From Pseudohongiella acticola (GTDB taxonomy: Bacteria > Pseudomonadota > Gammaproteobacteria > Pseudomonadales > Pseudohongiellaceae), in the NCBI RefSeq assembly GCF_001758195.1, contig NZ_MASR01000001.1, forward strand, positions 868,001 to 932,000: DNA of 64,000 nt, given 5' to 3'. Shown here in pieces: positions 1 to 64,000 of the stretch. Both the position numbers and the translations under genes were made by a program. The notes below the pieces were generated by a model, which worked only from the letters and a program-made list of their open reading frames with translations, ran no database searches and had not been told where the DNA came from. Every line of letters begins with the position of its first letter. Position 1 is the stretch's first letter.

Positions 1-1091
1 TCTTCCAGGCTGCTGGAATTTACCGTGTCATCTGCCTCTTCGTTTTTTGCCAGACAGACATCCACTTCATCTTCAAATCTCATGATCCCCAGAACTGAGA
101 AGCGGGCAATATTGAATTGCTGAATACTGCCGATCACACCACCGATGGGGCCAATCAGGAACAAAACTGCCATGACTATTCTGGATACATCGTCTTTTTC
201 GCCAGGATTGAGGATTGGCAGAACAAAAATAACTGCTCCAGCCATCAGATAGGAGGCGGTGGTCCCAGATGCCAGAACTTCGGCAAACAGCGCAGCGCTG
301 GCTGAACGGTTTTGATAAAGATCGGAAGAGGCCTCTTTGGCGTCCTGGAGGAACTCATTTCGTTTGCTGGTATTGAGCCTGAGTTCCTTGGCACCTCTGA
401 TCCCGGCCTCCATTGACCGATCAAGGCTGGCATTGGAGATGGCCGACTGCTGCATGGTTTCACCCAGCCGGGCGGAAACCGAGAGGTAGCCCAGTACGGT
501 CGCAATACCGACTATACCGGTGAGCAACGCCGCCAGTGGCGACAGGAAAGCCACGTACAGATACATGAAGATAAGCAGACTCAGGCACTCGACACCGGCG
601 GTTATGGTAATAATCGCCTGCGACAGCGGTCCGTAATTCTTTATCAGACCATCCGTTATTGCTTCTTCGGAAAAATCTTCGATGTTTCTTAATGACAATT
701 TTGTCACTTTAGCAACAATTCGTTGTCGCCACTGGTGCAAGGCAGCTTCGATAGCGCTGCTTGACTGAGCAATCAGAAAGCGCTGACAAAAACGGTAACA
801 TACCAGCATCACCAGAAACGCGATGGCGGCAAAAACGGAGTACTGGTTTTCACCGACCAGCTTGGATTCAGCATTGAGAAAATACACGACAGCGGTGCCG
901 AAAGCCGCGCTGAGAACAGCAATACCAAGCAAGCCTTTAACAGAAGGACTGTCGAGACTGGCGAGGCTCAGCAAACCGGACTTGAATGGATTTTTGAATC
1001 GGGGTGGCGACAGTCGCGTTAGTGAGCGCAAAAGAGTGTCGCCGACTGACGAAGGACCATTCTGATCTGCCGGTTCTTGCTCCAGACTCAT
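1..1091 (-). CDS. Cyclic-peptide-type ABC exporter, N-terminal part (runs off window)
   Basis: Translating the complement from the ATG at 1091 gives an uninterrupted frame of 363 codons that leaves the window at position 1. It has an N-terminal cytoplasmic stretch of about 50 residues. This is followed by several hydrophobic segments (for example GLLGIAVLSAAFGTAVVYFL and VFAAIAFLVMLVCYRF) and later pairs near residues 155-195 and 280-325. The layout is that of the transmembrane half of the cyclic-peptide / siderophore exporter ABC family (SyrD/PvdE-like), where an ATP-binding domain follows. That domain would lie beyond the edge and is not seen, so the ATPase assignment is inferred. The gene faces away from a phosphopantetheinyl transferase, which would suit export of a non-ribosomal peptide or related product. 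The substrate is unknown. Confidence 0.8.
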   Translation of the reverse strand, partial: MSLEQEPADQNGPSSVGDTLLRSLTRLSPPRFKNPFKSGLLSLASLDSPSVKGLLGIAVLSAAFGTAVVYFLNAESKLVGENQYSVFAAIAFLVMLVCYRFCQRFLIAQSSSAIEAALHQWRQRIVAKVTKLSLRNIEDFSEEAITDGLIKNYGPLSQAIITITAGVECLSLLIFMYLYVAFLSPLAALLTGIVGIATVLGYLSVSARLGETMQQSAISNASLDRSMEAGIRGAKELRLNTSKRNEFLQDAKEASSDLYQNRSASAALFAEVLASGTTASYLMAGAVIFVLPILNPGEKDDVSRIVMAVLFLIGPIGGVIGSIQQFNIARFSVLGIMRFEDEVDVCLAKNEEADDTVNSSSLE

Positions 1092-1290
1092 AGTTTCACT
1101 CGACGTGTTTTTTTGGAGTCATCACGGCAGGGGTTGCAGCGAAATAAACTCGTTTTTTTTCTGTAAGCGCGCCCAAGCATTCTACTGGCATGTTATTGTT
1201 CAAGGCAACCCATTCGACTGAAAACGTTTGCAATTATTCAACCTGCATCACCTTTACAATTAAATCTTCCGAGCGTTAAATAACCAAAAT

Positions 1291-1995
1291 ATGATAAGCC
1301 TGATTCCCTCCCCATTTTGCATCGAAAGCGACTGTCGCCTGGTAAGCTGCCACTTCGACAAACAACTCTTTCGGGCGGAAGCAGTCTCCGACTTAGGTCT
1401 TGTTTTGCCGGCATCCCTGCACAAGGCAGTGCAAAAACGCAAAGCTGAATTCATCGCGGGTCGTTACTGCGCCCGGGAAGCACTCATGCAACTTGGCAAC
1501 AACCCTGCGAACACTGTCGGAATAGGTGCTAACCGCGAACCAACCTGGCCACAGGGACTGGTTGGCTCGATCACTCACACCCATGATTACGCAGCGGCAG
1601 TCGTTGCATATCATGATGCGGTTCGCGCCGTAGGAATAGATTCAGAGACTTGGATAGGAAGAGCCAGCGCAGCAAATGTCAGGCAGCAGGTTCTGACCAG
1701 TCACGAACGCAATGCGGGTTGCCAGCAGTCGTTCGAATCTTCGTCGCACTACCTGACACTGGTGTTTTCGGCCAAGGAAAGCCTGTTCAAATGTTTATTT
1801 CCGCTGGTGAACAGGTTTTTTGATTTTCACGCCGCGATTATCACACCAGACGTGCCGGGCTCGCACAAAAATGGTGCATTTGAATTTGAGCTGACTGAAG
1901 ATCTGGGCGCAGGGTTTCACCGGGGTTATCGCGGGCGCGGCCGCTACACATTCAGCACAAGCTGCGTCCACACCGCGATAATACTGACGCGTTAG
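1291..1995 (+). CDS. 4'-phosphopantetheinyl transferase, EntD type
   Basis: This 234-residue enzyme would move the phosphopantetheine arm of coenzyme A onto a serine of carrier domains in non-ribosomal peptide, polyketide or fatty acid synthases. The EntD-family signatures are in order: KRKAEFIAGRYCAREAL near residues 49-65, GSITHTHDY near 92-100, the magnesium-binding VGIDSE with D117 and E119, and FSAKESLFK with E163 and K167. Length matches EntD-like enzymes (about 210-240 residues). The ATG at 1291 is the only reasonable start. It is divergent from the exporter fragment across 199 bases and convergent with secF, leaving four bases between the stops. The pairing with a peptide-type exporter suggests secondary metabolism beyond the left edge, but no synthase is visible here. 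Confidence 0.88.
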   Translation: MISLIPSPFCIESDCRLVSCHFDKQLFRAEAVSDLGLVLPASLHKAVQKRKAEFIAGRYCAREALMQLGNNPANTVGIGANREPTWPQGLVGSITHTHDYAAAVVAYHDAVRAVGIDSETWIGRASAANVRQQVLTSHERNAGCQQSFESSSHYLTLVFSAKESLFKCLFPLVNRFFDFHAAIITPDVPGSHKNGAFEFELTEDLGAGFHRGYRGRGRYTFSTSCVHTAIILTR

Positions 1996-1999
1996 CGCC

Positions 2000-2956
2000 T
2001 CAGGGCATGGAATCCAGCTCTTCGCCCTCCTTCACGGGAACAGCGAGATCTTCTTTGGTAATGCCGAGGTAGATCAGGAAATTGCAACTGATATGCAGTG
2101 ATGTATAGGTACCGACGGTAACACCCACGATCAGCGACACCGCAAACCCTCTGATTGCCTCGCCGCCCATGACCAGCATCGCGATCAACGCCATCAATGT
2201 CGTCAATGATGTGACAAAGGTTCGGGAAATAACCTGGTTCAGCGTTGTGTTCAGAATATGCTCTGAATCTGTGGAACGCATGATACGGAAATTTTCACGC
2301 GCGCGGTCAAATACCACGATAGTGTCATTAAGTGAGTAACCGATGACGGCCAGCAATGCCGCCAGCACCGTAAGATCAAAGGTCAGTCGGAACAGCGAAA
2401 TCACACCCAGCACTACGATGACGTCATGCGCCAGCGCTGCCACCGATGCGATACCGAATTTGTACTGAAAACGCACAGCAACGTAGAGCATGACAATGCC
2501 CAGTGCTACCAATAGCGCCAGCCCGCCTCGCTCGGCCAGTTCAGCACCAATTTTGGGTCCGACAAACTCAGAACGCCGCATTTCGACCGGCGTGTCACTG
2601 CTCGATTGCAACAGGGCAAGAACTTCATCACCGAGCGAGGCGACTTCATTGTTCATGGCCTCGTCTTCGCCCTCTTCCACGGGCAGGCGCACCAGCACAT
2701 CACGATCGGAACCAAAGGTAACTACCACGGCTTCTTCGTAGCCGGCATCAACCAGCTGTTGACGGATTGTTTCCGGATTAACCGATTGTGTGTAACCCAC
2801 TTCAATCAGCGTACCACTGGTGAAATCCAGTCCGAACTCGAAGCGATTGATGGCCAGCGACAGGATCGCCACCACCAGCATTACCGCAGAAATGATTCCC
2901 GTGATGCGTCGCTTGCGCGCGCTCATGAAATCGATATCGCCTTTAATCAGTGCCAT
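2000..2956 (-). CDS. secF: Protein translocase subunit SecF
   Basis: SecF works with SecD and YajC on the SecYEG channel and uses the proton gradient to help pull exported proteins across the inner membrane. The 318 residues match the usual size (E. coli 323). Visible features are a first membrane span near residues 17-35, the P1-domain motif FGLDFTSGTLIEVGY near 41-55, and five more spans. GYSLNDTIVVFDRARENFR near 206-224 is the conserved SecF D4 motif. The gene follows secD after 36 bases in the tgt-yajC-secD-secF order typical of gammaproteobacteria and is probably transcribed with it. Confidence 0.97.
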   Translation of the reverse strand: MALIKGDIDFMSARKRRITGIISAVMLVVAILSLAINRFEFGLDFTSGTLIEVGYTQSVNPETIRQQLVDAGYEEAVVVTFGSDRDVLVRLPVEEGEDEAMNNEVASLGDEVLALLQSSSDTPVEMRRSEFVGPKIGAELAERGGLALLVALGIVMLYVAVRFQYKFGIASVAALAHDVIVVLGVISLFRLTFDLTVLAALLAVIGYSLNDTIVVFDRARENFRIMRSTDSEHILNTTLNQVISRTFVTSLTTLMALIAMLVMGGEAIRGFAVSLIVGVTVGTYTSLHISCNFLIYLGITKEDLAVPVKEGEELDSMP

Positions 2957-2992
2957 GCTAAGTCTGCCCTTGCAAATATTGTATCAGTGGCC

Positions 2993-4852
2993 TCAGGCGG
3001 CCTTGATGAATGGACCGATTGACAGCTTCTTGACTGCCCGTCCACCATAGATCGTATTGACAATAAACCGCGTAATCATGATGGCGGAGAACATCGACGT
3101 CATGATGCCCACCATCAGGGTGACGGCAAAACCCTTGACCGGCCCGGTGCCGACCGTGAACAGGACCATGGCCACCAGGAAAGTGGTCAGGTTGGCGTCC
3201 ACAATAGTCGAAAAGGCGCGATCGAAACCCGACGAAATCGCGTTCTGCGGCGACAGGCCGGCGGTCATCTCTTCCCGTATTCGCGTAAATATCAGTACGT
3301 TAGCGTCTACTGCCATACCGATCGTCAATACAATGCCGAAAATACCCGGCAACGTCAGCGTGGCGCCGATGATCGACATGATTGCTACCAGCAACACAAT
3401 ATTCATCATCAGCGCCAGGTTGGCCGCCAGCCCGAATAAACGGTAGTAGTACAGCATGAAGGACATTACCAGCAGGTAACCCAGCAGAACGGCTCCGGCA
3501 CCCTGTGCAATATTCTCTGCACCCAGGCTGGGCCCGACAGTCCGTTCTTCAATAAAGTACATGGGCGCCGCCAGCGCACCGGAACGAATCAGCAAGGACA
3601 GGTCATTGGCTTCCTGGCCACTGAGCCCGGTGATGACAAATTCACGGCCTAACGCAGCGCGAATAACGGCGTGACTGATCAGCCGGCGCTCCTCGTAGGT
3701 TTCCTGAACTTCGACGGTATTGCCGTCAGCGTCTTCTTCCAGCACGGTGCGTGTGCGGGTTTCAATCAGCAGAATATCCATCGGCCGACCAATGTTCTCG
3801 CGCGTGATGCGATTGAACTGCTGGCCACCCTGGGCATCCAGATTGATCACCACCTGGGGCTGACCATACTGGTCCAGCGCCGAGCGCACATTGCTGATGC
3901 GATCGCCCTGCAGGATCACATCATTATCAACACGGATCGACTGCCCCTGGTAATCATAGATCTCATAGCTGGTAGAGGACGCGCCCGCATTGGCTTCAAG
4001 ATGAAACTGCAGCGTCGCGATACGCTGCAAAATGCGTTTTGCCTGCGCGGTATCCTGCACACCTGGCAGTTCCACCACGATGCGATTGGGGCCCTGTTGC
4101 TGCACAATCGGTTCGGAGACGCCAAGAGAGTCGACCCGATTCCGGATGGTGGTCTGGTTGGCACGAATGGTATCAACTTCCATCTGCTGGATGCTTTCCG
4201 GCAGCATGGTCAATTGCAGCAGGTATTCATCACCACTTTCACGTGATTGCACCAGCAAATCAGAGTAGCCATCGCGGATCAGGCTGCGCGCCTGACTGCG
4301 AGAATCTTCGTCAGTAAAGCGCAGCTCAAGCTCACTTTCCCCGACCAGTTCCAGTGAACGCGACCGGATCCGTTCCGAGCGCAATTCCTGCCGAATGGTA
4401 CTGAGTATGTTTTCCATGCGCCGGCGCAGCGCAGTTTCCATATCCACTTCCATCAGAAAGTGAACCCCACCCTGCAGATCCAGACCCAGGTTCATCTTGG
4501 TTGCGCCCAGGCCCTGTAGCCACGGCGGTGTGGTTGCAGCCAGATTCAACGCGATGATGTATCCATCAGGCAGGGTTTCTTCGATGACGGTCTTGGCGCG
4601 TAACTGTTGTTCCAAGTCAGCAAACCGGATCAGGGCACCGATGTCAGTGACTTCTTCACCAAAATAGTCAACATCGGCGGCGCGCAGGGCATCCGTAGCC
4701 ATGCCCAGATCCAACTCGGTAATGGCATTGTTTTCGTGGGAAATCTGAATAGCCGGGTCATCGGGGAACAGATTTGGCACAGCATACAGTGCTGCCAGTG
4801 CGATTACCGCCAGCACCAATATGTTTTTCCATAAGGGAAATTTGTTCAACAT
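2993..4852 (-). CDS. secD: Protein translocase subunit SecD
   Basis: SecD is the larger partner of SecF in the proton-driven accessory complex of the Sec translocon. The 619 residues match the family. There is one N-terminal span near residues 8-25, the DLQGG motif (NLGLDLQGGVHFLMEVDM) near 121-138, a long periplasmic region, and a C-terminal bundle of membrane spans. GIVLTIGMAVDANVLIFTRI is the D4 motif shared with SecF. It lies 15 bases after yajC and 36 before secF, which points to a single transcript. Nothing in the sequence looks unusual. Confidence 0.97.
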   Translation of the reverse strand: MLNKFPLWKNILVLAVIALAALYAVPNLFPDDPAIQISHENNAITELDLGMATDALRAADVDYFGEEVTDIGALIRFADLEQQLRAKTVIEETLPDGYIIALNLAATTPPWLQGLGATKMNLGLDLQGGVHFLMEVDMETALRRRMENILSTIRQELRSERIRSRSLELVGESELELRFTDEDSRSQARSLIRDGYSDLLVQSRESGDEYLLQLTMLPESIQQMEVDTIRANQTTIRNRVDSLGVSEPIVQQQGPNRIVVELPGVQDTAQAKRILQRIATLQFHLEANAGASSTSYEIYDYQGQSIRVDNDVILQGDRISNVRSALDQYGQPQVVINLDAQGGQQFNRITRENIGRPMDILLIETRTRTVLEEDADGNTVEVQETYEERRLISHAVIRAALGREFVITGLSGQEANDLSLLIRSGALAAPMYFIEERTVGPSLGAENIAQGAGAVLLGYLLVMSFMLYYYRLFGLAANLALMMNIVLLVAIMSIIGATLTLPGIFGIVLTIGMAVDANVLIFTRIREEMTAGLSPQNAISSGFDRAFSTIVDANLTTFLVAMVLFTVGTGPVKGFAVTLMVGIMTSMFSAIMITRFIVNTIYGGRAVKKLSIGPFIKAA

Positions 4853-4867
4853 GTCGGGTAAAGCCTG

Positions 4868-5197
4868 TCAGATTGACTTGATGGTTCCTTTCGGAAGCGC
4901 GGCACCAATAGCAGACTTCTGCAGGTTGACCTCAACACCTTCCGAGACTTCGACAGTGACATAGTCATCTGACACTTTTGTGATACGACCCAGAATACCG
5001 CCGCTGGTCAGCACTTCATCACCTTTGCTCAGGCTGCCAACAAGTTCGCGATGCTCTTTTGCCCGTTTGGCCTGAGGACGCCAAAGGATCAGGTAAAACA
5101 GCAGGAACATGCCACCGATGAACAACAGGTTGAACATGGCGCCACCAGCGGGTGCTGCGGCGTCCTGGGCATGGGCGGAGCTGATCAGAAAATCCAT
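4868..5197 (-). CDS. yajC: Preprotein translocase subunit YajC
   Basis: YajC is a small single-span inner-membrane protein that co-purifies with SecD and SecF. The 109 residues start with a short periplasmic tail, then a span near residues 22-40 (FNLLFIGGMFLLFYLILWRP). A basic cytoplasmic part follows with the family pattern RPQAKRAKEHRELVGSLSKGDEVLTSGGILG. Position between tgt (100 bases upstream) and secD confirms the call. Confidence 0.96.
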   Translation of the reverse strand: MDFLISSAHAQDAAAPAGGAMFNLLFIGGMFLLFYLILWRPQAKRAKEHRELVGSLSKGDEVLTSGGILGRITKVSDDYVTVEVSEGVEVNLQKSAIGAALPKGTIKSI

Positions 5198-5297
5198 AAC
5201 AAAACTCTCTCAAACAATGAAGCCTGACGGGTGTTGCCCGCTGCGGCTGAAGGGTCAATAATTATTCTGGGTTTAAATGCGACGAAACGCTTGCCAA

Positions 5298-6437
<1,140 letters not shown>

Positions 6438-6480
6438 CTATCAATATTGAGTCAGTGATCTGTTTCCGAGCCGCGCGCTA

Positions 6481-6577
6481 CTGATTGTCTGCTCGTGGAG
6501 ACGCCCGTAAACCCATCCCTGGGGGGCTCGGCGACGACCGTCCAAGGGTCGTCGACGCTCCACAAGCAGACAATCAG
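6481..6577 (-). repeat. Dispersed palindromic element, copy A1
   Basis: Read on the minus strand this copy has an outer arm CTGATTGTCTGCT, the box GTGGAGCGT, and a small inner hairpin (CGACGACC, loop CTTGGAC, GGTCGTCG). Then come the shared core GAGCCCCCCA.GGATGGG, the box ACGGGCGTCTCCAC, and the complement of the outer arm. The inner hairpin has the same loop as copy A2 but different stem bases that still pair, which indicates compensatory change. Confidence 0.85.
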
Positions 6578-6634
6578 CATCCCACGTCTCTACCTGAGGT
6601 GCTTTCCGTCAGGGCATGTTTGCATTGAGAGACG

Positions 6635-6743
6635 CGGGGTGTGGGAGGCGAATTTCGGAGCGTATGCGACCCTTGGACGGTCGCATCCGAGCCCCCCATG
6701 GATGGGTTCACGGGCGTCTCCGAAAAGCGCCTCCCACACCCCG
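6635..6743 (+). repeat. Dispersed palindromic element, copy A2
   Basis: The outer arm is CGGGGTGTGGGAGGCG (6635-6650), complementary to 6728-6743. Inside are the GAGCGT box, the inner hairpin ATGCGACC / CTTGGAC loop / GGTCGCAT, the core with GAGCCCCCCATGGATGGG, and ACGGGCGTC. The inner hairpin is the same as in copy B at 26.5 kb, except for one loop base. The outer arm is unrelated to those of A1 and B in sequence, yet is self-complementary. Confidence 0.88.
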
Positions 6744-6829
6744 TGGCTCGGGAACAAAGCTGCTTCCTGCACGTCTCCGCAAGCAGACAATCAGTAGCGC
6801 GCGGCTCGGAATGGAATGGCAATCTCCAT

Positions 6830-8428
6830 TCACTCAGACTTCCGGTGTTCCCGTGTCGCGCGGAAGCGCACATCAGGCCAGCGCTCTTCCATCAGCGCCA
6901 GGTTCACGCGCGTTGGTGGCAAGTAGGTCAGGTGATCGCCCCCATCAACGGCCAGATTTTCGTAGGCCTTCTTCTTGAACTCCTCAAATTTCTTCGCATC
7001 ATCACATTCCACCCAGCGCGCACTGTAGATGTTCACCGGTTCGTAAATGCAATCAACCTTGTACTCATCCTTCAGACGGTAGGCCACCACCTCAAACTGC
7101 AGCACACCCACCGCGCCCACAATCAGGTCATTATTGCGCTGCGGCATGAACACCTGCACCGAGCCCTCCTCCGACAGTTGCTTCAGGCCTTTCTGCAACT
7201 GCTTGGTTTTGAGCGGGTCTTTCAAGCGGATACGACGGAACAACTCCGGCGCAAAATGCGGGATGCCGGTAAACTGCAGGCTCTCACCCTCGGTAAAGGT
7301 ATCGCCGATCTGGATGGTGCCATGGTTATGGAAACCAATGATGTCACCCGACACCGCATTTTCAGCCTGCTCCCGCTCGCCCGCCATGAAGGTGACCGCA
7401 TCACTGATACGGACTTCCTTGCCCAGGCGGCAATGGTGCAGCTTCATGCCCTTGCTGTAGGCGCCCGAGCAGATGCGCAGAAAAGCAATACGGTCCCGGT
7501 GGTTCGGATCCATGTTGGCCTGTATCTTGAAAACAAAGGCAGAAAATGGCGCTTCCTTGGGCGTCACCGTGCGGCTTTCAGTCTCGCGCGCTCGCGGTTG
7601 CGGTGCCCATTTAACAAAGTCATTAAGCATCTCGCGCACACCAAAATTGCCCAGCGCTGTGCCAAAAAACACCGGTGTCATGCGGCCAGCCAGATACTCA
7701 CCCAGATCAAATTCATTGCTGGCGCCCCGCACCAGTTCGATTTCGTCGGCAAAGTCATCGGCATAGGCGCCCAGCAGTGCTTTTGCCTCGGCACTGCGCA
7801 ACCCCTGGATCTGCACGTCATCCGGAATACGCGTGCCCTGACCGTGGTGGTAAACATGAATGGTATCGGTGTACAGATTGTAGACACCCTTAAAACCTTT
7901 ACCGTTGCCCAGCGGCCAGTTGATCGGCGCACAACGGATATTCAGGACCGTTTCGATCTCGTCCAGCACTTCAATGGGCTCACGGGTATCCCGGTCCAGT
8001 TTGTTCACAAACGTGAAGATCGGCGTATCGCGCAAACGACAGACTTCCATCAGCTTGATGGTGCGGTCCTCAACACCCTTGGCGCCATCTACCACCATCA
8101 ACGCCGAGTCGACAGCGGTCAAAACCCGGTAAGTATCTTCCGAGAAATCCTCGTGACCGGGTGTATCCAGCAGATTGACGGTGGCGTCGTTGTACGGGAA
8201 CTGCATCACCGAAGAGGTGACCGAGATGCCACGCTGCTGCTCCATCGCCATCCAGTCAGAGGTTGCGTGTTTTTCGTTGCGCTTGCCCTTTACCGAGCCT
8301 GCCGACTGAATCAGCTTGCCGAACAGCAGCAGCTTCTCCGTGATCGTGGTTTTACCAGCGTCCGGGTGCGAAATGATGGCAAAGCACCTTCTTGTGCTTG
8401 TTTTTAAAGCAATTTCTTGGGGTGTCAT
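6830..8428 (-). CDS. prfC: Peptide chain release factor 3, with island-supplied N-terminus
   Basis: RF3 is a GTPase that recycles RF1/RF2 from the ribosome after termination. The 532 residues match the family. Seen are Walker [10 protein letters not shown] near residues 21-29, the switch [10 protein letters not shown] and the NKLD guanine-specificity motif FVNKLDRD, followed by EF-Tu-like domain II and the RF3 C-terminal domain. The first 20 or so codons ([15 protein letters not shown]...) differ from the native start preserved at 22.6-22.7 kb (MSTNLLAQEIATRRT...). An integrated island therefore supplied the start codon, leader and promoter. The gene remains in frame and should be functional. 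It precedes tgt on the same strand. Confidence 0.96.
8361..8384 (-). other. Left attachment site (inside prfC)
   Basis: Twenty-four bases matching 22634-22657 at 23 positions; they encode FAIISHPD of RF3. The element-side sequence is to the right of this repeat. The strict identity of the 11 bases TCCGGGTGCGA at one end and ATGATGGCAAAG at the other brackets the strand-exchange zone. Confidence 0.85.
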
Positions 8429-8445
8429 TAGCGGCTTCTTCGGAT

Positions 8446-8470
8446 TATGTACACAACTATGTACACACTA
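8446..8470. repeat. TGTACAC inverted pair, left end of island
   Basis: ATGTACACAACTATGTACACA lies just inside the left attachment site. The same type of pair, with the shared string ATTATGTACAC, recurs just inside the right end (about 22483-22506). Such short repeats at both ends of an integrating element are typical of integrase arm-binding or excisionase sites. That role is inferred. Confidence 0.55.
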
Positions 8471-8509
8471 TGAAATGTGTCCCGGCTCTGGGCTGTGACT
8501 CAATAACGC

Positions 8510-8540
8510 AGTATACCAAATCTTAGCCAGCGGGCACCAA
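8510..8540 (-). promoter_or_regulatory. Candidate island-borne promoter for prfC
   Basis: On the minus strand TATACT (8515-8510) is preceded by TGG, forming an extended -10 (TGGTATACT). A weak -35 (TTGGTG) lies 19 bases further upstream. It is about 80 bases before the new prfC ATG and is the best match in the island-supplied leader. Since the native prfC promoter is now 14 kb away, some promoter here is required. Confidence 0.5.
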
Positions 8541-8595
8541 CCGCAAATCTCCCACAACTCTACTACCTCCACCTTTATACCAAGGAGCCTTACCC

Positions 8596-8670
8596 ATGCC
8601 CGACAAACCCAAAGTACTCATCCTCGGTCACGGCCGGCACGGTAAAGACACCGTGGCTGAGATCATTTGA
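8596..8670 (+). pseudogene. Truncated start of a phage-type dNMP kinase-like gene
   Basis: A strong ribosome site (AAGGAG, 8 bases before the ATG) leads into 24 codons, MPDKPKVLILGHGRHGKDTV..., followed by TGA. The peptide holds a P-loop, GHGRHGKDT. It closely resembles the beginning of phage and plasmid deoxynucleoside monophosphate kinase-like P-loop proteins, but the rest of the domain is missing. It is most likely the leftover 5' end of a gene lost by deletion. A functional 24-residue peptide is less likely. Confidence 0.6.
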
Positions 8671-8710
8671 TTTGGGTCCCATGGGTCCCGCCAACGGAAC
8701 AGCTCCCGAT

Positions 8711-8880
8711 ACCGATATACAACCATGTTAAACATAAAACCGATACACACCCGATACTCTGAGAACTGAGCAAAGACGAGATCCAGCTTCAGAGGCGGCT
8801 TGCCGAAATGGTTACTCACGATCAACCGATATACTAAGTCCGCTAAAAGCGCTGAAAATGGCGGTATACGACCGATATAC
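8711..8880. repeat. Iteron-like cluster of ACCGATATAC repeats
   Basis: ACCGATATAC occurs exactly at 8711-8720, 8825-8834 and 8871-8880. Relatives occur at 8739-8748 (ACCGATACAC) and 8750-8759 (CCCGATACTC), and a partial inverse (GCGGTATACG) just before the last copy. The 425-base stretch 8671-9095 has no credible gene. It could be binding sites for an island regulator or a replication/transfer initiator. The spacing is irregular, so a regulator array is as likely as true iterons. Confidence 0.6.
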
Positions 8881-9095
8881 TATCCAGACACAGGGATTCA
8901 ACCGAAAGCTGCCAGAATATTTGGCCCCCAGGGGAAGTCAGTCGCATTTTTGAAAAATTTGCTCATCTGCCTACGGTGGCAATACTACATACCCCTGGAT
9001 TCAGATAAAGAAGTACCCCCCCCCCCTCTTCTCCGCCTACGGCGTTACAACGATGGCAGCATAAACCGACTGCTGCACTACTCCGGAGACAGACC

Positions 9096-9305
9096 ATGAA
9101 CAACACAGCCTCAATTGGTACCGTATGGGATCGCCTCATGTCAGTGGCTGACAACTCCCTCAGCATGGCTGACAACCTGGCACAAGCTGGTGGCCACATC
9201 ACCGCTGCTGCCCGCATCCACGCTCACAACGTCGAGGTCGGTGCCCAGATTAAGGTCAACATCCGAGCTCAAGAGCTGCGCCTTTCTCTCCCTCCAGTTG
9301 AATGA
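9096..9305 (+). CDS. Small hypothetical protein with its own terminator
   Basis: This 69-residue frame begins MNNTASIGTVWDRLMSVADN and is preceded by GGAG about 9 bases before the ATG. It is followed five bases after its stop by a strong intrinsic terminator, so it looks like a real one-gene transcript. The sequence is alanine-rich and predicted helical, with no membrane span, cysteine or recognisable motif. I do not recognise the family. Confidence 0.6.
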   Translation: MNNTASIGTVWDRLMSVADNSLSMADNLAQAGGHITAAARIHAHNVEVGAQIKVNIRAQELRLSLPPVE

Positions 9306-9310
9306 TCAAC

Positions 9311-9345
9311 ACCACCATATCCTTCGGGATGTGGTGGTATTTTTT
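9311..9345 (+). terminator. Intrinsic terminator
   Basis: ACCACCATATCC and GGGATGTGGTGGT form a 12-pair stem closed by a TTC loop and followed by ATTTTTT. It ends the small gene at 9096-9305. Confidence 0.9.
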
Positions 9346-9480
9346 ACACCCTACACACTTATTCGTTAGTCAGTTATCAAGATAGACCACCATCTGTTGC
9401 CGCCCCCCCCTGAGGACTAGAGCTTCGCTCTTACGATGAAGCCAGAAAGGCTTAATCACTTAATAACCTCAGGAGCCAAC

Positions 9481-9975
9481 ATGAGCAAGACCAACGATCT
9501 GTTCCCAATCACTATCAAATCCGAATACACGTTAACGGCGCATCAACATGCGGCAATCAGAGAAGCCGTTGGCATCCTGGAGACAAGCTTCAAGCGCAGC
9601 GAAGCCATGACTAACTCGGATCTGGTCAAACAGTTCTGCCAGCTGCAGATTGCCACCAAGATGGATGAACACTTCGGGTGCATGTTCCTAGATAATCAAC
9701 ATCGGCTGATCTCATACGAGACTATGTTCAACGGCACCATTGATGGCGCTGCAGTCTATCCCAGAGTCGTTGTACGACGCGCACTGGAGATCAACGCAGC
9801 GGCAGTCATCTTCACCCACAATCATCCTTCTGGCTTGCCTGAGCCTAGCCAGGCAGATATTGCTATCACCAAGCGCCTCAAGGACTCGCTGGCCCTGATT
9901 GATATCCGGGTGCTGGATCACATCATCGTCGGCTGCGAAGGCACCGTATCCATGTCAGAGCGCGGCATACTGTGA
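9481..9975 (+). CDS. RadC-like JAB-domain protein (island type)
   Basis: The 164-residue protein carries the JAB/MPN metalloprotease-like signature in RadC form: E80 (LISYETMFNG), H113 and H115 in FTHNHPSG, S123 and D126 (SQAD). The ATG at 9481 is preferred because AGGAG lies six bases upstream; a longer frame from 9436 lacks a good site. This short class (YeeS/YkfG-like) lacks the N-terminal helix-hairpin-helix of chromosomal RadC and is common on prophages and integrative islands. Its biochemical role is not settled; involvement in DNA processing is only presumed. The next ORF starts 62 bases downstream and may share its transcript. Confidence 0.9.
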   Translation: MSKTNDLFPITIKSEYTLTAHQHAAIREAVGILETSFKRSEAMTNSDLVKQFCQLQIATKMDEHFGCMFLDNQHRLISYETMFNGTIDGAAVYPRVVVRRALEINAAAVIFTHNHPSGLPEPSQADIAITKRLKDSLALIDIRVLDHIIVGCEGTVSMSERGIL

Positions 9976-10037
9976 AGCAAATATAGAACCACTGGCTGAA
10001 TAGTGGATAGAACCCATTTCAAATCCGAGAAGAACCA

Positions 10038-10364
10038 ATGGTAAAACTACTACCAATGATCGACTTCCAAGTTTCAGTAGGACGATCCATGCATATGAGA
10101 ATGGATATATCTCCCTTCTGCGAGAACCTCTATGAATGCTCGTGTGGGCAACAACACGTGCTCAAGTCATATAGCCGAATTCTGTATCAAGGATTTTACC
10201 GGATCGTTATCGAGTGTCCCGATGACCCAGCTTACCTAACGTGCGTCAAGATCAGGATGATTCTGATGGCCAAGTTTATTGGCTTAACCAGTATTAGCGG
10301 GACAAAAGTAAGTACGGATACTGACAAGTTTCTACTCGCAAACTTGATGAAAATATTACGGTAA
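10038..10364 (+). CDS. Hypothetical island protein with a CxC motif
   Basis: The protein has 108 residues, starting MVKLLPMIDFQVSVGRSMHM. A small cluster FCENLYECSCGQQH contains three cysteines and a histidine and could bind a metal. The rest looks like a compact alpha/beta fold with hydrophobic strands. A purine-rich GAGAAG precedes the ATG by about six bases, and an intrinsic terminator follows the stop. Family not recognised. Location after the RadC-like gene suggests the two are transcribed together. Confidence 0.6.
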   Translation: MVKLLPMIDFQVSVGRSMHMRMDISPFCENLYECSCGQQHVLKSYSRILYQGFYRIVIECPDDPAYLTCVKIRMILMAKFIGLTSISGTKVSTDTDKFLLANLMKILR

Positions 10365-10381
10365 TCTAATTCACCCCCTAC

Positions 10382-10430
10382 CAACTCTGACTATACTGCC
10401 ATTCGCAGTGTAGCCAGAGTTGCTTTTTTC
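10382..10430 (+). terminator. Intrinsic terminator
   Basis: CAACTCTG at 10382 pairs with CAGAGTTG, with an inner stem ACTGC/GCAGT, and is followed by CTTTTTTCC. It ends the RadC-like / CxC-protein unit and separates it from the convergent KAP gene. Confidence 0.85.
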
Positions 10431-10530
10431 CTCGGCCCCGTACTTTAGATTGCAGAGCAGTCACTAGTGACACTGCGATACGTCATAGATCCAGTGGTAC
10501 TAATTCGGGTTGAGGTCATCGGCTGTAGGG

Positions 10531-11934
10531 TCAGCTCTCCTCTTCACGCTGCGGAAAGCTGAACTGTGACGTCAACTCGACTCTCTTTAATATCTCATTC
10601 AATGGAACAATATGGCCATGCCCTCTATGTTGACGAATCACCTCAAACACGGTCTGCGCATATTCATGATTTTCCACGGACTCGTTATCATTTTCAATAA
10701 TCTCCTTGTATTGAACGTCGTAGTCACGATCAAGCTCATCTCGAGATTTAGAGGCAATCAAGTATCCCTCTACTACGGCCATATAGAACTTAGCATCACG
10801 TTTTTTAGGAGCGATGCTGTGGATATAATCGATTGAATCCCCCAGTGTGTGGCCCTCCTTGACTAAGCCAGAGTATAAGACAGGATTTTTCTGCCGGAGT
10901 ACTATCAAAAATACCACTAGTGACGAGAAAGTGAACTTATTAGCAGGTGTGGAGTGGAGCGCCAAACTGATTCGTGATAAATACTGCTCGATATCACGCA
11001 GAGTGAAACCATACTCACCGCATAGCCACAGAAACGTACCTTTGAAATGGTCCTTCTCATACTTAAAGAGGCTGTTTTTATTTTTTTGCTCAAAAAAGAA
11101 ACCCAACCCTAAGGACGAAATCAGTTGCCCTATATATGTCTCCGGGCTCGGATTCGGGAGAGTGTACTCAAGATCGATGAATCTACGCAAATAGCCAGCA
11201 GCATCGATTTCACCATAGACCGCGCCAATCGAGTGGCATAGTTGCTCTTTATCCAGAGATAGGACAAAAACAATTCCTGGCTGGTCGAATAAATGCTTAA
11301 TCCGTTCCAGTAACTCGATTGCGTATGTGGGTCTACAACGATCCAGCTCATCCACGAAAATAACCAGCGGGGTGTCTTTCGTTGCCACCTCAAGTGTGTC
11401 AGATAAGTGTTTTTTGAACTCATCGATGGCTGACTTCGTTGATTCGTACGCCTCCACAGCCTCAGATGCAGTGCCGCCCAATAGCCCCATGGCTTCTTCT
11501 CTGCCTATTTCGTTTCCATCAAGCACTCCAGCGGTAACCAGGCGAACAACTGTAGGCAAGCTGCGTCTCGCAATGACTCCGCCAATTTTTTTGCATCGCT
11601 CCCAAGCTTCATTGCGAACTCCAGACGCTGTTAAGTAGCTATCCAGACCAGTGTTCATTTCGCCCAGAAAAGCCACCAGCGGATCCTCAGAAAAATCGGT
11701 TGTCCAAGCATTAAAATTCAAAACGGGGAAACCTTCGAGCTCCAGGTACTTCGACCACATATCAACGAAAGTTGATTTACCAGACCCCCAGCGACCATTA
11801 ACTGCAAGCACCATCGGCGTATTCATATTGCGAAGCAGTAACGTGAGATTCTCAATCTCCTGTCTCCGCTCAAGCAGGTCACCCTCAAAGGGGGATTCAG
11901 GGTTGACCTGAAACTTTCTCGCCTTTAACTCCAT
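10531..11934 (-). CDS. KAP-family P-loop NTPase
   Basis: The 467 residues start at the ATG at 11934 (MELKARKFQV), which has GAGG seven bases upstream; a TTG start nine codons earlier is possible. Walker A is GRWGSGKS at residues 47-54. Walker B is VIFVDELDRCRP, with the DELDR signature of KAP NTPases, followed by IELLERIKHLF and FVLSLDKEQL. Classic KAP proteins have membrane spans inserted in the NTPase domain. Here that insert (about residues 100-165) is only weakly hydrophobic, so the protein is probably cytosolic. KAP NTPases such as PifA are linked to phage exclusion. The neighbouring restriction system supports a defence role, which is inference. Confidence 0.88.
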   Translation of the reverse strand: MELKARKFQVNPESPFEGDLLERRQEIENLTLLLRNMNTPMVLAVNGRWGSGKSTFVDMWSKYLELEGFPVLNFNAWTTDFSEDPLVAFLGEMNTGLDSYLTASGVRNEAWERCKKIGGVIARRSLPTVVRLVTAGVLDGNEIGREEAMGLLGGTASEAVEAYESTKSAIDEFKKHLSDTLEVATKDTPLVIFVDELDRCRPTYAIELLERIKHLFDQPGIVFVLSLDKEQLCHSIGAVYGEIDAAGYLRRFIDLEYTLPNPSPETYIGQLISSLGLGFFFEQKNKNSLFKYEKDHFKGTFLWLCGEYGFTLRDIEQYLSRISLALHSTPANKFTFSSLVVFLIVLRQKNPVLYSGLVKEGHTLGDSIDYIHSIAPKKRDAKFYMAVVEGYLIASKSRDELDRDYDVQYKEIIENDNESVENHEYAQTVFEVIRQHRGHGHIVPLNEILKRVELTSQFSFPQREEES

Positions 11935-11999
11935 TTGGGACCTCGTCAATGCTTGTACCAATTTAGCCTATACCCAATCAGCAGACATACGGCAACATT

Positions 12000-12713
12000 C
12001 TACAGCCAAGCCTCAGCACCCAGCGGCAACTCATTCAACTCAGCCCTGGCCTCTCTCCACCCCGGACAATGCTGATTCAACAGTGCAACAAACCTTTCAC
12101 TGTGTGTCGGCTCAATCAAATGAACCATTTCATGAACCAGCACATACTCCACCAGATCCTTCGGTTTTTTTACCAGCTCAGTGTTAAGCCTGATGTTCCT
12201 GGCTTGGGCAGTACAGCTACCCCACTTGGTTTTCATACGCTGCAGATAATAAGCGTTTACCTTTACATTCAGCTTGGCTTCCCACTTCTGGATCAGTGGT
12301 GGAATCAAGTCATGCAGCAGTTTTCTGTGCCAGGCATACATGATTTCGGCGCGTTTGATCGCTTCGGTTCCTGGGCGAACACTGAGGATTATTTTTTTTG
12401 GCTGCAGTAAAACACTGGGCTTGGCATCCTTGTGTTTAACCTCCAGCACATACCTGCGCCCCCAGACATAGTGACTTTCCCTGGAGATGAACTGCCGCGG
12501 TGTCTCACGAGCCTGGTCTTGCAGCTCTTGTCGGCGCTCACGTATCCAGCCCAGCTTTGATATCGCATAGGCACGGGCTACATCCAGCCGCGTATTTACT
12601 GGTGCTACCAAGGTGACATCGCCCTCAGGCGGGTGCACAGACAGGTGTACATTGCGCACCGCTTTACGGGTGATCCGGATAACGATGTCACCTAACGAAA
12701 TTGTCTCAGTCAC
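12000..12713 (-). CDS. YgjP-like (DUF45/WLM) metallopeptidase
   Basis: The 237-residue protein has the zinc motif VHEMVH followed by LIEPTHSERF (HExxH with a later histidine), as in the YgjP/SprT-like DUF45 family. WGSCTAQARNIRLN and the closing VALLNQHCPGWREARAELN are also typical of that family. It starts with GTG inside the hsdR stop (TAGTG), so it is translationally coupled to the restriction subunit. Such peptidase genes frequently follow hsdR in type I systems. Whether it trims restriction subunits, as ClpXP does in EcoKI alleviation, or has another role is not known. Confidence 0.9.
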   Translation of the reverse strand: MTETISLGDIVIRITRKAVRNVHLSVHPPEGDVTLVAPVNTRLDVARAYAISKLGWIRERRQELQDQARETPRQFISRESHYVWGRRYVLEVKHKDAKPSVLLQPKKIILSVRPGTEAIKRAEIMYAWHRKLLHDLIPPLIQKWEAKLNVKVNAYYLQRMKTKWGSCTAQARNIRLNTELVKKPKDLVEYVLVHEMVHLIEPTHSERFVALLNQHCPGWREARAELNELPLGAEAWL

Positions 12714-15700
12714 TAGTACCCTGCCTGATTCTTGATCAACTCAAATACTGCTTCAGTTGCCGCGCGATCACGGGCCAGAATTGGGAATAGCGCATTGAGC
12801 ACTACTCGCTCACGGGCAGTATCCCCACGCCAGCCTGCCGGCGCTTGCTCGCGCATGGCTTGATCAATCTGCAGCGTGACATCCAACCGGCGCTGCTCTT
12901 CACTGACTTCACCAGGGGCGGTGTCGCGCAGCTCATAAGACGGACGTAGCGGCTGCAGTATGTCAGAGAGATTATTGTAGATGACCACTGCTTCTTTTTT
13001 ACCTGCCAGTTCCGGTGGCGCGCCTTCTAAACCCAAGCCACTAGCCATCTGATGAACCAGTGACTCCACTCGCTCCAGGAACTCCTTGTATGAGACAGCT
13101 TCGGTGCGCCAATCCCTGATAATGTCATCCAGCAACAATGACAGCTGCTTATAGAATCGCGGATCATTGAGCTGATCACGGATGATGGTCTTGCGTACAT
13201 TGTTGATGATGCCTTCAGCAACTGCCTTGTTGGACAGCTTGCCCTTATCATTCAGCTTTTGGGCTATTGCATTATGGACACCGGTTTCAACTATCAACTG
13301 GATCAGGGAGTAGTTGTCTACTGACCCAAGTTTGTTTGCTGGATCCGCCTGAATGTAGGTGTTGATCAGGTGGCGCATGTCGGCTTCGTACGGCTTGATG
13401 TCCAGCTCCTCACCTGAGTAGTGTTTAACAGCATTTCTAAGGTCACTGTAGAACGTAACGTCCTGGCTCAGTGCATCAATCGCACTGCTCGTATATCCTG
13501 CTTCCTGCAAATTTTGCTGTATGGCTGAATAAGCTCGAATAAAGGACGCTGTTGCCTTGTAGAACGATACTCGAAGCGCCTCAGTGTCATCCAAACCCCC
13601 GGCTGTCAGTCCATTCCCACAGAAGTAGTGCAGGTACTGTTCGATATCACGGGGATGCGGCACTGGTTCACATAGATAGCTGAGGGCTTCACGGGCTTCA
13701 TCGAGTTTATGGCGACCTTCTTTAAGCCAGTCCTTCAATTCAACATTGTTCTCTGCGTTACTGCCACCCTCAAGGTCCAGTTCATCAGAGCTGTACACCG
13801 CAATAGCCTGTTGAACATCACCAAAGAGGTGCTTGAAGTCCACGATATGGCCGTACTCTTTGTCAGTGCCGTCCAGGCGGTTGGTTCGGCAAATGGCCTG
13901 AAACAGGTTGTGGTCCCTCAGCTCATTGTCCAGATAGATATAACTGCAGGACGGAGCATCGAATCCAGTGAGCAGTTTACTGACCACAATTAACAACTTC
14001 AGATTGGCGGGCTCTTCAATAAAGCGCCGCTTCATCTCATCTTCGTATTGTTTGACGCTCTTCCAGTCTCTAAGCACATGATCATTGTAGGTGTCATACT
14101 TGTAGCGCTCATCGCTGTCAGGTGACTCCCGTGATATGGCGTTATGATTGGGCTCGAATGAGGTAATGATGCCGCAATACCTGCCAAATGAGGTGTGCTG
14201 CAGTAGTCTGAAGTAGTGGCAGGCATCATAGATGGAGGCTGCCACCAGTATGGCCGTACCACGGTTACTGCTTAATCGCGGTTTCATGCTGAAGTCTTTG
14301 ATGATGTCGGCAATGATGCGCTGTTTGCGCTCAGCTGAACTCATCAACTCTTCCAGCTTCGCCCAGCGCCTGCGCAGTACCGCCTTCTGGTAATTGTTCA
14401 GATTACGGGTCTTCTGCTCAAACCAGTCATCAATATCCTGCTGCGATGTCAGCCGCTGAGGAATATCCCTGGCCTCGTATTTCAAGTCCAGTACCACACC
14501 ATCAGCCACAGCCTGCGGGAACTTGTAGGTATGGATGTAGGTGCCGAACACCTCACGGGTTGTCTGTTTATCTTTTCGCAGCAGTGGTGTACCGGTGAAA
14601 CCAATAAAGATGGCATCAGAGAGCCAGCGCTTCATTTGGCGGTTCATATTGCCACCCTGGGTCCGGTGACATTCGTCCACGAACACATAGAAGCGACCTT
14701 TGATGGCCGGTGGTTCATCATCAAAGTCTGACGGGTCAAATTTATGGATCAGTGCACACAGCAGCCTTGGTATGGTATCGGTGAGCTTATCGACAAAGTC
14801 TGCCCGTGACGTTATGTGCGGCGAGGGCCCCTCATCAGGCACCACACCGGCATTACGCATAACCCCGACGATCTGCTTGTCCAACTCATCGCGATCAGTC
14901 ACGATCATCACACGGGCTTGTGGGTCGCTTTCCAGCAGCCATTTAGCCAACAACACCATCAAGATGCTTTTGCCACTACCCTGCGTGTGCCAAATAACAC
15001 CACCTTCACGCTCGGCAACCCGTTCCTGGGCGGCCTTGATCCCGACATACTGGTGCTGGCGGGGAACCTTCTTCTGGCCAGCATCAAAGATCACGAAGTT
15101 ACGCATCAGATCGAGCAAGCGATCTTTACTGCACATCTGCGTCAACGGGCGATCCAATAGTGAACCAGACGTCAGCTCACCTGTATTGGCTTCATCTTTC
15201 CACTGTATATAGAATTGCTCAGGCGTCCCTGTCGTGCCGTAGCGCAGGCCCTGAGAGTCACTGCCGGCCAACAGCAGCTGGGATGTGCCGAAGAACGGCT
15301 GGTTAAACTCAGCTTCCTGATTGGTAATGAGCTGGCGCACTCCATCTGCCACTTCCACTGAGCTGCGTTTTAGCTCGATAACCACAACAGCCAAGCCGTT
15401 TATGTATAACACCAGGTCAGGACGGCGGTCATGCCCGCCTCTTAGGGTGACCTCTTCAGCCAGTGCAAAATCATTGGCTTCGATTTTATCCCAGTCGATT
15501 AGATGGACGGTCTCATGTGCCCGTCCTATAGCTACCTGCACCGGTACGCCGTAACGCATCAATTGATAGGTCCGCATATTCGCTTGATACAGGGTTATCC
15601 CGGTGACATCTGCCGCCTGCTCCAGCTTTTGCAGCGCAGCGGAGATATGCGCATCGGAATAACCCCTTTCGCGTAGATTTGAGCGCAACAAATCAGGCTC

Positions 15701-15835
15701 AATGGCTCGGTTGCCATCACGTTTACTCCACTCCCCCAAATAGCGGTATTGCAAACTGTCGGGGCGATCAGGATTAGTAAACAGGTCGACTACCCTCTTC
15801 TGGGTTTGCCGTTCCGGGCGTATAGCTGCGCTCAT
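12713..15835 (-). CDS. hsdR: Type I restriction enzyme, R subunit
   Basis: The 1040-residue motor and nuclease subunit of a type I restriction-modification complex. The N-terminal PD-(D/E)xK nuclease shows D140 ([11 protein letters not shown]) and E154/K156 (VVIELKRS). The superfamily 2 translocase has Walker A HTQGSGKS, the DEAD-type motif [11 protein letters not shown], motif [13 protein letters not shown] and motif [15 protein letters not shown]-terminal helical domain follows. It is separated from hsdS by 139 bases and overlaps the YgjP-like gene downstream. The frame is intact, so restriction is expected to be active. Confidence 0.97.
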
Positions 15836-15974
15836 GGTCTATCCCTTTTTATTAGAGGTTTATCGTTCGCCGTCCATTGCTTGCTATGAATCTAATTCTC
15901 GTATGGAAGTGCTTATTGCCCGGATTATGCTCTTGTAACTATTATTCTGATCCAGATAAACATCGCCCTTTTGC

Positions 15975-17183
15975 TCATATCAGCCGAGTCCTTCCTGTGA
16001 GTAGCTCCTGCATCATTGCTTGTTTAAGATCGCGAGTTTTATGGCGACGATGCTCGAGGGCGGCGATTTCGGCATCCATGTCGGATAGGACGGTAGCGAT
16101 GGCGGTTTGTTCTTCTTTGAATGGTGGCAGCTTAAGCTCAAATGATTGGAATGTTGGAAGTCGCAAGGAGTCGACAGTCGCCTTAACCGTATTTTGCATA
16201 GCCCACGCCCCAAAGTTCATTGCCATATACAGGTGTACGAACTTGGCTGATATGTTCGGACTAAACTGGGTAATCGCATAAACACGCTGATGCACATCAA
16301 ATCGACCGTTAATGTAATGGAATATGTCCCCGATTCTCCCTTCTCCAGGCACAAGTATTGCCTCGCAATCGTGTGAATAGCTGTTTATTCGTTCGACAAA
16401 ATCCGAGCGCACGAAAAATGGATAATCTCCATCCTGCACTTTGTCTTCGTTGTTACGACTACCAGTTTTGATATGAGCGATGTCAGCCAACCGCTTCAGC
16501 TCCCACTCTCCCTCAAACCCTGGCAAACGAGTCTGACCAGTGAGCAGTTGTTGCATGGCAGCCTGTTTGAGGTCACACTTCTTGGCGATCAGACTATCCA
16601 ATTTTTCTAACAGAGCATCAACGTCTATCAGAGCGGCGCCGATGGCGTGTTGTTCAGGCTCCGGAGGAACTGCGCATGGCATTGAATTAAGGGAAGCCTT
16701 ATTTAATTTATATCTCCCCGCGCCCTGACGCGAGAGGTAAGGTGATATGTCCCGGTTCCTAAAATAGAGGTAAAACCATCTTGCTGTCCCAATTTTGCCT
16801 TTTACTAGGTGAGCATGATTATTGACATTGAACTTACCCGTCACATATTGCGTTTGCGGTTTGTTTTCAAAATCAAGGAAATGGTCACCGTCCTCACCGA
16901 TTAATGCGTATTCACCTTCAACTCGGTACTCACTTAAATAATCCTGTATTTTAGTCGGCCCGTAGTAAGGATATTCACCCAGCATACCTTTCCTTACTTT
17001 TGCACTGAGCGGAAGCCGCAGGTTATTGCATATATCGAAGGCGTCACCAATCAAAAACACATCCCAATCTGCCGGAATAACCCCCACCTCAGTCTGCTTG
17101 TACCCCAGAGGCTCTTCCGACTTCTTCACCCTCGTTCCATTCTCCGTCGACAGATTTTGCGTGCCCATTGCTTCGCTCCTCAT
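15975..17183 (-). CDS. hsdS: Type I restriction-modification specificity subunit
   Basis: The 402-residue protein selects the DNA target for both methylation and cleavage. Two target recognition domains are evident, each followed by a similar helical repeat: LKQAAMQQLLTGQTRLPGF around residues 205-225 and LKQAMMQELLTGRTRLI at the C-terminus. This is the usual two-fold arrangement of HsdS and shows the gene is full length. Its start overlaps the hsdM stop by four bases (ATGA). The recognition sequence cannot be read from the protein alone. Confidence 0.96.
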   Translation of the reverse strand: MRSEAMGTQNLSTENGTRVKKSEEPLGYKQTEVGVIPADWDVFLIGDAFDICNNLRLPLSAKVRKGMLGEYPYYGPTKIQDYLSEYRVEGEYALIGEDGDHFLDFENKPQTQYVTGKFNVNNHAHLVKGKIGTARWFYLYFRNRDISPYLSRQGAGRYKLNKASLNSMPCAVPPEPEQHAIGAALIDVDALLEKLDSLIAKKCDLKQAAMQQLLTGQTRLPGFEGEWELKRLADIAHIKTGSRNNEDKVQDGDYPFFVRSDFVERINSYSHDCEAILVPGEGRIGDIFHYINGRFDVHQRVYAITQFSPNISAKFVHLYMAMNFGAWAMQNTVKATVDSLRLPTFQSFELKLPPFKEEQTAIATVLSDMDAEIAALEHRRHKTRDLKQAMMQELLTGRTRLI

Positions 17184-19612
17184 GCAGAGCTTACTCCCAT
17201 CTTTTTCAGGTGCTCATCCACCCGAGCAGACAGCTCGGAGACTTCATCCACTAGCTGCGGCAGCGGTGTGGCATAACGCTCAGCCAATTGCCGAATACGG
17301 CCAGTTAGAGTTTGTGAAACGCGATCCAGCTCACCCTGCACTGCAGTGGCAATGGCGGCAAGCCATTTGTCCTCTACCACCAGCGTTTTGATCTCCTCTA
17401 CACTGAGCTTGGCGTATTGGTCATGAGCCAGTCGGTCAAGTTCAGCATCAGCTGTTTTGATCTGGCTTTTCAGATCGCTCTGCTGTTGATCCAGCTTGAT
17501 CCACTGCTTAAGTATTTTGGCTTCATAAACGTAACCAGCATCGCCCTTTATCTCCTTCAGGCGCTTGTTGATTTCCCCCTTGTTAATCTTGTCTAGTTCT
17601 GCAAATGCACCCTCTTCACCACCGTGTTCTTCTTCCAGCTCGGTCTGTTGAGCTATGGCAGATTCAAGTTCGGCTTGCAGAGCATCCAGTTCGGCTTGTT
17701 GTTTTGCGAAGTAGCACGCGACAATATAGGGCTTTGGAATCAAATCGCAGTCCCAGCCTTTATCTTTCAGTCCACCCTTCTTACTACCTGCTTTAATTTC
17801 TTCCAGCACGCGCTGAGGTTTGGCTTCCCAGCCATCCGCGGCAATCAGGTAGGCATCGTCTTGCAGAACCTCAGCCCAGTAATCCATAAGATGCTGGTAC
17901 ATATCGTAGGCATCTAACAGTGGTGCGCTGCGGAACGCATCGAGCAGGTTTTCGCCGACCGCGGTGATCAGCTCCTTGGGCAAACCATCTATGTCAAAGG
18001 CCTTCAGGTACGGCACATTGGTAGCGCGCCATTTATCGAAGCTGCCTGTTACGGCTGCCTTGAACTTGGCAAATTCCGTATGACTCAGAATGGCCGATTT
18101 AACCTCGGCAATTGGCACGCGCAGCTGGCTATAACCCTCTCGACCGGCATCCACGAACAAGGCAGATCGCACGCCTGGCATGATCTGCCAGTATGCGCTC
18201 AGGGCGTTGAGATCGGGATCCGGAATACCCCCGCGCAAGTGACCATCGATGTCCTGGATGTCTTCTGGCTCAGCGCTGTCGATGTACCTAGGGAGGTTCA
18301 GGTTGTAATCGTTTTTCGTGTCAGCTATTTCGTCGATGGGCACCATGCGCGCATAGAGAGGTACCTCCTGTTGTTTTTTGAAGGTATCAACAATGCGGTG
18401 GATGTCCTGCTCACGCAGTCGGTTTTTGTTGCCATCCTTTATGAAACCCTTGGCTGCATCAATCATGTAAATGCCTTTACGGGCTTGAGCATTCTCTTTG
18501 TCTAAAACCAGAATACAGGCGGGGATACCAGTACCGTAAAACAGATTTGCTGGCAGGCCGATGATCCCTTTCAGAAAACCAGAACGAACAAGCTGCTTAC
18601 GGATTACCCCTTCTGCATTACCACGGAACAGAACACCATGAGGAAGGATCACCGCTCCCTTGCCAGTGCTTTTGATGGACCGTAACACATGCAGAAGGTA
18701 AGCATAGTCACCTTGCTTATCTGGTGGGGCACCCCAGCTGAAACGTTGGTACTGATCAGTTGCGGGTGTAATGCCGGTACTCCATGCTTTATCGGAAAAT
18801 GGTGGATTGGCCACGACATAATCGTAGGTACGCAGCTGCTCCCCATCTTTGAATTTCGGATTGGACAGCGTATCTCCCTGCTGAATATTTGCCGTTGGGA
18901 AGTTATGCAGGATCATGTTCATCCGCGCCAAACCAGCAGTGGTGACATCCTTCTCCTGGCCTTCCAGAGTGATATGCTTGCCTGCCTCGCCCGCAACCTT
19001 CAGAAGCAGTGAGCCAGAGCCACAAGTGGGGTCATACGCGGTTGTCGAGGCCACGGCTGCGTTCGAGGAGACACCAATGACCTGAGCCAGTACCCTGCTC
19101 ACTTCCGAGGGTGTATAAAATTGCCCTTTGCTTTTGCCGCTCTCAGTCGCAAAGTGCCGCATCAGATATTCGTAGGCATCCCCTAGGATGTCGTCATGTT
19201 CAGCGCGGTTCTTGGCGAAGTCCAACTCCGGTTTTTGGAAGATGCTGATCAGATTGGTCAGCCGATCCACCATGGCTCTACCTTCACCCAATTTGTTTGG
19301 GTCATTGAAGTCCGGGAAATCACTGCGGGCCAGTCGCTGATTGGCTTCAATCAAGGGCTGGATAATTTGTGTATTGATCTTGTCGCCTATGTCAGACTTG
19401 CCTTTTAGCTGGATCATGTCCTTAAAGCCAGCACCCGGAGGGATCGCGACCGGTGGCGCAAAGTCATCTGAGTCAGAGTACTTGTCCGAGATGTACTTGA
19501 TGAACAGCATGAACAGGACGTAGTCCTTGTACTGGCTTGCATCCATTCCGCCGCGTAGCGCATCACATGAAGCCCAGAGGGAGGAGTAAAGTTCCGATTT
19601 CTTGATGGCCAT
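17180..19612 (-). CDS. hsdM: Type I restriction-modification methyltransferase, long form
   Basis: N6-adenine methyltransferase subunit. From the ATG at 19612 (MAIKKSELYSSLWASCDALR, the usual HsdM beginning) it has 810 residues; a TTG 11 codons upstream is an alternative. The HsdM_N domain is followed by SAM motif I AYDPTCGSGSLLLKV and catalytic motif VVANPPFSDKAW. At 810 residues it is much longer than the roughly 500-residue EcoKI type. The extra C-terminal region, about residues 600-810, includes a charged coiled coil (QQAELDALQAELESAIAQQ onward) and a second helical stretch. Such long HsdM forms exist in other type I systems. It is first in the hsdM-hsdS-hsdR-peptidase run. Confidence 0.95.
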   Translation of the reverse strand: MAIKKSELYSSLWASCDALRGGMDASQYKDYVLFMLFIKYISDKYSDSDDFAPPVAIPPGAGFKDMIQLKGKSDIGDKINTQIIQPLIEANQRLARSDFPDFNDPNKLGEGRAMVDRLTNLISIFQKPELDFAKNRAEHDDILGDAYEYLMRHFATESGKSKGQFYTPSEVSRVLAQVIGVSSNAAVASTTAYDPTCGSGSLLLKVAGEAGKHITLEGQEKDVTTAGLARMNMILHNFPTANIQQGDTLSNPKFKDGEQLRTYDYVVANPPFSDKAWSTGITPATDQYQRFSWGAPPDKQGDYAYLLHVLRSIKSTGKGAVILPHGVLFRGNAEGVIRKQLVRSGFLKGIIGLPANLFYGTGIPACILVLDKENAQARKGIYMIDAAKGFIKDGNKNRLREQDIHRIVDTFKKQQEVPLYARMVPIDEIADTKNDYNLNLPRYIDSAEPEDIQDIDGHLRGGIPDPDLNALSAYWQIMPGVRSALFVDAGREGYSQLRVPIAEVKSAILSHTEFAKFKAAVTGSFDKWRATNVPYLKAFDIDGLPKELITAVGENLLDAFRSAPLLDAYDMYQHLMDYWAEVLQDDAYLIAADGWEAKPQRVLEEIKAGSKKGGLKDKGWDCDLIPKPYIVACYFAKQQAELDALQAELESAIAQQTELEEEHGGEEGAFAELDKINKGEINKRLKEIKGDAGYVYEAKILKQWIKLDQQQSDLKSQIKTADAELDRLAHDQYAKLSVEEIKTLVVEDKWLAAIATAVQGELDRVSQTLTGRIRQLAERYATPLPQLVDEVSELSARVDEHLKKMGVSSA

Positions 19613-19836
19613 CGGGTTGTATTTGTCCTTATTGGTTTGGTTCAAGGCACTGATACTACCCTAATTCAGTATCAATCATGAAGGGTAAGCTCACACTGGG
19701 TTTCAGATGGACCTTGAGGCGTGGTCACCTCTCCAACGCAAATACCAAAAAGCGGAACTCGCTACCGAAGTACGCTGATCTCATGCAGCTTCCAGCCCAC
19801 CCAGAACCCCCAATATTATTCCTGACATTCCCCCAC

Positions 19837-20013
19837 CCTAAGCCATGGTAAGCACAAGGAGGGCGACCCGCGCAGCGGGAGAGCACGAACGAAGTGGTGT
19901 ACATGGCTTAGGCTGGTATGGTTAATTTCCACTGGCTTCACCTGACAGCCTTCCGTGCTCACTGCGCTTTGCCTGCGGCACGCTTGTGGCACTCGTCTGT
20001 TGGCGGTGAAGCC
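19837..20013. repeat. Two tandem imperfect palindromes upstream of hsdM
   Basis: CCTAAGCCATG at 19837-19847 is the exact reverse complement of 19902-19912, with an inner CCGC/GCGG hairpin between. A second pair, GGCTTCACC at 19934-19942 and GGTGAAGCC at 20005-20013, encloses a further GC-rich stretch. Both lie in the 633-base gap between hsdM and the winged-helix gene, in which no gene is seen. They could form an RNA leader or mark a past insertion; function unknown. Confidence 0.6.
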
Positions 20014-20094
20014 TGGACTGAGGGTAGGTAGTAAGAATCACAGTGGGATACCAGATGGGGCCTCCGTCCCCTTTGTGAAAAATATCACCAGTTT

Positions 20095-20245
20095 ACTTAT
20101 AGATTTATATACGAGGGTATAGTTCATATAATTCATATAGATACGAACAATAAATGCAACTGAAATGTTGTCACTTTTTAATTTAAACAACTAATATGTT
20201 GTACTATAAAGTACACTCCTTAAAAGATTAAGGGCACTGAGAACC
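20095..20245. promoter_or_regulatory. AT-rich divergent control region
   Basis: This stretch is far more AT-rich than its surroundings. It holds short inverted repeats including ACAAC-taatat-GTTGT (20187-20202) and GTAC-tataaa-GTAC (20201-20214), directly before the winged-helix gene. TATAAA and several TATA-like strings could serve promoters in both directions (hsdM leftward, winged-helix gene rightward). A likely site of autoregulation by the winged-helix protein; inferred. Confidence 0.45.
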
Positions 20246-20737
20246 ATGACGAAATCAAATGTACAACCCCCGCTCCACCCTCAGGGCAACGGGCCTATTA
20301 CTCAATCCGCTGACCACACTGGCAAACAGATTCTAGTTCCGGCAAACAGCGACATTTACATCAAAGCCAGATATAAGGAGAACTTCGGGAGTTTCCAAGC
20401 CATCAGCCCATTACGCACATCTGAAACTAGCGGACCAGATATATTCGATCTTCTGGCTTCAGTTTCTCACTCATCATTCAAGGTATTCAACAAACTCAAG
20501 GCTAAGAGGAACGAGAAAAATTCTCTGTGCCACTACCGCACCGATAAACTTTCCAAATCAGAACGAGAGATGTTCAACCGTGGCGTCAGGCAGCTTGTGG
20601 GTAAAAATATTATTAAGCGTGTACCAGTAAGCAGCGAAGTCACAAATGTAAGAAAGAACACATACATGATTAATCCTGTGATCATCAAGTGTTGGGAATA
20701 TGAGGAGGCCTGCAGCGTCTGGATGCAGCTGGACTAG
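20246..20737 (+). CDS. Putative winged-helix DNA-binding protein
   Basis: The protein has 163 residues. The N-terminal 70 look unstructured and polar. The C-terminal half reads like a winged-helix domain: a helix (SSFKVFNKLKAK), TDKLSKSEREMFNRGVRQLVGKNIIKRV, which resembles the helix pair before the wing, and the wing-like SSEVTNVRKNTYMINPVII. The KNTYMINP ending resembles plasmid replication (RepL-like) or island control proteins. It faces away from the restriction operon behind an AT-rich region with inverted repeats, so it may repress itself or time hsd expression. Family assignment is tentative. Confidence 0.6.
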   Translation: MTKSNVQPPLHPQGNGPITQSADHTGKQILVPANSDIYIKARYKENFGSFQAISPLRTSETSGPDIFDLLASVSHSSFKVFNKLKAKRNEKNSLCHYRTDKLSKSEREMFNRGVRQLVGKNIIKRVPVSSEVTNVRKNTYMINPVIIKCWEYEEACSVWMQLD

Positions 20738-20877
20738 GGCATTCTCAGGGCACCAGCCTTAATAAATATCTGTAGATCTACATTCCGAACACCACCTTTC
20801 CTCAGTGCGATAGATTGAACCAATAGTTATCTGATCCTTTCTATCATACCAGCGCAGTACCGCTGAGCACCCACCAG

Positions 20878-21231
20878 TTGCATGTACTGCGCCAGACATT
20901 GCCCATCATCGACACCAGGCAGATCCAGTTACTCACTGGCTTAGGCACCCGCCAGGCCCAGCATAACCTCAAAGCAGCCAAGTTCTTGCTGCCCTACCTG
21001 GATCGACACTTTGAGAGTAAAAACACCATGACTATCTCAGCCGGATATTGGGACACCAAATCCATCACCCAACGCTTCTGCATCTCAAGCCGTACCCTGT
21101 TCCGCTGGATGGAGCGGGAGAACAATCCATTCCCAGCACCGTGTATGCAAGCAGCCGGAAGTGCTAACCGGTGGCGCATCGAAGATGTACTGGCCTGGGA
21201 AGCCAGCGAGATGGACACTCAGGCAGCTTGA
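20878..21231 (+). CDS. AlpA-like excisionase/regulator with an extra N-terminal helix domain
   Basis: The frame is 117 codons from a TTG at 20878. It stays open upstream to 20827 but has no ATG there. An internal ATG at 21028 would give a 67-residue protein, MTISAGYWDTKSITQRFCIS..., which by itself matches AlpA-type helix-turn-helix proteins: WDTKSITQRFCISSRTLFRW, then NRWRIEDVLAWEA. The upstream part, IIDTRQIQLLTGLGTRQAQ..., looks like a second helix-turn-helix. Either this is a two-domain protein whose start was damaged, or two coding segments are fused. It ends 13 bases inside the convergent integrase gene, the usual place for a recombination directionality factor. Confidence 0.65.
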   Translation: MHVLRQTLPIIDTRQIQLLTGLGTRQAQHNLKAAKFLLPYLDRHFESKNTMTISAGYWDTKSITQRFCISSRTLFRWMERENNPFPAPCMQAAGSANRWRIEDVLAWEASEMDTQAA

Positions 21232-22433
21232 CCCACAATCCCCGTCAACCGCTCCCACCACTTATCATACGCATCCCTTTGCTCACCCAAGTAATCATGC
21301 AAGTCATAGGTCTGCCACTCACCAGGCATCTTGTGACCCAGCATGGTTTCAGCAATATGCGGTGGAGCCAGTGTTGAGAAGTTTGTGCGGGCGGTACGCC
21401 TCAGATCGTGCATCGACCAGTGAGCCATCTCAACACCCTTGTGCCGGCGTAGCCACTGCATCAGGTTGTATGGCAACTGGAGGGGTACACCGCGGCTCAT
21501 GGGCTCATCTGAGCCAGCATTATTGAACAGGTGAGCACCTTTGGCGCTGAGCGCGAAAGCCTCCTCCAGCAGCCCCTGGGCGCCTGGAAAGATTGGCCGC
21601 TTCAGTGCCTTACCCGTCTTGGTACCTATTTTATGGTTCTCAGGCGGGATCAGCCAAACCTGCGCATCGAAATCAAAGTGAGCTTTCTTAGCCAGTCGCA
21701 TCTCCCCGCTACGGCAGCCGTAGACAAGGCACAGCTTCACGAACACCTTGTTCTTGGGACTCATACGGGATCTGTCTATGGCTTCCCACACCAGCGCGAT
21801 ATCGGCATCAGCCAGCGTGCGGGTGGATGTCCTCTTTTTAATGTTCAGATCCGTTGCGCCAACGATATTCGCCAGCGGATTATCGCTCACCAGCTCCCTG
21901 CGTATGGCCCATTTGTACATCTGCTTGGTGTTCACCAGAACCCGGGCAGCAATGGCCTCAGAGTGGTCCACAAGACCTTCCAGCAGATCAAGCCACTCAT
22001 GGATCGTGATCTGGTGTGCAGGCAGCTTACCTAATCGCGGTAGCACATGTATCTGGAAGGTTCGCTGGATCAACTCCGGGGCTTTTTTTGTGACTACACA
22101 GTATCCCTTATACCAGCGCTCAAACAGATCCTCCAACGTCAGCGCCGAGACGATCTTCTGCTTCTCAACGGCCACCACCACCTTGGGATCATGCCCCTGC
22201 TCCAGCTTCGCCTTGAGCCGGGCATGCTCATCGCGGGCAGCCTTCAGCGACACATGGGGATAACTCCCCAGATCGAGCCTCTTGGCTTTACCGTCATACC
22301 GGTAGCGCATCTGATAGACGATCTTGCCCAGTGGGCTGACACGCACGCTCAATCCACCGCGGTCAGTCTTGACCTCAATCTGCTCACGAGCCTTGCCCGC
22401 ATTGGCTTTAAGCCAGGTGTCTGTCAGGGCCAT
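21219..22433 (-). CDS. int: Tyrosine recombinase (island integrase)
   Basis: The 404-residue integrase has an N-terminal arm-binding domain of the DUF4102 type (GGLSVRVSPLG, RLDLGSYPHVSLKAARDE), a core-binding domain, and the catalytic set R241 (CRSGEMR), H342-R345 (HDLRR), H367 (LGHK) and Y376 (TYDLHDYL). GGAG lies eight bases before the ATG. It sits at the right end of the island, about 200 bases from the right attachment site, reading inward. It is predicted to catalyse insertion at the prfC 5' end. Confidence 0.95.
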   Translation of the reverse strand: MALTDTWLKANAGKAREQIEVKTDRGGLSVRVSPLGKIVYQMRYRYDGKAKRLDLGSYPHVSLKAARDEHARLKAKLEQGHDPKVVVAVEKQKIVSALTLEDLFERWYKGYCVVTKKAPELIQRTFQIHVLPRLGKLPAHQITIHEWLDLLEGLVDHSEAIAARVLVNTKQMYKWAIRRELVSDNPLANIVGATDLNIKKRTSTRTLADADIALVWEAIDRSRMSPKNKVFVKLCLVYGCRSGEMRLAKKAHFDFDAQVWLIPPENHKIGTKTGKALKRPIFPGAQGLLEEAFALSAKGAHLFNNAGSDEPMSRGVPLQLPYNLMQWLRRHKGVEMAHWSMHDLRRTARTNFSTLAPPHIAETMLGHKMPGEWQTYDLHDYLGEQRDAYDKWWERLTGIVGQAA

Positions 22434-22482
22434 GGGCCACTCCTGTGTACATGCAATTTGATGTCATCGCCGCCAGCCCGAA

Positions 22483-22506
22483 TTATGTACACCGTTGTGT
22501 ACACAA
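22483..22506. repeat. TGTACAC inverted pair, right end of island
   Basis: ATTATGTACACCGTTGTGTACACAA mirrors the pair just inside the left end, and a further GTGTACAT lies at 22445-22452. Position between the integrase start and the attachment site suits integrase arm sites or control of the integrase promoter. Inferred. Confidence 0.55.
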
Positions 22507-22584
22507 TAGGGGTGGCTCGAGGTGTCTTAGTATGTCGCAGGTTGCCCAGGGCAGGAAAGCAGAATCTCAGGAATTTCGTGGGTT

Positions 22585-22701
22585 CTAGCAGATTTTTGTC
22601 TGGGGCTGTCCGAGGTTGACTTTGAGGCAAACATCCGGGTGCGAGATGATGGCAAAGGTGCGACGCGTCGCAATTTCCTGCGCAAGTAGATTGGTAGACA
22701 T
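22585..22701 (-). pseudogene. prfC: Displaced native 5' end of prfC
   Basis: From the ATG at 22701 the minus strand reads MSTNLLAQEIATRRTFAIIS then HPD, the standard beginning of RF3. It then passes into unrelated island sequence and stops at a TAG after 38 codons. The P-loop (DAGKTT) that should follow HPD is found instead in the functional prfC at 8.3 kb. This is the clearest proof of where the island inserted. The native prfC promoter probably lies in 22702-22875. Confidence 0.93.
22634..22657 (-). other. Right attachment site
   Basis: Twenty-four bases matching 8361-8384 except for one base (G for A at the eleventh position). Sequence to the right is the original chromosome; sequence to the left is island. 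Confidence 0.85.
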
Positions 22702-22929
22702 TGAGTTAAAATCTTGTGGTTGCAGCCGTAATCGGCCGGCCGGAGGCCAAAACCGTTATTTTCGCCGATGTCTGCCCGACACACAATGACCAGGCTGACA
22801 TTAGCGGCAAGATCACGACTGTGATACCCTTGCGCGCCTCAAATTGACGATCCGGGCACAACCATAGTTGAATGGGTGCTTCCGATGCGTTCATTCACTG
22901 CCTACACCTTTTATGCAAGGACCACGCTC

Positions 22930-23805
22930 ATGGGTCTGTTAGTTATCGTCACTGTGCTGTGGGCGTTCTCATTCAGCCTGATCGGTGAATTTCTGTCAGG
23001 CAATGTCGACAGCGATTTTGCCGTACTCACCCGCGTGACACTGGCTGCCCTGATGTTCCTGCCATTTACACTCTGGCGTGGCATTCCGCGACCACTGATC
23101 ATGGGTATCATGTTATGTGGTGCACTGCAGTTTGGCGTGACCTATGCGCTGATGTACCGGTCTTTCAGTATGCTGACCGTACCGGAAGTACTGTTGTTTA
23201 CCATCTTCACACCCTTGTACGTGACCCTGATCGATGATGCCCTTAACCGCCGCTTCTCGCCGCGGGCGCTGATCGCGGCAGCCATAGCCACGCTGGGGGC
23301 TGCAGTTATTCGTTACGATGGTTTGAGCCAGGATTATCTGACCGGGTTTATTATCCTGCAGGTTGCCAATATCACGTTTGCCGCCGGCCAGGTGGGTTAC
23401 AAACACCTGATGCAACGCTGGCCAGTTGAGATTCCACCGTGGCGGACTTTCGGTCACTTTTTTATTGGTGCGCTGGTGATCGCTCTACCCTCCTTCCTGA
23501 TTTTTGGCAATACCCAGCTGCTGCCAGACAACGCTCTGCACTGGGGCATTCTGGCCTGGCTGGGTGTGGTTGCCTCGGGGGCAGGACTGTATTTATGGAA
23601 CCGTGGCGCCTGCGACGTTGATGCCGGCACGCTGGCCGTGATGAACAATGCGTTGGTGCCGGCCGGACTGGTGGTCAACCTGGCCATCTGGGGTCATGAT
23701 GAGCCGGTGCTGCCGTTGCTCATCGGCGGCAGCATTATCGCACTGTCATTGTGGGTTAATTCACGCTTCAAGCGGCGGCCGCTCAGCCGACCTCAGATCC
23801 AGTAG
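22930..23805 (+). CDS. DMT-superfamily (EamA) exporter
   Basis: The 291-residue membrane protein has ten hydrophobic segments arranged as two EamA halves (first MGLLVIVTVLWAFSFSLIGEFL, second from about residue 140). The ATG at 22930 is chosen because AAGGA lies eight bases upstream; a GTG at 22876 would add 18 polar residues. DMT proteins export small metabolites such as amino acids, but the substrate cannot be told. It is transcribed away from the displaced prfC start and overlaps the convergent sulfurtransferase gene by 23 bases. Confidence 0.88.
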   Translation: MGLLVIVTVLWAFSFSLIGEFLSGNVDSDFAVLTRVTLAALMFLPFTLWRGIPRPLIMGIMLCGALQFGVTYALMYRSFSMLTVPEVLLFTIFTPLYVTLIDDALNRRFSPRALIAAAIATLGAAVIRYDGLSQDYLTGFIILQVANITFAAGQVGYKHLMQRWPVEIPPWRTFGHFFIGALVIALPSFLIFGNTQLLPDNALHWGILAWLGVVASGAGLYLWNRGACDVDAGTLAVMNNALVPAGLVVNLAIWGHDEPVLPLLIGGSIIALSLWVNSRFKRRPLSRPQIQ

Positions 23806-24661
23806 TGGCCACGGGCCGGGAAGGCTCCACAATCCACTCACTCCAGGATCCCGGGTATAGCCTGGGCATGGGCAGGCCAGCAATAACCGCAGCCAGAATA
23901 TTGTGGCAGGCAGTGACGCCGGACCCGCAATAACATACCAGTGCCTGCCCTGCTTCGGGCTCAGGGAACCGCTCTCGCAATACCTGCGCCGGCAGCATCA
24001 GGCTGTCAGCGCCAAGATTGCCATTACACGGCACACACACCGCACCAGGAATATGCCCCGCCACCGGGTCTATTGGTTCCACTTCACCACGAAACCGTTC
24101 CGGCGCCCTGGCATCCAGTAGTTGAAATACAGGTGTATCCTGACCTGCCTCGATCTGTGCCAGTAACGCTTCTGCGTCAACCAGCAGTGAGTCATCCGGC
24201 CGCGCGCTGAAGTCGCCCGGCCAGGGCCGTACCGAACGCTCAGCCGTCATCGGCAGACCTGCCTCACGCCATGCTTTGAGACCGCCATCGATAACGCTGA
24301 CGTTTGAATGCCCCAACCAGGTCAGCAACCACCACAACCGGGCGGAATAGAACCCCGGGCCATCATCATAAACAATGACCTGATCGGATTTGCGCAGTCC
24401 AATTTCACGCATTCGGGCTTCAAATACCGCCGCATCCGGCAATGGGTGACGGCCGGTGACACCCGGCACTATCGATGATGACAGATCTTTATCCAGATCC
24501 AGATAAACCGCACCGGGCAGGTGAGACTCGGCGTAGGCTTGCGCACCGTAAGCGGTATCTTCCAGCTTGAAACGAACATCGAGTACAAGCACATCATCAT
24601 CAGATAATCGATTGGCGGCCTGGGTCACTGACATCAACGGAGAGGATTCGGGAGAAGTCAT
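23783..24661 (-). CDS. Sulfurtransferase with two rhodanese domains
   Basis: The 292-residue cytosolic enzyme is of the thiosulfate / 3-mercaptopyruvate sulfurtransferase family. The N-terminal inactive rhodanese domain (DDDVLVLDVRFKLED, HLPGAVYLDLDKDLS) is followed by the active domain. The catalytic loop is C245-GSGVTA (VCYCGSGVTACHN), the form usually seen in mercaptopyruvate sulfurtransferases (SseA-like). It lacks a signal peptide. Convergent with the DMT exporter. Confidence 0.92.
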   Translation of the reverse strand: MTSPESSPLMSVTQAANRLSDDDVLVLDVRFKLEDTAYGAQAYAESHLPGAVYLDLDKDLSSSIVPGVTGRHPLPDAAVFEARMREIGLRKSDQVIVYDDGPGFYSARLWWLLTWLGHSNVSVIDGGLKAWREAGLPMTAERSVRPWPGDFSARPDDSLLVDAEALLAQIEAGQDTPVFQLLDARAPERFRGEVEPIDPVAGHIPGAVCVPCNGNLGADSLMLPAQVLRERFPEPEAGQALVCYCGSGVTACHNILAAVIAGLPMPRLYPGSWSEWIVEPSRPVATTGSEVG

Positions 24662-24877
24662 GGTTTTTTCCGGTTACTTTAACGGGATTTTGTGCCATGA
24701 ACATTAGCAGCAGGCGAATGGCTGACGCAAGCATGGTCACGCTTGCAGCAGCCTGATCAGATTCCCACTGACATCAAACCAATGCAGCAAATGTCACACA
24801 ATCGTCATATCAAGGACGCACCGCTGTCACAAAGCACTGCCACACTGGCGCCAATTCAGATATCGGAGACCCCGATC

Positions 24878-25423
24878 ATGATTCAGCGCAGCATACTCGC
24901 CCTGCAATGGCTAGCCGACCTGGACGCCCGCCTGTTTCTCGGTCTGAACAGTCTACACCAGCGCATGCAACTGGAAACGCTGGTGCGCTTCATCTCCTTT
25001 ACCGGCGACGGTTATCTTTACCTGCTGATGGGTCTGACCCTGCCAGCGCTTTTCCCTGAACAGGGCATGACCTTTCTGCTGGCCGGTCTGTTGGCGTTTG
25101 TCATCGAATTGCCCATATACTGGGTTCTCAAGCGCAGCTTCAAACGCCGTCGGCCATTTAATGTGGTGCAGGCGCTGGCACCGATACTGAAACCTTCCGA
25201 CGAATTCAGTTTCCCCTCCGGCCACACCACTGCCGCATTCATGATTGCCGGCATCACCAGTGTCTGTTTCCCGGACATCAGCCTGCTGGCCTACAGCTGG
25301 GCAGCACTGATCGGACTGTCGCGCGTCATGCTGAAAGTACATTTCATCTCCGATGTACTCGCTGGCATGGTATTGGGATCTCTGGTCGCCTATTTGAGCC
25401 TGAGCGTGACCGCAGGCTATTAA
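24878..25423 (+). CDS. PAP2-family membrane phosphatase
   Basis: This 182-residue integral membrane phosphatase carries the three PAP2 signatures: KRSFKRRRPF (K-x6-RP), PSGHTTAAF, and SRVMLKVHFISDVLAG (SR-x5-H-x3-D). The ATG at 24878 (MIQRSILALQWL) has GGAG about nine bases upstream and fits the family better than a frame opening 45 codons earlier, whose extension is polar and unlike the family. Likely substrates are lipid phosphates such as undecaprenyl pyrophosphate or phosphatidylglycerol phosphate. It may be cotranscribed with the exported methyltransferase-like gene 60 bases on. Confidence 0.9.
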   Translation: MIQRSILALQWLADLDARLFLGLNSLHQRMQLETLVRFISFTGDGYLYLLMGLTLPALFPEQGMTFLLAGLLAFVIELPIYWVLKRSFKRRRPFNVVQALAPILKPSDEFSFPSGHTTAAFMIAGITSVCFPDISLLAYSWAALIGLSRVMLKVHFISDVLAGMVLGSLVAYLSLSVTAGY

Positions 25424-25483
25424 CACAACACTTTCTGGGTTAATCTTCTGGGCTACATCCAACCATGATCGGAGTCCAAAACA

Positions 25484-26308
25484 ATGAAAACCCTGGTAAA
25501 AACATCCCTTCTGAGCCTGATGCTAGGCACTCTTGGCATTTGCAGCATCAGCAGCGCCGTAGCACAGGGCAATGCTGACTTGCGTGCCGCCATTGATGGC
25601 GAACATCGCTCCGATCTTAACCGGACCCGCGATGTCTATCGCAACCCATATGAAACCCTGACCTTTTTTGGTGTTGAAAGCGACGACGTCGTTATCGAAG
25701 CCTGGCCCGGCGGTGGCTGGTACACCGAGATTCTGGCAGCCTACCTGCAGGATGAAGGGACACTGATCGGCGCAACCTATGACCGCAGTCCCGAGCCACT
25801 GGCTGGCTGGATGAGCGGCAGCAACGCCATGTTCCAGCGACTGCTGGACAGCAATACGGAAGCTTACGGCGATGTTGTTGTTTCCGAGCAACTGACCCAG
25901 GCCCAGTCGCAAATCGCGGCACCGGGCAGTGTCGACGTAATCCTGGACTTCCGTAATGCCCATAACTGGATTGGCATGGGTGCAGACAATGTCATCATGG
26001 CCTGGCATGACGCACTCAAACCCGGCGGCACAGTGGGTATCGTGGATCATCGCTGGAACGCGGACGAAGCCGCCATTGCCGGCAACGGTTATATCCATGA
26101 ACAACAGTTGATCGACCTGATGACCGGGCACGGTTTTACCTTCGCTGGCAGCTCGGAAATCAATGCCAACCCGAACGACCCGAAGACCCATGAAGGCGGT
26201 GTCTGGATGTTGCCACCCAACCTGCGGGGCCTGTCGGCCGAGCAGCGCCCGATGTACCAGGCCATCGGTGAAAGCGATCGCATGACCATGAAGTTCATCA
26301 AGAACTGA
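25484..26308 (+). CDS. Exported methyltransferase-like protein
   Basis: The 274-residue protein has a signal peptide (MKTLVKTSLLSLMLGTLGIC... ending near SSAVAQ, residue 28) and a class I methyltransferase-like fold. The SAM-binding glycine loop is VVIEAWPGGGWYTEILAAYL, followed by GTLIGATYD and later LKPGGTVGIVDH. It matches the predicted periplasmic methyltransferases of the COG4798 type. How a SAM enzyme works outside the cytoplasm is unexplained, so the fold may serve another purpose. An intrinsic terminator follows. Confidence 0.85.
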   Translation: MKTLVKTSLLSLMLGTLGICSISSAVAQGNADLRAAIDGEHRSDLNRTRDVYRNPYETLTFFGVESDDVVIEAWPGGGWYTEILAAYLQDEGTLIGATYDRSPEPLAGWMSGSNAMFQRLLDSNTEAYGDVVVSEQLTQAQSQIAAPGSVDVILDFRNAHNWIGMGADNVIMAWHDALKPGGTVGIVDHRWNADEAAIAGNGYIHEQQLIDLMTGHGFTFAGSSEINANPNDPKTHEGGVWMLPPNLRGLSAEQRPMYQAIGESDRMTMKFIKN

Positions 26309-26330
26309 TAAAAACCAAGTGATGTGCTTT

Positions 26331-26373
26331 AGGGCGCGGAAGAAATAACTGATCGCTCTTCCGCGCCCTTTTT
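26331..26373 (+). terminator. Intrinsic terminator
   Basis: AGGGCGCGGAAGA pairs with TCTTCCGCGCCCT, followed by TTTTTGATTT; it ends the exported methyltransferase-like gene. Confidence 0.92.
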
Positions 26374-26503
26374 GATTTGCTAGAGCAGAAATTTTGAAAA
26401 GGACGCTGGCCGCACTTGAGCAGCGTCCAGCTCATGCAAGTTTCCTCTTCCAGTGATTCCTATCCGACGTCGCAAAAACCTACAGAGCTGAAATCCTGCA
26501 TGA

Positions 26504-26624
26504 GCCCTCAGGGGGTTGGGTGGCGGATTGAGCAGCGTATGCGACCCTTGGATGGTCGCATCCGAGCCCCCCATGGATGGGTTCACGGGCGTCTGCGAGA
26601 ACCGCCACCCAACCCCCTGAGGGC
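26504..26624 (+). repeat. Dispersed palindromic element, copy B
   Basis: A perfect 23-base outer stem (26504-26526 with 26602-26624) surrounds AGCGT, the inner hairpin ATGCGACC / CTTGGAT / GGTCGCAT, the core GAGCCCCCCATGGATGGG and ACGGGCGTC. It lies between convergent genes. The outer arm is unrelated to those of copies A1 and A2, apart from a shared G-rich GGGTGG/GGGAGG string. Confidence 0.9.
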
Positions 26625-26670
26625 GGTCTCTGAAAACCCCTCTCCGCCCGATCATCTATCCAGAAATGCT

Positions 26671-27609
26671 TCAGCTGTCACGCAAAAAATCCAGTATCTG
26701 CCCGCTAACTGACTGCCACGCATCTCCCCCCAATGAATGCGGCCCGATGATCAAGTGATTCAGCACGTCTGCGGCATCCTCACTCTTCTCAACTTCGATA
26801 TATTGCCACTCACTCAACTGCCGCTCAGCGATAAAGTCACGGACTCCACCCGACGACACAAGTTCATCACGCGGATGCATGAATACCAGCGCCGGAATGT
26901 TCAACGCCTGCCGGTTCGCTGTCTGCTCGGCAAGTTCATTGAAGTTGTTTACACCTTCATACAACGCCAGATAAGCCGACACCGGCGCATAATCATTGGC
27001 CCGGTAAATCCGGGGCGCCACACTGGGCAGATAGATATCAGGAAAAATCTGTAACGGATATAACAGATAGGATGACCATTTCAGACTGATCGCCGGCGCC
27101 AACAGTACCAGACGCTCTACATCGACAACCTCTGCACGGTCCGTTTGCAGACTGTTCTGAACAAGATAGTCAGCGCTTAACAAACCACCCAGAGAAAACC
27201 CTACCACGTACAGAGGCCGCTGCAACGATTCTGCGCGTTGCGCTGCTGCCTGCACACCCTGGCTGATATCAGCCTGCCAGCCAGCAAACGTGGCATCCTG
27301 GAATTGTAATAAACGGGCATCGTCATTCAAGGCATTAGCGTGGCCGGTCAGGGAAACACTCAGCACATCCATACCGGCATCAAACAACAGCTTCTGCATA
27401 TCCTGCATGGCGGCAGGATCCAGATTCAGCCCATGTACCAGTGCTACTATTGCGTCCGGGTCCGGGTGTTGCTGCCAGTCCAGGCCCAGGGCAGCATCGT
27501 CCAGTGCCTGGCGTTGCTGGTCAGACAGGTCATCGCGGGTGACGTCAGCCGGATACGAAGCACAGGCAGTGGTGACAAAAGCCAGTACCAGCGCTGCGGC
27601 TGCCCTCAT
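26671..27609 (-). CDS. Alpha/beta hydrolase, probable lipoprotein
   Basis: From the ATG at 27609 the protein has 312 residues. It begins MRAAAALVLAFVTTACASYP, a short signal with a lipobox-like TTAC, so it is probably lipid-anchored. Hydrolase motifs are LVHGLNLD (oxyanion region), VVGFSLGGLLSA (nucleophile serine) and MHPRDELVSS (acid), with a C-terminal GPHSLGG histidine. The start overlaps the ctaA stop by one base (TGATG), so the two are cotranscribed. The frame is open further upstream, but that part lies inside ctaA. Substrate unknown. Confidence 0.83.
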   Translation of the reverse strand: MRAAAALVLAFVTTACASYPADVTRDDLSDQQRQALDDAALGLDWQQHPDPDAIVALVHGLNLDPAAMQDMQKLLFDAGMDVLSVSLTGHANALNDDARLLQFQDATFAGWQADISQGVQAAAQRAESLQRPLYVVGFSLGGLLSADYLVQNSLQTDRAEVVDVERLVLLAPAISLKWSSYLLYPLQIFPDIYLPSVAPRIYRANDYAPVSAYLALYEGVNNFNELAEQTANRQALNIPALVFMHPRDELVSSGGVRDFIAERQLSEWQYIEVEKSEDAADVLNHLIIGPHSLGGDAWQSVSGQILDFLRDS

Positions 27610-28595
27610 CACACACCTCGCGCGTGACGGTAATCCATCCATAACAGGAACTGCAAACCAAAGATCAATGATGCGGCCAGCAGATGCGTCGGCTGTACAA
27701 TTGCCGGCATGCCCAGATGTCCCAGCGTGGCACCGGAGATAATGGCCAGCACAATAACCGCCAGCACGCCCAGCGCCAGCCGGGTCAGACTGTGGTGCAG
27801 ACCAAACGACCGATAGAATGTCCATACCAGCCAGGCATTGGCTAAAAGTACCACTGCCGAAAATGTGCGATGCACATAAAAAAACCAGGGCAGCGCCGAC
27901 ACCCAGGCCGAACGCTCTTCACCCTGCGTGTGGTTGAGGAAATCCACCATCTCACGTACCTGGGTGCCCATCGCCACCTGCAGCACTGTCAGCGCAATCA
28001 CAACATAGAACCAGCGCTGGAAGTGGCGACTTATCGCCACTGCAGGCTGCGCCGCCAGCACACCTCTGCGTGCCCGCGCAAAGGCAAATAGCAGGATTGC
28101 CACAATGGCCAGTGCCATCAACATGTGCAGTGTGATCATACCCGGCTGCAGATTGGAGGCCACCACCCGAGACCCCAGCCAGCCCTGATAAATGACCATC
28201 AGCAACGCGGCCACCGAGGCGATGGTAATCCACCTGTCATGACTGCGAAGGGCCAGCGACTTCCACGCGGTAACCAGGATCAACAACCCAATGACAACGC
28301 CCGTCAGCCGGTTCAGATATTCTATCCACGTCTTCACCGGATTAAAGCGGGTTTCCGCGTATCCCCTGTCGGCATAGATTTCCTGATAATTGTCAGGCAA
28401 TTGCGCTTCACTGACGGGCGGAATCCAGCTACCAAAACACGTGGGCCAGTCGGGACATCCCATACCGGCGCCCGATGCCCGCACGGTTGCACCGACCAGT
28501 ATCAGAAAATACACGGCGCAGATGGTAATCAGCGCAATTCGGCGAAATGATCTTAGCTTAACGGTATCCTCAGTCGTGCGGGTATTATCAGTCAT
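27609..28595 (-). CDS. ctaA: Heme A synthase
   Basis: CtaA/Cox15 oxidises heme O to heme A for aa3-type cytochrome oxidase. The 328 residues form eight predicted spans. Family motifs are LVGATVRASGAGMGCPDWP near residues 37-55, WIEYLNRLTG, ASNLQPGMITLHMLMAL with a heme-ligand histidine, and the C-terminal THLLAASLIFGLQ. The CtaB partner and oxidase genes are not in the window. It is directly followed by the lipoprotein hydrolase. Confidence 0.95.
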   Translation of the reverse strand: MTDNTRTTEDTVKLRSFRRIALITICAVYFLILVGATVRASGAGMGCPDWPTCFGSWIPPVSEAQLPDNYQEIYADRGYAETRFNPVKTWIEYLNRLTGVVIGLLILVTAWKSLALRSHDRWITIASVAALLMVIYQGWLGSRVVASNLQPGMITLHMLMALAIVAILLFAFARARRGVLAAQPAVAISRHFQRWFYVVIALTVLQVAMGTQVREMVDFLNHTQGEERSAWVSALPWFFYVHRTFSAVVLLANAWLVWTFYRSFGLHHSLTRLALGVLAVIVLAIISGATLGHLGMPAIVQPTHLLAASLIFGLQFLLWMDYRHARGV

Positions 28596-28605
28596 AATCT
28601 ACCAG

Positions 28606-29712
28606 TCATAATCTATTTTCGTCGGAATGTGGAAAAACAGTTGCAGCGGAAGTGGGCTGGCCGGATGCACGCCAGGTGGAAGGCGTCACACCATGCGTGT
28701 CCTTGAAGGCCTTGTTGAACGACGACAACGAGGCATAACCCACATCCAGGGCAATGCTGGAGATCGGGATATGTTCTTCTGCCGGATCCAGCAAACGCCG
28801 TGCTGCCTCTTCTATACGATAGTGATTGAGAAACTGATTAAAATTGCGGTAATGCAATGACTGATTGATCAATCGCCGCAAACGATACTCCTGCACTGAC
28901 ACCTGTGCCGCCAGATCGCCAATCGTCAAACCGGACTCGGCATACAATCGCTCTTCTTGCATGGCTTTGAGAATCCGGTCAATCAGTACCTGATCCTGGC
29001 GCGATACGATATCGCCGCTATCGGGGGTCGGCGCTTTGGGTGCCGGAGCGTCCGCGGCGGTCTGAATCAGATGCGGAGCCTGATGCTGGAACCTGAACAT
29101 GGCCAGATTGACTGACAGTATCAGCACAAACACTACCAGAAAATACAGGCTGTCGAGCTGCGGACTGCCGAGCCAGAAAAAACCAGTGCCGATGATCAGA
29201 CCAACAATACTGCCCATGCCAATGGCAAAAGGCACGCGGACCTGACGCCGAGACTCGATCAGGTCACTGTCGCGCCCCCGACACGCCATGTACACCACAT
29301 GACACGCCAAAAACAGCATGAACAGCTGCGGAATATAAAAATAAAACAGGAAAAATCCACTGTTACGCGGTACCGAGCCGTCATACATGAACAGCCCAAT
29401 GACGCGGATTGCGATATAGGCACAAATAAGCGTCCACATGGCCGGATGAATCCGCCGGTGATCTTCAAACAGATATCGGGCAATAATCCACAGTACCGCG
29501 GGTGCCAGCGTTGCCATCATGGAGAACAGCATGCGCAACTCTGTCGGCATGGGTGCCATGGAGCGTGACAGGATGTAGGCAGCTATACAGGCACTGAACA
29601 GAACAATCAGGCGAGACAACAACTTACCGGGGAAATACACCAGATAAAGGCTGGCCAGAAACATCAGCTGTGAAATGGCCAGATAACTGCTCGCGGAATG
29701 GATCCATTGCAT
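28606..29712 (-). CDS. Membrane-anchored AraC-family regulator
   Basis: From the ATG at 29712 the protein has 368 residues. About seven hydrophobic spans occupy residues 1-210, followed by a linker with PKAPTPDSGD and a C-terminal AraC DNA-binding domain (LTIGDLAAQVSVQEYRLRRLIN; ISSIALDVGYASLSSFNKAFKDTHGVTPS). A frame open to 29841 was not used because it would begin inside the terminator of the upstream gene. Such proteins sense a signal at the membrane and act on nearby genes; targets are unknown. Ten bases separate it from ctaA, so both may be cotranscribed. Confidence 0.88.
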   Translation of the reverse strand: MQWIHSASSYLAISQLMFLASLYLVYFPGKLLSRLIVLFSACIAAYILSRSMAPMPTELRMLFSMMATLAPAVLWIIARYLFEDHRRIHPAMWTLICAYIAIRVIGLFMYDGSVPRNSGFFLFYFYIPQLFMLFLACHVVYMACRGRDSDLIESRRQVRVPFAIGMGSIVGLIIGTGFFWLGSPQLDSLYFLVVFVLILSVNLAMFRFQHQAPHLIQTAADAPAPKAPTPDSGDIVSRQDQVLIDRILKAMQEERLYAESGLTIGDLAAQVSVQEYRLRRLINQSLHYRNFNQFLNHYRIEEAARRLLDPAEEHIPISSIALDVGYASLSSFNKAFKDTHGVTPSTWRASGQPTSAATVFPHSDENRL

Positions 29713-29814
29713 AGTAAGTGCATGCTCGTTTAGATATGAACACGATTGTTGTGTCGAAAAACGCCGCTGCCAGGCATCAGCAGGTCGATCGTCGGCGACG
29801 ATTATAGCAGGCAT

Positions 29815-29860
29815 AAAAAACCCCCGGACAACTTTCCTCAAGAAAAGCTGTTCGGGGGTT
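29815..29860 (-). terminator. Intrinsic terminator
   Basis: On the minus strand AACCCCCGAACAGCTTTTC pairs with the following AAAGTTGTCCGGGGGTT and runs into TTTTTT. It ends the copper-monooxygenase operon and insulates the AraC gene. Confidence 0.88.
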
Positions 29861-29892
29861 GATTATTACAGGGCGGAATCTGTGCCCGGCTC

Positions 29893-30843
29893 TCAGGGGT
29901 TAACGTTTACCGTGACATACTGGTCGTGATACAGACCACCATCATCAGCACGTCCCCACAGGATATACTGGCCCGGTTCCTCGAAGGTAACCGATACTTC
30001 GTAAACGCCATCCTCAGGGATGGGTGGCGGTGTCCAGTAAGCGCCCCATGGCGAATTGGCACTGGCGCGGGTATCTTCCCAGGGCTTGACCTGCTGGGGA
30101 GAGAATGTTGCCTTGCCTTCACCGCGGTACACGTTCCATGACATGAACAGACCATTGGTTTTGCCCACGGTGATACGTGAAGGTGCGTCCTTGAAGCGAC
30201 GCATTTCCGAGCTTGCCGTACGGCTGGACAGCGGGTAACGGAAATTACCGACATTGCCCGGCGTCGGCAGACCATCGTCTTCCACACGTGCCTGCAACGT
30301 CAGTGGTTCACCAACACGCACATTACGAATGGTATCGCCCAGCACGGTTACCTGAGGCCGCGTGTTGGCGCGAGACTCGGGGGTACTGGTACCGGCACCC
30401 AGGGAGCCGGTTTCCGATGCAATCACAACACTGTCGACAACATAGTCTTTCGCCAATGTGGCGTACGCGGTGCGGGTTTCGCCGTTGGACGTTATGGTCC
30501 AGGCCAGTTCCTTGTCACCCCAGTCAGCCGGCACCTGCACCTTGAAAGTGAAGCGGTTACGGCGTGGCAAAAAGTGAGTCGGCTGACCACGGTCGGCCTC
30601 CCCTGGCGAGAAGAAATTGTTCTCGCCCACCGGGATGTCCAGTTCCTCTTCCCAGTTTTCGTTGTGATAACCGAAGAGGAAGCTGTAGGTGCCATCATCG
30701 TTCTGTTCCCAGCCTTCGTAGGCCACTTCGATGTGCTGCCCTTTGCGATAGGTCTGCGCCGACGCAGCCGCAGACCACAACATCGCCACGCTCAATACCG
30801 TTGCCAGAGCAACCGAGCAAGTTTTTCCAAAACGTACCAGCAT
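29893..30843 (-). CDS. Secreted protein partnered with the copper monooxygenase
   Basis: The 316-residue protein has a clear signal peptide (ending ASAQ near residue 30). The rest is beta-rich with no cysteine pair or metal motif that I recognise. There are repeated tryptophan/tyrosine-rich stretches (GWEQNDDGTYSFLFGYHNENW, and near the C-terminus VSVTFEEPGQYILWGRADDG), suggesting Ig-like or jelly-roll domains. Its ATG overlaps the stop of the monooxygenase gene (TAATG), so the two are translationally coupled and probably act together in the periplasm. No family name is offered. Confidence 0.75.
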   Translation of the reverse strand: MLVRFGKTCSVALATVLSVAMLWSAAASAQTYRKGQHIEVAYEGWEQNDDGTYSFLFGYHNENWEEELDIPVGENNFFSPGEADRGQPTHFLPRRNRFTFKVQVPADWGDKELAWTITSNGETRTAYATLAKDYVVDSVVIASETGSLGAGTSTPESRANTRPQVTVLGDTIRNVRVGEPLTLQARVEDDGLPTPGNVGNFRYPLSSRTASSEMRRFKDAPSRITVGKTNGLFMSWNVYRGEGKATFSPQQVKPWEDTRASANSPWGAYWTPPPIPEDGVYEVSVTFEEPGQYILWGRADDGGLYHDQYVTVNVNP

Positions 30844-32369
30844 TACTGTACCTCCGCCCGGCTAACCATGGCTGCCGGCATTTTTTCTTTCTCGTCATCT
30901 GTCACAGTGAGGTAGTTGATCATGGCCTCGGACATCTCTTCTTTATCTTCTTCAGTCAATTCGATCGGTGCCACCAGTGGCGCCAGGCATAACGGACAAC
31001 CAATCACGTGGTCGTTAGGCCCCAGGTCGAGGTTCTTGCGCCGATTGGTCATTTCTTCCAGGAACTGATCTTCCGTCATCGCGACACGCATACCCAGATC
31101 GATGAACATGTTGGTCACCGAGCGGTTACCGGAACCCTGCCAGTTACGGGAATCAGGCACGTTCGAGTTGGTCTCGGTGTTATTCATGTAACCGGTAATG
31201 TGCAGCACAGTGCCTTCTGGCAGCAGTGGTGCCGAGTTCTCGTCGTAGGTATAACCACGTACCCAGTTATGGTCGTAACCGACACAAGACAGGGTTTCTA
31301 CGGTGTAACCCCAGATCGCTTCCAGACACATGCGCTCACCGGGAGCGTGCAAATGCGGCTCGAATGTCACAATCTTGGTAGGCTGCTCCAGTACGGCATA
31401 GGCGTGCAGTTGCTGGTTGTCTTCGTTACCGGTGATGCTGATATCCACACCATTGCCCAGGCCAATGCTGACCGGACGGTACTTGGGCTCGTAACCCACG
31501 GGATGGAAGCGGAAACCGATTTCCAGGTGACCGGTGGTATCAACACCCGTGGCGTGCAGATGCACCGAGTTGGAGACCACGTGGGAGTTTGCGCGCAACA
31601 GGCGGCCGCCGTCCTGGTCAAAGATATCCGGGTTACGGGCAATTTCATGCACCGGCCATGGTACCTGGATGCCTTCTGCGGTGCCGTCGTCGTTGAACAC
31701 CTGGGTGCTCCAGATCATGTGGTGAACAATGTTACGGCCACCCACGGTGCCGCCAGCGGCAACCATGTCCAGATCGTTGACTTCGCGAATTTCGACAGAT
31801 TTTACATATCGATCTTCTTTAAGTCCGGTTGGGATGCTGGGAATATCGCCCCACCAGTCCGGCGCCTGACCTTCGACAGTGATATCCTGGGTGCGCACGA
31901 TCAGATCTGGCGCGCCAGCCGACCAGCGTGTGGTGTCATCAAAATCCAGTGGTGCCGGCGCATCAGCCATATCGCCTTCAGGTACGCCATTACGCGCCCA
32001 GGTCGAAATCTTGGCCAGTTCCTCGTCGCTCAGTGAGGGGTCTTGCTTGTATTCCTGGATACCCACGTCTTTCTCTGCGTACCATGGCGGCATGGCGCCC
32101 GCACGGTCGCGCAGATGCGTGCGATATTCGATCAGGCCCGCGTAGGGCACAACATCATCATAGGAAACCAGAGACATCGGGGCCACGCCTTCAGGGCGGT
32201 GACAGCTCTGACAGCTACGTTGCAGAATAGGCGTGATGTCTTTGTGAAAGGTTACTTCTTCAGTCGCCGATTGAGCCGATACGCTTAATGGCAACACAAA
32301 ACCAGCAGCGGCAACGAGCTTGATCGCCCAGCCCAGAGCAGGCGCACTTCGATGGGGGAGTTTCAGCAT
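30843..32369 (-). CDS. Cytochrome c / copper type II monooxygenase-like fusion
   Basis: From the ATG at 32369 the protein has 508 residues (a GTG two codons upstream sits better behind the AGGAGG and may be the true start). After a signal peptide (ending SAQ near residue 33) comes one heme site, CQSCH at 53-57, in a PSD1-type cytochrome c segment (SCHRPEGVAPMSL, MPPWYA). A PHM-like region follows with candidate copper ligands NIVHHMIW, SVHLHATG, FEPHLHAPGERM and a methionine in TGYMNN. This resembles ascorbate-dependent copper monooxygenases with the cytochrome fused in front, perhaps as electron donor. Substrate unknown. First gene of a two-gene operon. Confidence 0.85.
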   Translation of the reverse strand: MLKLPHRSAPALGWAIKLVAAAGFVLPLSVSAQSATEEVTFHKDITPILQRSCQSCHRPEGVAPMSLVSYDDVVPYAGLIEYRTHLRDRAGAMPPWYAEKDVGIQEYKQDPSLSDEELAKISTWARNGVPEGDMADAPAPLDFDDTTRWSAGAPDLIVRTQDITVEGQAPDWWGDIPSIPTGLKEDRYVKSVEIREVNDLDMVAAGGTVGGRNIVHHMIWSTQVFNDDGTAEGIQVPWPVHEIARNPDIFDQDGGRLLRANSHVVSNSVHLHATGVDTTGHLEIGFRFHPVGYEPKYRPVSIGLGNGVDISITGNEDNQQLHAYAVLEQPTKIVTFEPHLHAPGERMCLEAIWGYTVETLSCVGYDHNWVRGYTYDENSAPLLPEGTVLHITGYMNNTETNSNVPDSRNWQGSGNRSVTNMFIDLGMRVAMTEDQFLEEMTNRRKNLDLGPNDHVIGCPLCLAPLVAPIELTEEDKEEMSEAMINYLTVTDDEKEKMPAAMVSRAEVQ

Positions 32370-32649
32370 CCTCACAGGACACCTCCTATAAATTGTTGTT
32401 ACTGTTTTAAGACTGTTAACGCATTGATTGGACCATGAAACGACAAGGGCCGTCTTGCTGATTAATGACAATCTCTGACGAATTTCTGAAATCGCGTGCA
32501 TTTTGTACGGATTTCGTCAGGCCCGGGTGATGCTGTATGTTATAAAGTCGGAATTGCATCAGCGGGCGTATCAGACGTCTCAATCAACCCGTTCTAAAGC
32601 ATTTATTGGTGCGATACGCACGTTGGAACCGTTTTCAGGACCTTTTGCA

Positions 32650-33174
32650 GTGATAAAAACCGACAACAGCTCAAAACCACAGAAAGCGCTGGCAACGGCA
32701 CTGTTGCTGGGCATATTTTGCCTGCTCTGGGGCAACTCCGCGTTTGCCCAGCATTTCTCTCACACCTACCGTTATACCGGAGATGTCGAAATTGATCACA
32801 TCCCTGATCATGATGATATTTTGCCTGGCGTGCCGGATAACCTGATTTTGCGCTTCAGCGCTGGGGTCACCCTGGTCAAACTGACCTTGAAGGATGCCGA
32901 TGCCAAGGTAATCAATATAAACTTCAGGTATAACCCGGTCGCCAACCGGGTATTTATCTGGCCCCTGCCCGAGCTGCCTGAGTCCGACTACTATGTGGTG
33001 GATTGGGGCGTGATAGATCCCGAAAAAAAGCTTATGTCAGGCCAGTTCCTGTTCTCGGCCGGCCCCGAGGCGGTGTTACCCAGCAGTCTGGTGACAGAAG
33101 AGGATGAGGAACATATCATGGTGCCGGATTATCGCCTGATTGAGCCCGGGAGTTTTCTGGGCCCGGGTCAGTAA
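32650..33174 (+). CDS. CopC-domain-like exported protein
   Basis: From the GTG at 32650 (CAGGA nine bases upstream) the protein has 174 residues, with a signal peptide KALATALLLGIFCLLWGNSAFAQ. The mature part follows the CopC beta-sandwich pattern: PGVPDNLILRFSAGVTLVKLTLKDA, then LPESDYYVVDWGVIDPEKKLMSGQFLFSAGP. It has histidines near its start (HFSHTYRY, DHIPDHDD) that could bind copper. The frame is open 49 codons further upstream, but that part lacks export features. It is divergent from the copper monooxygenase operon across 275-280 bases, so it may supply copper to that enzyme. Inferred. Confidence 0.75.
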   Translation: MIKTDNSSKPQKALATALLLGIFCLLWGNSAFAQHFSHTYRYTGDVEIDHIPDHDDILPGVPDNLILRFSAGVTLVKLTLKDADAKVININFRYNPVANRVFIWPLPELPESDYYVVDWGVIDPEKKLMSGQFLFSAGPEAVLPSSLVTEEDEEHIMVPDYRLIEPGSFLGPGQ

Positions 33175-33230
33175 GGGGACATTGCCGTAGCGCGCAATTA
33201 AGTCATTGCAGAGGGGTCATTACAGAGGGG

Positions 33231-34223
33231 TCATCGCAGCGGGAAGTGGCAGGCAACGTAGTGATCATCGCCAACCGCCTGCATCAACGGAACTTCCTCA
33301 GCACAACGTGCCTGGGCATGCGGGCAGCGAGTGCGGAAACGACAACCCGATGGCGGATCTGTGGGTGCTGGCAGATCTCCCTGCAGCAACGGCGCATCAT
33401 CTATCGAATTTTGCTCACGGGCCAACGGGTCCGCATCCGGAATGGAGGAGAGCAAAGCATGGGTATAGGGGTGGGCTGGATGCGAATAAATACTGTCGGT
33501 GTTGCCAATTTCACAGAGCTTGCCCAGGTACATCACCGCCACCCGATCGCTGATATTCTTGACCACTGCCAGGTTGTGCGCAACAAAAACCATGGTCAGG
33601 TGGTAGCGCGCTTTCATATCTTCCAGCAGGTTCAGAATCTGCGCCTGCACTGATACATCCAGCGCCGACACCGGTTCATCACAGATCAACACGTCCGGAT
33701 CCAGCGCCAGTGAGCGTGCGATGCAGATACGTTGACACTGTCCGCCCGAGAACTGATGCGGACGCCGGTCACCGGCACTGTCGGCATCCAGTCCAACCGC
33801 ATCCATAACCTCTGCGACTCGCTCAGCGGCATTATCCCGCCCCCAGATGGTGAGACCTTCGGCCACAATATCACGCACCCGGCGACGCGGGTTTAAGGAC
33901 GAAATCGGGTCCTGAAAAATCATTTGCAGACCGGTCCGGGTCTGTCGCAGCGCTTCACCGTGCAGTTCCGTCAGATCCTGCTTACGAAAGAACACACCGC
34001 CTGAGGTCGGCGGCGGTAGCTGCATGATGGCCCGCCCGACCGTGGATTTACCACAACCTGATTCACCCACAAGACCCAGGGTTTCGCCTCGGGCAACATC
34101 AAAACTGACATCGGTGACCGCCTGAACCGTCTGTTTTCCGACGGTGAAGTTGACAGTCAACTGTTCTATTCGCAGAACAATATCGTCGCGCTCACACAAG
34201 TGGCAGGGTTTCCTGTCAGTCAT
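33231..34223 (-). CDS. Peptide ABC importer, ATP-binding protein (OppF/DppF type)
   Basis: From the ATG at 34223 the protein has 330 residues. It has Walker A GESGCGKST, signature FSGGQCQRICIA, Walker B LICDEPVSALD, and the C-terminal oligopeptide-transporter cysteine region CRFRTRCPHAQARC, which can hold an iron-sulfur cluster in this family. It overlaps the upstream OppD-type gene by eight bases. The frame continues upstream but only inside that gene. Last gene of the five-gene transporter. Confidence 0.94.
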   Translation of the reverse strand: MTDRKPCHLCERDDIVLRIEQLTVNFTVGKQTVQAVTDVSFDVARGETLGLVGESGCGKSTVGRAIMQLPPPTSGGVFFRKQDLTELHGEALRQTRTGLQMIFQDPISSLNPRRRVRDIVAEGLTIWGRDNAAERVAEVMDAVGLDADSAGDRRPHQFSGGQCQRICIARSLALDPDVLICDEPVSALDVSVQAQILNLLEDMKARYHLTMVFVAHNLAVVKNISDRVAVMYLGKLCEIGNTDSIYSHPAHPYTHALLSSIPDADPLAREQNSIDDAPLLQGDLPAPTDPPSGCRFRTRCPHAQARCAEEVPLMQAVGDDHYVACHFPLR

Positions 34224-35253
34224 TCCGGGCCTCCCCACCTTGTCTGCTTGATATCGGAAAGAAGCAGGCATGCTGGTGGTCTGCAGTACCTGCCACGGTG
34301 ACCACGGGGGGTGTCTGCTCGCGGCACCGCGCCTGCGCGTACTGGCAACGTGGTGCAAAGGCACAGCCAGGCGCAGGGTCATGCAATTGCGGCGGCCGTC
34401 CGGGTATCGCCTGCAGCCGGGTATGGCTGGGATCGTTAATGCGCGGAATCGAATTGAGCAAAGCCTCGGTGTACGGATGCTGCATGGATGTGAATAGCGT
34501 CTTTGCCGGGGCATACTCGACGATTCTGCCTGCATACATCACGGCAATCTGATCAGCACGACTGGCGACTACGCCCAGGTCATGGGTAATCAGAATCATG
34601 GCCATGTCATGCGCCCGCTGCAACCTCGCCAGTAAATCCAGAATCTGTTTTTGCACCGTGACATCCAGTGCCGTTGTGGGCTCATCTGCAATCAACAACG
34701 CAGGACTGCAGGCCAGCGCGATGGCAATGACGACCCGTTGCCGCATACCGCCAGACAACTGGTGAGGATACTGGTCAATACGCCCGGCAGCATCGGGAAT
34801 ACCCACCGAGGCCAACAATTCGATAGCACGGCTGCGCGCCTGCGTACGATCCAGTTTCAGATGCAGCCGCAAGGGTTCCGTCAGTTGTACACTCAGACGC
34901 AGAACCGGGTTCAACGCCGTCATCGGGTCCTGAAAAACCATGGCCATGGCGGGACCACGCAGATGACGCAAGGCATTCTCCGGTAACTTAGCCAGATCCT
35001 GCGGCTCGCCATCCGTATTTCGAAGCAGAATGTTACCCGTGCTGCTGGCGATGGACCGCTTGCCTACCAGACCCATCAACGACCGCGCCATCACACTTTT
35101 TCCGGAGCCGGATTCACCCACAACGCCCAGCGTTTGTCCGTGCGACAGGGAGAAGCTCACGTCTTCCACCGCATGCACCAGACCATGACCACTGTTAAGA
35201 CGCACGGTCAGGCCGTTGACTTGAAGCAGTGCCTGCTTGCTGGCATCAATCAC
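34216..35253 (-). CDS. Peptide ABC importer, ATP-binding protein (OppD/DppD type)
   Basis: The 345-residue ATPase has Walker A GESGSGKS, signature LSGGMRQRV, Walker [13 protein letters not shown], and the family's C-terminal [14 protein letters not shown]. It overlaps the permease gene upstream by four bases. Together with the OppF-type subunit it forms the heterodimer that powers the importer. Confidence 0.94.
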
Positions 35254-36143
35254 AGATTGGACTCCCTGACGTCAAAGCGGCTGCGCAAGCGGTCACCAAC
35301 ATAATTCAGCGACAGCACGGTCAGAAACATGGTCACCGAAGGCACCAGCGCCACATGCACGGCAGTGGCCAGATGCCGTTTGCCTTCCGAAATCATGCCG
35401 CCCCAGGTCGGCTGTGGCGCCTCAACACTGAGACCAAGAAATGCCAGCGCACTTTCCACAATGATCACCAGCCCCATAGCAACAAGGCCGTAAGCGAGCA
35501 CTGGCAGAATGACATTGGGCAACACTTCCCGCAGCAGAATGCGCAAGGTGCTGGCCCCCATGGCTCGCGCCGCCAATACGTACTCCCGCTGCACTACCGA
35601 CAGGGTATTGGCTCGGGCAACCCGCGCGTAGGCGGGAATCCACAGGAAACCGATGGCAACAGAGATGGCGAACAGGCTTTGACCGATGAACGCCACCAGC
35701 GCCAGCAGCAGAACCAGCCATGGGAATGCCAGAATGACATCCAGTACCGCCATCAGGCCGCGTTCGAAGTGACCACGGAAATACCCGGCCAGAATACCCA
35801 GGGTTCCTCCTATAATCATGCCAATGGTCACAGCCGTCAGGGCAATAACCACAGAGACACGGGCGCCATGCACCAGGCGTGACAGCATGTCACGGCCCAG
35901 ACCATCGGCACCAAGGATATTGGTGGTCAGGGGACCGTTAAGGCGGTTGGCAATCATCGGCTCAAGAGGATCAAGAACAGGAAGCCAGTCGGCAAACACG
36001 GCGCAGAACGCTATCAGAAGCAGCCAGCCGGCAGCGATCCAGAAACCGACGCCGAAACCACGGCCAAATACCTGCCGGGCCGCTGCAGAAAACCCTTGCG
36101 CACGACTGCGAAAGAAACTGATATCAGCCACCTTAGTCCGCAT
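35250..36143 (-). CDS. Peptide ABC importer, permease (DppC/OppC type)
   Basis: The 297-residue inner-membrane subunit has an N-terminal DppC-type span (FWIAAGWLLLIAFCAVFADWL), the conserved NILGADGLGRDMLSRLVHGARVS, and the EAA loop ARAMGASTLRILLREVLPNV that contacts the ATPases. It overlaps the DppB-type gene by 11 bases and the OppD-type gene by four. Confidence 0.94.
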   Translation of the reverse strand: MRTKVADISFFRSRAQGFSAAARQVFGRGFGVGFWIAAGWLLLIAFCAVFADWLPVLDPLEPMIANRLNGPLTTNILGADGLGRDMLSRLVHGARVSVVIALTAVTIGMIIGGTLGILAGYFRGHFERGLMAVLDVILAFPWLVLLLALVAFIGQSLFAISVAIGFLWIPAYARVARANTLSVVQREYVLAARAMGASTLRILLREVLPNVILPVLAYGLVAMGLVIIVESALAFLGLSVEAPQPTWGGMISEGKRHLATAVHVALVPSVTMFLTVLSLNYVGDRLRSRFDVRESNL

Positions 36144-37080
36144 AACGCACCCTTGGGTCCAACAGTGAATAACACATGTCTACCAGAAAATTGACCAATA
36201 CGTAGGCTGTGGCAATGAACAGTACGATGCCCTGTACCATCAGCAGGTCTCGCTGCAGTATCGATTGGTAGAGCAATCGCCCAACGCCGGGCAAAGCAAA
36301 AATTTCTTCCACTATAATGGCGCCACTGATGACACCACCCAGCTGCAGACCCACCACCGTCATCAGCGAAAACGATGAAGGCCGCAGGGCATGACGGATC
36401 ATTATCAACCAGTTGGGCAAACCCTTGGCGCGCGCCAGGGTAATGTAGTCCTGCTGGAGGGTGTCAATCAGATCGGTTCGCAACAGCCGCATGTAAAGCG
36501 CCAGCTCAATCATCGCCAGTGACATGGCGGGCAGTATGGCACTGCGCAGGTTGGCTGTGGGTGACTCCGAGAACGCAACCCAGCCGGTGGCGGGAAACCA
36601 GCCCAGGCCCACGGCAAAAATCAGTATCAGGAAGATTGCCATCATGAATCCCGGCACGGACATCAGGGCAAATCCAATACCACTGATACCACGGTCCAGA
36701 CGGCTACCGGCGAAGTAGGCAGATATCATGGCAAGTGGTATCGCCAGCAGCAACGCAATGACGATGGCCATCAAGCCAAGTTGAATGGTTACCGGCAGGC
36801 GGCTCAGAATGGCATCACTGACTGCCTGGCCGGTCATCGGCGAACGCCCGAGATCGCCACTGAGCGCACTGCCCAGCCAGTCGAAATAACGGATTATTAA
36901 TGGGCGATCCAGACCCAGCTCCAGCCTGAGCTGCGCTATCGCCTCGGGCGACACCCCACCAGCGCCCAGTATCATCACAGCAGGGTCACCCGGCAGCAAA
37001 GACACCAGCATAAACGTAAAAAAAGACACGGCTAACAGCGTGCCTATCAGCCACGGAAGTTTTCTGGCCAACAGTTTCAC
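36133..37080 (-). CDS. Peptide ABC importer, permease (DppB/OppB type)
   Basis: The 315-residue permease has six spans. It begins with the typical WLIGTLLAVSFFTFMLVSLLPGDP, then GLDRPLIIRYFDWLGSALSGDLG and the EAA loop ARAKGLPNWLIMIRHALRPS. It sits three bases after the binding-protein gene and overlaps the next permease. Confidence 0.94.
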   Translation of the reverse strand: MKLLARKLPWLIGTLLAVSFFTFMLVSLLPGDPAVMILGAGGVSPEAIAQLRLELGLDRPLIIRYFDWLGSALSGDLGRSPMTGQAVSDAILSRLPVTIQLGLMAIVIALLLAIPLAMISAYFAGSRLDRGISGIGFALMSVPGFMMAIFLILIFAVGLGWFPATGWVAFSESPTANLRSAILPAMSLAMIELALYMRLLRTDLIDTLQQDYITLARAKGLPNWLIMIRHALRPSSFSLMTVVGLQLGGVISGAIIVEEIFALPGVGRLLYQSILQRDLLMVQGIVLFIATAYVLVNFLVDMCYSLLDPRVRYAD

Positions 37081-37083
37081 GCT

Positions 37084-38775
37084 CTAGTCACCTGCCGCCT
37101 GCTCGGCTTGCTCTGCCTGCCAGGCCTCCTCATCCAGCATCCACACCTGCGCCCAGCTTACCTGGGCCACAGGCATGCCATCACCCGGCGTGCCATCCGG
37201 GAACGTCCAGCCTTTAATATTACGTACCCGAGGCTGCACAGCAACAGCGGCTGGTGTTGATCCGGTCCAGGTACTGGGTACCTGCTCAGTGAATAACATC
37301 ATGATGTCTTCAACCGCCGCGTAGCGCTCGTCGAAGTCAGGCTCCAGACGCAATACTTCTATTTTTTCGTCGAGCAGCGGATGAGTGAAATTGGTATAGT
37401 TAAGCGGCTGAACGTCGGGCGGCCCGTAATCACTGGTCATGATCGTGTAAGGATCCTGTTCATTGCTGGAGCGCCAACAGGTGATCATATAATCGCCACT
37501 GATCGCGCTCTGTACCTGAGTCGCCTGTTCGATCTGACGCAACCTGACATTAACCCCCACCGCGGTCCAGAATGCCTGGTACATCTGTGCCAGATCAATC
37601 AGACTTTGTTCCGGCAGACACATCATCTCCACCGACACCGGATCGCCCGGAGCCAGGCCATCCGAACGTTGCGGGTCGTTCATGTAATCGTTAAGCAGCT
37701 CCAGCGCTTTCTGCGGATTGGAGTGCGGCCAGGCTTCAGCAACACGGGGTGAATACCACACATTGTTTTCGTTAAAATACTGCGTTTGCATCGGTGTGAT
37801 GCCATGGCCACCCAGCACTTCAATCAGAGCCTCGGGATCCAGCGCCCAGGCCAGCGCCTGACGTACCCGGGCGTCATCCACCGGCGGCACTTCGGCGTTA
37901 AAAATGGCACTGCCACTGCTGTTACCGACCTGTTCATACAGATGAATACCAGACAGTCCGCGCAGTCGTGCCACGATATGCTGCCGCAGGGTCTGGATAA
38001 CATCCATGTCCCCTGAAATCAGACTGGCCAGTCGGGCATCTTCGTCCGGCAGGGGCCGGAAGGTGATACCATCAAGATAGGGTAATCCATCCTGCCAGTA
38101 GTTGTCATTGCGCTGCAACTCCATGCGATCATCACGACGCCATTCGACCAGCTCAAACGGACCGGTACCCACCGGATACAAGCCTGCTTCGTCGCCCAGC
38201 CGTTCAACGGCCGCGGGAGACACTGGCCAGCCGACGGCACGGGTCAGCATATCGGGGAAAGGTACGATGGCCTGGCTCAGCTGGTACACAACCGTCAGGT
38301 CATCAATCACTTCAACACTTTCCACATCGCGTATAGAGCCATATGTCACGGAACCCGGACGTTTGTGCAGATTGTCAAAATTCCATTTGATCGCCTCGGC
38401 GTTCAACGGTGTCCCGTCATGAAATTGTACGCCCGGACGCAGACGAAGCGTCCAGGCATCAAACTCATCGTTCGGGGTGATGGATTCAGCAAGGTAAGGG
38501 CGAAAGCGGCCTTCATGGTCCAGTTTTACCAATGGGTCAAATAGCGCCATGGCAACGGTGAGTGCAGCAGGAGCAACGTGATTACCGCGACCGGGCAGCC
38601 AGTTATTGGTCTCTCCTTCCAGAGCAACACGCAGGTGACCGCCAGACACTGGTGCTCCCGGATCCGTCGGTGGCGTATTATCTCCGACAACTACCGCATT
38701 TTCACTGGGTGAGCAGGCAACCAGAATGATGGCAACGAAAGCCAGCATCCAGGCGGAATTAACGAGTTTTGGCAC
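37084..38775 (-). CDS. Peptide ABC importer, substrate-binding lipoprotein
   Basis: The 563-residue family 5 extracellular solute-binding protein has a lipoprotein signal (MLAFVAIILVACSPSE; lipobox LVAC). The family signature region is DEFDAWTLRLRPGVQFHDGTPLNAEAIKWNFD near residues 105-140. It is the first gene of the operon. The class includes dipeptide, oligopeptide, nickel and glutathione binders. The sequence alone does not pick one, though the transporter set is of the dipeptide/oligopeptide type. Confidence 0.93.
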   Translation of the reverse strand: MPKLVNSAWMLAFVAIILVACSPSENAVVVGDNTPPTDPGAPVSGGHLRVALEGETNNWLPGRGNHVAPAALTVAMALFDPLVKLDHEGRFRPYLAESITPNDEFDAWTLRLRPGVQFHDGTPLNAEAIKWNFDNLHKRPGSVTYGSIRDVESVEVIDDLTVVYQLSQAIVPFPDMLTRAVGWPVSPAAVERLGDEAGLYPVGTGPFELVEWRRDDRMELQRNDNYWQDGLPYLDGITFRPLPDEDARLASLISGDMDVIQTLRQHIVARLRGLSGIHLYEQVGNSSGSAIFNAEVPPVDDARVRQALAWALDPEALIEVLGGHGITPMQTQYFNENNVWYSPRVAEAWPHSNPQKALELLNDYMNDPQRSDGLAPGDPVSVEMMCLPEQSLIDLAQMYQAFWTAVGVNVRLRQIEQATQVQSAISGDYMITCWRSSNEQDPYTIMTSDYGPPDVQPLNYTNFTHPLLDEKIEVLRLEPDFDERYAAVEDIMMLFTEQVPSTWTGSTPAAVAVQPRVRNIKGWTFPDGTPGDGMPVAQVSWAQVWMLDEEAWQAEQAEQAAGD

Positions 38776-38874
38776 GTGGTTCCCGTCCTTTTGTTCAGTT
38801 TGCTATCCGAGCATCGCTGCAAACTTAACAGTAAAACGGTTTACCTGACAAGCGGGAAGAACGCGAGGCTGCAC

Positions 38875-39510
38875 TCAGTGCAAAGTGGCTTGCGGTGGAC
38901 GGACTAGGCCGCCGGCAAAATCGGGATGTAACAGATCAGTCTGCTTCACCATCAGCAGGTCATGGCGTACCAGCTTGTCGTATTCACCAACTGACACAAC
39001 GTCAACTTCTTCCAGCAGGACACACACCACGTCTTCGCCATCCATATCGACAACGACACAGCGTTTAAAACCATCGACGGTATTAAGTGACGCAAAGCTG
39101 CCAATATCGCAGGCATGGGGGGGATAACGACCGACCGAATTATTAAGCATGCCGTAGGAGGAATAGGCAGTACCGAAACCGGCAGCCGCCACCACATGAA
39201 TAATTTCGATGATTTCAGGGTCGGTCAGGTCGACACGGACCGATTCGGCGACAGGCGCTGTTTCTCCCTGTTGCTGACAGGTTACCAGTTTCAGAAACAG
39301 GCTCATGTCATCCTGATTCCACTCCAGCATTTCTTCCCGCTCCGAGCGGGTGCTGTCTGAAGAAAAACTGACCACGCTGGTTTCGATTGTCAGGTCGTTA
39401 CGGTCGTCTTCGGACTCGAAAGGCACAACCATGGATACCATGCAGAAACCTTCACTTGATTCTGCACTGAGACGCCAGAGAAAAGGAATATTGCCGGAGA
39501 GTTCAACCAT
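38875..39510 (-). CDS. Hypothetical acidic protein
   Basis: The 211-residue protein has no signal peptide, span or known motif. It is rich in Asp, Glu and Val (EIIEIIHVVAAAGFG; VVVDMDGEDVVCVLLEEVDVVS), with a mixed alpha/beta look. Base composition resembles the neighbours. It lies 99 bases upstream of the importer operon on the same strand. Ribosome site weak; a later ATG (MVSMVVPFESEDD, codon 24) is possible. Function unknown. Confidence 0.65.
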   Translation of the reverse strand: MVELSGNIPFLWRLSAESSEGFCMVSMVVPFESEDDRNDLTIETSVVSFSSDSTRSEREEMLEWNQDDMSLFLKLVTCQQQGETAPVAESVRVDLTDPEIIEIIHVVAAAGFGTAYSSYGMLNNSVGRYPPHACDIGSFASLNTVDGFKRCVVVDMDGEDVVCVLLEEVDVVSVGEYDKLVRHDLLMVKQTDLLHPDFAGGLVRPPQATLH

Positions 39511-39764
39511 GATGCGTAAGACCCACGAAAAAGCTGGTATTGGTACGATAGCACTTGTGTCCGGATTGCACCAGTGGAAATCCGGTTGCTACTTTTACTG
39601 ATAAAGCTAAACATGTGGGCATGTGGGTAACATTTCAAGGCCCGAATTGGGTCATTGGTTCTCACTTCAGCGCGCTGACCGCCCCTGCGATCGACCTCAT
39701 GCAAAAAAATCCCTCCAGCGTGTTGACGAAGCATGCCAAGTGTGGTCATTCGCCACCCTGTATG

Positions 39765-39787
39765 TTGTCCACAGAATCTGTGGATAA
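39765..39787. promoter_or_regulatory. Inverted pair of DnaA-box-like 9-mers
   Basis: TTGTCCACA (39765-39773, one mismatch to TTATCCACA) and TGTGGATAA (39779-39787, a perfect box on the other strand) face each other across five bases. AT-rich DNA follows. Could be a DnaA-regulated promoter or titration site; too few boxes for oriC. Confidence 0.5.
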
Positions 39788-40022
39788 GTCTGGTGATAAC
39801 TTGCTATCAAGAGCTCAAAGTACTGGTAAAATGGTGGTTTGAGTTAACTTGGTTAAATTTTAACCAATTTTATTTTTCATATTAATCAATAGCTTATAAA
39901 ATTTTTAGGCGCTAATTCTAAAATTAGCAAACTTTGACACAATTGATTGACAGTCTTGACACCGATGTGCATAAAACCTGTCCTTTCTCACAGGCGACTG
40001 CAATTGATGCTGTTTTCTCTAT

Positions 40023-40051
40023 GTTTTTTCAGGGTTTTTTTTGCCTATAAT
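40023..40051 (+). promoter_or_regulatory. Candidate promoter for the 40095 gene
   Basis: TATAAT at 40046-40051 is a consensus -10 hexamer, 43 bases before the ATG. The matching -35 is poor (T-rich), so an activator or an upstream element may be involved. Confidence 0.5.
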
Positions 40052-40094
40052 AGAGATGCACATTTGACCCCTTTTAGAGGACTCTGGCATACCG

Positions 40095-40544
40095 ATGAAA
40101 GCCGCACTGATCATCTTCGCAGTGATAACCTGTCTGGCCCTTGCCGGCCTGTTCATTCAGGACGCCAATGAACGAAATAGCGCTATCGAGCAAAGCAACA
40201 GACTGGTCATGACCGTGACATCCGAGATGCTGACAACCTGGGACCCTCAAACGGTCCGAGACCATGCCACCGACGACCTGCTTGCCGCTGAAAGCCCGGA
40301 AGCACTCCGACAGCGCTATACACCTATGAGTCGGCGACTCGGCGATCTGCAGGAAATATTCGACATCCAGTATGACGCCGACATTCCTTCATGGTGGCAA
40401 AGCGGTGATACCGCCACCGTGAGCTACCACATGCGGGCTCGCTTCGAAACCGAGATCGCGACGATTGCTGTCGAGCTGGTTCGCCAGCAAGGACAATGGC
40501 TGATCAAGGAATACCAGATTCAGCCACCAGCGATTGCATCATAG
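40095..40544 (+). CDS. Hypothetical membrane-anchored protein
   Basis: The 149-residue protein has one N-terminal span (MKAALIIFAVITCLALAGLF), then a soluble domain whose pattern (VTSEMLTTWDPQTVRDHATDDL, WWQSGDTATVSYHMRARFETEIATIAVELVRQQGQWLIKEYQI) resembles NTF2-like or DUF4019-type small periplasmic domains. Likely tethered to the inner membrane facing the periplasm. Function unknown. AGAGGACTC precedes the ATG. Confidence 0.75.
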   Translation: MKAALIIFAVITCLALAGLFIQDANERNSAIEQSNRLVMTVTSEMLTTWDPQTVRDHATDDLLAAESPEALRQRYTPMSRRLGDLQEIFDIQYDADIPSWWQSGDTATVSYHMRARFETEIATIAVELVRQQGQWLIKEYQIQPPAIAS

Positions 40545-40629
40545 CGCCGCTGACAGCCCGAACATTAATATCGTCTCCGGTTATCCGTGGTCGTCTGTGC
40601 TTACCCGAAGTTATCCGAAAGAGTCACTT

Positions 40630-40980
40630 CTAACGTGACGAGTCTTCAGTTGCATCGTCACTGTCGCTTTCGCGGTCACCTGTAACTGCGTTTGTCGCCG
40701 CCGAATGCACGCCCTTGTTGCTACCGCGCAGAACCCGCCGCCACATCATTCCCAGCCCTTTAACCAGCAGGACCAGTAGTAGCGCCGTCAGCATCGCGGC
40801 AAGCAACACCAGCGCGCTGCCGACCAGAAACCACAATAATTCCGCCTGGGGAATGTTGTAGGACACCGCCAGCGCGTAAATGGAACCCAGCGCAATGATG
40901 ACGCCACCGGCGACGGCTCGATTGCGACGGGAAATTCTGAATCGGGATTTACTCAAATTCGGGTCCTTTGGGTTTACCAC
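40630..40980 (-). CDS. Small two-span membrane protein
   Basis: The 116-residue frame has two hydrophobic segments (AGGVIIALGSIYALAVSYNI and LLWFLVGSALVLLAAMLTALLL) and a polar acidic tail. The only starts are a GTG at 40980, overlapping the preceding zinc-finger gene by 32 bases, or a TTG at that gene's stop (TTGAGTAA), which would suggest coupling. Family not recognised. Confidence 0.6.
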   Translation of the reverse strand: MVNPKDPNLSKSRFRISRRNRAVAGGVIIALGSIYALAVSYNIPQAELLWFLVGSALVLLAAMLTALLLVLLVKGLGMMWRRVLRGSNKGVHSAATNAVTGDRESDSDDATEDSSR

Positions 40981-41542
40981 CCATATCGGTAAAACTTGCC
41001 GTGCACAAAGGATACTGGCTACAACCCCAGAACACGCCGTTCTTGCCCCGCCGCTGCTTTAACAGATGGCCGCAGCGGGGACAGCGCCAGGCGTCTGCGG
41101 GCTTTCCGTTGTTATCAGGCAGGGTCACTTTACAGCCTTTATTGTACCCGGTGCAGTACCAATAATCTTCGCGTTCGGTGCGCGCCTGCGCCTCGTCGGC
41201 ATCATTCTCTGCACCGGCTTTAGCCTGCACATGCACCAACGGTCGCGTACATACCGGACAACGGTAGCGCTGGTCTGGCGTTTCCGACGGATGCCCATCA
41301 AGGTCATACAGCTTTTTGTCGCAGACCGGGTACGTGGTGCAGCCCCAGAACGGGCCCATCTTGCCTTCAATACGACGCATGGGATTGCGACAACGAGGGC
41401 AATAAAATACACGCTGGGGCGCTGTAACACTGTCGGTAGCGCGCCTATTTACAACATCGTCAGAAGGTTTTTTGTCAGCTTTCGCCTGATCAGATTTATC
41501 CGGCTTATCCGGTTCAATTCCATCAAACAGATCTGCACACAT
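40949..41542 (-). CDS. Protein with three topoisomerase-type C4 zinc fingers
   Basis: The 197 residues carry three copies of the zinc finger seen at the C-terminus of topoisomerase I: CPRCRNPMRRIEGKMGPFWGC..C, CPVCTRPLVHV...YWYCTGYNKGC and CPRCGHLLKQRRGKNGVFWGC..C. The middle copy has a long insert. There is no catalytic topoisomerase domain. Likely binds single-stranded nucleic acid, as such stand-alone finger proteins (YrdD-like) are thought to do. Confidence 0.87.
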   Translation of the reverse strand: MCADLFDGIEPDKPDKSDQAKADKKPSDDVVNRRATDSVTAPQRVFYCPRCRNPMRRIEGKMGPFWGCTTYPVCDKKLYDLDGHPSETPDQRYRCPVCTRPLVHVQAKAGAENDADEAQARTEREDYWYCTGYNKGCKVTLPDNNGKPADAWRCPRCGHLLKQRRGKNGVFWGCSQYPLCTASFTDMGGKPKGPEFE

Positions 41543-41574
41543 GCGTTTCGCCTCAATGCCAGACCCAGCTTGGG

Positions 41575-42705
41575 TCAGGCTCCCTGAATTGCCTGCAGCG
41601 CCTGTTTCAGGCTTGCCTGCAGACTCTGCAATAGCTGCGTATTCTCCTGCCCGGTACCGACCGTGATCCTGAGCTTATCGCGCAGGCGCGGCTGATCAAA
41701 GTATCGCACCAGAATGCCATCCTGTTTTAGCCCCTGGTACAGTGTTCTGGCAAGTTTTTCTTGTGAATCCAGACCTGCCGCAGCCGCACTGTCAGGCACC
41801 GTCACCAGCAAAAAATTGCTTTCACTGGGAACGACGCTGAATCCCATCGCGGCAAGGGCGGCGCTGAGCCGGCTACGCTCGTCACGAACCTGCTGCCAGT
41901 TGACCGCCGCCTCATCGCGAGCGGCCAGCGCAGCCGTCGCCAGATGTTGCGACAGGGCATCGGTGTTGTAGCTGTCCCGGGTCTTATACAACATCGGCGC
42001 CAACAGGCTTGACGCACCGATGCCGTAGGCAAAGCGAAGCCCTGCCAGCGAATATCCTTTACTCATGGTACGTAACAACATGACATTATCGAATTCACGA
42101 ATCAAAGGCACTGCGTCATAACCTTGGGACGGTTCAATAAAATCGACATAGGCTTCATCAATCACCAGCACACCATTGAACTCAGTCGCGATTTCGCGCA
42201 AGCGGGACACTGGCAACAATTGCCCGGTCGGCGCATGCGGGTTGACCACAAATGCCAGCCGGGCATCGACTGCATTCAACTGCGCAGCAAAATCCTGCGG
42301 CAGCGACCAGTCGTCGTTCAGACTGACACGGGCGACCTGGCAACCCTGTACCGCGGCAAGCACTGGATACAGTGAATAACTTGGCTCCGCCATGCCCAGC
42401 GTCTGGCCCGCATCCACGAACGTGGTAATCGCCAGGCGCAAAAGTTCATCGCCGCCATTGGTTGCCATGATGTTGTCGCGGGTCACACCATGGGCGGCCG
42501 CTGCAACATCTCTGAATCCATCGGCAAAAGGCTGAGGGTAGCGCCGCAATTCATCCACCCGTAACGACTGCAAGGCGTTCGCGACCGACGCCGTGGCCGG
42601 GTACGGGTTCTCATTGGTATTAAGCTTGATCACCTGCTTCTGAGCGGGTTGTTCGCCCCAAGTGTAGCCTGCCATATCACGGATATTCGGTCTTTCGTAG
42701 GTCAT
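41575..42705 (-). CDS. hisC: Histidinol-phosphate aminotransferase
   Basis: A fold-type I PLP enzyme of histidine synthesis that converts imidazole-acetol phosphate and glutamate to histidinol phosphate. The 376 residues start at the ATG at 42705 (MTYERPNIRDMAGYTWGEQP), the usual HisC beginning; the frame stays open upstream, but that part resembles no protein. Seen are KLNTNENPYP, VVNPHAPTGQLLP, VIDEAYVDF and the PLP lysine in RTMSKGYSLAGLRFAYGIG. It stands alone, outside a his operon, as second hisC copies often do. Such copies may also act on other substrates. Confidence 0.93.
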   Translation of the reverse strand: MTYERPNIRDMAGYTWGEQPAQKQVIKLNTNENPYPATASVANALQSLRVDELRRYPQPFADGFRDVAAAAHGVTRDNIMATNGGDELLRLAITTFVDAGQTLGMAEPSYSLYPVLAAVQGCQVARVSLNDDWSLPQDFAAQLNAVDARLAFVVNPHAPTGQLLPVSRLREIATEFNGVLVIDEAYVDFIEPSQGYDAVPLIREFDNVMLLRTMSKGYSLAGLRFAYGIGASSLLAPMLYKTRDSYNTDALSQHLATAALAARDEAAVNWQQVRDERSRLSAALAAMGFSVVPSESNFLLVTVPDSAAAAGLDSQEKLARTLYQGLKQDGILVRYFDQPRLRDKLRITVGTGQENTQLLQSLQASLKQALQAIQGA

Positions 42706-42742
42706 CGCAGGATCTGCCTGTTTTTGATTAAATTTGATGGTA

Positions 42743-43558
42743 TCAGGGCACATAAGTGCGGGTGCGATTATTCCAGCCTGACCGCCACCGCTCCTCGCCA
42801 CGCTCGGCGGGGGAATTGTCAATTCGGCGCGCCAGCACCTGCTGTGCTGCCGCCGCAAACTGTTCCAGCACGGAACCGTCATCCGGGGTGGCCAGCATTG
42901 TTTCCAATACCTGCAACAGCCCCCAGCCCTGCCCCCGATAACGTTCGCTGGTCGCAGTGCCTTCGCCCTTGAAATTAACATAGTCAATCAGCGCATACAT
43001 GCCATGCGGCACATGGCTGTTCGCCACGCGGTAAAATTCTGTAGCAATGGCAGCTGGCTGGTCACTGGCGGCCGTCAGCGCAGGCAGACTATGCTCAAGC
43101 CTTCTCATGATAAAATCCGCCTGAATACCGCGGGTATCACTCAAAAACTGTCGCAGTGACTGCATCTGCTCGCTGTCGATCTCAGCCAGAAAGGTTTCAC
43201 GATCCGGCCAGGGCGAGGCCCACCCAGGCAGACCAGCCAGCCATGGCGGTAAATCAACGCCACGCGCCACGTAGTATCCCAGTAACTCCGGAAAACTCTC
43301 CACGAAGCGTTCCCGCTGCCCTTCCCGATACCAGATAAAGTGCCCGATGCCCAGGGACGGAAAATCCTCCCCCACATTCCAGCTGGTCAGGCATGACAAC
43401 TGGCGATTGCACTCATTCTGAAATATCCGGTCAGCAACCCAGTTGGCTTGCTCCGAATTCAGGGTTGGTAACCGATCATCGGCAAAAGCGCCTGCGGACA
43501 GCATCACTAACGACAGCCCCAGCCAACCGCAAACGGTCTTGCAAAAACGCCCCCGCAT
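42743..43558 (-). CDS. Exported conserved protein of unknown function
   Basis: From the ATG at 43558 (AAGGAG six bases upstream) the protein has 271 residues and a signal peptide (CGWLGLSLVMLSAGAFADD). The mature part has LNSEQANWVADRIFQNECN, a possible disulfide pair (NECNRQLSC), FPSLGIGHFIWYREGQRERFVE and HGMYALIDYVNFKGEG. The GIGHFIWY and NFKGEGT stretches recall lysozyme-like hydrolases, but I cannot place it in a family. Located between hisC and rimI on the same strand. Confidence 0.75.
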   Translation of the reverse strand: MRGRFCKTVCGWLGLSLVMLSAGAFADDRLPTLNSEQANWVADRIFQNECNRQLSCLTSWNVGEDFPSLGIGHFIWYREGQRERFVESFPELLGYYVARGVDLPPWLAGLPGWASPWPDRETFLAEIDSEQMQSLRQFLSDTRGIQADFIMRRLEHSLPALTAASDQPAAIATEFYRVANSHVPHGMYALIDYVNFKGEGTATSERYRGQGWGLLQVLETMLATPDDGSVLEQFAAAAQQVLARRIDNSPAERGEERWRSGWNNRTRTYVP

Positions 43559-43620
43559 ACTGCACTCCTTCGTCACTGAACCCGGGTATTTCGGGTATCT
43601 CGGTCGCCCGGACATACCGA

Positions 43621-44115
43621 TCAGGTCAACGGGCAGGACAGTATCAGGGCGTCTTCCCGAAACGCGCTGCCTGCCTCACTGGGATAATAGTGTCTGCGCT
43701 CACCCACTTGCACAAATCCCATGGAATAGTACAGTGCCCGGGCAGCCTCATTGGAAGGACGTACCTCCAGAAAGCAGGTGTCGGCGCCCAGTTTGCCGGC
43801 TTCGGCCAACAGGTGCTTCAACATGCGACGCCCGTAGGCCTGGCGACGAAAACCGGGATGCACACACACGGTGAGTACGTGACTTTCCCCGACGGCAGCA
43901 CTGAGCACGCCATGGGCAACAATCCGGTCGCGGGTCGCCAGTACCCAGCACTCGTATCCAGCCCGTAAACAATCCAGGAATATGCGCTTACTCCAGGGGT
44001 TCGGGTAGGAAATTTCCTCGTTGTGAACCACAAAGTCAAGATCACTGGGCCGCATTCGACGGCATATCACCTGACCTGGGTCGGTTATGGTCTGAAACAT
44101 CGGATCTGCTAACAT
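43621..44115 (-). CDS. rimI: Ribosomal protein alanine acetyltransferase
   Basis: RimI acetylates the N-terminal alanine of ribosomal protein S18. The GNAT fold is evident: VLTVCVHPGFRRQAYGRRMLKHLL (acetyl-CoA loop), FLEVRPSNEAARALYYSMGF, and the closing VGERRHYYP. Start uncertain: ATG at 44115 was used (164 residues); a GTG at 44139 overlapping the upstream gene or an ATG at 44100 are alternatives. It follows a HolD-like gene, as in E. coli (holD-rimI). Confidence 0.93.
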   Translation of the reverse strand: MLADPMFQTITDPGQVICRRMRPSDLDFVVHNEEISYPNPWSKRIFLDCLRAGYECWVLATRDRIVAHGVLSAAVGESHVLTVCVHPGFRRQAYGRRMLKHLLAEAGKLGADTCFLEVRPSNEAARALYYSMGFVQVGERRHYYPSEAGSAFREDALILSCPLT

Positions 44116-44128
44116 GTCCTGTAAAATA

Positions 44129-45055
44129 TTACTCCTCACCCCGTTTGAGACGATCTCGCACCAACTGCATTGCCTGCCAAGCGGAACGTTTCAAGTCAGC
44201 GTTGGTTTGCATGGCGTGCAGAGAATGTGTCCGCAGCATGGCAAAGCCGAACTGAGGATGCACCAGCAAACTGCCAGCCTGCTCGTCTTCCCCGGCCCTG
44301 GTATCCCGGTACAGGAACGGGGGTGTTTCATCGGCCAGAATCAGCAGCATTGCCGAAGGTTGCTCACGCAGGCGCCTGGCAACAAAACCATCCACTGCCT
44401 GACGTGCCGCTCGCTGCCCGACTGGCAATCCCAGATCACCCGGAAATGGCCAATGGAATGTATGCTCTTGTGCCACCGCATCTTTCAGAGCCGGGTTCAA
44501 CGCGACCAATATCCGTTGCAGCATCTGGCCAGTGTCAGTCGTCAGGCAATCTGCACCTGCCGGCAGCATCGCCAGCACAGACAGGCGTTTTCCCACATTA
44601 AACCAGCTGAAGGCAAAGTCCAGCGTCTGATCGTCTTCAACGGAGGGTGGTGCCGCGCCGTCTTGCCCAGTATGTGTCTGCGTATCGGCCTGCTTATGCA
44701 CATCAACAGGCTGACGTTCTGGCGCCTTCGCAAGCTCCTGGCCCAGAACGGCCTTTAACGAGGCGGGGCCGTGTTCTACAGATGCTGGCTGGGTACTTTT
44801 GGGCTGGGCACTTTTTGGCTGTGCATTTTCTGGCAGAGATCTTTGCCGAGGATCGGGCACTGGCTGACCTGGCCCACGAGCGTGGTCATCGGACAGCACC
44901 TGCCTGGCAGCATCGCCAAACGTTGGCACCACCGGGGCTTGAGTCACAAGGGCAATCTCGTGCGAGGGGCCGGCACCAGGCAACTGGCCACGCGCGAACC
45001 AGCTTTGAACCCCCATTTCCCGCAACAATGTCTGTCTGTGATTCTCGGTCGCCAT
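44129..45055 (-). CDS. HolD-like protein (DNA polymerase III psi), long form
   Basis: The 308-residue protein has the psi-like N-terminus LLREMGVQSWFARGQLPG, which corresponds to the QLGITQW.LRRP start of HolD. After a proline/glutamine-rich linker (residues 65-150, with the repeat QPKSAQPKSTQP) comes a globular C-terminus (LSVLAMLPAGADCL). ATG at 45055 has GGAG six bases upstream. Placement directly before rimI supports the psi assignment. The protein is more than twice as long as E. coli psi (137 residues); similar long forms occur in pseudomonads. Confidence 0.72.
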   Translation of the reverse strand: MATENHRQTLLREMGVQSWFARGQLPGAGPSHEIALVTQAPVVPTFGDAARQVLSDDHARGPGQPVPDPRQRSLPENAQPKSAQPKSTQPASVEHGPASLKAVLGQELAKAPERQPVDVHKQADTQTHTGQDGAAPPSVEDDQTLDFAFSWFNVGKRLSVLAMLPAGADCLTTDTGQMLQRILVALNPALKDAVAQEHTFHWPFPGDLGLPVGQRAARQAVDGFVARRLREQPSAMLLILADETPPFLYRDTRAGEDEQAGSLLVHPQFGFAMLRTHSLHAMQTNADLKRSAWQAMQLVRDRLKRGEE

Positions 45056-45218
45056 CAACGGCTCCACCTATTTCCTGCGAATTCATTTGTCTTACAAACA
45101 CATTATAAAGCAGAGGGCACCCTATGCACCAAAGCTATCTGCCCCGTTACCACAAACAATTGTACGGCTGCGGCAAACATGTTTGAATCTATGGTTTTAT
45201 GGACAAGGTAAATACGCT

Positions 45219-46202
45219 ATGAAAGCTCTGCTGTGCAAATCCTATGGCCCGCCCGAAAACCTGTCTCTGGAAGAGGTCGCTGACCTGGAACCCCTACCAG
45301 GTGAAGTCATTGTTGATGTGTACGCCGCATCACTTAATTTCCCGGATACACTGCAAATCCAGGGTAAATACCAGTTTCAGCCGCCCATGCCATTCTCACC
45401 TGGCTCAGAGGTCGGCGGTATCATCTCTGCGGTGGGAAATGATGTGACGGGATTTGCGGTGGGTGACCGGGTGATGGCGACTCCGTCTATCGGCGGTATG
45501 GCAGAACAGGTAAAAGTGCAGCCTGCCGGATTGCGTAAAATCCCTGACAGCATGGATTTTAAAACCGCAGCAGGGTTCGCCATGGTATACACCACGTCTT
45601 ACCACGCCTTGAAGCAGCGCGCCAATATCCAGCCCGGCGAAACCCTGCTGGTTCTGGGTGCCAGCGGTGGCGTGGGTATGGCCGCCGTTGAGTTGGGCAA
45701 GCTGATGGGCGCTCGCGTCATTGCAGCAGCCAGCAGCGATGAAAAACTGGCTTTCGTGAACCAGGCCGGCCCGGATGAACTGCTCAATTACAGTGACGGC
45801 GAGCTGAAAGAGAAAGTCAAAGCCCTGACTGACGGCAAAGGCGCTGATGTCATCTATGACCCGGTCGGCGGCGACCTGTTTGATCAGGCCACGCGCAGCA
45901 TCAACTGGAATGGACGCTTGTTGGTGGTGGGCTTCACCAGCGGCCGCATACCGTCGTACCCGGCCAACCTGGCACTGCTGAAAGGCAGCTCGATGATGGG
46001 CGTCTTCCTGGGTCGCTTCCGCAAGGAAGAGCCGGAGGCCTATGAGCAGAACTTCCAGGAGCTGTTCGATATGTATACGGCGGGCAAGATCAAGCCCATT
46101 GTCACCAAATCTTTTGCCTTTGACGACTATGTGGCTGCCTTCAATGTGTTCCGCGATCGCAAGGTCATGGGCAAAGTCACCTTCGAAATCCGCACTGAGT
46201 AA
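45219..46202 (+). CDS. NADPH:quinone oxidoreductase-like MDR enzyme
   Basis: The 327-residue zinc-independent medium-chain dehydrogenase starts at the ATG at 45219 (MKALLCKSYGPPENLSLEEV). The dinucleotide-binding motif is LLVLGASGGVGMAAVELGKLMGA near residues 143-165, followed by the quinone oxidoreductase pattern KGADVIYDPVGGDLFDQATRSI. It lacks the catalytic zinc ligands of alcohol dehydrogenases. Possible partner in CoA-ester or quinone metabolism with the downstream acyl-CoA synthetase. Confidence 0.9.
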   Translation: MKALLCKSYGPPENLSLEEVADLEPLPGEVIVDVYAASLNFPDTLQIQGKYQFQPPMPFSPGSEVGGIISAVGNDVTGFAVGDRVMATPSIGGMAEQVKVQPAGLRKIPDSMDFKTAAGFAMVYTTSYHALKQRANIQPGETLLVLGASGGVGMAAVELGKLMGARVIAAASSDEKLAFVNQAGPDELLNYSDGELKEKVKALTDGKGADVIYDPVGGDLFDQATRSINWNGRLLVVGFTSGRIPSYPANLALLKGSSMMGVFLGRFRKEEPEAYEQNFQELFDMYTAGKIKPIVTKSFAFDDYVAAFNVFRDRKVMGKVTFEIRTE

Positions 46203-46246
46203 CAAGACGTGCAACATTTCTTTAGAAATGTACTCGAGATCGGAAT

Positions 46247-46276
46247 CGGGCCGCCCACCACCCGGAGGGCGACCCG
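46247..46276. repeat. GC-rich hairpin after the MDR gene
   Basis: CGGGCCGCCC pairs with GGGCGACCCG (9 of 10) across a ten-base loop. The string GGAGGGCGACCCG here (46264-46276) also occurs at 19858-19870 in the island palindrome. No T-run follows, so a terminator role is unproven. The surrounding 46203-46445 holds no gene. Confidence 0.5.
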
Positions 46277-46445
46277 AGCAAAGTGAAAACCGCTTTTCCG
46301 GCCCCTCCGCAACCGAACGGTTGCACACCAAACCAGCAATGATGAGGCCTGCCGACCGATTGGCAGGACCGCCGCTCTTGATTCCCCTCCCCGCCTCCGT
46401 ATAATGCTGCTCTTCCGTTTTCAGCATACCGGCGACAAAAACACT

Positions 46446-48179
46446 ATGCTTACAGCAAAACAAATAGAACAGGATCTGGCAAAACTTAAAGAAATCGTCA
46501 TCAAGATGCGCGATCCCGCCGGCCCGCTAGGCGTCAAAACCGTCACCATTGACGGCATAGAGCAGACCGTTTTTGCCAACATCCCGCAGAATCTCCGCGA
46601 CATTTACCGCCTTGGCCTCAACGCTGCCGACAAAGACTTTCTGGTATACGAAAACGAACGTTATACCTTCGCCGAAACCCTGACCATCGCCGAAAACATC
46701 GCCCAGGCGCTGATCAGCCAATACAGTATTCAGAAAGGTGACCGTGTCGCCGTTTGCTCACGCAATTACCCCGAGTGGTGCATGGCGTTTATGGCCGTCA
46801 CCATGATCGGTGGCATTGTGGTGCCCATGAACTCATGGTGGCAAAGCAGCGAGCTGGTTTATGGTCTGAAGGACAGTGGCGCCAAAGTGCTGTTTGCTGA
46901 CCAGGAGCGCATCAACCAGCTGCAGTCCGGACCCGCCGACACCAATGTACAGATTATTGCCATCAAGCCCGACTCCGACACTACGGCGTACCCGGAGTTT
47001 TATGCGCTGGCAGAAAGCGCTGCTAAAGCGCCGAAGCAGGACCTGGATGCCATCACGCTGGCACCAGAAGACGAAGCGTCCATCATGTACACCTCCGGCT
47101 CCACCGGAACGCCTAAAGGTGTCCTGTCCACACATCGCAATGTCGTCAATGCTCTGTACAGCTGGATTTTTGGCAAAGAAGCGACAGAAGTCCTGCGGCC
47201 CGAACTGGTGGAAACAGACCCCGAGTTTGACCCAGGCATTCTGTCCAATGTGCCACTTTTCCACGTCACCGGCTGTCATGCACAGTTCCTGGTCAGCTTT
47301 GTCTACCTGCGCAAGTTTGTCATGATGTACAAATGGAATGCCGAAAAAGCATTGGAACTGATTGAATCAGAAAGGCTTTCAGTACTGCATGGGGTCCCCA
47401 CCATGACCTGGGAAGTGATGCACTCGCCTTTGTTTGAGAGTACCGATCTGCGCAGCCTGCGTACCGTGCAGAGTGGCGGCGCATCACGACCGCCAGGTCA
47501 CCTCAGCATGATGCAGAAAAAATTCGATGCAGTGGTTCAGCCCGGACTTGGCTACGGGCTGACCGAGACCAATGCCATTGGCGCCACCATCACCGGCGCC
47601 TTCTATCTGGCAAAACCGGAGAGTACCGGCCGCCCAACGCAACCGGTCACCCAGATCCGCATTGAAGATACTGACGGTAATGTTCTGCCCGACGGCGAAA
47701 CCGGTGAAATCTGCATAAAAGGCGCTACCATTATGAAAGGGTACTGGCAGCGACCGGAAGAAACCGCTGAGGCCATCAAAGATGGCTGGTTCCACACCGG
47801 CGATATTGGTCTGCTGGATGAGCATGGGTTTCTGGTAATCAAGGACCGGGCCAAAGACATTGTCATTCGCGGTGGCGAAAATGTTGCCTGTGCCGAAGTG
47901 GAATATGCCCTGTCCGAGCACCCTGATGTATTCGAGGCAGCAGTGTATGGCCTGCCTGACGAACGCCTGGGTGAAATTGTTGGTGCAACTGTGATGATCA
48001 AACCCGGTGCGACTCTGAGCCAGGCCGACCTGCAGGAATTCCTGCGCGGGCACATTGCCCATTACAAGGTACCCAGCCACATATGGCTGGAAACAGAGCA
48101 GCTGGAGCGAATAGCATCCGGTAAGATCGCCAAGAAAATCCTCCGAGAACAGGCCATACAACGCCTGCACGGGGCCTGA
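46446..48179 (+). CDS. AMP-forming acyl-CoA synthetase
   Basis: From the ATG at 46446 (MLTAKQIEQDLAKLKEIV) the enzyme has 577 residues. It activates a carboxylic acid to its CoA thioester through an acyl-adenylate. Motifs are YTSGSTGTPKG (P-loop), GYGLTETNA, GWFHTGDIG, and IVIRGGENVACAEVEYAL, with the catalytic lysine near the C-terminus (IASGKIAKKIL). No signal peptide or span is seen. Substrate class unclear; fatty or aromatic acids are plausible. It lies 243 bases after the MDR gene on the same strand. Confidence 0.9.
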   Translation: MLTAKQIEQDLAKLKEIVIKMRDPAGPLGVKTVTIDGIEQTVFANIPQNLRDIYRLGLNAADKDFLVYENERYTFAETLTIAENIAQALISQYSIQKGDRVAVCSRNYPEWCMAFMAVTMIGGIVVPMNSWWQSSELVYGLKDSGAKVLFADQERINQLQSGPADTNVQIIAIKPDSDTTAYPEFYALAESAAKAPKQDLDAITLAPEDEASIMYTSGSTGTPKGVLSTHRNVVNALYSWIFGKEATEVLRPELVETDPEFDPGILSNVPLFHVTGCHAQFLVSFVYLRKFVMMYKWNAEKALELIESERLSVLHGVPTMTWEVMHSPLFESTDLRSLRTVQSGGASRPPGHLSMMQKKFDAVVQPGLGYGLTETNAIGATITGAFYLAKPESTGRPTQPVTQIRIEDTDGNVLPDGETGEICIKGATIMKGYWQRPEETAEAIKDGWFHTGDIGLLDEHGFLVIKDRAKDIVIRGGENVACAEVEYALSEHPDVFEAAVYGLPDERLGEIVGATVMIKPGATLSQADLQEFLRGHIAHYKVPSHIWLETEQLERIASGKIAKKILREQAIQRLHGA

Positions 48180-48279
48180 GGCGTTAAACTCGCAACAGCC
48201 CCGCCCAACGCAGGCTCAGGCCATTCTGAACCTGCGTGTGACCCCCGCCACATTGCTTTAAAAAAACTTTTCAAAGCTA

Positions 48280-48307
48280 TTGCATTCTCAGATTTTATAA
48301 CCATAAT
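48280..48307 (+). promoter_or_regulatory. Candidate promoter for the 48493 gene
   Basis: TTGCAT (48280-48285) and CATAAT (48302-48307) are spaced by 16 bases in an AT-rich patch. The 313-base gap 48180-48492 shows nothing else recognisable and no gene. The predicted leader is about 180 bases. Confidence 0.5.
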
Positions 48308-48492
48308 CCGCAACGTGAAGGCCGGTCCGGCCAAATCGCTCCACAAGGGCAATTTGGCAGGCGTAAAACCTGCTTCATGCAATCTGTTATCGTGCCGATA
48401 ACCTGATTGCTGGATGGTGATCGGCGCTGTAATCCAGCCCGGACACGTGCTCATAAAGATTCCGCAACCGGAGTTTACGAGAGAGGTTTCAC

Positions 48493-48768
48493 ATGAAAAG
48501 CCATTCGTGGGACGAATTAAACGACAGTGCAAAAGACTTTTTTGATTCCGGCGCATTCCTGCCGGACGCCGAGTTTGATGAAGAACCCCAGGACAAGCAT
48601 GGCCAACGCCGACGCTTGACCGAACTGCGACGTCGAACCGAAGAGCGTCTGGACTGGAAGCGCATGTACGGTGATATGCAGTTTGATGAAATGGACGACC
48701 AAAATTTCTCAGGCGACAGTTTCAGCGACGAATACACTGACGATGCCGATGATCTGAATGACGATTAA
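48493..48768 (+). CDS. Small acidic hypothetical protein
   Basis: The 91-residue protein begins MKSHSWDELNDSAKDFFDSG. A basic middle (HGQRRRLTELRRRTEERLDWKR) is followed by a strongly acidic end (DEYTDDADDLNDD). GAGAGAGG precedes the ATG by about six bases, and a perfect 16-pair hairpin follows the stop. It is probably partly disordered. It resembles the small PA3496-like proteins of gammaproteobacteria of unknown role. It lies just before the Anbu gene. Confidence 0.7.
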   Translation: MKSHSWDELNDSAKDFFDSGAFLPDAEFDEEPQDKHGQRRRLTELRRRTEERLDWKRMYGDMQFDEMDDQNFSGDSFSDEYTDDADDLNDD

Positions 48769-48780
48769 AAGCTGATCGCA

Positions 48781-48816
48781 GTGATCGGAGGACGTCACCT
48801 GACGTCCTCCGATCAC
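48781..48816. repeat. Perfect 16-bp hairpin between 48493 gene and Anbu
   Basis: GTGATCGGAGGACGTC, loop ACCT, then the exact complement. The T-run expected of an intrinsic terminator is missing; the ATG of the Anbu gene is 25 bases further. It may stabilise an RNA end or partly stop transcription. Confidence 0.75.
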
Positions 48817-48840
48817 GACGCATAAACAATCTGGGAAAGT

Positions 48841-49611
48841 ATGACTTATTGCGTAGCTATTGCGGTAGATGCAGGCCTGGTGTTCTGCTCTGATTCACGC
48901 ACAAACGCCGGCATTGACCGGGTCAGTACGTACAGCAAAATGTTTCGTTTTGGTGTCGATGGCCAGCGGCAATTCGTGATTTTGTCTTCCGGCAACCTCG
49001 GCACCACGCAAGCCACAATCAGCCGTGTCAAGCGCGACATCAAAGAGCGCGCTATGCAGAGCCTGCTCACTGTGGAAAGCATCAGTGAAGCGGCTGACTA
49101 TCTGGGCGGTATCAGCCGCACCGTACAGGAAAAACACGACGCCCATGGCACCGGCTTTGAGGCAAGTTTTGTCATTGGCGGTCAAATTGCCGGCAAAAAA
49201 CACCGTATTATGATGGTTTATCCCGAAGGCAACCACATCACCAGCTCGCACGATACGCCCTATCTGCAGATCGGCGAGAGCAAATACGGCAAACCCATCC
49301 TCGATCGCATCCTCACCCGCGACCTGAACCTGGACACCTGCGCCCTGTGCGCCCTGGTTTCCATGGATTCAACCATGCGCAGTAATCTGAGCGTGGGCCC
49401 GCCCATCGAGATGCTGGTGTATCGCACCGATACCCTGACCCTGGATACACCGCTGCGTTTTGATGAGGACAGTGAGTTCCTGCGCGAAGTCAAACGCAGC
49501 TGGGATCAGCGTCTGAAAGACGCCTTCCGGCAGATGCCGCCGTTCGCCTGGGCGGCCGCCTGGGACAAGAATCCCGGCCGCGCTGTCAACTATAACGACG
49601 ACCAGGATTAA
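48841..49611 (+). CDS. Anbu proteasome-like peptidase
   Basis: The 256-residue Ntn-hydrolase starts MTYCVAIAVDAGLVFCSDSR, the Anbu (ancestral beta subunit) signature. Cleavage of the first Met would expose the threonine nucleophile. Later family features are GTGFEASFVIGGQIAGKKHRI and LGVPYLQ-like DTPYLQIGESKYGKPILDR. Anbu forms open-ring assemblies related to HslV and the 20S proteasome. In many bacteria it is clustered with transglutaminase-like, alpha-E and ATP-grasp genes. Here it stands alone, while a transglutaminase-like gene lies 14 kb away at the window's right edge. Confidence 0.93.
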   Translation: MTYCVAIAVDAGLVFCSDSRTNAGIDRVSTYSKMFRFGVDGQRQFVILSSGNLGTTQATISRVKRDIKERAMQSLLTVESISEAADYLGGISRTVQEKHDAHGTGFEASFVIGGQIAGKKHRIMMVYPEGNHITSSHDTPYLQIGESKYGKPILDRILTRDLNLDTCALCALVSMDSTMRSNLSVGPPIEMLVYRTDTLTLDTPLRFDEDSEFLREVKRSWDQRLKDAFRQMPPFAWAAAWDKNPGRAVNYNDDQD

Positions 49612-49668
49612 ATAGCCACACCCCCAGCCCGGATCGGACCCAGTGCACGAGACGTTAAACACTAGCCG

Positions 49669-49774
49669 GTCGGGGCTGGGTGGCAACTGAAGGGGCTTAT
49701 GCGGCAGGGACGCCGCATAAGAGCCCCCATGGACGGGTTCACGGCGTCCCCTGAGGGTGCCACCCAGTCACGAC
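49669..49774 (+). repeat. Dispersed palindromic element, copy C
   Basis: The outer arm CTGGGTGGCA pairs with TGCCACCCAG; an inner stem ATGCGGC / AGGGAC / GCCGCAT is followed by GAGCCCCCATGGACGGG and ACGGCGTCC. It is a more divergent member of the family at 6.5 and 26.5 kb. It lies between convergent genes (Anbu and htpX). Confidence 0.8.
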
Positions 49775-49841
49775 AGGCACTCTCGAACGAGGACAGCAGT
49801 CACGACTCCCGTATCACCGGGCGATGCACATGCCGATCCGC

Positions 49842-50723
49842 TTAGCGTGCCTCTTTCAAGCGTGCGATGCGCTCGGTGAGTGGCGGATGTGTCATGAACA
49901 GCTTGGAGAACGTATCCCGCGCCTTGTTGTTGATACCGAACGCAACCAGCTCATCAGGCAGGTGATTCGGCTGTCCGGCTTTCAGACGCTCCAGCGCGGC
50001 AATCATGTTCTGCCGGCCCGCCAGTGCCGCACCGCCGGCATCAGCCCGGTATTCACGTTGACGGCTAAACCACATGACAATGGTTGACGCCAATATTCCC
50101 AGAACCAGTTGAGCAACGATTGACGTTATCCAGAACGCAGGCCCATGACCCTGCTCGGTTTTAAATACCACCCGGTCAACAACATGCCCAATCACCCGCG
50201 ACAGGAAGATGACAAAGGTATTGACCACGCCCTGAATCAGCGCCAGCGTCACCATGTCACCGTTGGCAACATGACTGATCTCGTGCGCCAACACGGCCTC
50301 AGCCTCCTGTTTGGTCATCTTGGCCAGCAGGCCGGAACTGACCGCGACCATGGAGCTGTTTTTGCTGGCGCCGGTGGCGAATGCGTTCACATCCGGGGAC
50401 GGGAAAATGGCGACTTCCGGCATGCCTATACCGGCTCGTTTGGCCTGATCCGCCACTGTGCTTAACAACCACTGCTCTGTGGCATTGCCAGGCTGGGTAA
50501 TGACCTGGGCATTGGTAGAGCGCTTGGCAATCCATTTGGACATGGCCAGTGAGATAAAGGAACCGCCAAAACCGATCACCGCGGAAAATATAAGCAACGC
50601 ATTCAGGTCCAGACCACTGCCGCTTTCGTCCAGAATACGCTCAACTCCCAATAAACGCAGAACCAGACTCAGCACCAATACGATGGCCAGGTTGGTCATC
50701 AAAAACAGCGCGATTCGCTTCAT
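49842..50723 (-). CDS. htpX: Membrane metalloprotease HtpX
   Basis: The 293-residue zinc protease of the inner membrane degrades misfolded membrane proteins alongside FtsH. The zinc site is H147-E148-x-x-H151 ([13 protein letters not shown]), with spans near residues 5-25 and 40-60 before it and two after ([28 protein letters not shown]). Length and layout match E. coli HtpX (293). CpxR or heat-shock control is usual for this gene, but no site is evident. Confidence 0.97.
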
Positions 50724-50733
50724 TTACAATTCC

Positions 50734-52071
50734 TCAGACTACTGCCGTATCAATTACTTTATCGTAAAGGGGGGCTACCTTTGGCATATCCTTAAACAGG
50801 GAGTGGAAGTGCTTTTGCACCCGCGCCATGTTTATCACGGAGATACCACTGGCAAACCCGAACCAAACATAAAGACCGTTCAAATCACGAAACATCGCAG
50901 GGATATAATGGGGCCCACTGATGGTTCCTTCAAGGTAATGCTGGTACAAGGTTGGAATATCGTCCAGTGTCACTTTGCCGACAAACAGCATGGGCAGGAT
51001 CTCCGGCACACCTGACTGAATGGCGCTTCGGATAAAGTTTACATTTTCCACGAAACCACGCAGATAAGACAGATCTTTGGTAAATACCGAACCGCCACGC
51101 ACAGTCCCCCCCCGGAATACCCGTTGGGTAATCTTGTATGCGTCTTTCGCGGCCATGCCACGCTCAGTAAAGAAGCGATAGACCTCAACAAAATCAGCGC
51201 CCTGCTCGGCCATGTCAACGGCCACGACGCGGTCGCTGACTTTCAGCGCCCGACGCGGGTAGGAACTGAATGTCAGTGTTTCCATCAACACTGCCAGCCC
51301 CTCCTGACATGCCGTCACTCGTGGCGACCCAACACTGAGCCAACTGGCCCAGGGCTGCTTGCGTCCGTTCAGCGTGGTGCCAACATGCACCCAGCCTTCA
51401 TGTACTTCCAGAACCTGCAGATCGAACTCGGTGAACTCTGAATCCTGATTTATCTTGATGTAATCACCACCGGCAGCGGCGTCGGAAACAATACCGTCAC
51501 TCAGAATAACCCGGATATCACCGGGCTGAAAATAATTACCCAGGCGCTGTTGCAGTATTTCCACCGCCGCCGGCGCTGAAATATGATTACTGTAAGGTCG
51601 GGATAAATGTTCAGCAGCGGGCAGGGAAAAAATTTCACAAAGCTTCTCACCCAACTGCCGCAATGACTTGCGGTCGCCACGCAGGTGATCCCGTGCCGAG
51701 CCATACAGAGCACGGCTGTGGCGACCAAAATCGACCGTGCCACGTGTCCGCAACAATTCGATAACCAACAGATACTGGTCGATGGTGTCCGTCAGGATAC
51801 CACCCAGACCATCCTTGCGGCCCAGCGTGCGCTGCACCTCCCGACGCAACATCAAAAAACGGTCACGCAGCACCATCGGGTCAAAATCCAGCTTGATACG
51901 ATGGTAGTATGCCTGATCCACGTCTGGCAATTTACTGCCATTGCTGGCAAGAAACTGTGCCTGCGCGGTCGCAGGCCACTTTATGGCATCCAGAATTCGT
52001 ATGGGCCGCTGCAGTTCGATCAGTTGGTCAGAGAGGGTTTTGACGCGCTGCTGATAGTCAGCCAGGCTCAC
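50734..52071 (-). CDS. DUF1704 / QEGLA-motif metallopeptidase (MATCAP-like)
   Basis: The 445-residue protein has a zinc motif H224-E-G-W-V-H229 (HExxxH) followed by QEGLA at 256-260, whose glutamate is the expected third ligand. This is the signature of the KIAA0895/DUF1704 family. Its animal members MATCAP1/2 are tyrosine carboxypeptidases acting on tubulin; bacterial members often carry the label 'flavohemoglobin expression-modulating QEGLA motif protein'. The bacterial substrate is unknown; a C-terminal peptidase activity is plausible. It overlaps the dehydrogenase gene by four bases, so both are translated from one message. Confidence 0.88.
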   Translation of the reverse strand: MSLADYQQRVKTLSDQLIELQRPIRILDAIKWPATAQAQFLASNGSKLPDVDQAYYHRIKLDFDPMVLRDRFLMLRREVQRTLGRKDGLGGILTDTIDQYLLVIELLRTRGTVDFGRHSRALYGSARDHLRGDRKSLRQLGEKLCEIFSLPAAEHLSRPYSNHISAPAAVEILQQRLGNYFQPGDIRVILSDGIVSDAAAGGDYIKINQDSEFTEFDLQVLEVHEGWVHVGTTLNGRKQPWASWLSVGSPRVTACQEGLAVLMETLTFSSYPRRALKVSDRVVAVDMAEQGADFVEVYRFFTERGMAAKDAYKITQRVFRGGTVRGGSVFTKDLSYLRGFVENVNFIRSAIQSGVPEILPMLFVGKVTLDDIPTLYQHYLEGTISGPHYIPAMFRDLNGLYVWFGFASGISVINMARVQKHFHSLFKDMPKVAPLYDKVIDTAVV

Positions 52072-53471
52072 TCTGCGCTGCCCCCATCACGATTGACCAC
52101 TATCGATTTAATATTGACGAATTCGTGGATACCAAAACGGCCTAGCTCACGGCCATAACCGGAATTTTTGACGCCACCGAAGGGCATGCGGGGGTCGGAT
52201 TTTACAAAATCGTTGACGGCGCACGCGCCAGCCTGAAGTTGCTCGGTCGCTATCTTTTTAGCTCGCTCATGATCACGGGAGAACACCGCTGCCCCCAGGC
52301 CGAACACACTTTTATTGGCCAGGCTGACAGCCTCGTCGTCGCTGCGGGCGCGAATCAGCGCGGCAACCGGGCCAAATAATTCTTCGTCAAAGGCAGGCAT
52401 GCCGGGACGCACCTCCCCCAACACGGTGGGCGAGTAAAACGTTTTATTCTGTTCTCCCCCACACATCAACACGGCACCCAGGCGCACGCTCTCAGACACC
52501 TGCGCGGCCAGATCTTTGCACAGATCTTCACGTGCCTGCGGTCCCACATCGGTGTCTTCAGCCAGGGGATCACCCATTTGTTTCTTTATCATGGCGGCTG
52601 TCATTTTCTCGGCAAATTCCCCATAACGCGCTGTGTGCACGATGAATCGTTTGGCGGCGATGCAGCTTTGACCGTTGTTCAACAGGCGGCTGGTGACACA
52701 TTTTTCCACCGCCAGCTCTATATCGGCATCTTCCAGCACCACATAGGCATCACTACCGCCCAGTTCGAGCACGGTCTTCTTCAGGGCCTTGCCAGCCCCG
52801 GCAGCAATTTTTCGGCCTGCATCGGTACTGCCGGTAAACGTAACCGCCTTGACTACGGGATGCTCGATCAGCGCTGCAGCCTTGTCACTGGGCACCAGTA
52901 GGGTCCGCATCAGATTCTCAGGAAGTCCCGCGTCAATCAACAACTGTTCAATGGCAAGAGCACAGCCAGGCACATTGGACGCGTGTTTCAGCACCGCTGC
53001 GTTACCGGCCATCAGCGCCGGCGCCAGGAACCTGAACACCTGCCAGTAGGGAAAATTCCACGGCATGATAGCCAGCACCACTCCCAACGGCTGATACGAC
53101 ACAAAGCGCTGAAGATCATCATCGTTATCGTCATCCTCCGGCAGGTGTTCGTCAACCAGCATGGCCGGGCCCTGCTCTGCATAGTAGTCGCATGCCCATG
53201 CGCACTTCTCGACCTCGGCCTTTGCGCTGGCCAGGGTTTTACCCATTTCCTCAGTCGCCAGTGTGGCGAGCTGGGTTTGCTGTTTGCGTAATTGCGCCGC
53301 CAGGTCATTAAGCGCCTGCGACCGAGACTGAAGGCTGGTCTGTTGCCAGCTTTGCTGAGTGTCTTCAATACTTTCCAGCACCGAGTCCAGGTGGGTCATG
53401 TCGAATGTGTCGTAGGTCGACAGCGTCTTGCCTGTATACGGATTAATGCTACTGATTTTGCTCATGTTCAC
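52068..53471 (-). CDS. Aldehyde dehydrogenase, succinate-semialdehyde type
   Basis: The 467-residue NAD(P)-dependent enzyme has catalytic glutamate in VLELGGSDAYVVLEDAD and catalytic cysteine in NNGQSCIAAKRF. PWNFPYWQVFRFLAPAL lines the cofactor site. Closest in style to succinate-semialdehyde dehydrogenases (Sad/GabD type) that feed succinate to the citric acid cycle. It is upstream of and overlapping with the DUF1704 gene, and just downstream of fumC. Confidence 0.9.
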   Translation of the reverse strand: MNMSKISSINPYTGKTLSTYDTFDMTHLDSVLESIEDTQQSWQQTSLQSRSQALNDLAAQLRKQQTQLATLATEEMGKTLASAKAEVEKCAWACDYYAEQGPAMLVDEHLPEDDDNDDDLQRFVSYQPLGVVLAIMPWNFPYWQVFRFLAPALMAGNAAVLKHASNVPGCALAIEQLLIDAGLPENLMRTLLVPSDKAAALIEHPVVKAVTFTGSTDAGRKIAAGAGKALKKTVLELGGSDAYVVLEDADIELAVEKCVTSRLLNNGQSCIAAKRFIVHTARYGEFAEKMTAAMIKKQMGDPLAEDTDVGPQAREDLCKDLAAQVSESVRLGAVLMCGGEQNKTFYSPTVLGEVRPGMPAFDEELFGPVAALIRARSDDEAVSLANKSVFGLGAAVFSRDHERAKKIATEQLQAGACAVNDFVKSDPRMPFGGVKNSGYGRELGRFGIHEFVNIKSIVVNRDGGSAE

Positions 53472-53531
53472 CTCGTGATCAAATTGCTGTCTACGATGCG
53501 TGTTGCTGGTTTCGATCCAGACATGTCAGGG

Positions 53532-54914
53532 TCACTCGTGTGGCGCCAGCATCTGCCGGGGATCAACCTGTTCATCAAATTCGTCTGCGCTCATCAGTGC
53601 CAGTTCGAGCACCGCTTCACGCAGGCTGAGTTGCTTGTCGTCGGCAAATTTTGCCGCCTTCGCCGCCTGCTCATACCCTATCGCCGGACTGAGTGCCGTC
53701 ACCAGCATCAGTGAGCGCGACACGTTGGCCTGCAATTGCTCCCGGTTCGCTTCCAGTCCGCGCAGACAGTGCTCTTCAAAACTGGCCATGGCGTCGTTCA
53801 ACAGACCAATCGACTCCAGCACTGTATGTATGATGACCGGTTTAAACACATTCAACTGAAAATGCCCCTGACTGCCTGCCACACCAACGGTGGTCTGATT
53901 ACCCATGACGCGCACGCAGACCATGGTCAATGCTTCTGCCTGAGTCGGATTAACTTTGCCAGGCATGATCGAACTGCCCGGTTCATTGGCGGGAATCCGA
54001 AGCTCTGCCAGACCGCAACGGGGCCCGCTGTTCATCAGCCGAATATCATTGGCTATCTTGAACAGGGCGGACGCCAGGGTATTGAGCCGGCCATGCAGAT
54101 CCACCAGCGCTTCATGGCCGGCCAGCGCCATGAATTTGTTGCCCGCCGGGGTGAAGGCCGTGCCGGTCAGGGCGCTTATCCGCTCCACCACGGTTCTAGA
54201 CCAGTCCGGATGCGTATTCAGCCCGGTGCCGACCGCGCTGCCTCCCAGGGCCAGTTGCTGCACTGACGGCAACGCCGCCAACAACTGATCCCGGGAAAAC
54301 ACCAGTTGCGCACTGAAGGCGGAGAATTCCTGTCCCAGGGTTATGGGTGTCGCATCCATCATATGAGTACGACCACTCTTGAGTACATCTTCGAAGTCAG
54401 CAACCCTGGCGTCAATGCATTCAATCAAAGTGCCCAGCGTCTGCAGCAGGCCATGGACGGCCTGTGCCGTGACCACATGCATGGTGGTCGGAAATACGTC
54501 GTTGGACGACTGTGACATGTTGACATGATCGTTGGGGTGCAGAAGCTCGTAGCTACCGCGATCAAAGCCAGCCAGCTCATTACCGCGATTGGCAATCACT
54601 TCATTCAGATTCATGTTGGTTTGTGTGCCACTGCCGGTTTGCCATACCGACAGCGGAAACTGATCGTCATGGCGCCCCTGAAGGATTTCATCACACGCAC
54701 TGGCAATCAGTTCCGCATGCCTGTCCGGCATTTTCCCCAACGCATGATTGGCCTGGGCAGCCGCTTTTTTTACCAGCGCAAACGCGTGAATGAATTCGAT
54801 GGAAAAGCGGTCCCGCCCTATCCTGAAGTTGTGCAGGGAGCGCTGAGTCTGCGCGCCCCAAAGCACATCATCGGTCAGTTCCACCTGACCCAGGCTGTCG
54901 TGTTCGGTTCTCAT
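53532..54914 (-). CDS. fumC: Fumarate hydratase, class II
   Basis: The 460-residue enzyme interconverts fumarate and malate without an iron-sulfur cluster. The fumarase/aspartase signature GSSIMPGKVNPTQAEAL is present, as are TGSGTQTNMNLNEVIANRG and SQSSNDVFPT. It starts 13 bases after acnA, so the two citric acid cycle genes form one unit. The cluster-free fumarase suits oxygen-rich or iron-poor conditions. Confidence 0.96.
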   Translation of the reverse strand: MRTEHDSLGQVELTDDVLWGAQTQRSLHNFRIGRDRFSIEFIHAFALVKKAAAQANHALGKMPDRHAELIASACDEILQGRHDDQFPLSVWQTGSGTQTNMNLNEVIANRGNELAGFDRGSYELLHPNDHVNMSQSSNDVFPTTMHVVTAQAVHGLLQTLGTLIECIDARVADFEDVLKSGRTHMMDATPITLGQEFSAFSAQLVFSRDQLLAALPSVQQLALGGSAVGTGLNTHPDWSRTVVERISALTGTAFTPAGNKFMALAGHEALVDLHGRLNTLASALFKIANDIRLMNSGPRCGLAELRIPANEPGSSIMPGKVNPTQAEALTMVCVRVMGNQTTVGVAGSQGHFQLNVFKPVIIHTVLESIGLLNDAMASFEEHCLRGLEANREQLQANVSRSLMLVTALSPAIGYEQAAKAAKFADDKQLSLREAVLELALMSADEFDEQVDPRQMLAPHE

Positions 54915-54927
54915 ATTACCCCCCGAC

Positions 54928-57579
<2,652 letters not shown>

Positions 57580-57850
57580 GCGACTTCCTCCTTAAGATCC
57601 GAAAGCGGTCCGCCATACGTATCACGCACAAGGGGATAGAAGGCAGTATACCCTACAGCTTAGAATCAGGCGAACTGGTGCCAACTGGTTTGTAGCGCCA
57701 AATCACGGTAAGCTGTTCAGTTCGGAACGGGCTCAATGTTAGTCTTTTTGGTCAGCGTAAACCTGCTGCCACGAGTACCAGAATACAGAGAAACCCCAGG
57801 ATACACAGCCGCAGTGCTTCATATATAGCCACAGAGCTTCGAGAAAGGTT

Positions 57851-59665
57851 TTGAACAAAGCAGTAATCAATGTAGTCACCAGTCTTGCGCCCGGGGCCGC
57901 GACCATCGCTCTGCTCTGCATCGCCCTGTTTGCAGGCATCGCCCGTGCGCAGTCGGCAGCCCCCAATGTCGTGGTCAGCGGCGCCGATGAGACCCTCACC
58001 AACAATATTCGCGTTCATGTCGGCTCTCCCGAGGCACGCTGTGACAGCGGTCAACGCCGGCTCAACAGGCTGCTGCCAACCATACGCCGCGATGTAGAGC
58101 GGGCTGCGCAGGCGCTGGGGTATTACCGTGCCAGTCACGATATCAACATAACACCCGCCGCTGGTCCCGGCACCGGCGAAACCAATCCTGACCAATGCTG
58201 GACAGTCGTCATCAACGTCGAGCCCGGCGAGCCTGTGCGAATAGGCGATATCGATATCACCTTCAGTGATCAGCGATTTAATGACCTGTTCTCCGACGTT
58301 GTGGAGGAAGTGGGCATCCAAAGTGGTCAACGGCTTGTGCACAGCGACTACGAACAATTGAAATCGCGCCTGAGCGCCGAGGCCATCGACAATGGCTTCT
58401 TCTCGGCGCGCTTCACACGCGCGCAACTGGCGATTGATCTGCCGCGTAACCGGGCCGATATCGATCTGGCGTTTGATCCGGGTGAGCGTTTTCGTTTTGG
58501 CCGTATTCGCATCAGCCCACTGGACGGCCTGTCCAGCTCCTTCGTGTCTCGATTTCTGACCTTTGAAGAAGGCAGCAATTACTCCAGTGATGCTCTGATT
58601 GAGCTGCGCGATAACCTGAACGACAGTCAGTATTTTAGCGAAATTGCCGTCACCCCTCAGTTGTCACAGGCGGTAGACGACAGGGTACCGGTCACCATTG
58701 ATCTGCAGACCCGTGCGCGACGCTCATATTCTGCAGGTGTTGGCGTAAGTACCGACATCGGTCCCCGTTTAAGGCTGGAATACGAAGACCGTTTTATTAA
58801 CAGACGTGGTCATCGTCTCAATGCGGAACTAGGCATATCTACCCAGCAACAGGACCCCAGCATCAGTTATGTCATACCGCTGAAAGACCCGGTCAATGAC
58901 AGCCTGCGCCTGTCCAGTGGCTTCCAGCGTCTGGAAACCGACACCTATATCACCAATACCTACCGGGCCGGCGTCACCTGGCGATCGGTGGTGTGGGACA
59001 ACTGGGTACAGAATGTCTTTGTTAACTACCAGACTGAACGCTCAGAACTGACCGAGGTTGAGGCGAGTACCGGTGAAGACCGACAGCAGGTCAATTCCAC
59101 CATCACCGGCATCAATTGGGCGCGGACCCGTGCCGACGATCCCATTTATCCGACACAGGGCTGGCGCCTTTTCGGCCAGATCAGCGGTGCTGAGGAAAAC
59201 CTGCTGTCCGATATAACGTTTGCCCAGCTTTACGGCAGCGCCAAACTGATTCACAGCATCGGGCCCGGTCGTGTCCTGCTCCGTGGTGAGGCCGCCACAA
59301 CCATTGCCGACGAGGTACTTGAGCTGCCGCTGTCTGTACGATTTTTTGCCGGCGGTGATAAAAGTGTTCGCGGCTATCAATTTGGCGAACTCGGTGCCAC
59401 CAACAGTGACGGCGATGTCGTCGGCGGCAAACACCTGTTGGTCGGCAGCGTCGAATATGACATCCCTGTGGTCGCAGGCTGGCATGCGGCGGTATTTTAC
59501 GACACAGGTAACTCATTTGCCGATTTCGATGATATGAAACTTAAAGACAGTGTGGGTGTTGGCGCACGCTGGCGATCGCCTATTGGTCCGATTCGTGTCG
59601 ACGTCGCACGCAGCCTGGATGATGGTGGCTTTCGCCTGCACATCACCATGGGGCCGGATCTATGA
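57851..59665 (+). CDS. tamA: Translocation and assembly module protein TamA
   Basis: TamA is an outer-membrane Omp85 protein that works with TamB in outer-membrane biogenesis. The 604-residue precursor starts with a TTG (no ATG is available in frame) and has a signal peptide ending near IARAQS. POTRA domains occupy about residues 40-280, and the C-terminal half is a BamA-like barrel with VRGYQFGELG in place of the family VRGY motif region. It ends GFRLHITMGPDL. It overlaps tamB by four bases. Confidence 0.95.
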   Translation: MNKAVINVVTSLAPGAATIALLCIALFAGIARAQSAAPNVVVSGADETLTNNIRVHVGSPEARCDSGQRRLNRLLPTIRRDVERAAQALGYYRASHDINITPAAGPGTGETNPDQCWTVVINVEPGEPVRIGDIDITFSDQRFNDLFSDVVEEVGIQSGQRLVHSDYEQLKSRLSAEAIDNGFFSARFTRAQLAIDLPRNRADIDLAFDPGERFRFGRIRISPLDGLSSSFVSRFLTFEEGSNYSSDALIELRDNLNDSQYFSEIAVTPQLSQAVDDRVPVTIDLQTRARRSYSAGVGVSTDIGPRLRLEYEDRFINRRGHRLNAELGISTQQQDPSISYVIPLKDPVNDSLRLSSGFQRLETDTYITNTYRAGVTWRSVVWDNWVQNVFVNYQTERSELTEVEASTGEDRQQVNSTITGINWARTRADDPIYPTQGWRLFGQISGAEENLLSDITFAQLYGSAKLIHSIGPGRVLLRGEAATTIADEVLELPLSVRFFAGGDKSVRGYQFGELGATNSDGDVVGGKHLLVGSVEYDIPVVAGWHAAVFYDTGNSFADFDDMKLKDSVGVGARWRSPIGPIRVDVARSLDDGGFRLHITMGPDL

Positions 59666-62600
59666 CAACCAGCCAGGACACATCGACGCACGAGCAATCG
59701 CCGCGACGCGCCCTGCGCTGGCTGCTAACCGGCCTGGCAGGCATTTCCCTGCTGGTGTTGATTACCCTTAGCGCGATCAGTGCAGCACTGGGCACACACA
59801 GCGGCAGCCAATGGCTGCTGGCACAGGCAACCGGCCTGGTGCCCGATTTTCGTTACGAAAACGCCGAAGGCACTTTCCTGCGCGGCATCGACCTGTATGG
59901 AGTCAGCTATCGCAGCGGCGACAACCTGGTACGTGTCGAGCAACTGCATAGCCGCTGGAACCCAATGACACTAATGGACGGTGAGTTCCATCTGCAATCG
60001 CTACGCATAGCTGGCGTTCAGGTGGACTGGCACAGTGATCCCGATGCGCCGGCAGGACCTCCCCTGGTTCTGGACGATGTGCTCGAACCGATACTGCCGC
60101 TGCCAATCTCAGTGCGCCTGTCCAATGCCCGCCTGGATGGCGCGACAATAAACTACGACGATTTCAGCTACACCATCAGCTCGCTGGGGTTAAATGTGTC
60201 GTTGCAGGGTCACACGCTAAATATTCAGCAACTGTCTCTGGATGCCGAGCCCGTTACCCTGACGGCGGAGCTTGAAGTAGAACTGCAATCACCTTATGCG
60301 CTGAACGGCACCGTCGACTGGCAGCTGGATAACAGCCTGCTGGAAGGCACCGCTGCGCCGAACGGGCATCTGTCAGTTGACGGTGATCTGGACCGGTTGC
60401 AGATTGAGCATGAACTGTCAGGACTGACCGATGCCGAATCCCGCGGTGAAGTCCAGCTTGGACTGGCCCGTCTGCTCAATGCCCGCAGTGATTCGCTCGA
60501 CCTGCAAGTCGATCTGGAACACACACTGGGCACTCAGACGCTGCCCGGTCCGGGCATGGAAGCGTTTACAGTACAGGCGTTAACGCTGCGTACCCAGGGT
60601 ACACCCGACGACCTGGGACTTTTTGCCGCAGCCCGTCTGGACATCGAACTGGCTGAGGACTTTGTTCTGGAGACAGACCTGAACCTGCGTGCAGCATTAC
60701 GCGGCAGTCAGTTACAAATTGACGAACTGGCCATGCGCACTGCCAGCGGGCTGCTGGCATTGGTGGGCGATGTGAACTGGAGTGACGGTATCGCAGTCGA
60801 TTTGAACTATGAATTGGACGAACCCGCGCCGGGCAACTATATTCCTGGATTACCAGAGAGCATGGTGATCCAGGACCTGAGGTCCAACGGCCAGGTCACA
60901 TTCACGCAGGCGGCTGCCAGCGCCTCAGGCGAAGCCGGGCAAATGGCTCTGGCCTTCAATAGCGATGATCTGCGAGCCACGGTCAATGATTATCCACTGA
61001 CTGGAAGCGCTGGCTTCGATTATGACGGCGCTAACTGGACGGTTGATTCGTTTGCCCTGCAAACCGGCGAAAATCAACTGACGCTGACCGCCTCGCTCAA
61101 TGCCGACAACCAGATCAATGCTGACGCCACAATTGATGCCCCCACGCTGAGCGTTCTGTATCCGGACCTGGAGGGACGCCTTCGCGCAGATGCAATCGTT
61201 ACCGGCACACTCAATGAGCCCGCGATTGATCTCGACCTGATTGCCAATAACATCGTATTTGGCGAATTCAGCATTCCAGAACTCAACATGACTGGCCAGA
61301 ATCGCGGCGGCATGAATGAAATCGAACTGACCACCGGTAACATCCAGGTACCCGTGGGCGAAAACACGGAAACCATTAGCGACGTACTTCTGCGCCTGCG
61401 TGGCCAGCCCGACGCTCACAACCTTCTGCTCAGAATGAACAGCTCTCTGGTAAATCTGCGCCTCAATGCTGACGGCAGTCTTGCCAATGGGGGCTGGCAG
61501 GGCCGCCTGCTGAGCAGTGAAATAGATTCTGATTACGGCCTGTGGCAACAGACCCAGGCAGCCGAACTGGCGCTGGCCGCCGACCAGGTCACGCTCAATC
61601 CGTTGTGTTGGAGTATGGGCGATACCCGTGTCTGCATTGAGGCCGGGCTGAGCGAAGGCTCGCAACTTGATGCTCGCATCGATCTGCAGAACTACCCGCT
61701 GACGGCATTGAATCATGTGCAGTCGGAACAGAATATTGCCAACCTCACCGACTCAGACTTCCACGCCGACAACAACGCCACCGCCGACGTTCGGTTACCC
61801 TTTACGTTGCCGCCCGACATGGCACTTCAGGGCTACCTGTCACTGCAGGCAACCGCGGCCGGTGATATTTCGGACCTCAACGGTCTCGACATCAGCGTTC
61901 AGACTCTCAGCGAAAATGGCAATCTTTACCTGCAATCTGAACCGTCAGCCGATGACATCGTGGAAGGAGAATTGCCCGAACCCGCGATCACGCATTTTGT
62001 CTGGTCCAATATTTCTCTGGACGCTACCCAACAGGCCCGCGAATGGCAACTAAGCAGTCAGCTGCGTTTTGTACAGAATGACCCAGACAGCACCGCTGCG
62101 GCAATGCGTGGCTCGGCAGATGCCAATATCCGCATGACTGAAAGCCGCGGGCTAAACGGTAATGTTCGTCTCGACTTTGATGATCTGGGCTGGGTTGAAG
62201 CACTGGCGCCACAGCTGGCCAACGTGACCGGCACTCTGGAAGGGCGCCTCAATGTCGACGGCACGCTCGAACAACCCATTATTGGCAGTGACATCCTGTT
62301 GAGTGGTGCCGATTTCCAGTTGCCGGCACTGGGGCTGAACATGCAGTCCGTTGAAATTTCGCTGAGCAGCGACAATTCCGAAAGATTTGTACTCAACGGG
62401 TATGCCGAATCCGGTAGTGGCTCAATGGAATTCAACAGCGAAATCCTGCAACCGCTCAGTGAAGAACGCCGCATGACCCTGCAACTGGCGGGCAGCGATT
62501 TTGTTGTCGCCGATCTGCCTGAGCTTTCAGCAGCAATCAGTCCCGACCTGCGCGCGACGGCCAGCATGGAAGGCATTGACGTAAATGGTCGTTTGTTGAT

Positions 62601-63444
62601 CCCCACCGTCGACGCCCGAATCACCACGCTTCCGGAAAGTGCTGTCGATGTTTCCAGTGACACCGTGATCGTAGCAACCGAAGAAGACAGTGACGTTCGC
62701 AACGCGGCGCAGGTCAATCGCGGCATACTTTCCGATATTCCGCTTTCAGGCAATATCCAGCTAATTCTGGGCGACTCGGTCAATATTTCAGGATTCGGCC
62801 TCAATGCCCGCCTCACCGGGCAGCTTGATATCGATCAACGCCCCAGCGCCACACCACTGACCTATGGTGAGCTGGAGGTAGCAGACGGCAGCTTCGAGAT
62901 ATACGGTCGTACGCTCAACATAGAGCGCGGTAAGCTGTTGTTCATGGGAAGCTATGACAACCCTGCCATTGACATCCGTGCCGTGCGAACCGTGGAGAAC
63001 ATGCGGGTGGGTGTACAAATGAACGGCACCATTCGCAATATCCGCAGCAGCCTGTTCTCAACACCAGCGCTGCCCGATGGCGATATTCTTGCCGTCATGA
63101 TCACGGGCCGTCCGATCGCCGAAATCGGGTCTGAACAGGAAGGCAACGCGCTGGTGGGCGCAGTTACATCACTGGGTATCAATCAGGGTCAAGGCATCAC
63201 CAATCAGATACAAAGCCAGCTTGGCCTGGATACGTTTGCCATTAATAGCCGAGGTGATGTTAACGACAGCAGCCTGATGCTGGGCAAGTATATTACGCCG
63301 CGGATTTTCATTCGCTATGCGGTCGGCCTGTTTGAAACCGAAAACAGTCTGGAGATCGACTACACTGTCAATGATCGGGTCAAGCTGCAGGCGACTTCCG
63401 GACAAAGCCAGAGCATAGACCTGACGTATACAGTGGAACAGTAA
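59662..63444 (+). CDS. tamB: Translocation and assembly module protein TamB
   Basis: The 1260-residue AsmA-like protein has an N-terminal inner-membrane span (WLLTGLAGISLLVLITLSAIS). A very long periplasmic beta-groove follows that is thought to carry lipid to the outer membrane. The conserved C-terminal DUF490 domain contains SYDNPAIDIRAVRTVENMRV and the closing LDTFAINSRGDVNDSSLMLG. Typical size and order after tamA. Confidence 0.96.
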   Translation: MTTSQDTSTHEQSPRRALRWLLTGLAGISLLVLITLSAISAALGTHSGSQWLLAQATGLVPDFRYENAEGTFLRGIDLYGVSYRSGDNLVRVEQLHSRWNPMTLMDGEFHLQSLRIAGVQVDWHSDPDAPAGPPLVLDDVLEPILPLPISVRLSNARLDGATINYDDFSYTISSLGLNVSLQGHTLNIQQLSLDAEPVTLTAELEVELQSPYALNGTVDWQLDNSLLEGTAAPNGHLSVDGDLDRLQIEHELSGLTDAESRGEVQLGLARLLNARSDSLDLQVDLEHTLGTQTLPGPGMEAFTVQALTLRTQGTPDDLGLFAAARLDIELAEDFVLETDLNLRAALRGSQLQIDELAMRTASGLLALVGDVNWSDGIAVDLNYELDEPAPGNYIPGLPESMVIQDLRSNGQVTFTQAAASASGEAGQMALAFNSDDLRATVNDYPLTGSAGFDYDGANWTVDSFALQTGENQLTLTASLNADNQINADATIDAPTLSVLYPDLEGRLRADAIVTGTLNEPAIDLDLIANNIVFGEFSIPELNMTGQNRGGMNEIELTTGNIQVPVGENTETISDVLLRLRGQPDAHNLLLRMNSSLVNLRLNADGSLANGGWQGRLLSSEIDSDYGLWQQTQAAELALAADQVTLNPLCWSMGDTRVCIEAGLSEGSQLDARIDLQNYPLTALNHVQSEQNIANLTDSDFHADNNATADVRLPFTLPPDMALQGYLSLQATAAGDISDLNGLDISVQTLSENGNLYLQSEPSADDIVEGELPEPAITHFVWSNISLDATQQAREWQLSSQLRFVQNDPDSTAAAMRGSADANIRMTESRGLNGNVRLDFDDLGWVEALAPQLANVTGTLEGRLNVDGTLEQPIIGSDILLSGADFQLPALGLNMQSVEISLSSDNSERFVLNGYAESGSGSMEFNSEILQPLSEERRMTLQLAGSDFVVADLPELSAAISPDLRATASMEGIDVNGRLLIPTVDARITTLPESAVDVSSDTVIVATEEDSDVRNAAQVNRGILSDIPLSGNIQLILGDSVNISGFGLNARLTGQLDIDQRPSATPLTYGELEVADGSFEIYGRTLNIERGKLLFMGSYDNPAIDIRAVRTVENMRVGVQMNGTIRNIRSSLFSTPALPDGDILAVMITGRPIAEIGSEQEGNALVGAVTSLGINQGQGITNQIQSQLGLDTFAINSRGDVNDSSLMLGKYITPRIFIRYAVGLFETENSLEIDYTVNDRVKLQATSGQSQSIDLTYTVEQ

Positions 63445-63456
63445 TCGACGTTGGCG

Positions 63457-64000
63457 TTACAGTAGCGCGCGCTCAGCCGGCGCTTCTGCTAACGGAGTAA
63501 CGTCAACCGCCACGGTGAGTTTATGCTCTCCCCCACCGCTCATGACGCCTTTTAACGGCGTCACATCAGAAAAGTCACGCCCCCAGCCGAGGACAATGTA
63601 GCGTTCGTCGGGCACACAGCCATTGGTGGGATCAACTTCCTGCCACCCCCAGCCGGGAATAAAAACCGCAACCCAGGCATGCGTGGCATCAGCACCCAGC
63701 AGTTTCTCCTGCCCGGGTGGTGGCGATGTTTCCATGTAACCGCTGACGTAACGTGCAGCCAGCCCCATGGAGCGCAGACAGCCTATCAGCAGGTGTGCAA
63801 AATCCTGACAGACACCTCGCCTGCTCTCCAGCACTTCGGACAGCGGCGTTGCCAGTGTTGTCGAATCTTCATCGTAACTGAATTCGTCAAAAATGCGCCG
63901 GTTCAGCTCAAGCAGGGCATCAAGCAACAATCTGCCGCGCGCAAAACTAGGTCTGGCATAGTCCAGCAACGCCGGTTGCTGCGAGACAAAAGGCGAGTCC
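63457..64000 (-). CDS. Transglutaminase-like protein, C-terminal part (runs off window)
   Basis: The frame is open to the right edge, giving 180 codons of the C-terminal end. The transglutaminase-like catalytic region is present: cysteine in RRGVCQDFAHLLIG, histidine in ATHAWVAVFIPG and aspartate in EVDPTNGC. The upstream SPFVSQQPALLDYARPSF matches the region after the N-terminal bacterial transglutaminase domain. Such genes are usual neighbours of alpha-E, ATP-grasp and Anbu genes. The first two may lie just beyond the edge. Convergent with tamB, 12 bases apart. Confidence 0.92.
   Translation of the reverse strand, partial: DSPFVSQQPALLDYARPSFARGRLLLDALLELNRRIFDEFSYDEDSTTLATPLSEVLESRRGVCQDFAHLLIGCLRSMGLAARYVSGYMETSPPPGQEKLLGADATHAWVAVFIPGWGWQEVDPTNGCVPDERYIVLGWGRDFSDVTPLKGVMSGGGEHKLTVAVDVTPLAEAPAERALL

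Follow-up and report, generated by a model that had tools for sequence, protein, structure and literature searches.

A probable integrative defence island that re-supplies the start of prfC in Pseudohongiella acticola

Within the IntSXT subgroup of integrases, the SXT cluster holds ICEs together with the cdt1 phage, and the parts of PMC8138268 that treat this cluster pair prfC as the target with an N-terminal arm domain of the DUF4102 kind, a combination that is also found for the integrase of the locus analysed here. This locus lies in the window, a 64,000-nt stretch of the P. acticola genome (NZ_MASR01000001.1, positions 868,001 to 932,000). As the original prediction had claimed, a near-perfect 24-bp direct repeat (23 of 24 positions identical) flanks some 14.3 kb, and the resulting island of 14,273 bp occupies the 5' end of prfC, the gene for RF3. 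The new analysis indicates that this is very probably a non-conjugative integrative defence island, whose SXT-related tyrosine recombinase joined its attP to the RF3 codons FAIISHPD, which precede the P-loop.

SXT/R391 elements and the window island both sit in the prfC 5' end, give the gene a new N-terminus and leader and encode related integrases, and the expectation that they use the same gene and the same end is confirmed by SXT-type loci. Specifically, the supplied start reads MANQDFLNEINKRRT in nine of 11 SXT-type host genomes (one differs and one is unreadable), and GTAC doublets occur upstream of this start and, on the element side, at +164/+176 in all six loci looked at. Alignment to the SXT integrase, which had been proposed as a check, recovers the relationship, but an identity of 38% over 402 columns falls short of the near-identity expected of SXT/R391 ICEs and does not make the island one of them; for three other integrases, PMC2791158 gives 99% identity to Int-SXT. 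The SXT-type locus furthermore carries mobI and a ParM gene and places an AlpA-type gene between att and int, whereas in the 14.3-kb window island int lies between att and xis. The scan of 11 island ORFs, a set that covers very small ORFs only in part, yielded no relaxase and no gene of the conjugation core that SXT/R391 ICEs conserve, which agrees with the predicted absence of conjugation genes. A degenerate SXT/R391 element that has lost these genes would share the target, the re-supplied start and the GTAC doublets on both sides; the low integrase identity, on which this origin was rejected, the different gene order and the lack of conjugation genes among the scanned ORFs leave it barely credible.

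Island boundaries, empty sites and cargo

Both repeat copies, which differ by one mismatch, encode FAIISHPD in the RF3 frame, a match that is beyond chance. The sequence shows that the native leader and the first 15 codons now form a remnant and that the island end provides prfC with a replacement leader and, in frame, with a start codon and 15 codons, so that RF3 remains whole except for its first residues. As predicted, the native start MSTNLLAQEIATRRT survives beside the right repeat in a 38-codon remnant, and the working prfC begins with island codons, opening MTPQEIAL, that have no counterpart in island-free relatives.

Among 11 same-genus prfC loci read, ten lack the island. In the three closest genomes (G003, G013 and G011, with prfC 98, 97 and 96% identical), the gene starts with MSTHLLAQEVATRRT (G003) or MSTNLLAQEVATRRT (G013 and G011), and the DNA upstream of it resembles, by eye, the DNA beyond the remnant in the window. 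Given this native-type start and similar upstream DNA, these genomes are read as empty sites. The MSTNLLAQ-type start anticipated for relatives without the island is thereby found, and the contrary MTPQEIAL start did not appear in island-free relatives wherever it could be looked for. The 11th locus (G007) holds a second, broken island of the same family at the same site, with MAQDQLAREIATRRT as its remnant, as in the island-free G009. A tRNA as insertion target was ruled out, as the window contains none.

The integrase of the G007 island is broken, and this would fit a scenario in which the window island, too, was formerly mobile and is now fixed, its supplied start being retained only since RF3 needs it. 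The mismatch in the repeat, the lack of a transfer gene among the ORFs scanned and the nature of the data, a single assembly in which a circle cannot show, are compatible with such a fossil. It is nevertheless unlikely, given that int and the xis-like gene are both open frames and that the GTAC sites are in place on either side.

The anti-phage genes predicted by PADLOC models are HsdR, HsdS, HsdM and PDC-S20 (Table 1), and this cargo of type I restriction and KAP NTPase may protect the host from phages. An ORF at 10038-10364 has no match in the libraries tried. The xis-like gene matches the Gifsy-1 Xis model at 49.2 bits, below the cut-off of 60, and may direct excision.

Table 1 Features of the prfC locus and its island (positions in the window)
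Feature	Position	Strand	Basis or remark
Working prfC (RF3), 532 aa, first 15 codons from island	6830..8428	-	RF3_C E 3.1e-47, GTP_EFTU E 4.4e-46; N-terminus unlike island-free relatives
Left direct repeat TCCGGGTGCGAAATGATGGCAAAG, att core inside working prfC	8361-8384		23/24 identical to right copy
Island-supplied first codons of prfC	8384..8428	-	Absent from island-free relatives
GTAC doublet in prfC leader, likely integrase arm sites	8449-8452, 8461-8464		-69/-81 from F codon
Extended -10-like hexamer TATACT (TGG before), weak candidate island promoter of prfC	8510..8515	-	Missed by sigma-70 scan
RadC-like JAB domain protein	9436..9975	+	E 2.2e-43
KAP family P-loop NTPase, candidate defence family PDC-S20	10531..11961	-	PDC-S20 E 2e-145
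YgjP-like metallopeptidase in restriction operon	12000..12713	-	E 6.8e-57
HsdR, type I restriction subunit	12713..15835	-	Profile matches, including PADLOC
HsdS, type I specificity subunit	15975..17183	-	Profile matches, including PADLOC
HsdM, type I methylase subunit	17180..19645	-	Profile matches, including PADLOC
163-aa protein without match	20246..20737	+	Pfam, NCBIfam, PADLOC and PHROG all negative
Excisionase-like (Xis) gene, convergent with int	20878..21231	+	NCBIfam Xis_Gifsy_1 E 4.2e-13; PHROG excisionase families
Tyrosine recombinase (integrase), 404 aa, arm-binding domain	21219..22433	-	Domain search; relatives at prfC or lepA
GTAC sites, integrase side	22447-22450, 22487-22490, 22499-22502		+206/+166/+154 from F codon
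Native prfC start remnant, 38 codons, ATG at 22702	22589..22702	-	Read from sequence
Right direct repeat TCCGGGTGCGAGATGATGGCAAAG, att core in remnant	22634-22657		23/24 identical to left copy

The supplied start and its leader

In sequence comparison, purifying selection appears to act on the supplied codons (pS/pN of 0.287/0.036 in Pseudomonas, 0.363/0.125 in Acinetobacter and 0.164/0 in SXT). The original prediction had the insertion replace both the N-terminus and the promoter of prfC. The N-terminus is new and so, by position, is the leader; the promoter part was not confirmed, since a sigma-70 scan gave no matches at either island end, and promoter claims are therefore kept weak, with TATACT as the only candidate at the prfC end. 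A hand search with a fixed list of -10 hexamers, the window's own hexamer not being among those listed, gave a match around -130 to -150 in many, though not all, of 38 island-type leaders. Transcription of prfC may start at an island promoter and run through the putative arm sites.

These sites recur widely. Among 30 island-bearing genomes, prfC was found in 28 (no match in the other two), and 27 of the 28 genes, several of which are close kin and hence not independent, have two GTAC sites 12 bp apart, which precede the RF3 F codon by about 80 and 68 bp, with the doublet starting 78-81 bp before it; L157 is the exception. Across the order, the doublet occurs at nine of 110 prfC loci, the window included, and doublets of strict spacing number eight at the expected place and none elsewhere in 190 bp, compared with 0.045 expected in shuffles. 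Of the 38 chromosomal integrase loci of prfC type, 33 have a 12-bp GTAC doublet on the integrase side and five lack it. Whether the element is of the prfC, lepA or SXT type, the distance to the recombination core is near-fixed on either side. Read from these sequences, many elements share one layout, in which GTAC doublets flank the core at distances that are nearly fixed, and the doublets are probably integrase arm sites, which here fall within the RF3 leader.

As they lie in the prfC leader and in that of int, the doublets could instead be Xis sites or the operators at which a transcription regulator acts, and the Xis of Gifsy-1 binds to three imperfect direct repeats within attP (PMC2603039). 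Such a role seems rather doubtful, as the near-fixed distance to the core holds on both sides and in all three types of element. Xis sites, furthermore, are usually confined to one arm.

Integrase or Xis bound to the leader sites, or excision itself, might alter the RF3 level and place it under the control of the island, an idea raised by the original prediction. The leader doublet begins 36 bases before the prfC start codon and ends 21 bases before it, and by analogy, integration of a dusA island significantly lowered the expression of a dusA-lacZ fusion, a result that the same passages of PMC8409611 interpret as weaker signals, not as island control. For RF3, such control is a distinctly tentative and rather unlikely proposition.

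An integrase family at prfC and lepA

The integrase is of the DUF4102-arm type, as predicted: it matches Arm-DNA-bind_3, which we take to be the former DUF4102 (PF13356, E 9.3e-20), and the catalytic phage integrase domain (PF00589, E 2.7e-9), the two domains that characterize the IntSXT type. R241, R345, H367 and Y376, presumably the catalytic residues, are invariant across six aligned integrases. Relatives occur at the same RF3 codons, as in a prfC-specific integrase group. In a survey of genome contigs (80 of 114 relatives kept), which leans towards prfC, lepA and SXT types because its query was built from such members, an RF3 remnant lies just before int in 33 of 45 non-SXT loci; the other 12 comprise eight with a LepA start, one cut by a contig end and three at neither gene. 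Related integrases are thus mostly at prfC and some at lepA. A quick-method tree of 57 of 94 integrases (34 SXT-type and three partial rows dropped) clusters the prfC and lepA labels, leaves the number of switches unfixed and, with several long branches meeting, the place of the window integrase unsure. Halomonas and Marinomonas records contain integrases that are identical to ones from genomes of the same order (L034 and L073, L035 and L084).

Implications and known systems

Taken together, the findings suggest that a translation factor repeatedly receives a foreign start on which selection itself acts. A wider model, speculative and rather unlikely as a whole, would see an integrase clade that has specialised in translational GTPases (RF3, LepA) and their conserved front end, in which phage, ICE or defence island each carries a selected portable gene start and a leader with integrase arm sites, such that RF3 or LepA can be tuned through integrase/Xis occupancy, through excision and through tandem stacking. 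The near-fixed GTAC doublet before RF3 or LepA codons provides a simple sequence signature for elements like the window island, which picks out nine of the 110 prfC genes surveyed in one order, and it allows a direct test of whether mobile elements adjust the level of a release factor. The locus also serves as a warning for annotation, as the N-terminus of an RF3 may be part of a mobile element.

Several described elements share parts of this arrangement. Escherichia phage Ayreon, whose integrase is 48.5% identical to that of the window, resembles the island in having MTSLLAAEVAKRRT-FAIISHP next to int together with a GTAC doublet, here at -79/-67, but is a phage. Gifsy-1, likewise a phage, has an integrase 44% identical to the window's and an att end that, like LepA, reads SIIAHIDN, so that its target, unlike the window's prfC, looks like lepA, which we take to be its attachment site. 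Islands specific for dusA also insert into a gene related to translation, at its 5' end, yet differ in target and have an integrase family of their own, according to the relevant parts of PMC4482086 and PMC8409611. For the SXT cluster, the part of PMC8138268 devoted to it makes no mention of GTAC sites or re-supplied starts, and lepA is absent from the main text. The re-starting of a host gene is known from other mobile elements; here it keeps to one strict layout in many bacteria.

Insertion in prfC and island content

The repeat search of the window identified a 24-bp pair, identical at 23 of 24 bases and spaced 14,273 bp apart, which in prfC orientation reads CTTTGCCATCAT(T/C)TCGCACCCGGA and comprises the FAIISHP codons adjoining the RF3 P-loop. 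The working prfC opens with 15 supplied codons, and a 38-codon ORF beginning MSTNLLAQEIATRRT adjoins the right repeat. Taken together, the repeat pair, this native-type ORF and the new prfC opening establish that the insertion is real, as held by the original prediction of an island that captured the 5' end of prfC and re-supplies its start.

Coordinates of features at and within the prfC island (window positions)
Feature	Position	Strand	Description
Working prfC	6830-8428	minus	532 aa; full RF3 domain content by profile search
Island	8361-22657		insertion in the 5' end of prfC (RF3)
24-codon ORF	8596-8670		left end; P-loop-like peptide; oriented away from prfC
Run of 11 C	9016-9026		left part of island, near small unknown ORFs
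Run of 8 C	9403-9410		left part of island, near small unknown ORFs

Comparison with island-free relatives, the check proposed with the original prediction, likewise favours insertion. Specifically, prfC 5' ends were compared in 11 of 14 same-genus genomes (L003-L013; G004-G006 had no full prfC match), and both the GTAC doublet (two GTAC motifs about 12 bp apart) and the island end are absent from 10 of these 11 loci. The three closest prfC genes (96-98% identity) have the native-type start, MSTHLLAQEVATRRT or MSTNLLAQEVATRRT, and their upstream DNA resembles, by eye, the window DNA past the remnant of the native start. In the congener G007, prfC begins with TTG (MSSNNLSNQINKRRT) downstream of a GTAC doublet, and a transposase gene pair lies near this prfC end of the island (L041, contig 4; Pfam). 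On another G007 contig (L238, contig 6), a native-type remnant, MAQDQLAREIATRRT, the same as in island-free G009, adjoins an integrase segment of 110 N-terminal residues that is 60% identical to the integrase of the window and has one internal stop; past this segment the sequence becomes, by eye, IS-like. Because G007 thus has a second, broken prfC island, the site has probably been struck at least twice in this genus.

Besides the integrase and an excisionase-like gene, the island carries hsdM, hsdS and hsdR together with a gene for a YgjP-like metallopeptidase; further products are a RadC-like protein and a KAP NTPase assigned to the candidate defence family PDC-S20. The 11 island ORFs scanned include neither conjugation genes nor phage structural genes. 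By its resemblance, the 24-codon ORF may be the beginning of a lost phage kinase gene. Six further prfC-type loci were sampled by running 19 of 37 ORFs of at least 150 aa past the integrase against Pfam; the sampled ORFs, some of which may lie outside these islands, include restriction-type genes in L047 and L054, RdgC in L060, L063 and L067 (the last also with a cytosine methylase and a dATP/dGTP pyrophosphohydrolase) and an RTX-repeat protein in L046.

Integrase relatives and their targets

Across the order, 10 of 390 genomes, the window's included, have an integrase match at E 1e-60 or better. An RF3 remnant stands just before the integrase gene in five of the other nine (L032, L033, L036, L037, L038), and lepA is the insertion site in two (L034, L035). 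The remaining two, L040 and L039, are SXT-type; an RF3 remnant lies past xis in L040, and L039 has no core in the stretch examined. A scan of the genome_contigs set, with 80 of 114 matches retained, yielded 45 non-SXT and 35 SXT-type loci. Among the former, 33 have an RF3 remnant whose phenylalanine (F) codon lies 223-244 bp before the integrase gene, eight have a LepA start (RNFSIIAHI) in its place, three have no assigned target and L059 ends at a contig edge. This last locus (151-4500) is a very short element, with about 3 kb from the integrase gene to the next prfC and a 519-aa Fic-domain protein between. For three Shewanella loci (L079, L088, L089) with integrases from the wider clade, no start of RF3 or of LepA was found. 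In 29 of the 35 SXT-type loci the RF3 remnant continues into DAAQPFNA or a near variant; this group was taken to be SXT/R391 on the basis of an E. coli locus that carries umuC and mobI along with int and genes for ParM and an AlpA-family protein.

GTAC doublets flanking the core

The window has GTAC motifs at -81/-69 and +154/+166/+206 from the F codon. On the gene side, of the 33 genomes in which an RF3 remnant adjoins the integrase gene, 30 were searched for prfC, and it was found in 28. A pair of GTAC motifs spaced 12 bp, of which the first begins 78-81 bp upstream of the F codon, is present in 27 of these, several of them close kin (Pseudomonas, Acinetobacter), L157 being the sole exception. 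One of the 27, L154 of Paraglaciecola polaris, has an SXT-type supplied start in a genome with both integrase kinds (L061, L096). SXT-type hosts have the supplied start MANQDFLNEINKRRT with the doublet in 9 of 11 genomes searched, the other two comprising one with a different start and no doublet and one that is unreadable. The doublet also precedes lepA in all eight LepA-type genomes, its two motifs lying 76-77 and 64-65 bp upstream of the codon for N in NFSIIAH, and three loci assigned to neither gene have a single GTAC. In the order as a whole, 110 prfC loci (30 plus 80; L227 of 144 bases only) of 144 genomes were surveyed, 34 being left out, and nine have the doublet at 11-13 bp spacing, window and G007 counted. 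At strict spacing, eight loci have it at this position and none elsewhere in 190 bp, with 0.045 expected from base-shuffled sequences.

On the integrase side, 33 of the 38 prfC-type loci on chromosomes carry a 12-bp doublet, as do 9 of the 10 rows of lepA type, among which two have integrases identical to those of two others; its position is about +154/+166, or +175/+187 in Acinetobacter. SXT-type loci have it at +164/+176 in 6 of 6 checked, out of 31 with a core. Given the near-fixed distances of these sites on both sides of the core and the arm-binding domain of the integrase, the doublets fit putative arm-type sites of the integrase.

At 7 of 38 chromosomal loci, and for 1 of 31 SXT-type remnants, the doublet is also present before the remnant that adjoins the element, which suggests that elements are stacked in tandem at some loci. 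The chromosomal cases are L033, L037, L056, L057, L060, L071 and L080; the remnants of L071 and L080 otherwise look like the native Acinetobacter start. Tandem SXT and R391 at prfC are known as laboratory strains, according to PMC2786100.

Supplied codons and known systems

Between related islands, pS/pN in the supplied codons is 0.287/0.036 (Pseudomonas), 0.363/0.125 (Acinetobacter) and 0.164/0 (SXT), from pairwise, non-independent counts over small sets of 5, 8 and 3 distinct 15-codon sequences. Judged by this substitution pattern, the supplied codons are not passive, since synonymous differences exceed amino-acid changes per site. The GTAC sites of the window lie 21-36 bases before the prfC start codon, and the proposed control of RF3 by the island is a testable idea.

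PMC8138268 defines an IntSXT subgroup and gives prfC as the site used by SXT, by ICEs related to it and by the cdt1 phage; E. coli prophages at prfC are reported in PMC10132054. SXT/R391 are said not to integrate into attP-like sequences in PMC5991714, which also reports that arm-type sites could not be identified in Tn6283, a different element; in contrast, PMC2791158 calls attP and attB nearly identical. Among the matches listed, prfC and lepA were not met together in the literature on prophage, integrase and attB, and no description of the GTAC layout was found, subscription literature lying outside the search.

The observation is well explained as a prfC-inserted defence island whose integrase is related to that of SXT, a kind already known, with the E. 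coli SXT-type integrase 38% identical to that of the window; the regularity common to prfC, lepA and SXT-type elements may be the part that is new to the specialist.
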